Origin: Eubacteriales bacterium
GTDB taxonomy: Bacteria; Bacillota; Clostridia; Lachnospirales; Lachnospiraceae
Direction of reading: 5' to 3'
Length of the DNA stretch: 41,959 nucleotides
Assembly (NCBI GenBank): GCA_030527665.1
Contig: JAUNAK010000019.1
Location: 1 to 41,959 of the forward strand
A model generated the notes under the pieces. That model saw nothing but the letters and a program-made list of their open reading frames with translations, was not told where the DNA came from and ran no database searches. Shown one piece after another: positions 1 to 41,959 of the stretch. The stretch's first letter is position 1, and every line of letters begins with the position of its first letter. A program made the position numbers and the translations under genes.

Positions 1-11
1 TGCTGAAAGGA

Positions 12-32
12 CGCGATTCCTGACGAATCGCG
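12..32 (-). terminator. Hairpin downstream of the sugar transporter operon
   Basis: Perfect 8-bp stem (CGCGATTC/GAATCGCG) with a 5-nt loop, about 150 nt beyond the last permease stop. On the minus strand it is followed only by a weak TCCTTT run. It is a plausible operon end, but not a textbook terminator. No gene is seen in the first 178 bases. Confidence 0.4.
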
Positions 33-178
33 CCCCAACTATTGACTTAGAACCAGAAAAAGCAATAACAAAAAGAAGATCTCCGAAACAATATATAGTA
101 CGAAGATCCTCTTTCAGGATTTAGTATATCAATTTGTATTATGCCTCTGCCATTTTACTTTTTTAACTGTGCCCCGCG

Positions 179-1201
179 TCAGCTTGTTTTCTTCTTTCCT
201 TTCAGGAATTTAAAGCCTTTGCCGTCCATGTAGGTACTGAGGATCAGAACGATAACCAGCAGCGTTCCGTAGATGAAACTGCCGTGATATGTGTTGAGAC
301 CTTTAAACATGTTTACACCGGAGGTGATCATCTGAATGATCAGTACGGAAAAGATCATGTTGCCGATCTTGCCGATTCCGCCGTCCGGAAGGATACCGGA
401 AAGAACGAGGATCAGAATGATCTTCATAACATAGGCTTCACCGTTATCGGCCTTTACACTGTTCAGTGTGGAAGTCATCATCATGGAACCAATCAGACAA
501 ACAATGTCACAGATCACAAAAGTTACGATGATCATGCGGTCGGTATTGACTGCGGAGAATTTTGCCGCTTTCAGGTTGGTACCGCACATATACAGTTTTT
601 TACCGTATACGGTGAACCGCAGAACCAGAGCAGCAATAATGAACACGATAATAAAGATAAACAACGGGAACGGAATAAAGCCAAGTACGGTCGAATGTCC
701 GATCTCCGCATAGATCGGGAGAGTCTTCAGGGACAGTGTCTGACCTTTGGTAATTCCGGTGGAAAGTCCCAGCCATACCATCTGCATGGAAATGGTTGCG
801 ATAACCGGCGGAATACCCAGCTTACTGATCAGGAGTCCGTTGATCACGCCGCCGATGGCAGCGATCACAATAGCAATCAGCAGACCTACGGCAATAACTC
901 CGAGCATCTGTCCGTTGCTCATGCCTTCCGTAGTATGTGCCAGCATGTATTTAACGCCGATGATCATCGCAAAGTTGCCGAGCATAACAAAGGACATATC
1001 AATGCAGCCGATCAGGAAGCAGAACATAACACCGATCGTCATTACACCGTACTCCGGGAACTGCATAACGATGCCTTTCCAGGTTCCCAGACTCCAGAAG
1101 GTTCCGGGTTTTGTGATCGTGAAGAAGATCATGACAACAGCCATGAGAATCAGCAGGATATCTGTATACTGGTTTTCTTTAAAAAACTTTTTGATTTTCA
1201 T
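179..1201 (-). CDS. Sugar ABC transporter permease (RbsC/RhaP-type), distal
   Basis: Inner-membrane permease of a ribose/rhamnose-type importer, 340 residues with about nine or ten hydrophobic segments. It contains the Gly-rich conserved region near 'GGVINGLLISKLGIPPVIAT', typical of the BPD_transp_2 family, and the family-typical 'ILSGILPDGGIGK' loop. I chose the ATG at 1201, not the longer frame starting at 1300, because GAGGAGGG stands just before it and the upstream extension is not membrane-like and would overlap the preceding gene. It is the last gene of the operon, 17 nt after the other permease, so the two probably form a heterodimeric channel. The substrate is inferred from neighbours (rhamnose-like), not from this sequence. 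Confidence 0.93.
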   Translation of the reverse strand: MKIKKFFKENQYTDILLILMAVVMIFFTITKPGTFWSLGTWKGIVMQFPEYGVMTIGVMFCFLIGCIDMSFVMLGNFAMIIGVKYMLAHTTEGMSNGQMLGVIAVGLLIAIVIAAIGGVINGLLISKLGIPPVIATISMQMVWLGLSTGITKGQTLSLKTLPIYAEIGHSTVLGFIPFPLFIFIIVFIIAALVLRFTVYGKKLYMCGTNLKAAKFSAVNTDRMIIVTFVICDIVCLIGSMMMTSTLNSVKADNGEAYVMKIILILVLSGILPDGGIGKIGNMIFSVLIIQMITSGVNMFKGLNTYHGSFIYGTLLVIVLILSTYMDGKGFKFLKGKKKTS

Positions 1202-1218
1202 CAAATTTCCCTCCTCTC

Positions 1219-2229
1219 TTAACCGTTGCGGCGTTTTGCCTGAACTGCAGATACTGTAATACCGATCAGAATGATAATTCCTTTGAACAGATCCTGCCAT
1301 GCAGAATCGATTCCCAGAACGATCATACTGTTGGATACAACCGTGATGATCGCCATTGCACAGATCGTACCGAATACAGATCCTTCACCGCCGAAGATAC
1401 TTGCACCTCCGAGGATGACCGCCGGAATGATCGTCATCTCTTTTCCTACCAGCGCTTTCGGTACAGACTGACTGGTCAGGCAGACACGAAGCATACCGGC
1501 AAAACCGGATACGGCACCCACTACCGAATACAGGATAAATTTGATTCGTTTTACATTATAGCCGGCACGCTCTGCGGATACTTCATTGCCGCCGATGGCA
1601 TACAATGCACGGCCGAACATGGTCTTGTTCAGTACAAAACTGGTCAATGCACAGAATATGATAAGGAAGAAAATCGTTACCGACAGATCGGAACTTACCT
1701 GTCTGCTGCCCACCTGCTTCGTATAGGTCATCAGAGAAGCGGTTCCCAGTGCCTTGAAGCCTCCCGGCAGCGTCGAAGTAATCTCTTTGAGTTTCAGTAC
1801 ACCCATGGACAGGCCGGTGAATACGGTCTGTGTTCCCAGTGTTACCAGCATGGTATTCAGCTTGAAGTTGGCAATGATCCAGCCGTTCAGCATACCGAGG
1901 ATAAATCCAAACAGGATCGCCAGCAGGAAACCTGCGATCGGATTTGTCGAGCACCAGCCATTATTGAGGCAGATCGTAGTAGCCAGTGAATAAGACAAAG
2001 CTGCAATTGCCGGGAAGGACAGATCGAAGCCGCCGGAGATCATAATGACCAGTGAGCACAGTGCAAAGATACCGTCAACTACCATGGCACGGAGGATCGT
2101 AAAGATCTTGTCCGGTACAAGCAGCTGTCCGTTCGATGCAAAATGGATGATAATGCTTAAAACGACCAGTACGAGGAAAATATAAAACTCTGCATGACGG
2201 GTCATTCGTTTTAATGATGATTTGTTCAT
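1219..2229 (-). CDS. Sugar ABC transporter permease (RbsC/RhaQ-type), proximal
   Basis: A 336-residue BPD_transp_2-family permease with about ten membrane spans, homologous to the distal permease. The 'ISGGFDLSFPAIAALS' segment near residue 65 matches the 'SGGIDLSVG' signature of ribose-type permeases. The conserved 'GGASIFGGEGSVFGT' segment lies near residues 275-290. The start has a clear GGAGAA site. It lies 18 nt after the ATPase gene. Having two different permeases resembles the rhamnose RhaP/RhaQ arrangement rather than the homodimeric RbsC system. Confidence 0.93.
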   Translation of the reverse strand: MNKSSLKRMTRHAEFYIFLVLVVLSIIIHFASNGQLLVPDKIFTILRAMVVDGIFALCSLVIMISGGFDLSFPAIAALSYSLATTICLNNGWCSTNPIAGFLLAILFGFILGMLNGWIIANFKLNTMLVTLGTQTVFTGLSMGVLKLKEITSTLPGGFKALGTASLMTYTKQVGSRQVSSDLSVTIFFLIIFCALTSFVLNKTMFGRALYAIGGNEVSAERAGYNVKRIKFILYSVVGAVSGFAGMLRVCLTSQSVPKALVGKEMTIIPAVILGGASIFGGEGSVFGTICAMAIITVVSNSMIVLGIDSAWQDLFKGIIILIGITVSAVQAKRRNG

Positions 2230-2247
2230 CGCTTTTCTCCTTTCCTC

Positions 2248-3735
2248 TTAACGAATCATGTTATAAACATTTTCTTCGGTGATCTTCTCACCTTCCATCT
2301 CTCCTACGATCGTTCCTTCTTTCATAACAAGGACACGATTGCAGTTGACAACTACTTCGGATACATCGTCGGAAATGATGATAACTGCAAGACCTTCATT
2401 AGCCAGATCATGGATCAATGCGTGAATGTCCTGCTTGGCACCTACATCGACACCTACGGTCGGTCCGTTCAGAATCAGTACATCCAGATCGTTGGACAGC
2501 CATTTGGAAAGAACGATTTTCTGCTGATTTCCGCCGGAAAGGGTAGATGCAAATTTCCGCACATCATCGGTAGCGATAGAGAATTTTTCCTTCCAGATAT
2601 TGGCATCCTTGATAATATCCTGATTCTTGATGATTGACAGAGAATTGGACAGTCGTTTCAGGGATGAAAGCGTGATGTTGTCAGCGATCGGCTGTGCCAG
2701 ACAAAGTCCCTCAGTCAGTCGATCCTCCGGTACATAACCGATACGCAGCTTCTGTGCTACGATCGGAGAAGTGATCTTCACTTCTTTTCCGTTCAGATGA
2801 ATGCTTCCGGATGCGACCTTGTCGAGTCCGAAAAGGGCAAGGGCCAGCTCGGTTCGTCCGGAACCAAGTAGTCCGGTAACACCGAGGATCTCTCCTTTTT
2901 TCAGTTCAAAGGAAATGTCTCTGCATTTATTATTTTTTAACGTAAGGTTCTTAACCTCAAGTACGGGTTCCTTACTGATATTTTTCGGGATAAAGTAATC
3001 CGGCTGGATCCTGCGTCCGGTCAGATAATAGATAAAATCGTCACGGCTGACTTCTGCTGTCGGTCCGGAATATACATTTTTACCGTTCCGCATGATGCAG
3101 ACATCATCGGAGATCTCATAGATCTCTTCGGTCTTGTGACTGATGAACATGATGGCGATGCCGCTGTCTTTCAAGGCTCGTACCGTCTTGAAAAGGGCAT
3201 CTACTTCTTTCTTTGTCAATGCGGTTGTAGGCTCATCCATGATGATCAGCTTCGCATTAAACAGAAGCGCACGGCAGATGGCTACCAGCTGCTTATCGGC
3301 TACACTCAGTTCTCCCATCCGGGCATTCAGATCGATGTCATAGCCGATCTTGGATAACGCTTCTTTTGCTGTTGCTTCCCAGCGTTTTCTGTTTACCAGC
3401 TTTCTTCCTGCGGTGATCTCGGAGTTGACCGCCAGATTTTCCATTACCGTAAGGTTCGGGAAAATGGAAAGGTCCTGATAAATAACCTGAATTCCCAGCT
3501 TAGTCGCCTCAGCCGGGGTGATTTTGGATATCGTTCTGCCTTCATAGACAACGGTACCCTCGTCTCTTGTGTATACACCTGAAATAATTTTTACCAGTGT
3601 GGATTTTCCACAGCCGTTCTCTCCGGCCAGACACATTACGCGTCCTGGTTTGATTTTGAAATCTACATGATCCAAAGCATGAACTCCCGCAAACGACTTG
3701 CAGATCCCAGACATTTCAAGTAAATATTCTGACAT
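2248..3735 (-). CDS. Sugar ABC transporter double ATPase (RbsA/RhaT-type)
   Basis: Cytoplasmic ATPase with two nucleotide-binding domains, 495 residues (usual length about 500). Domain 1 (about 5-235) has Walker A GENGCGKST, the signature variant LSVADKQ and Walker B LIIMDEP. Domain 2 (about 255-495) has the degenerate P-loop GLLGSGRTE usual for this family and a normal LSGGNQQK signature. Its Walker B reads LILNGPT, so the metal-binding Asp and catalytic Glu of the DEPT motif are Asn and Gly; domain 2 is probably non-hydrolytic. AGGAGG lies upstream of the ATG. The gene follows the receptor gene after a 183-nt gap with a strong hairpin, then continues into both permease genes. Confidence 0.95.
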   Translation of the reverse strand: MSEYLLEMSGICKSFAGVHALDHVDFKIKPGRVMCLAGENGCGKSTLVKIISGVYTRDEGTVVYEGRTISKITPAEATKLGIQVIYQDLSIFPNLTVMENLAVNSEITAGRKLVNRKRWEATAKEALSKIGYDIDLNARMGELSVADKQLVAICRALLFNAKLIIMDEPTTALTKKEVDALFKTVRALKDSGIAIMFISHKTEEIYEISDDVCIMRNGKNVYSGPTAEVSRDDFIYYLTGRRIQPDYFIPKNISKEPVLEVKNLTLKNNKCRDISFELKKGEILGVTGLLGSGRTELALALFGLDKVASGSIHLNGKEVKITSPIVAQKLRIGYVPEDRLTEGLCLAQPIADNITLSSLKRLSNSLSIIKNQDIIKDANIWKEKFSIATDDVRKFASTLSGGNQQKIVLSKWLSNDLDVLILNGPTVGVDVGAKQDIHALIHDLANEGLAVIIISDDVSEVVVNCNRVLVMKEGTIVGEMEGEKITEENVYNMIR

Positions 3736-3844
3736 GTGTGAACGTTCCTCCTTTTATATTCTATCCTGAAACAGCTTATCCGCATCTGCTCAGAACTCGC
3801 ATGCGAATCCTCTTCGAGATTTGCGATTATTCGATCCTTTTTAG

Positions 3845-3881
3845 AAAAGGAAGGCAGAGAGGCAAGCCTCTCTGCCCTTCC
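3845..3881 (-). terminator. Intra-operon hairpin between receptor and ATPase genes
   Basis: An inverted repeat about 15 bp long on each side (GGAAGGCAGAGAGGC and its partner, with one bulged C) closes over a 2-nt gap. On the minus strand it is followed by TTTTCTAAAAA. It sits between the receptor stop and the ATPase start. This suits partial termination or mRNA 3'-end protection, which commonly raises binding-protein levels over the membrane components. Confidence 0.7.
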
Positions 3882-3918
3882 ATTCAATCAAAATCCGATG
3901 TTCATTCGTTTTTTTGAA

Positions 3919-5037
3919 TTACAGTCCGATTGCTACCCACTCATCAACGTTGTCAGCAGTAATAGCGATCTGTCCGTTTCCAACGATAACCGTTCCGTTT
4001 ACGGAGCAGTCGTTGTAGCCGTCGATTCCCAGATCAACCGTGCTTCCAACCTCGGTACCCTGATGCATCTGTACTGCCAGATTCAGCATAGCTTTTGCTG
4101 TAACACCTGCATCCCACAGACCTACAGACTGCAGTGTTCCATCAGAGAGGTAATCCTGAACCTCACTCGGCATAGCTACGGAAATAGCAAATACCTGTCC
4201 GGTCAGTCCCATCTCACGGATCGCACGAGCTGCACCAGGAGCATCAAAGGAACCTGTTCCGAGGATACCCTTCAGATCCGGATATTTCTGGATCAGCTCT
4301 TTGGTCTTGTTGTATGCGATATCGGCATCAGAGTCATCTACTACTCTCTCATCCAGATATTTCATATTCGGATATGCTTCCTGCTGACGTGCGATACCTG
4401 CATCTGCCCAGTTGTTCTGAGACTCCATTGTCAGAGAACCAACCATGGTTACATACTCGCCTTCTTCGCCCATCTGTTTAGCCAGCTCATCCATCAGGAA
4501 TGCGCCGAGACCAGCTTCATCAAATGCCTCGATATCATAGTCAACGTTTGTCATTCCGGAAGCCTCTGTTGCAATACAGATGATGCCTTTCTCTCTTGCC
4601 TCTTTACAGATTGCCTCGCATGCATCCGGATCATTCGGTGAGAACAGAAGTGCATCGATCTCTCCCTGGTTTACAAGGTCCGTCATGATCTGAACCTGAG
4701 CGGTTGCATCAACCTCAGCCGGTGCCTGATAAGTAACGTTAACACCGGTCTCAGCGCCCCACTCTTCAACGCTCTTCTTTACGTTGTCCCACCACGGCTG
4801 TCCTTCTACCTTTCCTACAAATGCGATGGTCGGTGTATCGCCTTCAACCGGTGCTGCTGTTTCTGCAGGTGCTGCTTCACTTGCAGCTGCAGTCTCCTCG
4901 GCTGCTGCACTTGTTGCTGTACTTGTCGCTGCAGATGCTGCTGCGGTGTCATTTGCTGCCGGCTCAGAACTGCTTCCGCATCCTGCCAGTCCGATCGTCA
5001 TCATTGCTGCAAGTCCTAATGCAATACTCTTTTTCAT
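3919..5037 (-). CDS. Sugar-binding lipoprotein of the ABC importer (RhaS/RbsB-like)
   Basis: Extracellular receptor, 372 residues. The signal peptide ends in lipobox LAGC (Cys20), followed by an Ala/Thr/Glu-rich linker to about residue 65 that tethers the domain to the membrane. Residues about 68-372 form a type-I periplasmic-binding fold (Peripla_BP_4) with 'IAFVGKVEGQPWWDNVKKS' at its start and a hinge-type 'ISVAMPSEVQ' later. The fold resembles RhaS and LsrB receptors. The mutarotase gene just upstream favours a deoxyhexose such as L-rhamnose, but ligand identity cannot be read from the sequence. AAGGAGG precedes the ATG. Confidence 0.94.
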   Translation of the reverse strand: MKKSIALGLAAMMTIGLAGCGSSSEPAANDTAAASAATSTATSAAAEETAAASEAAPAETAAPVEGDTPTIAFVGKVEGQPWWDNVKKSVEEWGAETGVNVTYQAPAEVDATAQVQIMTDLVNQGEIDALLFSPNDPDACEAICKEAREKGIICIATEASGMTNVDYDIEAFDEAGLGAFLMDELAKQMGEEGEYVTMVGSLTMESQNNWADAGIARQQEAYPNMKYLDERVVDDSDADIAYNKTKELIQKYPDLKGILGTGSFDAPGAARAIREMGLTGQVFAISVAMPSEVQDYLSDGTLQSVGLWDAGVTAKAMLNLAVQMHQGTEVGSTVDLGIDGYNDCSVNGTVIVGNGQIAITADNVDEWVAIGL

Positions 5038-5201
5038 ATCTATTCCTCCTTAAGATATATCTTTTGCACCACCTCTCGGATGGTCACATTCAAAAATAAT
5101 AAATATTTCCTTCACCGCTATACTTTTCGCAAGCCTCGGAAGGCTCGTCATTCGGACACTGAGCTCGCCCGCGTTTACTTTCTTTGCAGAAGCGAAGGAT
5201 A
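5038..5201. other. 164-bp gap between mutarotase and receptor genes
   Basis: It holds the receptor's ribosome site, a short hairpin (AGCCT/AGGCT near 5130) and a plain open frame with no ribosome site of its own. No gene can be supported. Such a long gap inside an otherwise compact operon may carry an internal promoter or an RNA-processing site, but no convincing -35/-10 pair was found. Confidence 0.35.
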
Positions 5202-5534
5202 TTATTCGAGATGATACACTTCCTTCATTCCGGACCAGAATTCGCCTTCGCTGCGATCCTCCAGCGGCTGCATCAGCGGTTTTACCACATCCCACCATGC
5301 CTGTGTTGCCGGATCGGCTGCCATCTTCGCCATATCAGCTTCAAAATCATCTCCATCATATTCGTAGTAAGCGAACAGATAATCGCCTCTGGAATAAATG
5401 GAATAATTTCTCAGATGACAGGCCTTGATCATCTCGTTTACTCCCGGCATCGGATTGGCATGATGTGCAATGTATGCGGCCTTTCCTTCCGGTTTTACTT
5501 TGATCATTTCTCCGAATCGTTTGATTTCTCCCAT
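5202..5534 (-). CDS. rhaM: L-rhamnose mutarotase-like protein
   Basis: A 110-residue RhaM/YiiL-type protein of dimeric alpha/beta-barrel fold, typical length about 104. The family interconverts alpha and beta anomers of L-rhamnose so that imported sugar can enter isomerisation. Family features include 'KPEGKAAYIAHHANPMPG' with the His near residue 24 (the general acid/base position), the 'HLRNYSIYSRGDYLFAYYEYDG' strand region and the 'PATQAWWDVVKPLMQP' helix. It lies between the UroD-family gene and the importer in one operon. No rhamnose isomerase, kinase or aldolase is in the window, so the sugar could be another deoxyhexose or be catabolised elsewhere. Confidence 0.9.
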   Translation of the reverse strand: MGEIKRFGEMIKVKPEGKAAYIAHHANPMPGVNEMIKACHLRNYSIYSRGDYLFAYYEYDGDDFEADMAKMAADPATQAWWDVVKPLMQPLEDRSEGEFWSGMKEVYHLE

Positions 5535-5610
5535 TTTGTTTCTCCCATCCGTGATCCGCCGTTTCAGGTTCCGGCTGGTTCGCCGATCCTGCTGCAGGGC
5601 TGCTGCTTTC

Positions 5611-6657
5611 TTAGTAGATCACATTTGCTTCGTCAAACAGTGCCTTTACATTTGCCGGCGGTACATCCGGCTGCAGTGCCTCGTGGCTCGGGGAAATAAT
5701 AAGTCCTGTCGGGAAATACTCACGAAGTTCTTTTACTTTCGCTTTTACCTGCTCCGGTGTTCCGTTCGGCAGAAGGTGCTGGGTATCTACACCGCCGCAG
5801 AAGGATACCTGTCCTTCGAATTTGGACTTCAGATTTGCCGGATCCATGCCTGCTGCCAGTGCCTGGATCGGATGGATCGCATCAACGCCTGCATCGATCA
5901 GAAGCGGAATGGCATCTACAATAGATCCGCAGGAATGATATACAACTTTTACGCCGTAGCTGTGGCAGATATCGATCAGTCTCTTTGCTCCCGGAATAAC
6001 AAACTCTTCTACCAGTTTCGGACTGATCATCAGTCCTCTCTGACTTCCCATATCATCACCGATCAGAATCGCATGCACTTTGCCTTTGGTTGCTTCCAGA
6101 AAGATCTTCAGTGCCTTTTCATAGAATGCAACGATATGCTCATCAACGTAATGTACCATCTCCGGTTCAGAGATCATGTTCATCAGACAGGTCTGCATTC
6201 CGAATGCCGCACAGAAATCCTGGAAGTGACATGCCCACAGCATTCCCATGACAACCTTATCCTTCGGTGCCTCATCAACCAGCTTTCTGCATAGTTCCGG
6301 ATCGATGTACTTCTCCGGATCCGGCCACGGATAATCAACAGCGATCACATCGTCTACATCCTCGCAGTTGGCGAAGCAGCCGTCTGCTGTCAGTGTTCTG
6401 TGCTCGGTATCTACATTGGTTCCGTTCATATACCAGTCAAATGCTGCGAAGATCGCGTTGCAGGTCTCGGAATGATACGGAATCTCTACTGCATAAAAAT
6501 CATCGCCGCAGACTTTCTTCAGTTCCTTGATATCATTTACCCCATAGAAATCGCACAGGGCAGGTACTGCTTCCGGTGTCGGATCGCCAAGCCAGCATGC
6601 CGGTCTGTCTACAGGTTTTCGTTCGATCGTTGCGTAGAAACGTTCAATACTGTTCAT
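5611..6657 (-). CDS. Uroporphyrinogen decarboxylase/MtaA-family protein
   Basis: A 348-residue protein of the UroD/MtaA/CmuA superfamily (TIM barrel). Members include haem-pathway decarboxylases and cobamide-dependent methyltransferases. 'YHSCGS' near residue 240 resembles the HxCG zinc-ligand motif of the methyltransferase branch, and 'FCGGVDTQHLLPNGTPEQV' is the conserved C-terminal stretch. It is the first gene of the operon behind a good promoter, and no haem or corrinoid protein gene is nearby. This placement argues for a role linked to the imported compound rather than haem synthesis; the reaction is unknown. The start has AAGGAG at good spacing. Confidence 0.85.
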   Translation of the reverse strand: MNSIERFYATIERKPVDRPACWLGDPTPEAVPALCDFYGVNDIKELKKVCGDDFYAVEIPYHSETCNAIFAAFDWYMNGTNVDTEHRTLTADGCFANCEDVDDVIAVDYPWPDPEKYIDPELCRKLVDEAPKDKVVMGMLWACHFQDFCAAFGMQTCLMNMISEPEMVHYVDEHIVAFYEKALKIFLEATKGKVHAILIGDDMGSQRGLMISPKLVEEFVIPGAKRLIDICHSYGVKVVYHSCGSIVDAIPLLIDAGVDAIHPIQALAAGMDPANLKSKFEGQVSFCGGVDTQHLLPNGTPEQVKAKVKELREYFPTGLIISPSHEALQPDVPPANVKALFDEANVIY

Positions 6658-6722
6658 ATTGTTTCTCCTTTTCCGTTAGTCATTTTGAAGAGCGTCTGCG
6701 CATCAACTCTCTTGATGAGCAC

Positions 6723-6750
6723 ATTATAAACCAGGTTTTTTATTTGTGAA
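6723..6750 (-). promoter_or_regulatory. Promoter of the UroD-rhaM-transporter operon
   Basis: Minus-strand TTCACA (6745-6750), 16-bp spacer, TATAAT (6723-6728): five of six and six of six matches to the sigma-A consensus. Transcription would start near 6716, about 60 nt before the first gene. Confidence 0.75.
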
Positions 6751-6771
6751 TATTGTTTTTTTACGTTAAAT

Positions 6772-6783
6772 TTAAACGTTTAA
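6772..6783. promoter_or_regulatory. LacI-family operator 1
   Basis: Perfect 12-bp palindrome TTAAACGTTTAA with the central CG typical of LacI-family operators. It lies just upstream of the regulator's -35 box and roughly 55-67 bp upstream of the predicted start of the transporter operon, a position that could serve activation, looping or autoregulation. Confidence 0.7.
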
Positions 6784-6787
6784 CATG

Positions 6788-6816
6788 TTGCATATTGAAC
6801 AAAAGTCGCCTACAAT
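6788..6816 (+). promoter_or_regulatory. Promoter of the LacI-SBP regulator gene
   Basis: TTGCAT (6788-6793), 17-bp spacer, TACAAT (6811-6816). The predicted start is near 6823. It is flanked by both operators, which suggests autoregulation. Confidence 0.6.
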
Positions 6817-6832
6817 AGTTGCATCGATAAAG

Positions 6833-6844
6833 TTAAACGTTTCA
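6833..6844. promoter_or_regulatory. LacI-family operator 2
   Basis: TTAAACGTTTCA, the same core as operator 1 with one mismatched base pair. It begins about 10 nt after the predicted regulator start, a repressing position. The centre-to-centre distance to operator 1 is 61 bp, close to six helical turns. Confidence 0.65.
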
Positions 6845-7025
6845 TTTAATTTTAGTGATCTCACATATTTTTTCTTGACTTGCAGTGATGCTCCCCGGGG
6901 CATCTTAGCTTTCTCTCCGTAAATGAACAGGCTGTTTTTGAAAAGAACACTCATATTATAAGACGCGGATATAAAAGATCATAATCGGTATATAAAGAAT
7001 TATTTTGCATTGAAAGGAGTTTCTT

Positions 7026-9281
7026 ATGGCTACGATCAAAGACGTTGCCGCCCGTGCGGGTGTTTCCATTGCAACGGTCTCGTATTATATCAACAACACA
7101 CACTCGATCAGTACCGCAACAAGAGCCCGTATTGCCCAGGCAATCGAAGAATTGAATTATGTCCCGAATGCACAGGGACGAAATCTGAAGATGAATACCT
7201 CCAAAGAGATCTGTGTTATTCTTCCCGAACTGGAAGACCACTGCTTTACAGAGATTCTGAAAGGAATTCTGGCAGAATGTGACAGCCGCGGTTATACACT
7301 GAATATCTCCAGTACCTATAATGTCGTAAATAAGGAACAGGATCTGATCCGCAATGCGATCAGCAATAAATACGCAGGCATTCTGCTGATCACCTGCCAG
7401 CCCCGCAATACAGAGTTTTTTAAGGAAACACTGCTTCACCACAATATCCACAGTGTTTTTCTGTGCCGTATGCCGCAGCAGCTGAATGTGATCTATTACG
7501 GATTCGGTGATTATGATACGGCAAACTTTCTGACCAGGCGGCTGCTCTCCTGCCACTATAAATCTCTCCTGATCATGACAGGACCGGAGGAATATTTCTC
7601 CGTACAGGAGTCCATCAGCGGCTTTGAAGATGCAATCGATCATTTCCCGATTCCAGTTTACCGGCGGATACTGACAACCGATACTACCCGCGAAGGTGCC
7701 TTTAAGGTCTCTCTTCAGACCTGGATCTCCGATCCGCCGCAGGCGATCATAACGACCTCCCCCACCATCTGTCAGGGCGTTGTAGAAGCCTGCCATCTGG
7801 CACATCTGCGTATTCCCGAGGATATCTGCATAATCACGATGGATGCAGACAACTGGTATCGCTCTTCCATGGATCCTGGTATCATTCGTACAAACCGTCA
7901 GGCTTATACCATGGGACAGATGAGCTGCCGCTCACTGATCAATGCCATTGAGCAAAACGGCATGCCGGAGACCAACTTCCATATTATGAAGGATCGTATT
8001 CTGGACTATCCCCTTACACTTCCGGTTCCGCGAAGTCTGGATCATGAAAAACGGGATCTGACCACCGATACACTGAAGATTGCCTGTGCCGATCTTCCTA
8101 CCATACATTCTCTGGAAGCTGTATGTACACAATTCGAGCAGGAATACCACATTCGTCCCTATTTCGAATTTTTCTCACTGAAAGATCTGTTTCAACTGAT
8201 ACAGGAGGATTCCCATAAAGAGCATCCCAGCTATGACCTGTATCTGTATGATACCTCCTGGTTCGATTATCTGCGTGAAACAGACTGTCTCATGGATATC
8301 ACGGACTGCTACTTCAGCATGCCTCTTATGCGTCAGTATTTCATTCAAAAAAACATGAATAACTGCACGCATCATAAGCGGATCTACGGATTCCCCATTA
8401 TCGGAGGCACACAGTTTCTTCTCTACCGCAAAGACCTGTTTACCGACCCGGATATCATGAGGGAATACCAGCACAACCATAAAATTTCTCTTCGTCCGCC
8501 AAAAACATGGAAAGAATTCAATACCATTGCCGCATTCTTCACCAGGAAATTCAATCCGGAGTCTCCGGTCGAATATGGTACGGCAATTCCGATTCACCTG
8601 AATGAAGAACTGGCTCTGGAATTTGAACCCCGGATGTGGAACGCCGGAGGCAGTTTCTATGATGAATACGGACGGGTTTGTCTGAATACACCGGAAAACC
8701 GCAATGCCCTCGGACTGCTGATGAAAGCCTTCCAATATTCACCGCCGAACATCCGGGAGACCCAGGATGTATTTTCGCTGTTTGCAGCAGGCAAAATTGC
8801 CATGTGTATCTGCTTTACCGAATATGCCGCTCAGGTTCAGAACAGTACCCACACCGAATATCTGTATCGCTGCGGTTACAGCCTGATTCCCGGTTATACT
8901 GCCGTGAATGTCGGATGGCATTTCGGTCTGTCACCAAACAGCCGGAGTCTTCCTATGGTCAAACGTTTTTTCAACTGGCTTTATCAGCAGAATACCTCCT
9001 ACTATACTTCGATACTTGGAGGCGCACCGGCTCTGACCCATCCATACAACAATCATGAGCTTCGCCGGATCTATCCGTGGATCGACCTGACACCAAAGGC
9101 CATGGAGACCTGCCGATCCCGCATCTATCCGCTCCGTACCAAAAAAGGAGAGCTCATTCCTCCGGGAGCATTCGAAAAGATCATTTGTGACGGTCTGCGC
9201 ACCTTCCCCTCCTCTCCAGAGGAATATGAACAATGCCTCACCGCCATGCAGAGAGAATACAATAGATTAATTGCTCACTAG
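7026..9281 (+). CDS. LacI-family regulator fused to a family-1 solute-binding domain
   Basis: A 751-residue cytoplasmic transcription factor with no signal peptide. Residues 2-50 are a LacI helix-turn-helix with the hinge ('TIKDVAARAGVSIATVSYYI'). Residues about 60-340 form the usual LacI/PBP-I sensor. Residues about 348-751 resemble a whole UgpB/MalE-type solute-binding protein ('YGFPIIGGTQFLLYRKDLF', 'PKTWKEF', 'AGKIAMCI'). Typical LacI proteins are about 340 residues, so this one has a second potential ligand site. It is divergent from the importer operon and should control it through the two TTAAACGTTT operators. AAAGGAG precedes the ATG and a strong terminator follows the stop. The importer's own receptor belongs to a different binding-protein family. 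Confidence 0.93.
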   Translation: MATIKDVAARAGVSIATVSYYINNTHSISTATRARIAQAIEELNYVPNAQGRNLKMNTSKEICVILPELEDHCFTEILKGILAECDSRGYTLNISSTYNVVNKEQDLIRNAISNKYAGILLITCQPRNTEFFKETLLHHNIHSVFLCRMPQQLNVIYYGFGDYDTANFLTRRLLSCHYKSLLIMTGPEEYFSVQESISGFEDAIDHFPIPVYRRILTTDTTREGAFKVSLQTWISDPPQAIITTSPTICQGVVEACHLAHLRIPEDICIITMDADNWYRSSMDPGIIRTNRQAYTMGQMSCRSLINAIEQNGMPETNFHIMKDRILDYPLTLPVPRSLDHEKRDLTTDTLKIACADLPTIHSLEAVCTQFEQEYHIRPYFEFFSLKDLFQLIQEDSHKEHPSYDLYLYDTSWFDYLRETDCLMDITDCYFSMPLMRQYFIQKNMNNCTHHKRIYGFPIIGGTQFLLYRKDLFTDPDIMREYQHNHKISLRPPKTWKEFNTIAAFFTRKFNPESPVEYGTAIPIHLNEELALEFEPRMWNAGGSFYDEYGRVCLNTPENRNALGLLMKAFQYSPPNIRETQDVFSLFAAGKIAMCICFTEYAAQVQNSTHTEYLYRCGYSLIPGYTAVNVGWHFGLSPNSRSLPMVKRFFNWLYQQNTSYYTSILGGAPALTHPYNNHELRRIYPWIDLTPKAMETCRSRIYPLRTKKGELIPPGAFEKIICDGLRTFPSSPEEYEQCLTAMQREYNRLIAH

Positions 9282-9289
9282 TAATGCAC

Positions 9290-9342
9290 GACCCCCCGGC
9301 TGTACGGACAATTCCGTACAGCCGGGGGGTCTCTGTTTTTTT
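9290..9342 (+). terminator. Intrinsic terminator of the regulator gene
   Basis: A 19-bp perfect stem beginning GACCCCCCGGC with a 4-nt loop, followed after three bases by a run of Ts at 9335-9342. It lies 9 nt after the stop. Confidence 0.95.
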
Positions 9343-9396
9343 CAAAAGCGTAAGCGAAGGGCAGCCGTTTCGTGCGCACGAAGCCCTCTCACCCTC

Positions 9397-12300
9397 TTAC
9401 TTCATTCCGTACCAGCCGATTCCCTCAGCCTTCCATCCTGCTTTTACAAGTGCATCATTTTCACCCTTGCTTGTTGTGTAATTATGTGTTCCTGTTACTG
9501 CATTCGGGTTGTACTGACGGTAAACCGCAACACCTTTGGCATCATCCGAATAGAAAGCAATGCCTTCATCTTTCCAGCCGACTTTTACAAGGTAATTCTT
9601 CTCGCCTTTGCTTGTTGTATAGTGATGCTCACCTGCGTTCGGATTGTATACCCGATATACCGGTGTCTTGGATGTCTTCGGTGCAGTCCAGCCGATTCCT
9701 TCATAACTCCAGCCAACTTTTACAAGATTGTTTTTCTCTCCTGCAGAGGTTGTATAGAAATGCTCTCCATTATTCGGATTGTAGAGACGATATACAGGGG
9801 TACTTGCAAGTTTTGCAATCTTCTCTGTTCTTGTCGCCTTACATACCGTACATGTATAGGTTCTTACCCCCTCTTTCTTGGATGTAGCCGGTGTAGTCAC
9901 TTTGCCTGCATCCCATTTATGTCCCTTAGCAGGTACAGTTTTCTGTGCTTCCAGAACTTCGTTACATACGGAACAGTGTTTTCCTTCTGTAAGTCCGCTC
10001 TTTGTACAGGTTGCATTTACAGCCTTATCCACAACCACAGTATGACCTTTTGCAGCTACTTCCTTCTGCTCTACTAAGACTTCGTTGCATACGGAGCAAT
10101 GTTTTCCTTCTGTAAGTCCTGTCTCGGTACAGGTCGGCTCTACTGCTGCATCTACTACTTCAGTATGATCCTTTTTAGCAACTTCTGTCTGTGATACAAG
10201 TACCTCGTTGCATACGGAGCAGTGTTTTCCTTCCGTAAGTCCTGTTGAAGTACAGGTCGGCTCTACTGCTGCATCTACTACTTCGGTATGGTCCTTTTTA
10301 GCAACTTCTGTCTGTGATACAAGTACCTCGTTGCATACAGAGCAGTGTTTTCCTTCCGTAAGTCCTGTTGAAGTGCAGGTCGGCTCTACTGCTGCATCTA
10401 CTACTTCGGTATGCCCCTTCGCAGGCACTTCCTTCTGTTCTGTAAGTACTTCGCCGCATACAGAGCAATACGTTCCTTCTGTAAGTCCTGTTTCCGTACA
10501 GGTTGCTTCTACTGCCGGTTTTGTCTCTACCTTATGTCCGCAGGTGACTGTAAGTACTTCCGGATAAAGCAAGCAATATACCTCTTCATCTGCATTAGAT
10601 AAAGCGGTCAGATAGTATTCTCCCGTTTTCTCCGGTGCAGTAATCAATGCATTTCCATTCTCATCCGTAACTGTATTCCTGATCGGCATAACCGTACCTG
10701 TCGTCATATCCACCCAGCCAAGTTTTGCATCCTCAACCGGTGATGCAGCAGCCTTCATAGCATCCGGATCCGCATACATGTATCCCATCATGTACATGGT
10801 TCCTTTAACGGTTACATTAAATTCAGAACCGGCCGGAACACTTTCCGGAAGAGTCAGATAGGTAACCTGATCGGACCAGGTACTTTCATCCTGATATACA
10901 AAGAAATCCAGTACATCTCCGTCAGCTGCCGGTGTGTTATTCAGGAATGTTCCGTTATATCCGCCGCCGTAGGGAGATGCGGTTCCGTCATTCGGATATC
11001 CCTTATTAACCATAAATCCGCTGCTCATGGTCTCGATTGCAAAAATTTTCGAAGCCCATCCGGAGGAACTTACATCAATAAATTCACCTGCGGTTTCCGG
11101 GGTGAATGCATCTGCGAAAACAAGCTCATGTGCTTTAACCATGGCATCCAGTGCGGTTACCTGTCCCGGGAGTCCGTCTGTCAGTCCATAGGATTCTGCA
11201 AGGTTGGAAGCCACCTCAACCTCGGCAGGAGCTGCCAGATAGGCGCCATCGGTCTGTGCACAAACGGTCACAGTTGCTGTCGTTACCGGAATCGGGGCCT
11301 CTTCTACTGTAAGTGCATAGGGATTGAGCATGCAGTAGACTTCTTCATCTTCCTCATCGGTATTGGATACCGCAGTCAGATAGTAGGTACCCGGTTCTGC
11401 CGGTGCTGTGATCACAGCTTTTCCGTCTTCCCCTGTCAGAACATTTGCAATCGGTGTAACGGCACCGGACTCTTTATCCATCCAGCCCAGCTTTGCACCT
11501 TCTACTGCAGAAGCTGCAGCCTGCATAGCTGCCGGATCAGCATACATATATCCCATCATAAGAGAAGTGCCTTTAACTGTCACTTCAAATTCGGAACCGG
11601 CATTCACCTTTTCCGGAAGTGTCAGATAGGATAATACATCTTCATAGTAATCACTCTGATAAATAAAGAAATCAACGGCATCTCCACTTACTACAGGCGT
11701 GCTGGTGATCAGCGTTCCGTTATATCCGCCATATGAAGATTCTGTTCCGTCATTTGCAATTCCCTTATTTACCAGAAATCCACAGTCATAGGTATCCATT
11801 CCAAAAAGCTTACTGATAAATCCTGAAGAGCTGACGGAGATAAATTCTCCGGCTGTCTCCGGCGTAAATGCATCTGCAAAAATAAGCTCATGCTCTTTTA
11901 CCAATGCGTCCAGAGCGGTTACCTGTCCCGGAAGGCTGTCAGTCAGTCCATAGGACTCTGCCAGATCCGAGGAAACCTCTGCTTCTGCAGGAGCTGCCAG
12001 ATAGGAACCATCTGTCTGTGCACCCAGTGTCAGATTTGCACTGGTTACAGCTGCCTGTGTGCCTTCGACTACAACTTTTGCATAGGCAGGACCGGAAACG
12101 ACGCTTCCGCTTTCGCCGGTTTTTCCGTCTGCCCAGAGGTAATAAGTACCCGGTGTATCAAAGGTGATCGACGCTGTACCATTGGAGGTCTCTACCGCGC
12201 CCGGCTCCTCCTCATCGTACAGTGTTGTCGAATACAGGATCGTATTGTTATCCGCCTCAAACGTTGTTGCATATGTAGCATTCCAGTCTGTCTTGGAACG

Positions 12301-12954
12301 TACGTATTTTACCTGCAGCGGGGTTCCTGCCTGTGCCTGAAATTCATGTACAGGCTGTCCATCCGCACCTGCAAAATAATGATATCCAGCCTTCTCATCA
12401 CTGTAGAAGGACCAGTCACCATACATGGTCACATCATAGAAATCACCGTCCTGGAGAACGATATGATCTGAGGTTGCTCCCCATGCTTCTGCCTCCAGCG
12501 GATAGGCTCCGTTCACCGCATAGGTCAGGTTCTCATCATGGCCCCAGAATCCGTTTTTCAGGTACGTGCTTCCAGAGCTTCCCTCGACCTCCAGTGCCTG
12601 CGAACCTCCTGAATAATAGTGGTTCAGTACATACAGAAATGCCTGCAGCAGAGTTGTCTCGTACTGCCCATCGTCATCTGCATCATACAGAAATGAGGAA
12701 TATTCGTACTCCTCCAGATCGATCTCCTGCGCTACCGCATCGATTGAGACAGGGATATACGCCATTACCTCTCCGGCGTGCGCTTCCGTATTTGCTCGGA
12801 CAAACTGCGCATCGTCGCTGATGGAGATATAGACCGTTCCCCCATTGGACACGGTATCCTGCGCATAGGCAGGAACATAGCCGCCAAAGCACGTGGTCAT
12901 AGCGGTTGCCAGTGTCAAAAGACCGGCTGTCAGTTTCTTCCCGGTTTTTCTCAT
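9397..12954 (-). CDS. Large secreted repeat protein with Cys/His repeats and DUF5648 modules
   Basis: A 1185-residue exported protein whose signal peptide ends near PAYA (about residue 31). Residues 32-300 form a beta-rich region with a DUF4430/transcobalamin-like look ('AVNGAYPL', 'LQDGDFYDV'). Residues about 304-552 and 555-802 are two homologous repeats, each with a DUF4430-like part ('GFLVNKG', 'DAVDFFIYQ') and an Ig-like part ('TAPAEPGTYYLTAVSN'). Residues 807-1050 carry 41-residue Cys/His repeats. Residues about 1052-1185 are three DUF5648 modules ('YNPNNGEHFYTTSAGE', ending 'GIGWYG'). No LPXTG, SLH or membrane anchor is visible, so DUF5648 may attach it to the wall. It is probably a monocistronic surface adhesin or binding protein; its ligand is unknown. 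Confidence 0.9.
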   Translation of the reverse strand: MRKTGKKLTAGLLTLATAMTTCFGGYVPAYAQDTVSNGGTVYISISDDAQFVRANTEAHAGEVMAYIPVSIDAVAQEIDLEEYEYSSFLYDADDDGQYETTLLQAFLYVLNHYYSGGSQALEVEGSSGSTYLKNGFWGHDENLTYAVNGAYPLEAEAWGATSDHIVLQDGDFYDVTMYGDWSFYSDEKAGYHYFAGADGQPVHEFQAQAGTPLQVKYVRSKTDWNATYATTFEADNNTILYSTTLYDEEEPGAVETSNGTASITFDTPGTYYLWADGKTGESGSVVSGPAYAKVVVEGTQAAVTSANLTLGAQTDGSYLAAPAEAEVSSDLAESYGLTDSLPGQVTALDALVKEHELIFADAFTPETAGEFISVSSSGFISKLFGMDTYDCGFLVNKGIANDGTESSYGGYNGTLITSTPVVSGDAVDFFIYQSDYYEDVLSYLTLPEKVNAGSEFEVTVKGTSLMMGYMYADPAAMQAAASAVEGAKLGWMDKESGAVTPIANVLTGEDGKAVITAPAEPGTYYLTAVSNTDEEDEEVYCMLNPYALTVEEAPIPVTTATVTVCAQTDGAYLAAPAEVEVASNLAESYGLTDGLPGQVTALDAMVKAHELVFADAFTPETAGEFIDVSSSGWASKIFAIETMSSGFMVNKGYPNDGTASPYGGGYNGTFLNNTPAADGDVLDFFVYQDESTWSDQVTYLTLPESVPAGSEFNVTVKGTMYMMGYMYADPDAMKAAASPVEDAKLGWVDMTTGTVMPIRNTVTDENGNALITAPEKTGEYYLTALSNADEEVYCLLYPEVLTVTCGHKVETKPAVEATCTETGLTEGTYCSVCGEVLTEQKEVPAKGHTEVVDAAVEPTCTSTGLTEGKHCSVCNEVLVSQTEVAKKDHTEVVDAAVEPTCTSTGLTEGKHCSVCNEVLVSQTEVAKKDHTEVVDAAVEPTCTETGLTEGKHCSVCNEVLVEQKEVAAKGHTVVVDKAVNATCTKSGLTEGKHCSVCNEVLEAQKTVPAKGHKWDAGKVTTPATSKKEGVRTYTCTVCKATRTEKIAKLASTPVYRLYNPNNGEHFYTTSAGEKNNLVKVGWSYEGIGWTAPKTSKTPVYRVYNPNAGEHHYTTSKGEKNYLVKVGWKDEGIAFYSDDAKGVAVYRQYNPNAVTGTHNYTTSKGENDALVKAGWKAEGIGWYGMK
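9922..10536 (-). repeat. Five tandem 123-bp repeats (41-residue Cys/His unit)
   Basis: Within the secreted protein, five full units of exactly 123 bp (residues 807-1011), then a diverged sixth (to about 1050). Each full unit starts with His and has three Cys at unit positions 13, 24 and 27, the last two as CSVC. Units 2 and 3 encode identical residues and are almost identical in DNA, so copy number could change by recombination. Confidence 0.9.
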
Positions 12955-13299
12955 GGTTTTCTTCCATCCTTTCTCATTAAACTGGTTTTACCGATTCTTC
13001 CGGCTGCATATCCGCATATTCAGAAAGAAGAAAACAGTATATATATAAATCTGCCGCAGACTCTCCGTCTCCGCCTGGAGGATCCGGGAAATTTATCAGA
13101 TGTTTTATTGAGGCAAAAATGTCCCATATTGTAATAATTTTACTCCAGCAGTCTGATGAATTCAAGTTAATACCTGCTTCCTGAATCGGTATTGTCAGAC
13201 TATTTTATCTATTCTTACATTACTTTCTATTTTGTCAGTACTCACATTGAAAATAACGTCACCGCCTTTTCATGCCGACAGATAACAGTCGTGTGAGGC

Positions 13300-13328
13300 T
13301 TCACAAGCCGCTTTGCTTCTGCTAAACT
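13300..13328 (+). promoter_or_regulatory. Candidate promoter of the HD-protein pair
   Basis: TTCACA (13300-13305), 17-bp spacer, TAAACT (13323-13328). Spacing is ideal but the -10 box is weak. Confidence 0.35.
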
Positions 13329-13373
13329 TATAGAAATGAATTTTCATATATGGCATATTCTGTTCCTAAACAG

Positions 13374-13380
13374 AAGGAGG
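13374..13380 (+). promoter_or_regulatory. Ribosome-binding site fixing a TTG start
   Basis: AAGGAGG with a 7-nt spacer to TTG at 13388. No in-frame ATG lies at a suitable distance, so the HD protein most likely starts with TTG. Confidence 0.8.
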
Positions 13381-13387
13381 CATTGAC

Positions 13388-14233
13388 TTGGAAAACATAT
13401 TTACTTTCAAAAAAAATATCGAGTCTCTTCTGTCCGGATTTGACCCGGATATTCTTCAGTACCAGAAGGACGAATTCTGGCTTGTACAGTCTGTATATGA
13501 ACATATCGAATTCTATGCAGCACGAAGAAGCTTACGCAATACTGCCATTGCCCTTCCGCTGACCCGCGGATTGCATGACGGCACCTACCGCAAGTCCAAA
13601 CTGGAACGGAACGGCATTATTTACAAGCAGCCATATCTGATCCATCCGCTTCGGGTCACAGAAATGCTGGTTGATCTCCGTCTTCCCCTTCCTGCGGAGT
13701 ATGAAGACATCCTCCTTGCCGCATCGATGTGTCATGACCTGATCGAGGATATTCCCTTTGCGAATCATGGCCGGGAGCTCTACGAGACCTTTCAGATGGA
13801 TCCCCGGGTCTATGAAACCGTCAAGAAAGTCTCCAAAAGAAAAGATTTTACCCCCGAGGAGGAAAATGCATTTTTCCATGGAATCGAATCCGACCGTCTG
13901 GCGCTTTTGATCAAGCTCTCGGACCGCTGCAACAACGTCGAAGATCTATACAATATGAAGGTCTGGAAAGTACATGAATATGTAGGTGAGACCCGCAGCC
14001 GCTACCTGCCGATGATCGAATACGGCATGCGGCAGTATCCGGAACTCTATCTGACTCTGGAGATCCTGCGTGACCATATCGTCAGTCTGACAAAAGCCGC
14101 CGATATCCTTGCCGACCGCTACCAGGAACGGGAGCTGGAAATCGAAAAAGAGCTTTCACAGCTTCAGGAAGAAAACCATGCACTCCGCAATACCTGGCAG
14201 ACACTTTGGAACACCGAATCGGAGGATAAATAG
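13388..14233 (+). CDS. RelA/SpoT-like HD hydrolase with coiled-coil tail
   Basis: 281 residues, TTG start. Residues about 60-225 match the HD hydrolase of RelA/SpoT and small Mesh1-type alarmone hydrolases: His86 (HPLRV), His116-Asp117 with Glu120-Asp121 (MCHDLIED), and Asp179 with Asn183 (LSDRCNNVEDL) in the same spacing as the Mn-binding and catalytic residues of Rel enzymes. No synthetase, TGS or ACT domain follows; instead there is a charged helical segment (about 235-275) that looks like a coiled coil. A (p)ppGpp hydrolase or other nucleotide pyrophosphohydrolase is likely, but the substrate is unproven. It is translationally linked to the next gene, a diverged paralogue. Confidence 0.88.
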   Translation: MENIFTFKKNIESLLSGFDPDILQYQKDEFWLVQSVYEHIEFYAARRSLRNTAIALPLTRGLHDGTYRKSKLERNGIIYKQPYLIHPLRVTEMLVDLRLPLPAEYEDILLAASMCHDLIEDIPFANHGRELYETFQMDPRVYETVKKVSKRKDFTPEEENAFFHGIESDRLALLIKLSDRCNNVEDLYNMKVWKVHEYVGETRSRYLPMIEYGMRQYPELYLTLEILRDHIVSLTKAADILADRYQERELEIEKELSQLQEENHALRNTWQTLWNTESEDK

Positions 14234-14234
14234 A

Positions 14235-14963
14235 ATGATGGATCTGACACGACTGGAATCATTGGAAGCTTTTGCCTCCGTACATGGATACAGAAATCTT
14301 ACAAAATTAGTATTATTTTACAAACAGAAAATGACAGAAACGGAATATCCGTCTGCGGATGCCCTTCGTCTCTGCCACGGCTTATCTGTCTGCCGCCTTT
14401 TGATCGACCTGGCCATCGAAGCACCGGACGATGTAGCAGACATGTGCCTGACATCTGCTCTGTTTCGCGGTATTTCCCTGATGGGACTGGAAGACAGCGA
14501 AGAGGTTCAGGCCCTGCAGCTCAGTGATTCGATCCAGAAGCTCAATGCATTTACACGGATGATCGGACAGGGAAATGAAAAGGAAAAAGAAATCTTCTAT
14601 GCGATGGTACAGGAAGACAAACCGGCTTTGATGGTCACTCTTGCCGACCGCGCCACCTTCCTAACCAAGCTGCATGAGCTTCCTTTGGAGGAATCCCGGC
14701 GCCATGTGAGGGAAACACGGCAATATTTCTTTTCCATGTGTGTCTATGCGATCGAACAGTATCCGGATCTTGCTCCGAAGATCAATATTCTTCGCCGGAA
14801 GATCAAAGGGCTCTGCGAAGTCTACGATATTCTCACCGACCGCTTCAAAGCTCGCGAACAGGAACTCAGCATCGAGATCCTGCGCGTACAGGAAGAAAAT
14901 GCAGGTCTGCGGGCCCGAATCGCAGCCATGCGGGAGATACAGAACACAGATTCCCCAGCTTAA
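14235..14963 (+). CDS. Catalytically degenerate HD paralogue
   Basis: 242 residues, starting at the first ATG after GGAGG (14221-14225), one base after the upstream stop; a longer open frame begins inside the preceding gene but has no ribosome site. It aligns with the preceding protein along most of its length, including 'LLIDLAIEAPDD' against 'MLVDLRLPLPAE', 'RETRQYFFSMCVYAIEQYPDL' against the matching helix, and the coiled-coil tail. The HD motif is replaced (His-Asp becomes Phe77-Arg78, Glu-Asp becomes Ser-Leu) and the Asn is Phe142; only His48 and Asp138 remain. It should not hydrolyse and may regulate or form a heteromer with its partner. Confidence 0.85.
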   Translation: MMDLTRLESLEAFASVHGYRNLTKLVLFYKQKMTETEYPSADALRLCHGLSVCRLLIDLAIEAPDDVADMCLTSALFRGISLMGLEDSEEVQALQLSDSIQKLNAFTRMIGQGNEKEKEIFYAMVQEDKPALMVTLADRATFLTKLHELPLEESRRHVRETRQYFFSMCVYAIEQYPDLAPKINILRRKIKGLCEVYDILTDRFKAREQELSIEILRVQEENAGLRARIAAMREIQNTDSPA

Positions 14964-14991
14964 GGACCCAGTACTTCAAAAAAGCAGCAAA

Positions 14992-15068
14992 AAAACGTCT
15001 GACCGATGCAATCAGCCGATCCTGCGGTATCCGCAGATCGATCCGATTAGCGATGGTCAGACGTTTTT
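14992..15068. terminator. Bidirectional terminator between convergent genes
   Basis: An outer stem of about 13 bp (AAAACGTCTGACC paired with GGTCAGACGTTTT) encloses an inner stem-loop CTGCGG-TAT-CCGCAG. A-tract on the left and T-tract on the right suit termination from both sides: the HD pair on plus and the end of the glycan operon on minus. Confidence 0.85.
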
Positions 15069-15188
15069 ATTTTCATTTTCTGACAGCTTTCCGATTTTTG
15101 CCCGGCTTCCTGCAGCTTCTCACACATTTTTGGAGCCTCTGCAGCCTCTAACGCTTACCTGCAAATCTTCAGCTTCTATCCACTGCCT

Positions 15189-17108
15189 TTACAGCTTCTT
15201 ACGTATCTCTGTACTGCTGATTCCCTGTGTATAGGAAAAGAATTCCATATTGGAACCTCTTTTTTTCAGTTCCTCCCATACATCATTCCAGTGGTTGATA
15301 TGATCATCCCCCGAAAAATGACAGTCATAGTGCAGCCGTTCCCATGCATCCAGCTTATCGGTATTGGAGAAATCCACCGGAATCACTTCATCTACGACCT
15401 TCAGCCCTTCGATCACCCGGGCCCGATCCGCATAGCTGATAACCGTTCCGTGTCCTTTATAATACTCCACCAGCTCATCAGTCAGCACTCCGACGATCAG
15501 ATAGTCACAGCGTTCCTTGCAGCGCTCCAGCAGCCGCAGATGCCCGGAATGGAACAGATCGAATACGCCGGGGACATAACCGATGCGATAAGGTTTTTTC
15601 TTTTCTTCCTGCATGCCTGCGATCCTTCTGCACCGATCCCTCATCTGCTCTCTGTCAGGAGTCCCCCAGACATACATCTGCCGGAAACGATCGGTATTGC
15701 GAATTCCCTGGATGAATGCCTTCTCTTTCTTTTCAAGTTCTTCGAAATCACTGATTCCGTATCTTGCATACATCTTTTCCAACGGAACATACTTCTGCAT
15801 CACAGGTGCCGCCTGCCAGCAGTATTTCAGCGTGCGGTACATAGCAAACCCGGAATCAGCCTCCTCTGCCGCAAATTCCTGGTCATAGAACAGCAGGCTT
15901 CCGGTATCCTCCAGATAAAAACAGTTGCAGGGCGCAAGATCCAGAAAGGTCCTTCCAGCATCGGAGGTTCTCCGGATATATTCCCAGATCTCATCAAAAA
16001 CAGAAAGGAATCGTTCCGTATCCTCTCTTACAAGCCGCTTCAGCACATCGTTCAATCCCTCTGCACGGATAAAAGGCATCTGCAGAAAGAGGCCGTTTTC
16101 ATCCTCTCCCAGCTCCGTTTCCACGATCGGAACACCGGATAACTCCAGCTCTTTTGTGTATCTGTGCAGTGTGCGAAGATTTTCCTCTCCTGCTTTTCGA
16201 AGCGGACGCTTAACTACTGCTTTATACACGTCAGGATTCTTATCTGCTGCGGGAACAGCCTCAGCCTCTGCCGTTCCCCGCTCCAAACTGCCTTGGGACA
16301 GATCCGAATCTGCCGGATCCGCAGCAGCTGCCCGGATCGTCGTTGCCGTTCCGTAGTATTCGCCCCGATCGGTGGTCGGAACCGCATATACAATATCCGA
16401 CAGTTTTCCGTCTTTCGTGATCTCCATCAGATAGGTATTTGCCATAAACGGAAGCGCACCGCTGCTGATCATATCCGCAAACACCCGATGCTCCTGTGCA
16501 AGCAGATCACCGGAAACATAATCATAATCGATCAGTCGTTCCGCAGCATTCAGTCCATTGCTGTAGGCATCGGTGAATATCATCTGAGGCATCCGTCCAT
16601 CCGGCACCGGATAATAGAACTTATGCGCCTCTGCTCCCGCGTTTTGCAGTATCTGCAGAAGCTCCTGGCGTGTAAAAAAACGCTTCGCCGTCTCTTCGGA
16701 CAGCTCGTTGCTGATTCCGCTGAATGGAAGCGAATCCTCTGACGGCCGATCTCCCAGAAAGTACTTCAGTCCGTATCGGTTCTCTGCCGTAAGAAGCAGT
16801 ATTCCGCCCTTTTTCAGACTGCCGATCCACTTACGAATGGCAGCCACGGGATCAGCTTCCTTTTCCAAAGCTCCGACAGCTATGATGTAATCATAGGTTC
16901 TCGAAAATGCCTCCGGCTCATTGCCCGCTGCCACTTCCCGTACACGTTCCCGGAACAGTTCCGTCAGTATGCCGCTTTCCGGCTCCAGCTCCAAAAGGGA
17001 AGCATCCTTCCGAAATTCATACCAGTTGAACAAAGACCGGCGCAGCGGACTGTACTGCATATGTACCTTCCAGTCCGAAGAACCGGAAATACGATCTTCT
17101 CTTTGCAT
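15189..17108 (-). CDS. Methyltransferase-kinase-cytidylyltransferase fusion
   Basis: 639 residues. I placed the start at 17108, just after the upstream stop; the longer frame to 17219 runs far into the neighbouring gene and is not family-like. Residues about 15-230 look like a class-I SAM methyltransferase ('YDYIIAVGAL', 'LKKGGILLLTAENRYGL') with a poor glycine motif. Residues about 300-470 resemble an aminoglycoside/choline-kinase fold, with 'LDLAPCNCF' as the catalytic D-x4-N and 'LLFYDQEF' as the metal Asp. Residues about 505-639 are a TagD-like cytidylyltransferase: 'GVFDLFHSGH' (HxGH) and C-terminal 'ISSTEIR'. It probably makes a CDP-alcohol from a small polyol or amino alcohol for the LicD transferase in the operon. 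It is the last gene of the operon. Confidence 0.83.
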   Translation of the reverse strand: MQREDRISGSSDWKVHMQYSPLRRSLFNWYEFRKDASLLELEPESGILTELFRERVREVAAGNEPEAFSRTYDYIIAVGALEKEADPVAAIRKWIGSLKKGGILLLTAENRYGLKYFLGDRPSEDSLPFSGISNELSEETAKRFFTRQELLQILQNAGAEAHKFYYPVPDGRMPQMIFTDAYSNGLNAAERLIDYDYVSGDLLAQEHRVFADMISSGALPFMANTYLMEITKDGKLSDIVYAVPTTDRGEYYGTATTIRAAAADPADSDLSQGSLERGTAEAEAVPAADKNPDVYKAVVKRPLRKAGEENLRTLHRYTKELELSGVPIVETELGEDENGLFLQMPFIRAEGLNDVLKRLVREDTERFLSVFDEIWEYIRRTSDAGRTFLDLAPCNCFYLEDTGSLLFYDQEFAAEEADSGFAMYRTLKYCWQAAPVMQKYVPLEKMYARYGISDFEELEKKEKAFIQGIRNTDRFRQMYVWGTPDREQMRDRCRRIAGMQEEKKKPYRIGYVPGVFDLFHSGHLRLLERCKERCDYLIVGVLTDELVEYYKGHGTVISYADRARVIEGLKVVDEVIPVDFSNTDKLDAWERLHYDCHFSGDDHINHWNDVWEELKKRGSNMEFFSYTQGISSTEIRKKL

Positions 17109-17116
17109 ATTTCTAC

Positions 17117-19069
17117 CTACCCTTCCGCTGTCTGCTCCGCTTTTCTGGCATATGCGGGCATCTTCCGCAGACGTGTTTCGATCAGATATCGAAGCTCGAT
17201 ATCCCGTCGGCCGCCCCATAATTCATCATCGATCAAAACCCGCTCGTAGATCTCCCGGTCATCCGGACGGCAGTATCGGATAAATGCCTCAAACGGCATG
17301 GCCGCATCGTGATACCGGAATGCGGCTTCCCTTTCATAATCCGAAAAATATTTGAGGAAATCATCGATATAATCCAGTGCCCCCGCCTGCATGGCAAGTG
17401 CACCGTCTTTGTATCCTTCTGCCGGTCCGATATCATAGACCGGCCGGCGGTCTTCCGTATATCCGATACAGGACGCTGCCGGTTCCAGATAGGAATACTC
17501 CCGCAGCGAGGATTCCATATACGGATTAAAGTCAAAAAAGCTGCGGATCCGGATCCCGTTCCTCTTCTCGTAACGAAAATGTTCCCTGGCATCGGAATGA
17601 AAATAATAGAAGGTCGGTTTTAAACCGCTGGCCGTAGCTATGGCAGCCGGAATTCTTCCGCTGTATCCCATGTCAAACAGAACAGCACTTTCCGTTAACG
17701 GTGCATAGGTGTTATGCAGAAGAAAGTCACCGATTCGTTCCACGGCTTCCCTATGCTTCTGTGCATCATACCTTTCCCGGATAAACGCAGAAATAAAAGA
17801 CTGAAAGGCTCCGGATGAAAGCTTCTCATCGATGGCAAATCCAAGAATGTACTCTTCTTCTGTACGTATGGCTTTGCCGGCATATCTGTCACAAAACTCC
17901 AGCAGCTTCAGCAGCTTTCGCGGTGTCTGATACTGCAGATCTACCGGAAGGCCGTAGAGATCCACCGGAGCCGTGAACATTGCAGGAAGAACCGCCCTTC
18001 TGGATACCGGAAGATATTCTGCTTTGGGCAGCTCCGGCCGGAAGGTACGGATCCGGTTATATGCTTTCATAGGAAGATAACCGTCCCTCGCCATGAAGAT
18101 CACCTTATCGGCCCGATCACGTTCTGCCTGTTCGCCGATCCAGCGAACCAGTGCAAGCACCTCCATTCCAAGTGCTCCGTATCCAACCAGATACGGACTG
18201 CGGTTGTAATCGCTTTCCGGATCAAATGCACGGAAGGGATTATCAAAATACCTGTTGGCAGTCAGCTGACGCATGATTCCGATTCCCACCGATCCTCCGG
18301 CAGCCTCCCAGTTTGTCAGATCTCCGCAGATCTTCTCAACCTGATGGGCACAGCCATGGGCGTTATAGGCATCGATGGTCTTCGGCAGAAGTGCTGCATG
18401 CAGGCCGGCCCTGACCGCTGCTCTGCAGTCTCCCTCCGGACTGTCCCCGATATGAAAGATCGTTTCCGGAGAAAGCTGCAGCTCCTCTGCCGCATAGCGG
18501 AACAGACTGCCGGTGATCTTTCTGCGTTTCCTGTCCGCAGAGGAATAGACCGCATCGATGCTTTCCGTCGGATAGCCGGCCGTTGCAAGCAGCTCCTTCA
18601 GATCCTTTTCTGTCAGATACATATCGGAAATGACGATAACCTTTTTTCCGCCCTTGACTGCCGCATCCATCAATGCCATTCCGGATCGACGTGGAATACA
18701 GAGTGCCTTTTCCAGTTCCCGTTCTTTCTGTATCATATCCGCCGCAGCCTCCCTGCCAAGCCCGAATTCCTGCTGCAGCACTTCTCCGATCTCATCCAGT
18801 GTAATATCTTCCGCCGGAAGTTCACCGTTGATGATCCGCCGCCGAAGAACAGCCTCCGCCTCCGTCCGGATCCTTCGATATGACAGCTGTGCCGGGGACC
18901 ACTTTTCAAAATCACGATCCAGCAGTTCATACACATCCGTACTTCGCTCGACCGGACGCAGCACCAGCGTATCGAACATATCAAAGCTGACTGCCCGGAT
19001 CGACGGATCCAGAAATGCTTCGATCATCTCCTCTATACTGCTGTACTCCCATTCTTCTCTGCTGTGCAT
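17117..19069 (-). CDS. HAD-superfamily protein of COG5610 type
   Basis: 650 residues. The N-terminal 260 residues are a HAD hydrolase: motif I SFDMFDTLV (Asp30/Asp33), motif II VISDMY, motif III Lys in 'RKRRKITGSLF', motif IV 'IGDSPEGD'. The remaining about 390 residues are a conserved extension seen in proteins of polysaccharide clusters, with 'VIFMARDGYLPMKAYNRI' and 'VLFDMGYSGRIP', themselves HAD- or phosphoryl-transferase-like. The family's exact reaction is unestablished as far as I know. Its stop is 8 nt before the fusion protein's start, so the pair is probably translated together. A phosphatase or phosphotransfer role in glycan decoration is an inference. Confidence 0.82.
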   Translation of the reverse strand: MHSREEWEYSSIEEMIEAFLDPSIRAVSFDMFDTLVLRPVERSTDVYELLDRDFEKWSPAQLSYRRIRTEAEAVLRRRIINGELPAEDITLDEIGEVLQQEFGLGREAAADMIQKERELEKALCIPRRSGMALMDAAVKGGKKVIVISDMYLTEKDLKELLATAGYPTESIDAVYSSADRKRRKITGSLFRYAAEELQLSPETIFHIGDSPEGDCRAAVRAGLHAALLPKTIDAYNAHGCAHQVEKICGDLTNWEAAGGSVGIGIMRQLTANRYFDNPFRAFDPESDYNRSPYLVGYGALGMEVLALVRWIGEQAERDRADKVIFMARDGYLPMKAYNRIRTFRPELPKAEYLPVSRRAVLPAMFTAPVDLYGLPVDLQYQTPRKLLKLLEFCDRYAGKAIRTEEEYILGFAIDEKLSSGAFQSFISAFIRERYDAQKHREAVERIGDFLLHNTYAPLTESAVLFDMGYSGRIPAAIATASGLKPTFYYFHSDAREHFRYEKRNGIRIRSFFDFNPYMESSLREYSYLEPAASCIGYTEDRRPVYDIGPAEGYKDGALAMQAGALDYIDDFLKYFSDYEREAAFRYHDAAMPFEAFIRYCRPDDREIYERVLIDDELWGGRRDIELRYLIETRLRKMPAYARKAEQTAEG

Positions 19070-19089
19070 CCTTTCTGCTCCTTCATCTG

Positions 19090-20355
19090 TTATTTCTTCA
19101 CGATCTGTCCGTTTCCAACGATTCCCGGAAAAAGTTTTTCCAGTTCCGGATGATCCATGACTCTCTGACGAACCGCATATTCCGCCCGCTGCTTCGGTGT
19201 CAGCAGACGGTTTCGAAGAGCGATCACGCCCTTTTCATAGGCTTCCTCCTGGTCTGTAACGATCTCCTCCAGTTTTGCCTCCGGACTGGTTCTTCGCTTC
19301 AGGTTGTACGCGGCCTGCCGGCGGTCCACCTCTTCCGTATGCATCATCGGTGCAATTTCCTCCAGCGCTTTCTGCCCCTTTTCCGTCATGGAAAGAACCA
19401 GTGACAGTCCTTTTCTGTCATTGGAATCCACCGCAAACTGACTGCACCGCCAGAAATCCGCCAGCACGATATCGCTGGCGTGGGCATCCTGGAAACGGCA
19501 GCCGTGGCAGGATAAACGCTGCATGGAGGACCGAAGGAAACAGTAAAAATACGGATCTGCCATAGCGGTTCTGCGGTAGGTCCTGCCGTTTTCAAATCGT
19601 GCAGTCAGACAATACTGTCCCCATCCGTAATGCTTGTCACGGAAGGACAATTCCTTCAATGGTGCATGATGAAGCTTCTCCAGAATACGAAGGTATTTTG
19701 CAAGAACCGGATCTGCAGTTACCGCTCCGCAGGTAAAATCCACAAGCAGCAGATTTTCATACTCTCTGCGAAGCATCGCCTTTAAGCCGGCTGCCTGACA
19801 GGGGGTGCCGCAGAACAGAACGTTCCTTCCTTTATCCAGTTCCAGCTTGACCTGACGAAACCCCCTTCCGATATAGCTTTCCACATATTTGCTGGTCAGC
19901 AGATCATCCAGCTTATAATGGTCGGTATCTGCAAGATGGGCTCTTTTTTTCTGCACATCGTAATGACTGCCGAATACGATACCGCCGTCCCGGATCACCT
20001 GCTCCGCCAATGTGTAAAAGGCTCCTCCGGAGGAAGACTTCTTCACGACAGCTTCGTCCCTGCTGAACATCGCATATGCGTGAAGCGGCAGCTGTCCGGG
20101 CTGTGTCTGTCCGTATTCCCCGATCTCCGCGGAGATCCGCTCCAGATCGGCCTCCCATTGATCCGGTGACAGAATGTGCGATTCCCCCTTTTCGATGGGA
20201 CAGACCTTCTCACAGATCCCGCAGTCGATACAGGCATCCCCGTTTATCTCCGGCATAACAAAGCCAAATGCCCCGCGTATCGGAGTTATGGCTCCTGCCG
20301 GACAGCTGTTCATACAGGCCATGCAGCCGGTACATTCATCCTTGATTCTCAACAT
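19090..20355 (-). CDS. FrhB-like iron-sulfur flavoprotein of a polysaccharide cluster
   Basis: 421 residues. The N-terminus has two 4Fe-4S ferredoxin motifs (Cys8/11/14/18 and Cys42/45/48/52), followed by the coenzyme F420 hydrogenase/dehydrogenase beta-subunit domains (COG1035: 'KKSSSGGAFYTLAEQVIRDGG', 'FCGTPCQAAGLKAML', 'FTCGAV', and a 'CHGCRFQDAHASDIVLADFW' block with further Cys). Homologues recur in exopolysaccharide loci of Clostridia and Bacteroidetes as presumed redox enzymes, with unknown substrates. Here it is a candidate electron source for RfbH, whose normal reductase partner is missing. GAGGGAAAG precedes the ATG. Confidence 0.9.
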   Translation of the reverse strand: MLRIKDECTGCMACMNSCPAGAITPIRGAFGFVMPEINGDACIDCGICEKVCPIEKGESHILSPDQWEADLERISAEIGEYGQTQPGQLPLHAYAMFSRDEAVVKKSSSGGAFYTLAEQVIRDGGIVFGSHYDVQKKRAHLADTDHYKLDDLLTSKYVESYIGRGFRQVKLELDKGRNVLFCGTPCQAAGLKAMLRREYENLLLVDFTCGAVTADPVLAKYLRILEKLHHAPLKELSFRDKHYGWGQYCLTARFENGRTYRRTAMADPYFYCFLRSSMQRLSCHGCRFQDAHASDIVLADFWRCSQFAVDSNDRKGLSLVLSMTEKGQKALEEIAPMMHTEEVDRRQAAYNLKRRTSPEAKLEEIVTDQEEAYEKGVIALRNRLLTPKQRAEYAVRQRVMDHPELEKLFPGIVGNGQIVKK

Positions 20356-20506
20356 ATCGTTCTTTCCCTCATTTATCTCCGTCGGCGCACTTCATTTTCT
20401 GCTGTAAACAAAACATCAGATCCTTCCCGCTTCAAAATCACTCTTAACAGTGAGCAGCGGATCCGCAGCTGAGTTTTTAATTGTAAATCCACTTAATATT
20501 CACCTA

Positions 20507-21751
20507 TTAAAATCTCACAGTAATTACCCTGTTTATCCCGTTTTTTCGCAATGCCTCCCGGTAGTCCCCGGCAGTATAATGCGACACACTGAGTACAACC
20601 GGAATATCGGTATTCGCCGCCTCCTCGATCGTACAGACCGGAAAACCACAAAAAGCCTTCCTGTCTTTCTGCAGTACCAGTATGCCGCGAACGATCGTAT
20701 CCGAACGGCCGGCCAGCTGTATGGCTCTCTCCGTATAGGAGCCGGTCCCGCAAAGCCAGACTTCCTCCGGAAGTTTTGGGCTATCACCCGTAAGCTGCAT
20801 ATTGCCGCCTGCCGCCAGCTTCAGCGTCAAAAAAGCTCTCCGTATCTCTTCATTCACATGTCCGCCTGCCTGCTGATCGATCACCTCTTCGGAAGAACGA
20901 TACAGCTGGTGCAGTCTCCAGTAGATATCCCGCTGCCATTTTTCCACCGCAGCTGCAAACCGGGGATCCTGCTGTACATACAGCTGCAGTTCCTTTTCCA
21001 GTTCAAAGGATCGATAAAAACTCCGAAGATAGCCTTCGATGTTTTTGTCCGTAAATCCCTTCGTCATGGTGGACTGTGCACGGATCCTGCGGATAAAGTA
21101 CACCTTGTGCAGAAAACGGATCCGCTCTGCCCGGCAGATCAGTTCATATATATAACCGACATCCTCATGCAGGATTCCCTCCTGAAACCGGATACCATTC
21201 GTGTTCAGATACTCCCGGCGCATCATAAAGGTAGGTGTACTGAGGGAAAACACCTCGTTTTCCATACAGTAGCAAAGTGCCTCCCGACCGGTCATCACTT
21301 CCGTATCCCTGTAGATGATCGTTCGGACAGCTGCAGCATTCGCAAATCTCGGGTCTTCCGCAAACTGGCGTGTTTCAAACCCGACTACATCCAGATTCTG
21401 CTTCCGACAGATCCCGGTCAGTTCCTCCAGTGCACAGGGTTCGATCATGTCATCTGCATCCAGCATATAGACATAGGTTCCCTTCGCCATGGACAATGCC
21501 AGATTCCGACCGGCAGACTGTCCTTTGTTTACCTCATGGCGGCAGACACGGATCCGCGGATCCCTTTCCGCATATTCATACAAAATATCCCCGGTAGTAT
21601 CCGTTGAACAGTCGTCCACACAGACGATCTCAAAGTCCTGCATAGTCTGCCGGAGCACACTGTCCAGGCATTCCCGGATATAGGGTGCAACATTATATGC
21701 CGGTATCAGTACCGAAACCAGACAGTTTTTCTCCTGTTTCTGCTGTTCCAT
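20507..21751 (-). CDS. Family 2 glycosyltransferase with C-terminal nucleotide-binding-like domain
   Basis: 414 residues, cytoplasmic. The GT-A fold opens with 'VSVLIPAYNVAPYIRECLDSVL'; the acidic 'VDDCSTD' and 'YMLDADDMI' (DxD) bind the nucleotide sugar and metal. After the catalytic part (about 10-240) and a helical stretch, residues about 330-414 ('EVWLCGTGSYTERAIQLAG', 'IPVVLSVSHYTAGDYREAL') resemble the Rossmann-like PglD N-domain or sugar-epimerase module found on some capsule enzymes. It starts 10 nt after the kdsB-like gene. Donor and acceptor are unknown. Confidence 0.92.
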   Translation of the reverse strand: MEQQKQEKNCLVSVLIPAYNVAPYIRECLDSVLRQTMQDFEIVCVDDCSTDTTGDILYEYAERDPRIRVCRHEVNKGQSAGRNLALSMAKGTYVYMLDADDMIEPCALEELTGICRKQNLDVVGFETRQFAEDPRFANAAAVRTIIYRDTEVMTGREALCYCMENEVFSLSTPTFMMRREYLNTNGIRFQEGILHEDVGYIYELICRAERIRFLHKVYFIRRIRAQSTMTKGFTDKNIEGYLRSFYRSFELEKELQLYVQQDPRFAAAVEKWQRDIYWRLHQLYRSSEEVIDQQAGGHVNEEIRRAFLTLKLAAGGNMQLTGDSPKLPEEVWLCGTGSYTERAIQLAGRSDTIVRGILVLQKDRKAFCGFPVCTIEEAANTDIPVVLSVSHYTAGDYREALRKNGINRVITVRF

Positions 21752-21761
21752 GTTATTTCTC

Positions 21762-22511
21762 TCACATTCTCCAGCGGCCTTCTGCTTCCAGCTTCCGCAT
21801 GGCGTCTTCTACCTTTTCAATATCCTCCGGATTATCCACTCCCAGACTGTCGGATTCCATCTCCAGGATCTTGATCCGGTAACCGTTTTCCATAAAACGC
21901 AGCATTTCCACATCTTCGATCTGCTCCAGATATCCGCGTTCCGTCCGGGAGTAAAAGAGCAATGCCTCCCTTGATAAACCGTACAGCCCCAGATGCCGTT
22001 TGTAGGCAACCGGCAGTCCCCGTTTGGATCGGGGAATCGGTGAACGTGACAGATACAGCAGGTCCCCGTTTTCGGCCGCAGCCGCTTTGACGATGGAGAC
22101 CTCCTCCACATTCTGGTCCGCTTTCAATGCCGTCATGGTATTGATCACCTCTGTCTCTGGATTTGCCAGTTTATAATCCACGATCCGCTGAATGACCGAA
22201 GGCTCGATCATCGGCTCATCTCCCTGGATATTAACGAAAAAATCGGCATCGGATCCGGCAGCGATCTCTCCCAGACGATCGGTACCTGTCGGATGAGCGT
22301 CCGAGGTCATACGAACCGGAATCCCGTATTCTTCACATGCCTTTCGAATCTCTTCACTGTCGGTCGCCGCCAGAACTTCATCAAATGCCTTCACCTGCGA
22401 AGCCTGTCTGTATACCCACCAGATCATCGGCTTGCCGCAGATCAATGCCAGCGGCTTTCCCGGAAAACGGGAACTCTGATATCGTGCCGGAATTACACCA
22501 ACGATTTTCAT
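21762..22511 (-). CDS. KdsB-like CMP-sugar synthetase (3-deoxy-ulosonate cytidylyltransferase)
   Basis: 249 residues, the usual KdsB length (about 250). It shows 'VIPARYQSSRFPGKPLALI' (CTP-binding), 'AATDSEEI', 'VNIQGDEPMI' (metal Asp) and 'YKRHLGLYGLSREAL', all standard in CMP-Kdo synthetases. The enzyme links CMP to the anomeric carbon of a 3-deoxy-2-ulosonic acid. Kdo synthesis belongs to Gram-negative LPS and some capsules, and no kdsA, kdsC or kdsD is here, so the acid may be another one or be made elsewhere. The GT52-like gene just upstream is a fitting transferase. AAAAGGAGAG precedes the ATG. Confidence 0.9.
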   Translation of the reverse strand: MKIVGVIPARYQSSRFPGKPLALICGKPMIWWVYRQASQVKAFDEVLAATDSEEIRKACEEYGIPVRMTSDAHPTGTDRLGEIAAGSDADFFVNIQGDEPMIEPSVIQRIVDYKLANPETEVINTMTALKADQNVEEVSIVKAAAAENGDLLYLSRSPIPRSKRGLPVAYKRHLGLYGLSREALLFYSRTERGYLEQIEDVEMLRFMENGYRIKILEMESDSLGVDNPEDIEKVEDAMRKLEAEGRWRM

Positions 22512-22565
22512 ATATGCTCTCCTTTTTCTTATACACGCAGCTTCCTGCTGTCTGTCTTCTGCCGA

Positions 22566-22613
22566 TTATCTTAGTCGAGAAGACTCCCACTTCTACAAGT
22601 GGTGAATAATTAC
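22566..22613 (-). repeat. Dispersed palindromic element, copy A
   Basis: Lies between the GT52-like stop and the kdsB-like start. It contains the perfect hairpin CCACTT-CTAC-AAGTGG (22587-22602). About 40 of 47 positions match copy B when reverse-complemented. Its orientation is opposite to copies B and C. Confidence 0.75.
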
Positions 22614-22617
22614 TGTT

Positions 22618-23742
22618 TTACTCGTTTTTCACATATTTTCTCCAGAAGTCTGCTCCAAGGGCGATCTTCTCCTCCGCTCCGGCAATATTCTGAATAGCCG
22701 TGGAAGTAACGGTGACTGCCCTGGAAAACCGGAAATCCGGATCAAAATTCAGAATTTCGGTCGGAACATCCTTATGCAGGATAACAGCTCCGGGGAAATA
22801 GTGGGAATAGTTTACAATATCCCGGGGATGCGGTTTGATAAACACCCGGTGATCGCCGGCTGTCTGCTCCAGAATATCCCGATACATCCGAACCTGTGCC
22901 TCCTCATCCGGCAGTCGTCCGGTAATGGCAAACGGCTCCGTAAGAAGCAGCACCGGAAGTTTCTCCTCCCCTGCAGCACCTTCTGTCTCTCCGGATCGTA
23001 TATCCCTCTGTTCGCCGTTCTGCAGACTGCCTCCCGCATTCTCCCCCTTCTCGTACAGAGAATGGTGTTTCCAATCCACATCCGGCATAAAGACCCGAAA
23101 CAGCCGCTGCTTCTGTTCTTCGGTCAGCTTTGCTTCGATCTCTGCCCGGGGTACTTCCACTACCTTGTATGTGGGAATCTCCAGGTCTTCTTTACAGTTT
23201 ACTTCGATCTCCGTGCAATAAGGCGAATACCCGAACGGAATCACACCCAGGCGCAGATTTTTCTTTCGTTTAAAAACACGCCGGTCTGCAGAAAAAATAT
23301 AGCTGTAGTTCGGTCGATTATTTTTGATATGCTGGTAGGAATTCAGACTGTCCTCCAGCAGTCGGTAATCGATTCCGCGGATATTCAGATAAGTTCCGAT
23401 ATATCCCAGATCCCAGTAGATATTTCTCTCTTTATAAGCCCCTGCATCAAAATTCGGCCCAAGTGTCTTATGGATATGCCGCACCACAGCCGAACGCTGC
23501 CGAGGCCAGAAGGATGCTTCTCTCTGCAGATAGGGATCTACGGAAAGGCTGTTCGGCAGGAAATAGACCCTGTCCACTTCCGGAATATTCTCGGTGATCG
23601 TCTTCATAAGTGTCCAGCCGTTCGGGACTCCATGTTCTTCCAGTACCAGATCTACGATCTCATCCTGTGTCATTGCCTTCATCAGCGAGAGCATTACCTG
23701 ATAGACCGACGAACAGGCATATAACGTTTTCTTTATATACAT
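22618..23742 (-). CDS. GT52/sialyltransferase-like glycosyltransferase
   Basis: 374 residues. The N-terminal 'LYACSSVYQVMLSLMKAM' matches the start of GT52 lipooligosaccharide sialyltransferases ('YVCxTPYQ' type). 'VFIKPHPRD' contains the His-Pro motif and 'VTVTSTAIQN' the Ser/Thr motif shared by bacterial (poly)sialyltransferases, which use CMP sugars. A hydrophilic Gly/Glu-rich insert at about 226-261 is not expected from the family. The adjacent kdsB-like gene would supply a CMP-activated acid. The gene starts 3 nt after the upstream GT2 stop. Family placement is probable, the exact donor unknown. Confidence 0.78.
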   Translation of the reverse strand: MYIKKTLYACSSVYQVMLSLMKAMTQDEIVDLVLEEHGVPNGWTLMKTITENIPEVDRVYFLPNSLSVDPYLQREASFWPRQRSAVVRHIHKTLGPNFDAGAYKERNIYWDLGYIGTYLNIRGIDYRLLEDSLNSYQHIKNNRPNYSYIFSADRRVFKRKKNLRLGVIPFGYSPYCTEIEVNCKEDLEIPTYKVVEVPRAEIEAKLTEEQKQRLFRVFMPDVDWKHHSLYEKGENAGGSLQNGEQRDIRSGETEGAAGEEKLPVLLLTEPFAITGRLPDEEAQVRMYRDILEQTAGDHRVFIKPHPRDIVNYSHYFPGAVILHKDVPTEILNFDPDFRFSRAVTVTSTAIQNIAGAEEKIALGADFWRKYVKNE

Positions 23743-23745
23743 ATC

Positions 23746-24675
23746 TTACTCTCCCCACATAGCGTTCATTTCGATCAGGTGATAGATCGCCATCCTGACA
23801 GGATCGACGATAGTCTCTTCTGATAAGTTTCTCTGCTCCTCTGCAGCTTCCGTCATCACCAGACGATATTTGCGGGCTGCATCCCTGAAAATTTTGCTCA
23901 TATAAAAACGAATACTGCGCAGCAATGCTTCATCCTTCACCGGATATTCGGAAACATGCTTCAGAATCTCTATGCAGCCCTCCACATTTTTCATCCGCGG
24001 TATACTGCTCATGATGGAATCCTCCCGAAAACGACGTATGAAAAATTCGTCATTGGTCACCCGGATCCGGTCTGCATGCATCAGAACATCAAAGGCGAAT
24101 GTTTCATCCTCGTGCAGCATCCCGTCCACGAACCGGATCGTATTTTTCTGCAGGAAATCCCTCCTGTAGAAAAAACGCGGCTGGGACGGCATCCAGTCCC
24201 AGATATCCATCCACTTCACATACAGACTTCGGCCGTCCGTTACTTTCGGATATTCCTGCTTAAACTGTGCATGATTCGTATGAAATTTTTCCTCCAGTGC
24301 ACGGGTCTCGTATATAAACTCCGCTCCGAAGATCTGTACATCCAGCTGCTCAGCCTCTGCCCGTCTGTACAGTTCTTCCAAGGCATCCGGACGAATCATG
24401 TCATCGGAATCCAGAAAATACAGATATTTTCCGCGGGCCAGATCCATTCCACGATTTCGTACCGAAGCAAGCCCCATGTTCTGTTCATTTTCATAAAAAC
24501 GGATGCGGGCATCCTTTTCCGCATAAGCTTTGACGATCTCCGGAGATGCATCTCCGCCCGCATCATGGATGCAGATGATCTCCAGATCGTTAAAAGTCTG
24601 TGCAAGCACACTGTCCAGACAGGCACCGATGTATTTTTCCACTTGATAAACAGGGATAATAATTGAGATTTTCAT
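23746..24675 (-). CDS. Family 2 glycosyltransferase
   Basis: 309 residues, GT-A fold: 'ISIIIPVYQVEKYIGACLDSVL', 'ICIHDAGGDASPEI' (an unusual replacement of the common DDGSxD), and 'LYFLDSDDMIRPDAL' (DxD). The C-terminal part is helical, similar to capsule GT2 enzymes of Firmicutes. It is homologous to the other soluble GT2 of the operon but shorter, lacking the C-terminal nucleotide-binding-like domain. Cytoplasmic; probably extends a lipid-linked glycan. Donor unknown. Confidence 0.92.
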   Translation of the reverse strand: MKISIIIPVYQVEKYIGACLDSVLAQTFNDLEIICIHDAGGDASPEIVKAYAEKDARIRFYENEQNMGLASVRNRGMDLARGKYLYFLDSDDMIRPDALEELYRRAEAEQLDVQIFGAEFIYETRALEEKFHTNHAQFKQEYPKVTDGRSLYVKWMDIWDWMPSQPRFFYRRDFLQKNTIRFVDGMLHEDETFAFDVLMHADRIRVTNDEFFIRRFREDSIMSSIPRMKNVEGCIEILKHVSEYPVKDEALLRSIRFYMSKIFRDAARKYRLVMTEAAEEQRNLSEETIVDPVRMAIYHLIEMNAMWGE

Positions 24676-24765
24676 AACATTTCTCTCCTTCCTGCTCTAT
24701 TGAAAAACAGGGGCAGCTTAAGAACTGTACATAGGCATGGTGCCTCCTGCACCCATGCGCCGGGG

Positions 24766-27036
24766 CTAATGGATACCGCTGGCTGTCGGACTGTGTTCCG
24801 GGATCCGCTTCTCCACCGGCGGATAATGGTAAAAGTCGTAATAGGCTCTGCGGAGATATCCCTCTGTGTCCGCCGGAACACTGACCATCCGGTCACCCAG
24901 CGGGATACGGCTGCTTCCGGCAAACCAGCTCTGTCTGTACCGCGTGTGAATATAGGGCAGAAATCCATTGGACATGAAGTAGTCCTTTGTGCAGGTATTC
25001 TCATATCGGGTGCAGATCCGGTCATGGATCCGGTAGATCATTTTCAGCGGAATCAGTTTTCCTGCCGTCGATAAGCCCCATACAGCCAGCCGTGTCTTTC
25101 TGTCCTGATTCCGATATTCCTGCTTATCTACGTAGGCACGATGTCCCATTCCCAGTCCGTAGATTCCCCGTACCAGTGTCATCTGCCGTTTATGCTTTTT
25201 CGGATCATCCGATGCCTTATCAAGAATAAAAATATCCAGAGGAAGCTTATTCTCAAAGCGGGGATCACATTTTCCGGCAACTTTGCGGAATACATTTCCA
25301 GGCACCGGTTCTTTCATATAAAGCACCCGGCACATAAAATCCAGAAAGCCGCCGATCCCGGACGCATCCAGATAGCAGAAATCCTCTCCCAGTTCCTTCG
25401 GAGCAACTCTGCGAAAAACTTCGAAATCCTTTCTGGTCATCGCAATATCCACATCATCATCCCAGGGAATGATATCCCCGTGACGAACAGCTCCCAGAAG
25501 CCCTCCGAATACCAGATAGTAATGAATATCATATTTTTGACAGATGCGGTCCACCTCATCCAGAAGCAGGTACAGGATCCGATGAATCGTATCCAGATAC
25601 TCCCGTTCTGCCTTACATAACTCCGATACATCACAGATCTGCTCAAAACGTTCACCTGCCGGAAGCCGGAATTCTCCCATGTCTTCACCTGCCACAGACA
25701 GTCGAACCGTCGTATCACGGTCCGCAGTCAGTATCAGCTGCAGCCCGCTTCTGGAGATTCCCGGATCCTTCAGAACAGCGGCAAAGCTTTCCGTGAAGTT
25801 TTCTCCTGCAATATGGCTGACTACATAGGGATCCTGGTCATACTTCAGACCAGGATGCCCGGTCTCAGCCGCTCCCATATATACAATATGTACATCGGCA
25901 GCATCCGCTTCCAGTCGAACCGTATAGCCTCTGGCATCCAGAAGCGATAATTTTCCCTTCTGCACATGTTCCGGATACAGACCGTTCTCTCTTGCCAGCT
26001 GCTCCGCAAAGGCGGCATCGAAGGAATCTTTTTTTCGTTCCGGTATCCTGGCAAGCAGACCTTCCATCTGCTCCAGTGACATGCCGTATACACGGTAAAA
26101 CAGTTTTGCATAGCTGGGCGTAAGCCTGTATTTCGAAGATAATGCGTATTCTTCACAATATCCCCATTGATAGATCTTCCGGAGCGGTTCGATCGTACTT
26201 CGGATCACATTCTGCATCGGTTCTGTCCGATAAGAGGTTCCAAATGTCCGGTTCATGCTCCCGGCAAACTGTTCCACCGGAAGATTTCCCGCTCCTTTCC
26301 CCATTCCCATCAGGGATCCGTCGATCAGAACCGGTCTGTTCAGATGCAGCTCTGCCGCATGCATGCCATGCGCCAGTGACAGATCCAGATTGTTATGAGA
26401 GTGGATACCGACAGCCATTCCGCCGGGAAGGAGCCGATCCGCTGTCTTCAGATGCTCAATCACTTCCTCTTCGCTCATACAGCCGAAACTGTCCACCACA
26501 TACACACCGGCGGCCTCCGGCAGCTGCTTTGCGATAGAGACAAGCAGATTTTCATATTCATACTCGCTGTATCTGGTACAGACCATCGGCTGTACCATCA
26601 GCACATAACCTTTTTCCAGAATAGAACGTCCTGCCTGCAGCGCCTGCGCCGCTTTTTCTTTATGAAAACAAAGGCGGACAGCATCGATACCGCCGGCATG
26701 ACGAGCCGGCAGTTCCTCCGGGGGATATTTTCCATAGTCGATCATGACCGTATAGAGTATCCCCTCTTTTTTCCCGTCGGACAGCACCTTCTCCGCAGAC
26801 ACCATATCCGCATACTCGGTTCTTCCTTCGCTGCTTCCCTTCTTCTTATCCAGATAGCCCAGCTCAATGCATTCCACACCGGAATCTTCCAGCGCATGCA
26901 GAATCCGGCGCATGGTGGCAGCACCAAAATTAAAGTTATTGACACAGCCTCCGTCACGCAGCGTACAATCCAGGATCCGTACGGAACGGTTTTGTTTTGC
27001 TGCAGCAGGGCGGCTGTTGTTGCTTACTTGTGTCAT
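24766..27036 (-). CDS. DRE-TIM aldolase-LicD fusion protein
   Basis: 756 residues with two catalytic parts. Residues about 18-300 are an HMGL-like/DRE-TIM domain related to 4-hydroxy-2-oxovalerate aldolase: 'ILDCTLRDGG' (Arg-Asp) and 'IHSHNNLDLSLA' (HxHN metal ligands). Residues about 340-465 form a beta-rich linker domain of unknown family. Residues about 470-756 are LicD: 'YYLVFGGLLGAVRHGDIIPW' followed by the acidic DDDVD. LicD proteins transfer phosphocholine or related phospho-groups from CDP donors to glycans; the aldolase domain would join pyruvate to an aldehyde or cleave the product. I do not recall a characterised protein with both. GAGGA precedes the ATG, 9 nt after the GT-C stop. 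Confidence 0.88.
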   Translation of the reverse strand: MTQVSNNSRPAAAKQNRSVRILDCTLRDGGCVNNFNFGAATMRRILHALEDSGVECIELGYLDKKKGSSEGRTEYADMVSAEKVLSDGKKEGILYTVMIDYGKYPPEELPARHAGGIDAVRLCFHKEKAAQALQAGRSILEKGYVLMVQPMVCTRYSEYEYENLLVSIAKQLPEAAGVYVVDSFGCMSEEEVIEHLKTADRLLPGGMAVGIHSHNNLDLSLAHGMHAAELHLNRPVLIDGSLMGMGKGAGNLPVEQFAGSMNRTFGTSYRTEPMQNVIRSTIEPLRKIYQWGYCEEYALSSKYRLTPSYAKLFYRVYGMSLEQMEGLLARIPERKKDSFDAAFAEQLARENGLYPEHVQKGKLSLLDARGYTVRLEADAADVHIVYMGAAETGHPGLKYDQDPYVVSHIAGENFTESFAAVLKDPGISRSGLQLILTADRDTTVRLSVAGEDMGEFRLPAGERFEQICDVSELCKAEREYLDTIHRILYLLLDEVDRICQKYDIHYYLVFGGLLGAVRHGDIIPWDDDVDIAMTRKDFEVFRRVAPKELGEDFCYLDASGIGGFLDFMCRVLYMKEPVPGNVFRKVAGKCDPRFENKLPLDIFILDKASDDPKKHKRQMTLVRGIYGLGMGHRAYVDKQEYRNQDRKTRLAVWGLSTAGKLIPLKMIYRIHDRICTRYENTCTKDYFMSNGFLPYIHTRYRQSWFAGSSRIPLGDRMVSVPADTEGYLRRAYYDFYHYPPVEKRIPEHSPTASGIH

Positions 27037-27045
27037 TATGTATCC

Positions 27046-28449
27046 TCAAAACATACCCGAGTTCCTGGCTGCTGCCAGAAATGCAGGAATCGTAAAAGTC
27101 AGAAACAGAAGCAGAAATCGCAGACGGATCAGATGCATCCGGTCACTCTCCTGTCCCTTTGCAAAATCATCCAGTGCATATTTCGGATGCTTAAACAGAA
27201 AGACTGCCAGAAAGACCGCCGACAGTATGGAATTGGTGGTATTGGCATCGATGGACGGAAGAAAATCCTTTCCCACGACACTGTATTGCGTAAAATCAAA
27301 GATCCGGTTCCATACCAGAATACTCAGCAGATTATAATCTGCATTAAGCGGGTAAAAGCTCATCGTCAGATGAATGAATACCACTGCCGTCAGGGCATCG
27401 ATCCACAGGAATTTCTCGATGTGCCGGCTGATAAACATTCCCAGAACCCAGAACGGGGTCATGAAGATCAGCCACTGCGGGTGCCATTTGGAAAATGCAA
27501 AGATACCAAAACAGATTCCGGAGGACAGATACAGCGACCAGGCCGTTTCCTCCTTTTTGCTTTTCGGATAGACAAAATAAGCCCAGAGCACGATTACCAC
27601 ACAGATCAGCTTGGTGTAGCTGATGGATGCGACACCGGTATCGAAATTTCCGACAGAAACATAATTCAGCGCATTGAAACCAAGCACACTTGCCCGGAAG
27701 TTTGCCGACGGATAATACACAGCCAGTTCCGCCAGAAACGGAAATGCCATCACCAGCAGATATTTGAAAATATGCTGCACTCTTTTCTCCCGAAGAACCA
27801 GCATTGCGACAAAGGGAACCACCGCAAAATACTTGCAGGTCACAGCCACACCGAACCAGAGAGAAAACAGATACATATCCTTTCCCTCGTTCCGATAGTA
27901 ATAATATAACCCGAGGATCACAAAAAATACCGTGATGATATCGTACTGGGCAAAGATAAACTGGCTGTAAAAGCAGAAGGGCGTGGTCATAAATGCATAT
28001 GCAGCCACAGATGCTTTTCGTTCTCCCATTCCCATCACTTTCGCCGTTTTCCGAAGCATCCAGGCACTTCCGCCGTAGAACAGCAAAGACAGAAGCTTAT
28101 ACCAGTAGGCATAATACAGATTAAAAACGGCAATTCCCGGAGGCTCCGAAAGCCCCAGCAGCTTCAGCGGAAGATTCCAGATTGCAAAGAGCCCGAAGGT
28201 GGTCGGCATATAGTTGGCACCGTAATCCTGTGTCCACTCGTGTACATGATCATAAAAACCGCCGATTCCATGGTAATAGATCCAGGAACGGTTTCCTGTA
28301 TAAAGTGTATCGACATGGATATAGCTTATAAAGCAAAACAAGGCGATCACGGCAAGAAGAACAAGATCTCCCCGTGACAGCTTATCTGTTTTCCCCCACA
28401 TGGCGGTCATTTTCTCTTTCATTCCGCTGTTCTGTTTCTTATTTGTCAT
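27046..28449 (-). CDS. GT-C family membrane glycosyltransferase
   Basis: 467 residues with about eleven membrane spans. The start at 28449 is preferred over 28470 because TAAGGAT precedes it and the longer form has no ribosome site. The extracytoplasmic first loop holds polar and aromatic residues ('YHGIGGFYDHVHEWTQDYG'), 'FAQYDIITVFFVILGLYYYY' and 'FSKWHPQWLIFM' resemble motifs of GT-C mannosyl/glucosyl transferases, which use polyprenyl-phosphate sugars outside the membrane. With the GtrB-like enzyme and flippase it could complete a three-component glycosylation system. It might instead be the missing polymerase, but the GT-C look is stronger. Confidence 0.8.
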   Translation of the reverse strand: MTNKKQNSGMKEKMTAMWGKTDKLSRGDLVLLAVIALFCFISYIHVDTLYTGNRSWIYYHGIGGFYDHVHEWTQDYGANYMPTTFGLFAIWNLPLKLLGLSEPPGIAVFNLYYAYWYKLLSLLFYGGSAWMLRKTAKVMGMGERKASVAAYAFMTTPFCFYSQFIFAQYDIITVFFVILGLYYYYRNEGKDMYLFSLWFGVAVTCKYFAVVPFVAMLVLREKRVQHIFKYLLVMAFPFLAELAVYYPSANFRASVLGFNALNYVSVGNFDTGVASISYTKLICVVIVLWAYFVYPKSKKEETAWSLYLSSGICFGIFAFSKWHPQWLIFMTPFWVLGMFISRHIEKFLWIDALTAVVFIHLTMSFYPLNADYNLLSILVWNRIFDFTQYSVVGKDFLPSIDANTTNSILSAVFLAVFLFKHPKYALDDFAKGQESDRMHLIRLRFLLLFLTFTIPAFLAAARNSGMF

Positions 28450-28498
28450 AGTTGTATCCTTAACTTCCATTCAAGTCGAGCTCTGCGAGACTTCGCGC

Positions 28499-28542
28499 GG
28501 GATTCGGGGCAGCTTCAGCTGACATCTTCCCATCCGAATCCC
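28499..28542. repeat. Inverted repeat between rfbG and the GT-C gene
   Basis: Perfect 9-bp arms GGGATTCGG and CCGAATCCC enclose a 26-nt loop with an AGCTTCAGCT mini-palindrome. It lies next to palindromic copy B and may belong to the same element or act on mRNA processing. There is no T-run. Confidence 0.5.
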
Positions 28543-28560
28543 TGCACATCCTTTCGGAGC

Positions 28561-28651
28561 ATTTATCTCAGTCGGAGATCAGACTCCCACTGATGTGCTT
28601 TTATAATTGCTCACCACTTGCAGAAGAGGGAGTCTTCTCGCCTGAGATAAA
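28561..28651 (+). repeat. Dispersed palindromic element, copy B, overlapping the rfbG 3' end
   Basis: Outer arms TTTATCTCAG (28562-28571) and CTGAGATAAA (28642-28651) bound imperfect inner arms around AGACTCCC and GGGAGTCT. The right half (28602-28651) is the part shared with copies A and C. It covers the last about 16 codons and the stop of rfbG. Confidence 0.75.
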
Positions 28652-29815
28652 CGCCTTCTCAAATCGATCGATCTGCGCCTGCATGACCGGCCGGATATCT
28701 TCTCCTGCCGCATCGGCCGCATACCATTCCACTGTCACTTCCATGGCCGTGTCCATATTCCAGACCGGTGACCAGCCGAAAGTCTTCTTCAGCTTTGTAC
28801 AGTCCAGAGTAAGGATCTTCGCCTCGTGGGGTGCCTTGTTCCCGTTTTTCCCGTCTGCACCGTCCGGTGTTCTTCCTGCAGTCTCCTCCGGTCCCGTATG
28901 GTTTTCTGCCGTGTTTCTGCAGCTTTCCGAAACCGGTACGGAAAGGAGCGCCCCATCCGGTTTCTTTTCCGCCCGGCGATTCCAGCTTTCAAGAAAACAT
29001 CCGGTAAGTCTGCCGACGGTATAAAAATCACAGGGATCGGGTCCTGCATTATAGCTTCCTGCCAGATCCGGATCCGCATATTGGCCGGCAGCGATCATCA
29101 GATAGACATAGACCGGATCCAGCACATGCTGGAAGGGACGGACCGCATCCGGATTGCGAAGCTGCACGGCTTCTCCCTTTATTGCTGCCCGCACACAGTC
29201 GGGAATGATCCGGTCTGCCGCAAAATCACCTCCGCCGATCACATTGCCGGCCCGGACGGTTGAAACGGAAACCTGTTTTTCCCGCAGAAAAGACCGCAGA
29301 TAGGACGCTGTGACCAGCTCGGAACAGGATTTGGAATTGGAATACGGATCAAACCCGTCCAGAACATCCTCCTCCGTAAAGGCTTCAGCTTCTTCCGTGT
29401 TTCGATAGACCTTATCCGTTGTAACATTTACAAAGGACCGCACCGATGCGGTTCTTCGAATACATTCGCAGACATTGACAGTCCCCATCACATTCACGGC
29501 ATAGGTATCTACCGGATTCCGATAGGACTCCAGCACGATCGGCTGCGCTGCCATATGAATGACGATCTCCGGCTGCACCTCCTCGAAGACCTGCAGCAAA
29601 TGCGGCAGATCCCGTATGTCCCCGATCTCGGATCGGATCCTGCCGGCAATACCGCTTCTTTTGAACAATACGGCATCTGCCGCAGGTTCCCGTGCATACC
29701 CGGTCACTTCCGCACCCATTTCAGCCAGTACCATGGACATCCACGTCCCCTTGAACCCGGTATGTCCGGTAAGAAGCACTCGCTTTCCTTTGTAAAACTC
29801 TCTGTCAAAAGTCAT
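28601..29815 (-). CDS. rfbG: CDP-glucose 4,6-dehydratase
   Basis: 404 residues (family usual about 360). Extended SDR enzyme: 'LLTGHTGFKGTWMS' NAD-binding motif, 'NVTTDKVYRN' with the catalytic Thr, 'PYSNSKSCSELV' (YxxxK). It converts CDP-D-glucose to CDP-4-keto-6-deoxy-D-glucose in the cytoplasm, the second step of the 3,6-dideoxyhexose route, with rfbF and rfbH in the same operon. Two oddities: a hydrophilic, low-complexity insert at about 285-333 and a C-terminus ('KTPSSASGEQL') supplied by palindromic element B. The catalytic core is intact. Confidence 0.93.
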   Translation of the reverse strand: MTFDREFYKGKRVLLTGHTGFKGTWMSMVLAEMGAEVTGYAREPAADAVLFKRSGIAGRIRSEIGDIRDLPHLLQVFEEVQPEIVIHMAAQPIVLESYRNPVDTYAVNVMGTVNVCECIRRTASVRSFVNVTTDKVYRNTEEAEAFTEEDVLDGFDPYSNSKSCSELVTASYLRSFLREKQVSVSTVRAGNVIGGGDFAADRIIPDCVRAAIKGEAVQLRNPDAVRPFQHVLDPVYVYLMIAAGQYADPDLAGSYNAGPDPCDFYTVGRLTGCFLESWNRRAEKKPDGALLSVPVSESCRNTAENHTGPEETAGRTPDGADGKNGNKAPHEAKILTLDCTKLKKTFGWSPVWNMDTAMEVTVEWYAADAAGEDIRPVMQAQIDRFEKAFISGEKTPSSASGEQL

Positions 29816-29836
29816 TTCCGGTATTCCTTCCTGCGC

Positions 29837-30799
29837 TTATTCCTCATCAAAATTGATCCTTCGCTCCTCCACAACTACCGGACGATGGATCACACGGGTA
29901 TTGATATTCAGAATATACTCTCCCATCACTCCCATAAAAAACAGCATTATGCCGCTCATAAAGAACATACCGATGACCATCGGCGCTGTTCCGGCTGAAA
30001 ACTGATGCCAGTGCGTCAGCTTCATGATCAGATACACGATTCCGGCAACAAAACTGCAGAAAGAACTAAGTACACCGACGAATGTACAGAGCCGAAGCCC
30101 CACCTTGGTATAGGAGGTAATGCTCAGCATGGCTGCATCATAGAGGGTATAGAAGTTATTGTGGGTTTTTCCCGCTCTCCGCAGCGGCTGCTCATATTCC
30201 ACGGTCGTCAGGTTAAAACCGGCTCCGTATTCCGCAACGATTCCCCTCACAAAAGGCACCGGATCATCCAGCTCACGAAGAAGGGATATAAAGGTCCTGT
30301 CATACAGACCGAAACCGGTAAAGTGTTCGATCATCTGCACACTGGACATGTTTTTGATCATCTTGTAATACAGAGTCCGCAGTCCGTAGATCAAAGCATT
30401 TTCCTTACTGGAGCTTTTGACGCCGCTGACGATGCGATGCCCCTTCTCCCATTCCGCCACGAACCGCGGCAGGATCTCCGGCGGGTCCTGAAAATCACAG
30501 CACATCGTAATCGTACAGTCTCCGGTCGTCTGGCACATGCCGTGAAACGGAGAATTGAACTGGCCGAAATTGGTCACATTGAAAATAGCCCGGATCTTTT
30601 TGTTGTCCGCACAAAGCTCCTCCAGCTTTTCTCTGGTTCCGTCCGTGGATGCGTTGTCGATAAACAGAAGTTCATAATCGTACCCGGACAGTTCTGTCTG
30701 CAGAACCCGGATCACCGCCTCACTGATGGGAACCACATTTTCAACTTCGTTATAGCAGGGAATCATAACACTGATCTTTTTCATTTTCTTCTTACTCAT
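29837..30799 (-). CDS. GtrB-like polyprenyl-phosphate glycosyltransferase
   Basis: 320 residues. GT2 domain with 'ISVMIPCYNEVENVVPISEA', 'LLFIDNASTDGT' and 'CCDFQDPPEILP' (the D-x-Q-D-P-P motif of DPM1/GtrB enzymes), then two C-terminal membrane spans (about 232-295). Such enzymes transfer a sugar from a nucleotide donor to undecaprenyl phosphate on the inner face. Its start overlaps the epimerase stop by 4 nt (ATGA), so the two are translationally coupled, suggesting the epimerase's product is its donor sugar. Confidence 0.92.
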   Translation of the reverse strand: MSKKKMKKISVMIPCYNEVENVVPISEAVIRVLQTELSGYDYELLFIDNASTDGTREKLEELCADNKKIRAIFNVTNFGQFNSPFHGMCQTTGDCTITMCCDFQDPPEILPRFVAEWEKGHRIVSGVKSSSKENALIYGLRTLYYKMIKNMSSVQMIEHFTGFGLYDRTFISLLRELDDPVPFVRGIVAEYGAGFNLTTVEYEQPLRRAGKTHNNFYTLYDAAMLSITSYTKVGLRLCTFVGVLSSFCSFVAGIVYLIMKLTHWHQFSAGTAPMVIGMFFMSGIMLFFMGVMGEYILNINTRVIHRPVVVEERRINFDEE

Positions 30800-31749
30800 T
30801 TCCTATCATACTCTGTCTGTGACCGGCACCAGCGGATCGTACGTTCCGCCCCTTCCGCGAAATCGATCTCAGGAACAAAACCGGTATCTGCCGTCAATTC
30901 CGTAAGATCCGCACACAAATGCATCACCTGCTTCGGCCCATAGGGAATTCTGCCGAACCCCGGCTCCAGCGACGGATCGATCTGATCCCGAAGGATCCGC
31001 ACATAATCAGCCAGCGGCCGTTTCTGTCCGCTGCCGATCGGATAGACCTTACCGGATATTCCTTTTTCTCCGAGAAGATACAAGGCTCTTCCGCAGTCAT
31101 CCGCATACAGATAATCCCAGATCTGCTCTCCCCCGGAAAGCACCGGCTGTTCACCGCGCAGAAAGGATGCAATACACTGCATGATCATCGTCTGCCGGCG
31201 GTCTCCCGGACCGTAGATACTGAGGATCCTGGGCCAGATATGTTCAATGCCAAGTTTTAAGCAGAGTTCTCTGGACATCTGCCCGGCACACAGCTTTGCC
31301 ATCCCGTATCCGTTTTCCGGAAAACAGGGCGTATCCGCACGCAGTGCCGCCTCCTGTCTGCCGTATTCCGCCTGTGAACCGGCACCGACAAATCTGCGGC
31401 ATCCCAGTTCCTTTGCGGTATAAACCGCATCCAGTGTGTACTGAATATTTTTTACCTGACCGGACAGATCGTCTCTGGTGCCGCCGAAGGTCCCGTCCCA
31501 GGCCAGATGATAAAAAACATCCACGCCCTTCTTTTCCTTCTTATCGATCGTCCGTACCATCGCCGGAAGCTGCTCCAGTTCCTGCAGACCGCATTCCAGA
31601 ATATGGAGCTGTTCGGATTCCGGCAGAACATGCTTCCGCTTCGAATCCGGGCGGCAGACTGCAATTACCTCGCAATGATCTGCCAGTGCCTGCCCGATCA
31701 GAGCCAGACCGACCGCCCCTGTTGGTCCTGTGATCAGTATTCTCTTCAT
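30796..31749 (-). CDS. NAD-dependent epimerase/reductase of a CDP-sugar
   Basis: 317 residues, extended SDR fold: 'ILITGPTGAVGLALIGQAL' (GxxGxxG), 'GAGSQAEYG' (catalytic Ser) and 'YGMAKLCAGQM' (YxxxK). It resembles sugar 4-ketoreductases/epimerases such as the CDP-abequose/paratose and YerF group, but substrate cannot be assigned from sequence. It lies between the ThDP enzyme and the GtrB-like transferase, a position suited to reducing the ketone left after ThDP-dependent C2+ addition. GGAAAGGG precedes the ATG. Confidence 0.87.
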   Translation of the reverse strand: MKRILITGPTGAVGLALIGQALADHCEVIAVCRPDSKRKHVLPESEQLHILECGLQELEQLPAMVRTIDKKEKKGVDVFYHLAWDGTFGGTRDDLSGQVKNIQYTLDAVYTAKELGCRRFVGAGSQAEYGRQEAALRADTPCFPENGYGMAKLCAGQMSRELCLKLGIEHIWPRILSIYGPGDRRQTMIMQCIASFLRGEQPVLSGGEQIWDYLYADDCGRALYLLGEKGISGKVYPIGSGQKRPLADYVRILRDQIDPSLEPGFGRIPYGPKQVMHLCADLTELTADTGFVPEIDFAEGAERTIRWCRSQTEYDRK

Positions 31750-31807
31750 AGATTCCCTTTCCTCGTCTGTATTCTGCTGTTTCAGCTTCCAACCGCTGAG
31801 ACATCTT

Positions 31808-31855
31808 GTTATTACTCACCACTTGCAGAAACGGAAGTCTTCGCTTTAAAGATAC
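31808..31855 (+). repeat. Dispersed palindromic element, copy C
   Basis: Lies in the 110-bp gap between the ThDP gene stop and the epimerase start, same orientation as copy B. It shares the core CTCACCACTTGCAGAA with B and is slightly shorter and more diverged at its distal end (GCTTTAAAGATA). Confidence 0.7.
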
Positions 31856-31859
31856 CTAC

Positions 31860-33710
31860 TTACAGCTTCTCAGCCGTTTGTCGGATCGCTTCGTACTCTT
31901 CCCTTGGCAGGAAGGGAGACATATCATCCAGTGACGGCGATACGATCCGTCCGTCCGGAAGCACGCGGGAGCCCAGCTTCGGTTCAAAATTCTGTTCCGG
32001 GTCCAGCATGATCTCAGCAATAACCGGTCCATCGGTATGAAGAACCTCTTTTGTCTGTTTCTCTGCCATCGTTATGTCTTCGATCCGGATATAGGGAATG
32101 CCATACGCCCAGGCAATTTTTTCCATATCCGGGAAGCTGAGACCGTTTCCGTCACTGACACCGACCAGCGGAGGCTGGAAGGAATTTTTCTGCGTCTGAC
32201 GAATGGAATGATAGCCATTGTTATTCAGATAAAAGATCTTCAGGTTCATCCGGTTGTATACAACGGTCTGCAGTTCCTGCAGATTCATCTGAAAACTGCC
32301 GTCTCCGTCAACACAGACCACGCGTTTTCCCTTCTCTGCGACGGCTGCACCAATGGCAGCCGGAAAACCATATCCCATCGCCGCACAGCCGGAATTGGTG
32401 AACAGACGCTGTCCCTTTTTGATCTTTGCAGCCTGAAAAGTCACAACACAGGCGGATCCGTTACCGCAGATCACCTTGTCCTCTTCCTCCAGTACCCGGA
32501 AAAACTCTGTCATATAGGCATAGGGATTCATCGGTGTATGTGTCTCATAGAACGCCGGTCGAACCGCCGGATAGCGTTCTTCCAGCTCTCTGCACCATGC
32601 AAGCCATGCGGATCGGTCGGTACATGTCTCTGTTTTCTCTCCCTCCGCACCGAAAGATGATTTGAACGAACCCGCCCCCGCTGTTTCCGCCAGCGACCGC
32701 AGCACATCCTTCACATTGGCATGGACCGGCAGGTCAATGGCAAGTGTTGGCTTCTTCAGCTCGTTCTCATCGATATCCACCATGATCCTGTATGCCTGCT
32801 GTGCAAACTGCAGACGGTTGTAGCTGATCATTCGAATATTCATTCTGCATCCGAGGACCAGCAGCAGATCACAGTTCTGTACAATAAAATTGCCGGCACG
32901 GGTTCCGACGGTACCCGGTTTTCCGACATTCAGCGGATGGGAAGCCGGCAGAAGATCGTGGGCATTCCATGCCGTCAGTACAGGTATCTGCAGCTTCTCG
33001 ATGCATGCCAGAAATTCCGGATACGCATCCGCAAGCCGGATAGCGGTTCCTGCCAGAATAACCGGCCGTTCTGCCTGTTCGATCCGGCGAAGGATCTCCT
33101 CTGTCTGCCTTTCATCATAGACCGGCATATCCGGATACGCCGCCTCTGCAGGATCGAATCCGGCAAGTTCCTCCGTCTCGATCACCGCAGCCTGCACGTC
33201 CAGCGGAACATCCAGCCAGACCGGACCGGGCCTGCCGTTTTTTGCCAGAAACAGAGCTTTCTCCAGGTGATAACGGATCTGCATCGGGTCGGTGACCATG
33301 ACCGCATACTTGGTTACCGGTGCCGCCATATCCACGATGTTGATCTCCTGATCTCCCAGCTGACGCAAAGGGAGATCTGTACTCCACAGCGTCGTCTCCC
33401 GCTTCACCTGTCCGGATACGATAAACATGGGAATGGAATCCACCCAGCCGCCCATGACACCTGTCAGTGCATTGGTACCGCCCGGACCGCTTGTCACACA
33501 GACCAGTGCCAGCCTTCCGGATAAACGTGTATATCCCTCTGCAGCGATCGCACATGCCTGTTCATGGTGATTGTACGTGCAGTTCATTCCTTCCTTATGT
33601 CCGAAGGCATCGTTCAGATGCATGGCACCGCCGCCGGTTACGGTAAAGCAGTCGGTAATATTGTTTTTCACAAAGAAATCCGCCATGTACGCGGCAAGTT
33701 TCATTTTCAT
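31860..33710 (-). CDS. Acetolactate-synthase-like ThDP enzyme for sugar modification
   Basis: 616 residues in three domains (N-terminal PYR about 1-180, central about 195-340, C-terminal PP about 390-570). Glu50 in 'YNHHEQACAIAAEGYTR' is the ThDP-activating glutamate; 'VDGDGSFQMN...LNNNGY' (about 466-497) is the ThDP/Mg motif. It resembles acetohydroxyacid synthase and YerE, which decarboxylates pyruvate and adds the two-carbon unit to CDP-4-keto-3,6-dideoxyglucose. It has no ilvN-type partner and is embedded with rfbF/G/H, so a role in a branched-chain sugar is favoured over valine synthesis. The aldolase immediately upstream may supply the 2-oxoacid donor. A hydrophilic insert lies at about 343-368. 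Confidence 0.92.
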   Translation of the reverse strand: MKMKLAAYMADFFVKNNITDCFTVTGGGAMHLNDAFGHKEGMNCTYNHHEQACAIAAEGYTRLSGRLALVCVTSGPGGTNALTGVMGGWVDSIPMFIVSGQVKRETTLWSTDLPLRQLGDQEINIVDMAAPVTKYAVMVTDPMQIRYHLEKALFLAKNGRPGPVWLDVPLDVQAAVIETEELAGFDPAEAAYPDMPVYDERQTEEILRRIEQAERPVILAGTAIRLADAYPEFLACIEKLQIPVLTAWNAHDLLPASHPLNVGKPGTVGTRAGNFIVQNCDLLLVLGCRMNIRMISYNRLQFAQQAYRIMVDIDENELKKPTLAIDLPVHANVKDVLRSLAETAGAGSFKSSFGAEGEKTETCTDRSAWLAWCRELEERYPAVRPAFYETHTPMNPYAYMTEFFRVLEEEDKVICGNGSACVVTFQAAKIKKGQRLFTNSGCAAMGYGFPAAIGAAVAEKGKRVVCVDGDGSFQMNLQELQTVVYNRMNLKIFYLNNNGYHSIRQTQKNSFQPPLVGVSDGNGLSFPDMEKIAWAYGIPYIRIEDITMAEKQTKEVLHTDGPVIAEIMLDPEQNFEPKLGSRVLPDGRIVSPSLDDMSPFLPREEYEAIRQTAEKL

Positions 33711-33792
33711 AAAGAATCTCCTGTCTGATCGGCTCCTCAGCTCTCATGTATATAGGATGGATCTGCGAATCTCGAAAAGAGATCGCCTGTGC

Positions 33793-35394
33793 TCAAATGT
33801 CATATAACGTATCCGTAAGAAAAACCGTCTCAATATCCGCACGAAGTTTTCGAAGTGCAGCGGAAACCGCCCGATTGATCTCCTGTGATTCCAGATCACT
33901 GTAATGATATTCCATCTTCTGATCCACGTAATTGGTATGAAAGGCTCCCGCATAGCCGTCAAAGCCTGCCATATATACTCTTTTGTGCTTCAGCCGGATC
34001 ATCACCTTCAGCAGCATCAGCATCGGATTGTCGCGGAATTCGGCTTCTCCGCATAACAGATACGGAAAAGACAGCTGATAGGAAAAATCTCCGCTTGTCT
34101 TTGCCACATTGGAAGTCGCGATCACTTCCAGATCTCGCTTTCCGGACAAGACCGCTGCCTGCTGCACATACCGCTTGGCATTGCTCAGAAACAGACAATC
34201 CGCCGCCGGTTCAACGGGGATAAAATTCACCGAGATCACCAGCGGATCCTTTTCTATCATAAATGCCTGTATCCGATCCTTCTGCAGACGGATCGAATTT
34301 CCGGGACCGAGCAGAAGGATCTCTCTTCCCTCTGTTTTTTTCTTCAGCCTTCGGATACTCTCTTCATCATTGACAGAGACAGCCAGATACTCATAGTACA
34401 GTTTTTCTATATAGGCTTCCTTATACAGAAGTTTCTGCCCGCCTTCCAGCTTCTGCAGAATCTCATTGACGGAATGAACGGAAAGCGTCCGCTTATTCAG
34501 CAGATAGGACACATAATTGGGATGACAGTCATTGAAAGCCGCAATAAAGTGCTTCAGATCATATCCCCATGCCGGCTGCGGTGTCAGTGGCGCAATGCTC
34601 ACGTCGATCGCCTCCAGCAGCTGACTGATCTTGTATTTTTTTCCATAGGCTGCATTCAGATGCATGGCCAGAAGTTCCACCGGTGCATTTCCGGCTCCTT
34701 TTCCGCATCCGTAAAGGGTTCCGTCAATCACCAGATCCCTTCCGGATGTTTTTCCTCTCTTCAGAAACTCGATGGCATTGGCATACCCCATCTGAAAATT
34801 GTTATGCCCGTGATAGCCGATACCGATCAAAGGATCCAGATGTGCATCCAGCAGTTCAAAATAATGCAGCAGATTATTCTGATGCATGAGACCGTAGGTA
34901 TCCACCATGGATACTGCATACGGCCTGACCTGATTGGCGAGCCGGATCAGATCCAGCATTTCTTCATCTTCATAGCTGGTCACCGATACCAGCTGGGCAA
35001 ATACACAGTATCCCTTTTGCTTCAACGCTTCGCAGTAAGCCATTGCCTCCCTGCGAAGGTGCTTTTTGAAGATCACCCGGATGCCGTCCAGCCAGGATTC
35101 CGCTGCAGGCCGGATCAGATCCAGGCCGCAGGTTCCATAGTCGATCATTCCGACGACCATTGTATTTTTTCGATCCATCCCCCCGTAGATCTGTCTGACC
35201 GGATCTGTTCCGGGCATGATGCTTCGATCCAGATCGGTTATTCTGCGCTCATCCAGAAAGCCGATCTCAATAATATCCACCCCGGCATCCACGATTCGTT
35301 CAAAAATACTGATCAGATGATCATGACCGAATTCCCAGTCATTGATATATCCTCCGTCCCGTAAGGTACAGTCCAGTAATTGTATCCTGTTCAT
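33793..35394 (-). CDS. DRE-TIM aldolase with DUF115/GT42-like C-terminal domain
   Basis: 533 residues. The start is at 35394 (GAAGGA before it); the longer frame to 35421 would include that ribosome site. Residues 1-320 are an HMGL-like aldolase: 'LLDCTLRDGGYINDW', 'GYHGHNNFQMGYANAIEF' (HxHN). Relatives such as DmpG/BphI cleave or form 4-hydroxy-2-oxoacids from pyruvate plus an aldehyde. Residues about 350-533 form a separate domain starting 'ILLLGPGNSIRLQ', with 'VYMAGFDGYAGA', which recalls the DUF115/MAF or CstII-type Rossmann fold; this link is weak. It lies between rfbH and the ThDP gene, so it probably shares their pathway. Confidence 0.87.
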   Translation of the reverse strand: MNRIQLLDCTLRDGGYINDWEFGHDHLISIFERIVDAGVDIIEIGFLDERRITDLDRSIMPGTDPVRQIYGGMDRKNTMVVGMIDYGTCGLDLIRPAAESWLDGIRVIFKKHLRREAMAYCEALKQKGYCVFAQLVSVTSYEDEEMLDLIRLANQVRPYAVSMVDTYGLMHQNNLLHYFELLDAHLDPLIGIGYHGHNNFQMGYANAIEFLKRGKTSGRDLVIDGTLYGCGKGAGNAPVELLAMHLNAAYGKKYKISQLLEAIDVSIAPLTPQPAWGYDLKHFIAAFNDCHPNYVSYLLNKRTLSVHSVNEILQKLEGGQKLLYKEAYIEKLYYEYLAVSVNDEESIRRLKKKTEGREILLLGPGNSIRLQKDRIQAFMIEKDPLVISVNFIPVEPAADCLFLSNAKRYVQQAAVLSGKRDLEVIATSNVAKTSGDFSYQLSFPYLLCGEAEFRDNPMLMLLKVMIRLKHKRVYMAGFDGYAGAFHTNYVDQKMEYHYSDLESQEINRAVSAALRKLRADIETVFLTDTLYDI

Positions 35395-35423
35395 AATGAA
35401 TCCTTCTTTGTATTCTGCCACTT

Positions 35424-36773
35424 TTATCGTCCCAGTGCCCTGCAGATACAGGCCGCCATGTAATCGATCATCGCATCGGTCATTCCCGGATACACGCCGA
35501 TCCAGAAAGACTGCCGCATGATCCTGTCCGTATTTGCAAGGCTTCCGGCGATCCGATAGGCATCTGTATCCCGAATCGTATCAAAACAGGGATGATAAAT
35601 AATATTTCCGCTGAAAAGAAGCCGTGTCTGAATATTATGCTGTTCCAGATAGCCGGTAATCGTATTTCGCTCTACACCGCATTCCTCTTTCACAGTGATC
35701 AGAAAACCAAACCAGGAAGGATCGCTGTTCTCCGCCGGTTCCGGAAGGATCAGACAGTCGGAAACCGGTTCCAGTGCCTGACGCAGACGCTTCCAGTTTG
35801 CCTTTCTGCGTTCGGTAAAATCCGGTACTTTCTTCAGCTGTTCGACTCCGATCGCTGCCTGCATATCCGTCACTTTCAGGTTATATCCCAAATGGCTGTA
35901 CACATACTTATGATCATATCCCTCCGGCAGCATTCCGTAGGTCCCCTCAAATCGATGTCCGCACATATTGTCATGTCCGGAATGGCAGATACAGTCTCTG
36001 CCCCAGTCCCGGTAACTGAGGATCAGCCGATGCAGCAGAGGATCATTGGTATATACACAGCCGCCTTCCCCCATCGTCATATGATGCGGCGGATAAAAAC
36101 TGGAAGTTCCGATATCTCCCCATGCCCCCGTTAACCTGGTCTCTCCGTCAATGGTATAGGTACTTCCGAGAGCATCACAGTTATCTTCCACAAGCCAGAG
36201 CCCGCGGCGGCGGCAGAACTCCCGGACCGCCTTCAGATCAAAGGGATTCCCCAGTGTATGAGCGATCATGACAGCCTTGGTTCGTTCGCTTACTGCCCCT
36301 TCCAGTGCCTGCGGATCAATATTGTACTGCGGAATCGTTACATCCACGAAAACCGGTACTGCTCCGTACTGCAGGATCGGTGCGATCGTCGTCGGAAAGC
36401 CGCAGGCAACCGTAATAACTTCATCTCCGGGAAGAATCCGCCGGTCTCCCAGCTCCGGAGCCGTCAGCGTCATGAAAGCCAGCAGGTTCGCCGATGAGCC
36501 GCTGTTTACCAGATGTGCAAAGCGGACTCCCATATAATCAGCAAACATTTTTTCAAACCGGTCTGCAAACCGTCCCGTCGTCAGCCAGAAATCCAGCATG
36601 GAATCCGTCAGTGCACACATTTCCTTTTCATCGTATACCCGGGAGGAATAGGCGATCCGATCCCCCGGCTGAAAATCCTTTTCCGACTCTATTTTCTTAT
36701 ACTCTTCATAGTATGCGGCAACCAGAGATTTGATCTCTGCTCTGGCTTCCGATTCACTGTTCCATTTTGCCAT
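35424..36773 (-). CDS. rfbH: CDP-4-keto-6-deoxyglucose-3-dehydrase (E1)
   Basis: 449 residues, aminotransferase fold without the PLP lysine: 'TSSFYPPHHMTMGEGG' has His (230/231) in its place, the mark of this PMP enzyme. Cys199, Cys261, Cys263 and Cys271 ('DNCDALG', 'RDCICHSGHDNMCG') are the expected [2Fe-2S] ligands. 'GYDHKYVYSHLGYNLKVTDMQAA' is family-diagnostic. It removes the 3-hydroxyl to give CDP-4-keto-3,6-dideoxy-D-glucose, needing electrons from a reductase (RfbI/E3) that is not in this window. It follows rfbF after a 92-nt gap and precedes the aldolase. Confidence 0.96.
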   Translation of the reverse strand: MAKWNSESEARAEIKSLVAAYYEEYKKIESEKDFQPGDRIAYSSRVYDEKEMCALTDSMLDFWLTTGRFADRFEKMFADYMGVRFAHLVNSGSSANLLAFMTLTAPELGDRRILPGDEVITVACGFPTTIAPILQYGAVPVFVDVTIPQYNIDPQALEGAVSERTKAVMIAHTLGNPFDLKAVREFCRRRGLWLVEDNCDALGSTYTIDGETRLTGAWGDIGTSSFYPPHHMTMGEGGCVYTNDPLLHRLILSYRDWGRDCICHSGHDNMCGHRFEGTYGMLPEGYDHKYVYSHLGYNLKVTDMQAAIGVEQLKKVPDFTERRKANWKRLRQALEPVSDCLILPEPAENSDPSWFGFLITVKEECGVERNTITGYLEQHNIQTRLLFSGNIIYHPCFDTIRDTDAYRIAGSLANTDRIMRQSFWIGVYPGMTDAMIDYMAACICRALGR

Positions 36774-36865
36774 GACAGCTACTTCCTTTCTCAGACCGGA
36801 CGAACCTTACGCTTCAACAGCTTTTTCTTTCTGTCAGGAATCCGTATCTCAGCAATAAAATACCT

Positions 36866-37645
36866 TTAATCCCAGTATTTCCAGGGTGCCTTTCCGGATT
36901 CCCAGTATTTCTCCAGAATCTGTTTCTCCCGAAGAGAATCCATGCACTGCCAGAAACCGTTATGCCGGTAACTCATCAGTTCCCCTTTTTCTGCCAGCAC
37001 CTCCAGAGCGACCTGCTCGAATACCGTTTCATCTCCCTCCAGATAGTCAAAGATGTTCGGCTGCAGCACCATAAAGCCGGCATTGATTGCCACACCGTCT
37101 CCGGCATTTTTCTCACGAAAAGCCCGTACGGCACCGACATCACTGATATCCAGAACCCCTTTGCTCTGGTTCTGGATCACGGACGTTAAGGTGGCCGTTT
37201 TTCTGTGTGAATGATGGAAATCAACAAGCGCATCGATATTGACATCGCAGACCGCATCACCGTAGGTCAGCATAAACGGCTCATCCCCCACATATTCCCG
37301 TATCCTTCGGATACGGCCTCCGGTCATCGTATGCAGTCCGGTATCGGCGATCGTGATCTTCCATGGTTCCACTGAACTTTTTTCCATCTTCATGGAATGT
37401 CTGCCTCCCGTAAAATCAAAGGTCACATCACCGGCATTCAGATAATAATCCGCAAACCACTGCTTGATGTACTCCTGCTTATAGCCTGCACAGACAATAA
37501 ATTCATTGTATCCGTAATGCGCATACCCTTTCATAATATGCCAGAGTATCGGTTTTCCTCCGATCTCCAGCATCGGTTTGGGTACCAGAACACTCTCCTC
37601 ACTGATGCGGGTTCCGAATCCGCCTGCCAGAATAACTACTTTCAT
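36866..37645 (-). CDS. rfbF: Glucose-1-phosphate cytidylyltransferase
   Basis: 259 residues (family about 257). The start at 37645 overlaps the flippase stop by 4 nt (ATGA); the longer frame to 37711 adds a non-homologous tail. 'VVILAGGFGTRISEESVLVP' then 'KPMLEIGGKPILWHIMKGYAHYGYNEF' are typical of RfbF, and 'LTYGDAVCDVN' holds the metal Asp. It makes CDP-D-glucose from CTP and glucose-1-phosphate, committing sugar to the dideoxyhexose pathway with rfbG and rfbH. Confidence 0.96.
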   Translation of the reverse strand: MKVVILAGGFGTRISEESVLVPKPMLEIGGKPILWHIMKGYAHYGYNEFIVCAGYKQEYIKQWFADYYLNAGDVTFDFTGGRHSMKMEKSSVEPWKITIADTGLHTMTGGRIRRIREYVGDEPFMLTYGDAVCDVNIDALVDFHHSHRKTATLTSVIQNQSKGVLDISDVGAVRAFREKNAGDGVAINAGFMVLQPNIFDYLEGDETVFEQVALEVLAEKGELMSYRHNGFWQCMDSLREKQILEKYWESGKAPWKYWD

Positions 37646-39186
37646 CGATGAATAACCCTTTCCAGCAGTTTTCTGCTTTCCTTGAATTCTGCAGTTCTGC
37701 CATATATACACAGGAACAATAGGTTCGGAAGGATCAGACAGATCCCTGCTTTACCTGCAAGGACAGCTGCCGAATGCCAGAATCCGGGGGCAGGTATCCG
37801 ATCCAGGAGCGAAACCACTCCATAGGTAGTTCCTCCGACAGCAAACGCCGCCGCTGCATAAAACCCGTGTGCCAGAAAAAATCGCTCCAGCCCGCCTTCC
37901 GTAAAATAGTACTTATATAGAAGTACGGCACCTCCGGCAAAATTAAAAACAAAATACGAAATCAGTGTTGCCAGAATGATGCCGAACAAGCCCATCCATC
38001 GGATCAGAAGCCAGTTCAGAAGCAGATTTGCCGCTGCTTCCAAGACGGATATATACCGTGCCTGCCACCAGATTCCGGCAGATTCCGAATACAGAGTCCG
38101 AATATCACTCATTTTCAGCACATAGAAATACACGGCGAAGATAACCGCGTAACCCACAGGCAAAGTCATTTCCTCGCCGGCCCACAGCCGCATAAAGGGC
38201 TGATACAGACACAACAGACAGATCGAACACCATCCGCTGATCCACATAAACAGAAAATTGATCATGTGCATGTCTTTTCTGTTTTTTTCTATCGAATCCA
38301 TGGCAATGCTGTTTCCGACACCTCCGGCCATGGACGTTTTGATCACGGCAATGATCATGACCACAGAATCCATAATGTAATAGTAATTGCCGTATACAGC
38401 GGTGATCGTTAAGCCGAGAAAAGCGGATACAAACATGGAATCGAAAGCATTTCGGGACAGCATAGCCACCTTGCGGATCATCAGCCCTGCTACCTGCTTA
38501 CGAATCTCTCTGTATTCGCTCTTTTCCAGTTCCCCTTCTGCTCTATAATCCGGATACTGTTTTTTTGCCCTCCAGCCGCAGAGCAAACTGTAAATGACCG
38601 AAGAGATCGGCATCATCAGCGCATAGAGATAATAATCCCTGGCAAACCATATAAAGAAAGCCTGTCCCAGATACATGCCCAGCTGTGTAAAAATATGGAT
38701 GCGTCCGCTGATGTCATCCCTCTGATGCGCCGTCAGGATCGCTTTTCGATTTGGAAAAATGAAGAAGTTGACACAGGTATTCAGCAGATAGATCAGATAC
38801 AGCAGATAGATATTGATATCCGGCGGCGTATTACCTCTGATCAGATGCGGAAGAAACGGAAGCATACATATGCCTGTCACACCGACTGCTATTCCGACCG
38901 TCCGATAGATCTTCTTATAATACTGCAGAAGTGCATTGATCTTACGGTCGTCATTCTCTGCAATCGGCTTATACAGACTGTAAATGATCGCCGTTCCGAA
39001 TCCCATTTCCATCAGATTCAGCATCTGCAGGATCGAATAAAACAAACTGGTCAGCCCCAGATAATCCGCCCCGATCAGATGGATGATCATGGTTCGTACA
39101 ATGAACGGAAGAATAACCCCGGATATCTTGTCGATCTCACCGACAATGATATTTCGCTTTGTATTTTCCGTGCGTGTAAGCCTCAT
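37642..39186 (-). CDS. Lipid-linked glycan flippase (Wzx/MATE-like)
   Basis: 514 residues with about 13-14 hydrophobic spans, of the polysaccharide transporter type (MOP superfamily). 'FIVRTMIIHLIGADYLGLTSLFYSILQMLNLMEMGFG' near the start and 'YKPIAENDDRKINALLQYYKK' follow the family pattern of Firmicutes capsule flippases. It moves an undecaprenyl-linked sugar or oligosaccharide to the outer face. It is the first gene of the cluster, behind an extended -10 promoter. An AGGAG lies about 12 nt before the ATG, a little far. Confidence 0.93.
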   Translation of the reverse strand: MRLTRTENTKRNIIVGEIDKISGVILPFIVRTMIIHLIGADYLGLTSLFYSILQMLNLMEMGFGTAIIYSLYKPIAENDDRKINALLQYYKKIYRTVGIAVGVTGICMLPFLPHLIRGNTPPDINIYLLYLIYLLNTCVNFFIFPNRKAILTAHQRDDISGRIHIFTQLGMYLGQAFFIWFARDYYLYALMMPISSVIYSLLCGWRAKKQYPDYRAEGELEKSEYREIRKQVAGLMIRKVAMLSRNAFDSMFVSAFLGLTITAVYGNYYYIMDSVVMIIAVIKTSMAGGVGNSIAMDSIEKNRKDMHMINFLFMWISGWCSICLLCLYQPFMRLWAGEEMTLPVGYAVIFAVYFYVLKMSDIRTLYSESAGIWWQARYISVLEAAANLLLNWLLIRWMGLFGIILATLISYFVFNFAGGAVLLYKYYFTEGGLERFFLAHGFYAAAAFAVGGTTYGVVSLLDRIPAPGFWHSAAVLAGKAGICLILPNLLFLCIYGRTAEFKESRKLLERVIHR

Positions 39187-39226
39187 AGATATCCGTTTCT
39201 CCTAAAACTGCATAATTAAGCAATTT

Positions 39227-39235
39227 ATTATATCA
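39227..39235 (-). promoter_or_regulatory. Extended -10 promoter of the glycan operon
   Basis: Minus-strand TGATATAAT: a perfect TATAAT with the TGn extension, and no good -35 at 16-18 bp. The start would be near 39220, giving a leader of about 34 nt. It is the only strong promoter seen upstream of the 24-kb gene run. Confidence 0.7.
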
Positions 39236-39309
39236 TAGATTTCCCCTGTCGTGGAGTCCTCCATTTCTGCAGCAGCTCCATTGCTCTCTTTGTTCATGTG
39301 CTTTCAGGC

Positions 39310-39355
39310 AAAAAGGTCATCTGCACCTCGCTGCTGCGAGAACAGATGACCTTTT
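39310..39355. terminator. Bidirectional-type terminator before the glycan operon
   Basis: Arms AAAAAGGTCATCTG and CAGATGACCTTTT with an inner CTCGC-TGCT-GCGAG hairpin. On the minus strand it ends in TTTTTGCC and terminates the lipoprotein transcript, insulating the downstream glycan promoter. Confidence 0.85.
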
Positions 39356-39402
39356 CTCATAAGGATGTTATTCCATAGCATCCTTTTATCACTATGAACT
39401 TA

Positions 39403-40233
39403 TTAGTATTCAGCCTCATCATACGTATAGCTCTCATCGTAATATCCGGTATCCTGGTCGGCCGATGCATCATACTCACCGGTATACTCCTCTCCGGAGT
39501 AGGTATAATCGGTCGTATCCTCACTATACCCGTTCAGATTCATTGCACTTCCATAGATCTCTGTTTCAAGTGTAGAGACCTCTTCCCCGGAGCTTTTTGA
39601 TTTGTAGGTGAAATAAGCAATATTATTGTCTGCATCAATAGTAATGGCAACTCCGGAAGCATCCTCAACAGGGAATCCGTGCAGTGTGTACTCCATATCA
39701 TCTTCCGTTGTGATCTTGACAATGATAGACGGAACCGTCATTTTCTCAGAGGCATTATCATCCCCTGCAGATGTATCTGCCGCAACTTCATAATAAAGAA
39801 TGCGATCCTCATCTGCAGCAAAAACATCACCTTCCGCCAGCAGATTATTCGCCTCTGCATTCTCATCATTCAGAACAGAAATACTTTTGATTCCCATTCC
39901 CATTTTATTGGTTACATTGATTCTTTTCGCTCCCGCATTTTCGCTACCGATCGTTTTCAGTCCAACTGCTGCAACTGCATTCTCCGCTTCCGGTTCCTCT
40001 TTTTTCTCGGCCTCCGGTGTTGTTTCGGAAGTCGATGCGATAACGACCTCTGTTGCCTCCGGGGTTGCCGTCGGAGTAACCTCCGGTGTTGCTTCAACTT
40101 CCGGCACTGCCTCCGTACTTACTGCAGAAGATTCCGCTGCCGAAGCATCGGCATTCTCCTCTTTATTGCCGCATGCGGTCATGGATACTGCCATACTCAA
40201 AACTGTCAGCATTGTAATAACTCTTTTTTTCAT
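39403..40233 (-). CDS. Lipoprotein of unknown function
   Basis: 276 residues; start at 40233 (GAGGAG before it) rather than 40299. The signal peptide ends in lipobox MTAC (Cys21). Residues about 25-95 are a Thr/Glu/Pro/Ala-rich linker, then a folded beta-rich region (about 95-235) containing 'INVTNKMGMGIKSISVLND' and 'VPSIIVKITTEDDMEYTLHGFPVEDA', and a Tyr/Asp/Glu-rich tail. I do not recognise the family. It is surface-exposed and probably transcribed alone from a promoter overlapping the upstream stop. A link to the glycan operon is only positional. Confidence 0.8.
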   Translation of the reverse strand: MKKRVITMLTVLSMAVSMTACGNKEENADASAAESSAVSTEAVPEVEATPEVTPTATPEATEVVIASTSETTPEAEKKEEPEAENAVAAVGLKTIGSENAGAKRINVTNKMGMGIKSISVLNDENAEANNLLAEGDVFAADEDRILYYEVAADTSAGDDNASEKMTVPSIIVKITTEDDMEYTLHGFPVEDASGVAITIDADNNIAYFTYKSKSSGEEVSTLETEIYGSAMNLNGYSEDTTDYTYSGEEYTGEYDASADQDTGYYDESYTYDEAEY

Positions 40234-40301
40234 TTTTATACTCCTCTTGTTTAAGAAATGCCAAACACTTTTTCTCCCCTGAATAAACGTGTACAGCATC
40301 T

Positions 40302-40330
40302 ATTATATTACGAAATGATCGAATTGTGTA
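40302..40330 (-). promoter_or_regulatory. Candidate promoter of the lipoprotein gene
   Basis: Minus-strand TACACA (40325-40330), 17-bp spacer, TATAAT (40302-40307). The -10 is perfect, the -35 weak. It abuts the stop of the transglutaminase-like gene. Confidence 0.55.
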
Positions 40331-41620
40331 TCAATTCTGTCTTGAATATCCGGAATATCTCCAGGTTCCGCCCTGGCCGTAATAGATCGCAAATCCGTTT
40401 CTGCCGCTTTCATGCTGAAAATCCGGATCAAACACATAGGTTCCGCCTTTATAACCGGAAATCTCGACCCATCCGTGGCCACCCATTCCGCCGCCGTTCA
40501 GCGGAACATATCCGGCAACCCAGTGTGCATCGTAACCAAGTGCCTTTGCCATCTGATAAAATGCAGCCGACATGCCATAGCAGTCACCGTGAGAATTGGA
40601 AAATGTCCATTTTGCGAAATACTCGCATCCGGCTGACGCATTTCTTCCGCTGGACACATACGGAATCGAAGCAGCCCAGTTAAATGCAGCCTCCAGACTC
40701 CACCCCACCTGATCCAGCTTTGCGCATGCTTCCGGATAGAGCGTATGCACACGAATATATTCTGCAATCTTATCATACTCACTCTGGTCGAAGTTTTCTT
40801 TTGCCTTGTCCTTATTATTCAGTCCGTTATCGCGGAAATATGTCAGTGCTCCGATATCATCATTTGCATATTTCTCTCTGACTGTTTCATTATTTGCCGT
40901 GTAATAATTAAAATCATAGACGGAAGAAAAATCATAGCCATCGAGAATGGTGATCGGATGTGTGATCGTCGGATCCGGATCGTTGATTCCGTACCAGCCG
41001 ATTCCTTCTGCATCCCATCCCTGGCTGACCAGCATTGTATTTTCCGCTTCATTGGTCGTGTAGTTATGAGATCCTGCCACAGCATTTTTATTATACTGTC
41101 TGTACAGCGGAATTTCTTTTTTTCTGGATGAATACCAGCCGATTCCCTCATCCTTCCAGCCAAGACGAACCAGAGAATCACGTTCCCCTTTGCTCATTGT
41201 ATAGTGATGATCACCGGCATTTTCATTATACAGACGATAGACCGGATCAGAACCGGCAGCACCCGGAGCCGTCCATCCAATCCCCTCATATGACCAGCCT
41301 GCTTTCAGAAGCATATCTCTTTCCACGTAATTGGCAGTATAAAAATGCTCTCCGCTGTTGGGATTGTACATTCGATACATATCGTAGGATTCCGTCTTCT
41401 GCAGGAGATCCTCCTCAACCTCTGTCATCTCTATTACGCCGGCAGTTTCTTCCTCATCGCCGCTGACCGGAAGTTCTTCATCCATCTGAATCACCGTATC
41501 CGGATCATTGACCGTTAATTCGTCTGCAGCTGCACAAACCGGCACTGCCTGTATAACTACTGCTGCTGTACATCCAAGTACACCAAGGCGCAGCAGAGAT
41601 TCCCATTTTTTTGTTTTCAT
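40331..41620 (-). CDS. Secreted transglutaminase-like protein with DUF5648 modules
   Basis: 429 residues. Signal peptide to about residue 32; acidic linker to about 78; three DUF5648 modules (about 79-225: 'YNPNSGEHFYTANYVERD', 'YNENAGDHHYTMSKGERD', 'YNKNAVAGSHNYTTNEAEN'). Then a helical region and a transglutaminase/cysteine-protease-like core (about 235-429) with Cys347 ('HGDCYGMSAAF'), His382 ('GGHGWVEI') and Asp398 ('YVFDPDF') as a plausible triad. It may cross-link or cleave wall or surface proteins. The modules match the C-terminus of the 1185-residue secreted protein, suggesting a common site on the cell surface. Confidence 0.9.
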   Translation of the reverse strand: MKTKKWESLLRLGVLGCTAAVVIQAVPVCAAADELTVNDPDTVIQMDEELPVSGDEEETAGVIEMTEVEEDLLQKTESYDMYRMYNPNSGEHFYTANYVERDMLLKAGWSYEGIGWTAPGAAGSDPVYRLYNENAGDHHYTMSKGERDSLVRLGWKDEGIGWYSSRKKEIPLYRQYNKNAVAGSHNYTTNEAENTMLVSQGWDAEGIGWYGINDPDPTITHPITILDGYDFSSVYDFNYYTANNETVREKYANDDIGALTYFRDNGLNNKDKAKENFDQSEYDKIAEYIRVHTLYPEACAKLDQVGWSLEAAFNWAASIPYVSSGRNASAGCEYFAKWTFSNSHGDCYGMSAAFYQMAKALGYDAHWVAGYVPLNGGGMGGHGWVEISGYKGGTYVFDPDFQHESGRNGFAIYYGQGGTWRYSGYSRQN

Positions 41621-41658
41621 TGTCTGTCCGATCCTCTTTCCTTAAACTATCCCGAGTC

Positions 41659-41679
41659 GATGCATAACCTCTATGCATC
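41659..41679 (-). other. Hairpin in the transglutaminase gene leader
   Basis: Perfect 8-bp arms GATGCATA/TATGCATC with a 5-nt loop, within the predicted 5' untranslated region and about 40 nt before the ATG. It could stabilise the mRNA or bind a dyad-symmetric regulator. Confidence 0.45.
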
Positions 41680-41699
41680 TTTTCCTCATACAATTTTGT

Positions 41700-41728
41700 A
41701 TTCTAACAAAAAAAAATCCGAATCTCAA
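41700..41728 (-). promoter_or_regulatory. Promoter of the transglutaminase-like gene
   Basis: Minus-strand TTGAGA (41723-41728), 17-bp spacer with a nine-T run, then TAGAAT (41700-41705) preceded by TGn. The start would be near 41693. Confidence 0.7.
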
Positions 41729-41764
41729 CAGGCACACGATCGATTGATCACATATTTATATTCG

Positions 41765-41810
41765 TGCACACAGAAGGAGCAGCCCGCACGGGACTGCTCC
41801 TTCGTGTGTA
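41765..41810 (-). terminator. Strong hairpin after the truncated gene
   Basis: Long imperfect stem (GAAGGAGCAG/CTGCTCCTTC core plus CACAC/GTGTG and CCCG/CGGG parts) about 30 nt after the stop at 41837. No T-run follows on the minus strand, so terminator function is likely but not certain. Confidence 0.55.
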
Positions 41811-41836
41811 CTCTGAAATCAGAATACTTTACCATT

Positions 41837-41959
41837 TTATTCGTATACATTTTCTTCTGCTGCCGGTTCTCCCTGATATTGATCGCCGTTATTCGGATCA
41901 GGCAGCTCCGGTTCCGATGCCGGCTCCTCATAGGGTTCCTCTGTCGGTTCCGGCTCCTC
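41837..41959 (-). CDS. 3' end of an unidentified gene with Pro/Glu-rich tail (partial)
   Basis: Forty C-terminal residues in an open frame running off the window, rich in Glu and Pro ('EPEPTEEPYEEPASEPEL') and ending at TAA. Such tails occur on secreted or membrane proteins of Firmicutes, including penicillin-binding proteins and lipoproteins, but the family cannot be told. The hairpin at 41765-41810 supports a true gene end. Confidence 0.6.
   Translation of the reverse strand, partial: EEPEPTEEPYEEPASEPELPDPNNGDQYQGEPAAEENVYE

Follow-up and report, generated by a model that had tools for sequence, protein, structure and literature searches.

Judging from its sequence, a gene cluster in a Lachnospiraceae genome probably makes a CDP-activated 3,6-dideoxyhexose whose branch at C-4 is longer than two carbons. 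The cluster lies on the minus strand at 28601-37645 of a 41,959-nucleotide stretch of DNA (the window) from a draft genome that is 94% complete. It comprises rfbF, rfbH, an aldolase-like gene, and genes for a ThDP enzyme, an SDR, and a glycosyltransferase, followed by rfbG. Every gene that a sequence-only reading of this DNA had named is present on the minus strand, at the coordinates in Table 1.

We propose the following route, for which the evidence is genomic: which genes are present, how far they are conserved, how they pair, and where they fall in trees. RfbF would form CDP-glucose, RfbG would convert it to the 4-keto-6-deoxy sugar, and RfbH would take off the 3-hydroxyl to give CDP-4-keto-3,6-dideoxyglucose; these first three steps are predicted from families that score well. 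The aldolase would join pyruvate to an aldehyde to form a 4-hydroxy-2-oxo (2-ulosonic) acid. The YerE-like ThDP enzyme would decarboxylate this acid and attach its acyl unit to the CDP-ketosugar at C-4, and the SDR would reduce the new ketone. The predicted branch is C4-CH(OH)-CH2-CH(OH)-R. The PgfS-type glycosyltransferase would then put the sugar on polyprenyl phosphate, so that it can be exported and passed on to a polymer at the cell surface.

Table 1. Features of the cluster and its surroundings in the window.
Feature	Position	Strand	Evidence
rfbF, glucose-1-phosphate cytidylyltransferase	36866..37645	-	TIGR02623 351 bits, cut-off 300
rfbH, CDP-4-keto-6-deoxyglucose 3-dehydrase (E1 type)	35424..36773	-	NF011936 701 bits, cut-off 423
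Aldolase domain (HMGL-like / DRE-TIM, pyruvate-aldolase type) of 542-aa fusion protein	34402..35391	-	
C-terminal domain of 542-aa aldolase fusion protein	33793..34401	-	predicted fold
YerE-like ThDP-dependent carboligase	31860..33710	-	PF02775/PF00205/PF02776; 8rph JanthE 381 bits; tree
SDR (Epimerase family), candidate branch-ketone reductase	30796..31749	-	PF01370 102 bits
Family 2 glycosyltransferase, polyprenyl-phosphate (PgfS/ArnC) type	29837..30799	-	PgfS 163 bits, cut-off 500; hydropathy
rfbG, CDP-glucose 4,6-dehydratase	28601..29815	-	TIGR02622 399 bits, cut-off 278
Multi-spanning membrane protein	27046..28470	-	7 hydrophobic segments (simple scan)
Flippase-like membrane protein	37642..39186	-	WZX_like 19 bits (weak), cut-off 300
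Second aldolase domain fused to LicD phosphotransferase domain	24766..27036	-	PF00682 58 bits, PF04991 96 bits
KdsB-type CMP-ulosonate (Kdo) cytidylyltransferase	21762..22511	-	TIGR00466 162 bits, cut-off 155; NF009905 281, cut-off 255

RfbF, RfbG, and RfbH all exceed the cut-offs of curated families. In the longer GTG frame, the match of TIGR02623 begins only at residue 23, which makes 37645 the correct start of rfbF. When RfbH is aligned to the structure of the E1 dehydrase (3bcx), His230 replaces the lysine of the aminotransferases. Also, Cys199, Cys261, Cys263, and Cys271 are kept and align with C193, C251, C253, and C261 of E1, which we take to be the cluster ligands. The full cysteine set and the His-for-Lys replacement that had been claimed for RfbH are thus both in the alignment, and together with the family scores they back the prediction that the three enzymes yield CDP-4-keto-3,6-dideoxyglucose. 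Four cysteines and a histidine for lysine are described in the literature (PMC8987622). We saw no dedicated E3 reductase for RfbH in the 94%-complete draft genome, where the sole FAD_binding_6 protein found has 271 amino acids; this counts against the pathway. For SpnQ, ferredoxin or flavodoxin pairs are reported as alternative electron donors (PMC8987622).

The ThDP enzyme has the three ThDP domains of the decarboxylase superfamily (PF02776, PF00205, and PF02775). Its best NCBIfam score is to an acetolactate synthase model (338 bits, below the cut-off of 538), so it might be a paralog of acetolactate synthase, or might make free acyloins, and not act on the CDP-ketosugar. We consider this highly improbable: the genome already has two other acetolactate-synthase-like genes, and the closest solved relative is JanthE (8rph; 381 bits, versus 236 bits for acetolactate synthase I, 6lpi). 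The enzyme and JanthE have a C-terminal tail in common, which acetolactate synthase I lacks; the two differ in the cofactor motif (CDG instead of GDG). In a phylogenetic tree, the split between YerE-like and acetolactate synthase rows is starred, with long-branch warnings, a midpoint root, and only one characterized member. The window's enzyme lies inside a clade of 61 rows, all of which come from loci that contain the aldolase. The earlier assignment to a YerE/acetolactate-synthase type holds, and by these scores the protein appears to be YerE-like rather than a plain acetolactate synthase. JanthE is reported to accept short, long, and 4-hydroxy donors (PMC12188165).

The distribution of the ThDP enzyme also argues against a role in acetolactate synthesis, as it is strongly associated with RfbH. 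Among 145 relatives (including the window's genome), a YerE-like ThDP enzyme (E ≤ 1e-90) is present in 33, RfbH (E ≤ 1e-80) in 39, and both in 30. RfbH is found in just 9 of the 112 relatives that lack such a ThDP enzyme (Fisher p = 9e-20, uncorrected for kinship). Most of these 33 relatives have no adjoining aldolase, so this association concerns the link between the ThDP enzyme and the ketosugar.

With the window's aldolase as the query, we collected 77 loci (1.24 Mb of DNA in total). In 70 of these, the aldolase is directly upstream of a ThDP gene, on the same strand and within 2.2 kb. In the other seven, no ThDP gene is seen (four loci) or it is placed elsewhere (three loci), which counts against the proposed route. 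The complete set of RfbF, RfbG, RfbH, ThDP enzyme, SDR, and glycosyltransferase is also found in 5 of 18 ThDP loci without a strong aldolase match. Given the tight pairing, and given that the full set occurs without it, the aldolase looks like a variable donor module. Both observations back the suggestion that the extra aldolase would supply a longer 2-oxo acid donor. Relatives of the SDR (at least 100 bits) are found in 46 of the 77 aldolase loci and in 15 of 20 ThDP loci from the relatives.

The genomes of 67 of the 77 aldolase loci contain RfbH: it is within the locus in 33 cases, and whole-genome searches found it for 20/26 and 14/18 further loci (four of these 14 are pieces only). The 10 loci from genomes without RfbH are a point against the proposed route. 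L031 contains rfbF and rfbG, and its genome has no match to RfbH at E ≤ 1e-30. Perhaps the acceptor or the branch varies among clusters (another ketosugar, or a carbocycle made by an AroB-like cyclase), so that the product is not always a 3,6-dideoxyhexose with an open-chain branch. Eight loci do encode an AroB-like cyclase, but the window has the complete RfbF/RfbG/RfbH set and no cyclase, and we think such variation very unlikely to be the explanation.

Of the eight loci with an AroB-like cyclase, four were scanned with TIGR04425, and all four exceed its cut-off. A HAD phosphatase is found in 46 other loci of the 77, and no locus has both. Neither is found in 18 comparable loci that have a ThDP gene but no strong match to the aldolase. 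Because the two are mutually exclusive and are missing from those 18 loci, they suggest a phosphorylated aldol product in the loci that have them. In many relatives, then, the aldol product is probably phosphorylated, and would be dephosphorylated by the HAD protein or cyclized by the AroB-like protein. Neither this type of HAD protein nor the cyclase was found in the window, which counts against the proposed route; the only AroB-like match in the window's genome scores 271 bits, under the TIGR04425 cut-off of 400.

The aldolase-like gene (33793-35421) encodes a 542-amino-acid fusion protein with an HMGL-like Pfam domain. Across 45 aligned rows, Asp12, His194, and His196, which we take to be metal-site residues, are invariant. 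The GAGNAP motif of the window's protein lines up with 1nvm and 8ih7. The DRE-TIM fold, the Asp of RDG, HxH, and GAGN are common to the window's aldolase, the 4-hydroxy-2-oxovalerate aldolases (1nvm and 4lrs), and the putative aldolase BVU_2661 (3dxi). These features favor the description of the protein as 4-hydroxy-2-oxoacid aldolase-like, and two others do not. First, it is far under the cut-off for 4-hydroxy-2-oxovalerate aldolase (TIGR03217; 72.9 bits versus 286), as is the aldolase-LicD fusion (94.3 bits). Second, 1nvm, 4lrs, and 8ih7 have a His two residues after RDG, which is presumably functional in 4-hydroxy-2-oxovalerate aldolases, whereas at least 90% of the 45 rows have a Tyr (Tyr15), as does 3dxi. 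Both are points against the proposed route.

Unlike 1nvm and 4lrs, the window's aldolase has a fused C-terminal domain of about 200 residues, which is absent from the aldolase in 6 of the 77 loci. Its predicted model shares the fold of an MptE-like kinase (8sd5), a Maf glycosyltransferase (5mu5), CMP-sialyltransferases such as CstII (1ro8), and SteA. Sequence similarity to the kinase, Maf, and CstII is marginal, as are the profile matches, one of which is to a sialyltransferase around AGxDGY. The proposed route gives this domain no role, which is a further point against it.

The predicted fold, shared with CMP-sialyltransferases among others, fits another possibility: the cluster could make yersiniose, with the ThDP enzyme adding a two-carbon unit from pyruvate, while the aldolase and the KdsB-type protein make a separate CMP-activated ulosonic acid. 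Besides the KdsB gene in the window, a CMP-sugar synthetase lies within 3.2 kb of 26 of the 41 aldolase domains that have no ThDP gene in that range, as expected if their product is a 2-oxo-3-deoxy acid. Also, in L080, KdsB, HAD, and aldolase genes form a single stretch that is divergent from the ThDP gene. But a CMP-sugar synthetase (at least 100 bits) is found in only 3 of the 77 aldolase loci, one of which (L074) shows no ThDP gene, and the ThDP gene is just downstream of the aldolase in 70. The window's KdsB gene is in one block with the aldolase-LicD gene, in an order that is kept in L134, so aldolase-LicD is its probable partner. The aldolase-LicD fusion falls outside the clade of ThDP-linked aldolases, in a group of six rows with the CMP-synthetase-linked L155. 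We consider yersiniose unlikely and favor the longer branch.

More tentatively, and with some doubt, we suggest that these aldolases form a portable "ulosonate" platform. The pyruvate aldolase, often fused to a sialyltransferase/MptE-fold domain that might bind cytidine nucleotides, would make (phospho) 2-oxo-3-deoxy acids de novo, a task for which other bacteria would rely on PEP-dependent synthases of Kdo or sialic acid. The ThDP enzyme could decarboxylate the acid and join it to a CDP-ketosugar, and a HAD protein could dephosphorylate the branch or an AroB-like protein cyclize it. Alternatively, a CMP-sugar synthetase could activate the acid, which would then be transferred as an acidic sugar. 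The window would hold two aldolases, one for each fate.

The yersiniose pathway is not known to include an aldolase; in the window, an aldolase gene is immediately upstream of the ThDP gene. YerE uses the same CDP-ketosugar and carboligates at C-4, but its donor is pyruvate and its branch has two carbons (PMC12247030, PMC4753412). In the erwiniose pathway, a YerE-like ThDP enzyme is reported to join a hydroxylated 2-oxo acid to CDP-4-keto-3,6-dideoxyglucose, though the host is Gram-negative. In vitro, in reactions with an analogue of the acceptor, this enzyme (ErwE from Pectobacterium atrosepticum) takes hydroxylated donors and prefers chains longer than C4 (PMC12247030). Caryophyllose, from a mycobacterial glycolipid, resembles the predicted product: it is a 3,6-dideoxyhexose that bears a long polyhydroxyalkyl chain at C-4. 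A Mycobacterium marinum mutant in MMAR_2332 accumulates the precursor and lacks caryophyllose, and the donor preference of this enzyme is ErwE-like, so it apparently uses hydroxylated 2-oxo acids (PMC12247030, PMC5706390). The branch of caryophyllose is 1,3,4,5-tetrahydroxyhexyl (PMC5706390), which would contain the CH(OH)-CH2-CH(OH) pattern predicted from aldolase plus ThDP chemistry.

Such sugars had been proposed to be new in a Gram-positive bacterium. In its broad form this fails: caryophyllose and gastriose are known from mycobacteria (PMC12247030, PMC5706390), C-4-branched octoses occur in antibiotics of Gram-positive bacteria, with the branch attributed to a pyruvate-using complex (PMC4753412), and the long donors of ErwE are published. 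Within the literature and sequences searched, novelty seems confined to the occurrence in Bacillota, the fusion of the aldolase, and the HAD or cyclase genes that accompany it. The chemistry has precedents elsewhere, but the way the genes are arranged and their spread among gut Clostridia look new.

If the proposed route is correct, then the surfaces of many gut Clostridia bear dideoxy sugars with long or cyclized branches, which standard sugar analysis would fail to identify. Aldolase-ThDP pairs would also offer ready-made enzymes for the synthesis of chiral tertiary alcohols, starting from pyruvate and simple aldehydes. And the swap of partners between ThDP enzymes and CMP-sugar synthetases would predict a route to ulosonic acids that uses pyruvate instead of phosphoenolpyruvate.

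The sequence-only reading was silent on the aldolase's C-terminal domain, the prenyl-phosphate-type glycosyltransferase, the aldolase-LicD fusion, and the KdsB-type gene; the last two are outside the span that it covered (28601-37645). The glycosyltransferase has two C-terminal hydrophobic helices, and PgfS is its nearest NCBIfam family. For the multi-spanning membrane protein, neither Pfam nor NCBIfam gives a match at E ≤ 0.01, and there is a relative in L005 (44%); our guess is that it is a GT-C glycosyltransferase. The flippase-like protein has relatives in L005 and L069.

All of the genes that the sequence-only reading had named at 28601-37645 are present. They are embedded in a longer surface-polymer cluster (see table) within a draft genome of 2.95 Mb. 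Judging by sequence comparisons, the best explanation is that they probably make a CDP-3,6-dideoxyhexose with a C-4 branch that is fed by the aldolase and is longer than two carbons.

Genes of the cluster in the window (those of the finding are all on the minus strand)
Feature	Position	Strand	Remark
Flippase-like	37642-39186	-	
rfbF	36866-37645	-	exceeds curated cut-off of TIGR02623
rfbH	35424-36773	-	exceeds curated cut-off of NF011936
Aldolase fusion	33793-35421	-	
ThDP enzyme	31860-33710	-	
SDR	30796-31749	-	
Glycosyltransferase	29837-30799	-	PgfS/ArnC-like
rfbG	28601-29815	-	exceeds curated cut-off of TIGR02622
Membrane protein	27046-28470	-	multi-spanning
Aldolase-LicD fusion	24766-27036	-	
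Two glycosyltransferase-like genes	between aldolase-LicD fusion and KdsB-type gene		
KdsB-type gene	21762-22511	-	followed by other cluster genes as far as ~15189

RfbH was said to have the full set of cysteines and the catalytic histidine, and both the histidine and the four cysteines are kept when it is aligned with 3bcx. These residues are marks of E1, which receives electrons from E3; SpnQ uses ferredoxin or flavodoxin pairs instead (excerpt of PMC8987622). In the window's draft genome, we found no recognisable E3 and one FAD_binding_6 protein of 271 amino acids. This is a gap in the electron-transfer step, not a refutation. Also, RfbG has an apparent low-complexity insertion of ~60 residues past residue 278; its TIGR02622 match falls into two stretches.

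The best match of the ThDP enzyme among solved structures is 8rph (381 bits, compared to 236 bits for acetolactate synthase I). 8rph is JanthE, a YerE-like enzyme that accepts short, long, and 4-hydroxy donors (excerpt of PMC12188165). JanthE and the window's enzyme share a C-terminal tail that acetolactate synthase I lacks. Across 145 relatives, counting the window's own genome, the ThDP gene was found in 33 (E ≤ 1e-90) and RfbH in 39 (E ≤ 1e-80). RfbH is present in 30 of the 33 relatives with the ThDP gene, as compared to 9 of the 112 others (Fisher p 9e-20, ignoring kinship). Because the aldolase is not beside the ThDP gene in most of these 33, this association bears on the ThDP enzyme acting with RfbH generally. 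Given the closer similarity to JanthE and the association with RfbH, we rejected a plain acetolactate synthase as the leading reading; that the genome has two further synthase-like genes also disfavours it.

We built a tree of 92 ThDP enzymes, excluding those under 560 amino acids. The window's enzyme lies in a clade of 61 (clade I), and the other 60 members are all from loci with the aldolase. Using the aldolase as the query biases this sample; the count across 145 relatives is less biased. The sister clade (clade II) has 21 members, 14 without the aldolase and 7 with it. The aldolase-ThDP gaps in clade II are 0.1-1.9 kb, and such gaps also occur in clade I. The tail motif is found in 54/61 members of clade I, in 13/21 of clade II, and in JanthE; acetolactate synthase I does not have it. 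The two clades are fully separated at some positions, including Gln117, Ala247, Pro265, and Pro396 of the window's enzyme. An active-site position that was engineered in JanthE aligns three residues away from Gln117.

The aldolase could be a bystander to the ThDP pathway. This is weakened by the arrangement at 77 loci of relatives (L005-L081), where the ThDP gene is downstream of the aldolase, on the same strand and within 2.2 kb, in 70/77, a pairing that is conditional on the aldolase because these loci were collected with it as the query. The ThDP tree agrees. In the nearest of the loci that we compared, L005 from a Lachnospiraceae assembly, the aldolase is 66% and the ThDP enzyme 74% identical to the window's. 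We did not see the ThDP gene in four of the 77 (L029, L042, L066, and L074); the contig stops less than 150 bases past the aldolase in L029 and L042. Searching the 145 relatives with the ThDP enzyme instead is fairer as a test, and it gave 34 places. Eight of these are at least 54% identical to the window's enzyme, and the aldolase adjoins seven of them; the eighth (G031) begins 254 bases from a contig end. Among the other 26 places (identity of 51% or less), a related aldolase is nearby in two, G017 (at 2 kb) and G105; we fetched and scanned 20 of these, including their flanks, and judged the other six by the lack of a nearby match in the search. Relatives of rfbF, rfbG, rfbH, the SDR, and the glycosyltransferase occur together in 5 of 18 ThDP loci that lack a strong aldolase match (L103, L105, L108, L110, and L111); L110 and L116 have weak matches only (71 and 66 bits) and were scored as lacking it. 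Since the full set occurs without the aldolase, the aldolase is the part that comes and goes. A divergent ThDP gene in L121 adjoins a 1066-residue protein (2467-5667) that has an aldolase domain at its N-terminus and matches family 2 glycosyltransferases at its C-terminus.

RfbH (at least 300 bits) lies within the fetched DNA of 33 of the 77 aldolase loci. It is encoded elsewhere in the genome, at 58% identity or above, for 20 of the 26 long loci that lack it locally. For the remaining 18 loci (17 genomes), RfbH is found at 52% or above in 14, four of them as pieces only. In total, the genomes of 67/77 loci have RfbH. We found no such RfbH in the genomes of the other ten (L007, L017, L029, L031, L036, L058, L062, L063, L065, and L074). 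L031 contains rfbF and rfbG and may use a 3-hydroxy ketosugar.

Three lines of evidence from gene content point to a 2-oxo-3-deoxy acid as the predicted product of the aldolase, phosphorylated in many of the relatives. The ThDP pairing points to a 2-oxo acid because the ThDP partner consumes 2-oxo acids. The second line is partners that would remove a phosphate. A HAD phosphatase is within 3 kb of the aldolase or the ThDP gene in 46/77 loci by profile (44 with a single-sequence query). An AroB-like cyclase is found in 8 further loci, including 7 from which its profile was built; TIGR04425 was above its cut-off in all four scanned. The HAD and the cyclase never occur together (0/77; chance of no overlap 4e-4, uncorrected), and 23/77 loci have neither. 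Neither occurs in any of the 18 ThDP loci that lack a strong match to the aldolase. The window, which is not one of the 77, has neither the HAD type nor the cyclase, so it may use an aldehyde that carries no phosphate, or a phosphatase encoded elsewhere may take this role.

Also, related aldolases swap partners. Among 126 aldolase domains, those with a ThDP gene alone within 3.2 kb number 83, a CMP-sugar synthetase (CTP_transf_3) alone 26, both 2, and neither 15; ThDP-type loci dominate this set owing to the query, and a few genes were fetched twice (L069/L134 and L098/L121). We derived the synthetase profile from KdsB of the window and from genes that adjoin related aldolases; its matches in those genomes are by construction. 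In a separate order-level sample (L146-L170; 25 loci from 24 genomes, six of one genus), the synthetase is within 1.5 kb in 19/25 loci and the ThDP gene in 3, one of which has both. As a control, a CMP-sugar synthetase is found anywhere in just 3 of the 77 loci (1.24 Mb), one being L074, where the ThDP gene was not seen. Since 2-oxo acids are substrates of either type of partner, the swap points to such a product.

In L007 (8974-11274) and L039 (8914-11247), the aldolase, a domain of predicted sialyltransferase-like fold, and a HAD phosphatase form a single protein of 766-777 amino acids. The AroB-like protein, a putative cyclising phospholyase, adjoins the aldolase and the ThDP gene in L012, L018, L028, L031, L034, L041, L051, and L060, and those that we looked at have an additional short-chain dehydrogenase. 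This suggests a carbocyclic branch like that of caryose.

We found no credible Pfam family for the C-terminal domain of the aldolase, and no Foldseek match at E ≤ 0.001. Its predicted fold was obtained with VIA-align only, and the full-length fold search gave matches over the aldolase part only.

The second aldolase domain, fused to LicD, is linked to KdsB rather than to the ThDP gene. In a tree of 81 of the 126 domains, it is separate from the ThDP-linked clade and clusters with those of L122, L069/L134, L169, and L155, the last of which is linked to a CMP-synthetase. Counterparts of the fusion occur in the L005 genome (58% identical) and in L069. L134, from the genome of L069, has the same order as the window: the aldolase and the LicD part come first, then two glycosyltransferase-like genes, KdsB, a further glycosyltransferase, and the FrhB-like gene (HAD labels were ambiguous in this comparison and were not used). 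The window's KdsB-type gene is above the kdsB cut-off. KdsB is rare, with 5/145 relatives at E ≤ 1e-30 including the window's genome; in the other four, a related aldolase is within 100 bp in three and ~5 kb away in the fourth. A protein at 15189-17219 in the window fuses a methyltransferase-like domain to a glycerol-3-phosphate/heptose nucleotidylyltransferase-like domain, and it might provide the LicD domain with an activated substrate.

The sequence-only reading had most of the chemistry right. Its account of the aldolase family was incomplete, and its claim that a Gram-positive example would be new was too strong. ErwE couples a ketone analogue with hydroxylated 2-oxo acids, MMAR_2332 prefers similar donors with its ketone acceptance pending, and more than 200 YerE-like enzymes identified in silico are cited (excerpt of PMC12247030). 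The caryophyllose branch and a mutant phenotype have also been described (excerpt of PMC5706390). Given these reports, neither the idea of a long donor nor an example outside of Gram-negative bacteria is new. In the open-licence papers that we searched, we saw no mention of a branched sugar fed by an aldolase in Bacillota, of the aldolase fusion, of the alternation of HAD and cyclase, or of the Bacillota clusters; any novelty in Bacillota is provisional.

The glycosyltransferase next to the SDR is similar to polyprenyl-phosphate transferases of the PgfS/ArnC type, with scores below the cut-offs, and has two hydrophobic helices at its C-terminus. Together with its multi-spanning neighbour, this suggests that a lipid-linked sugar would be added outside the cell. 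The cluster is flanked on either side by DUF5648-domain proteins that are probably secreted (9397-12954 and 40331-41620).
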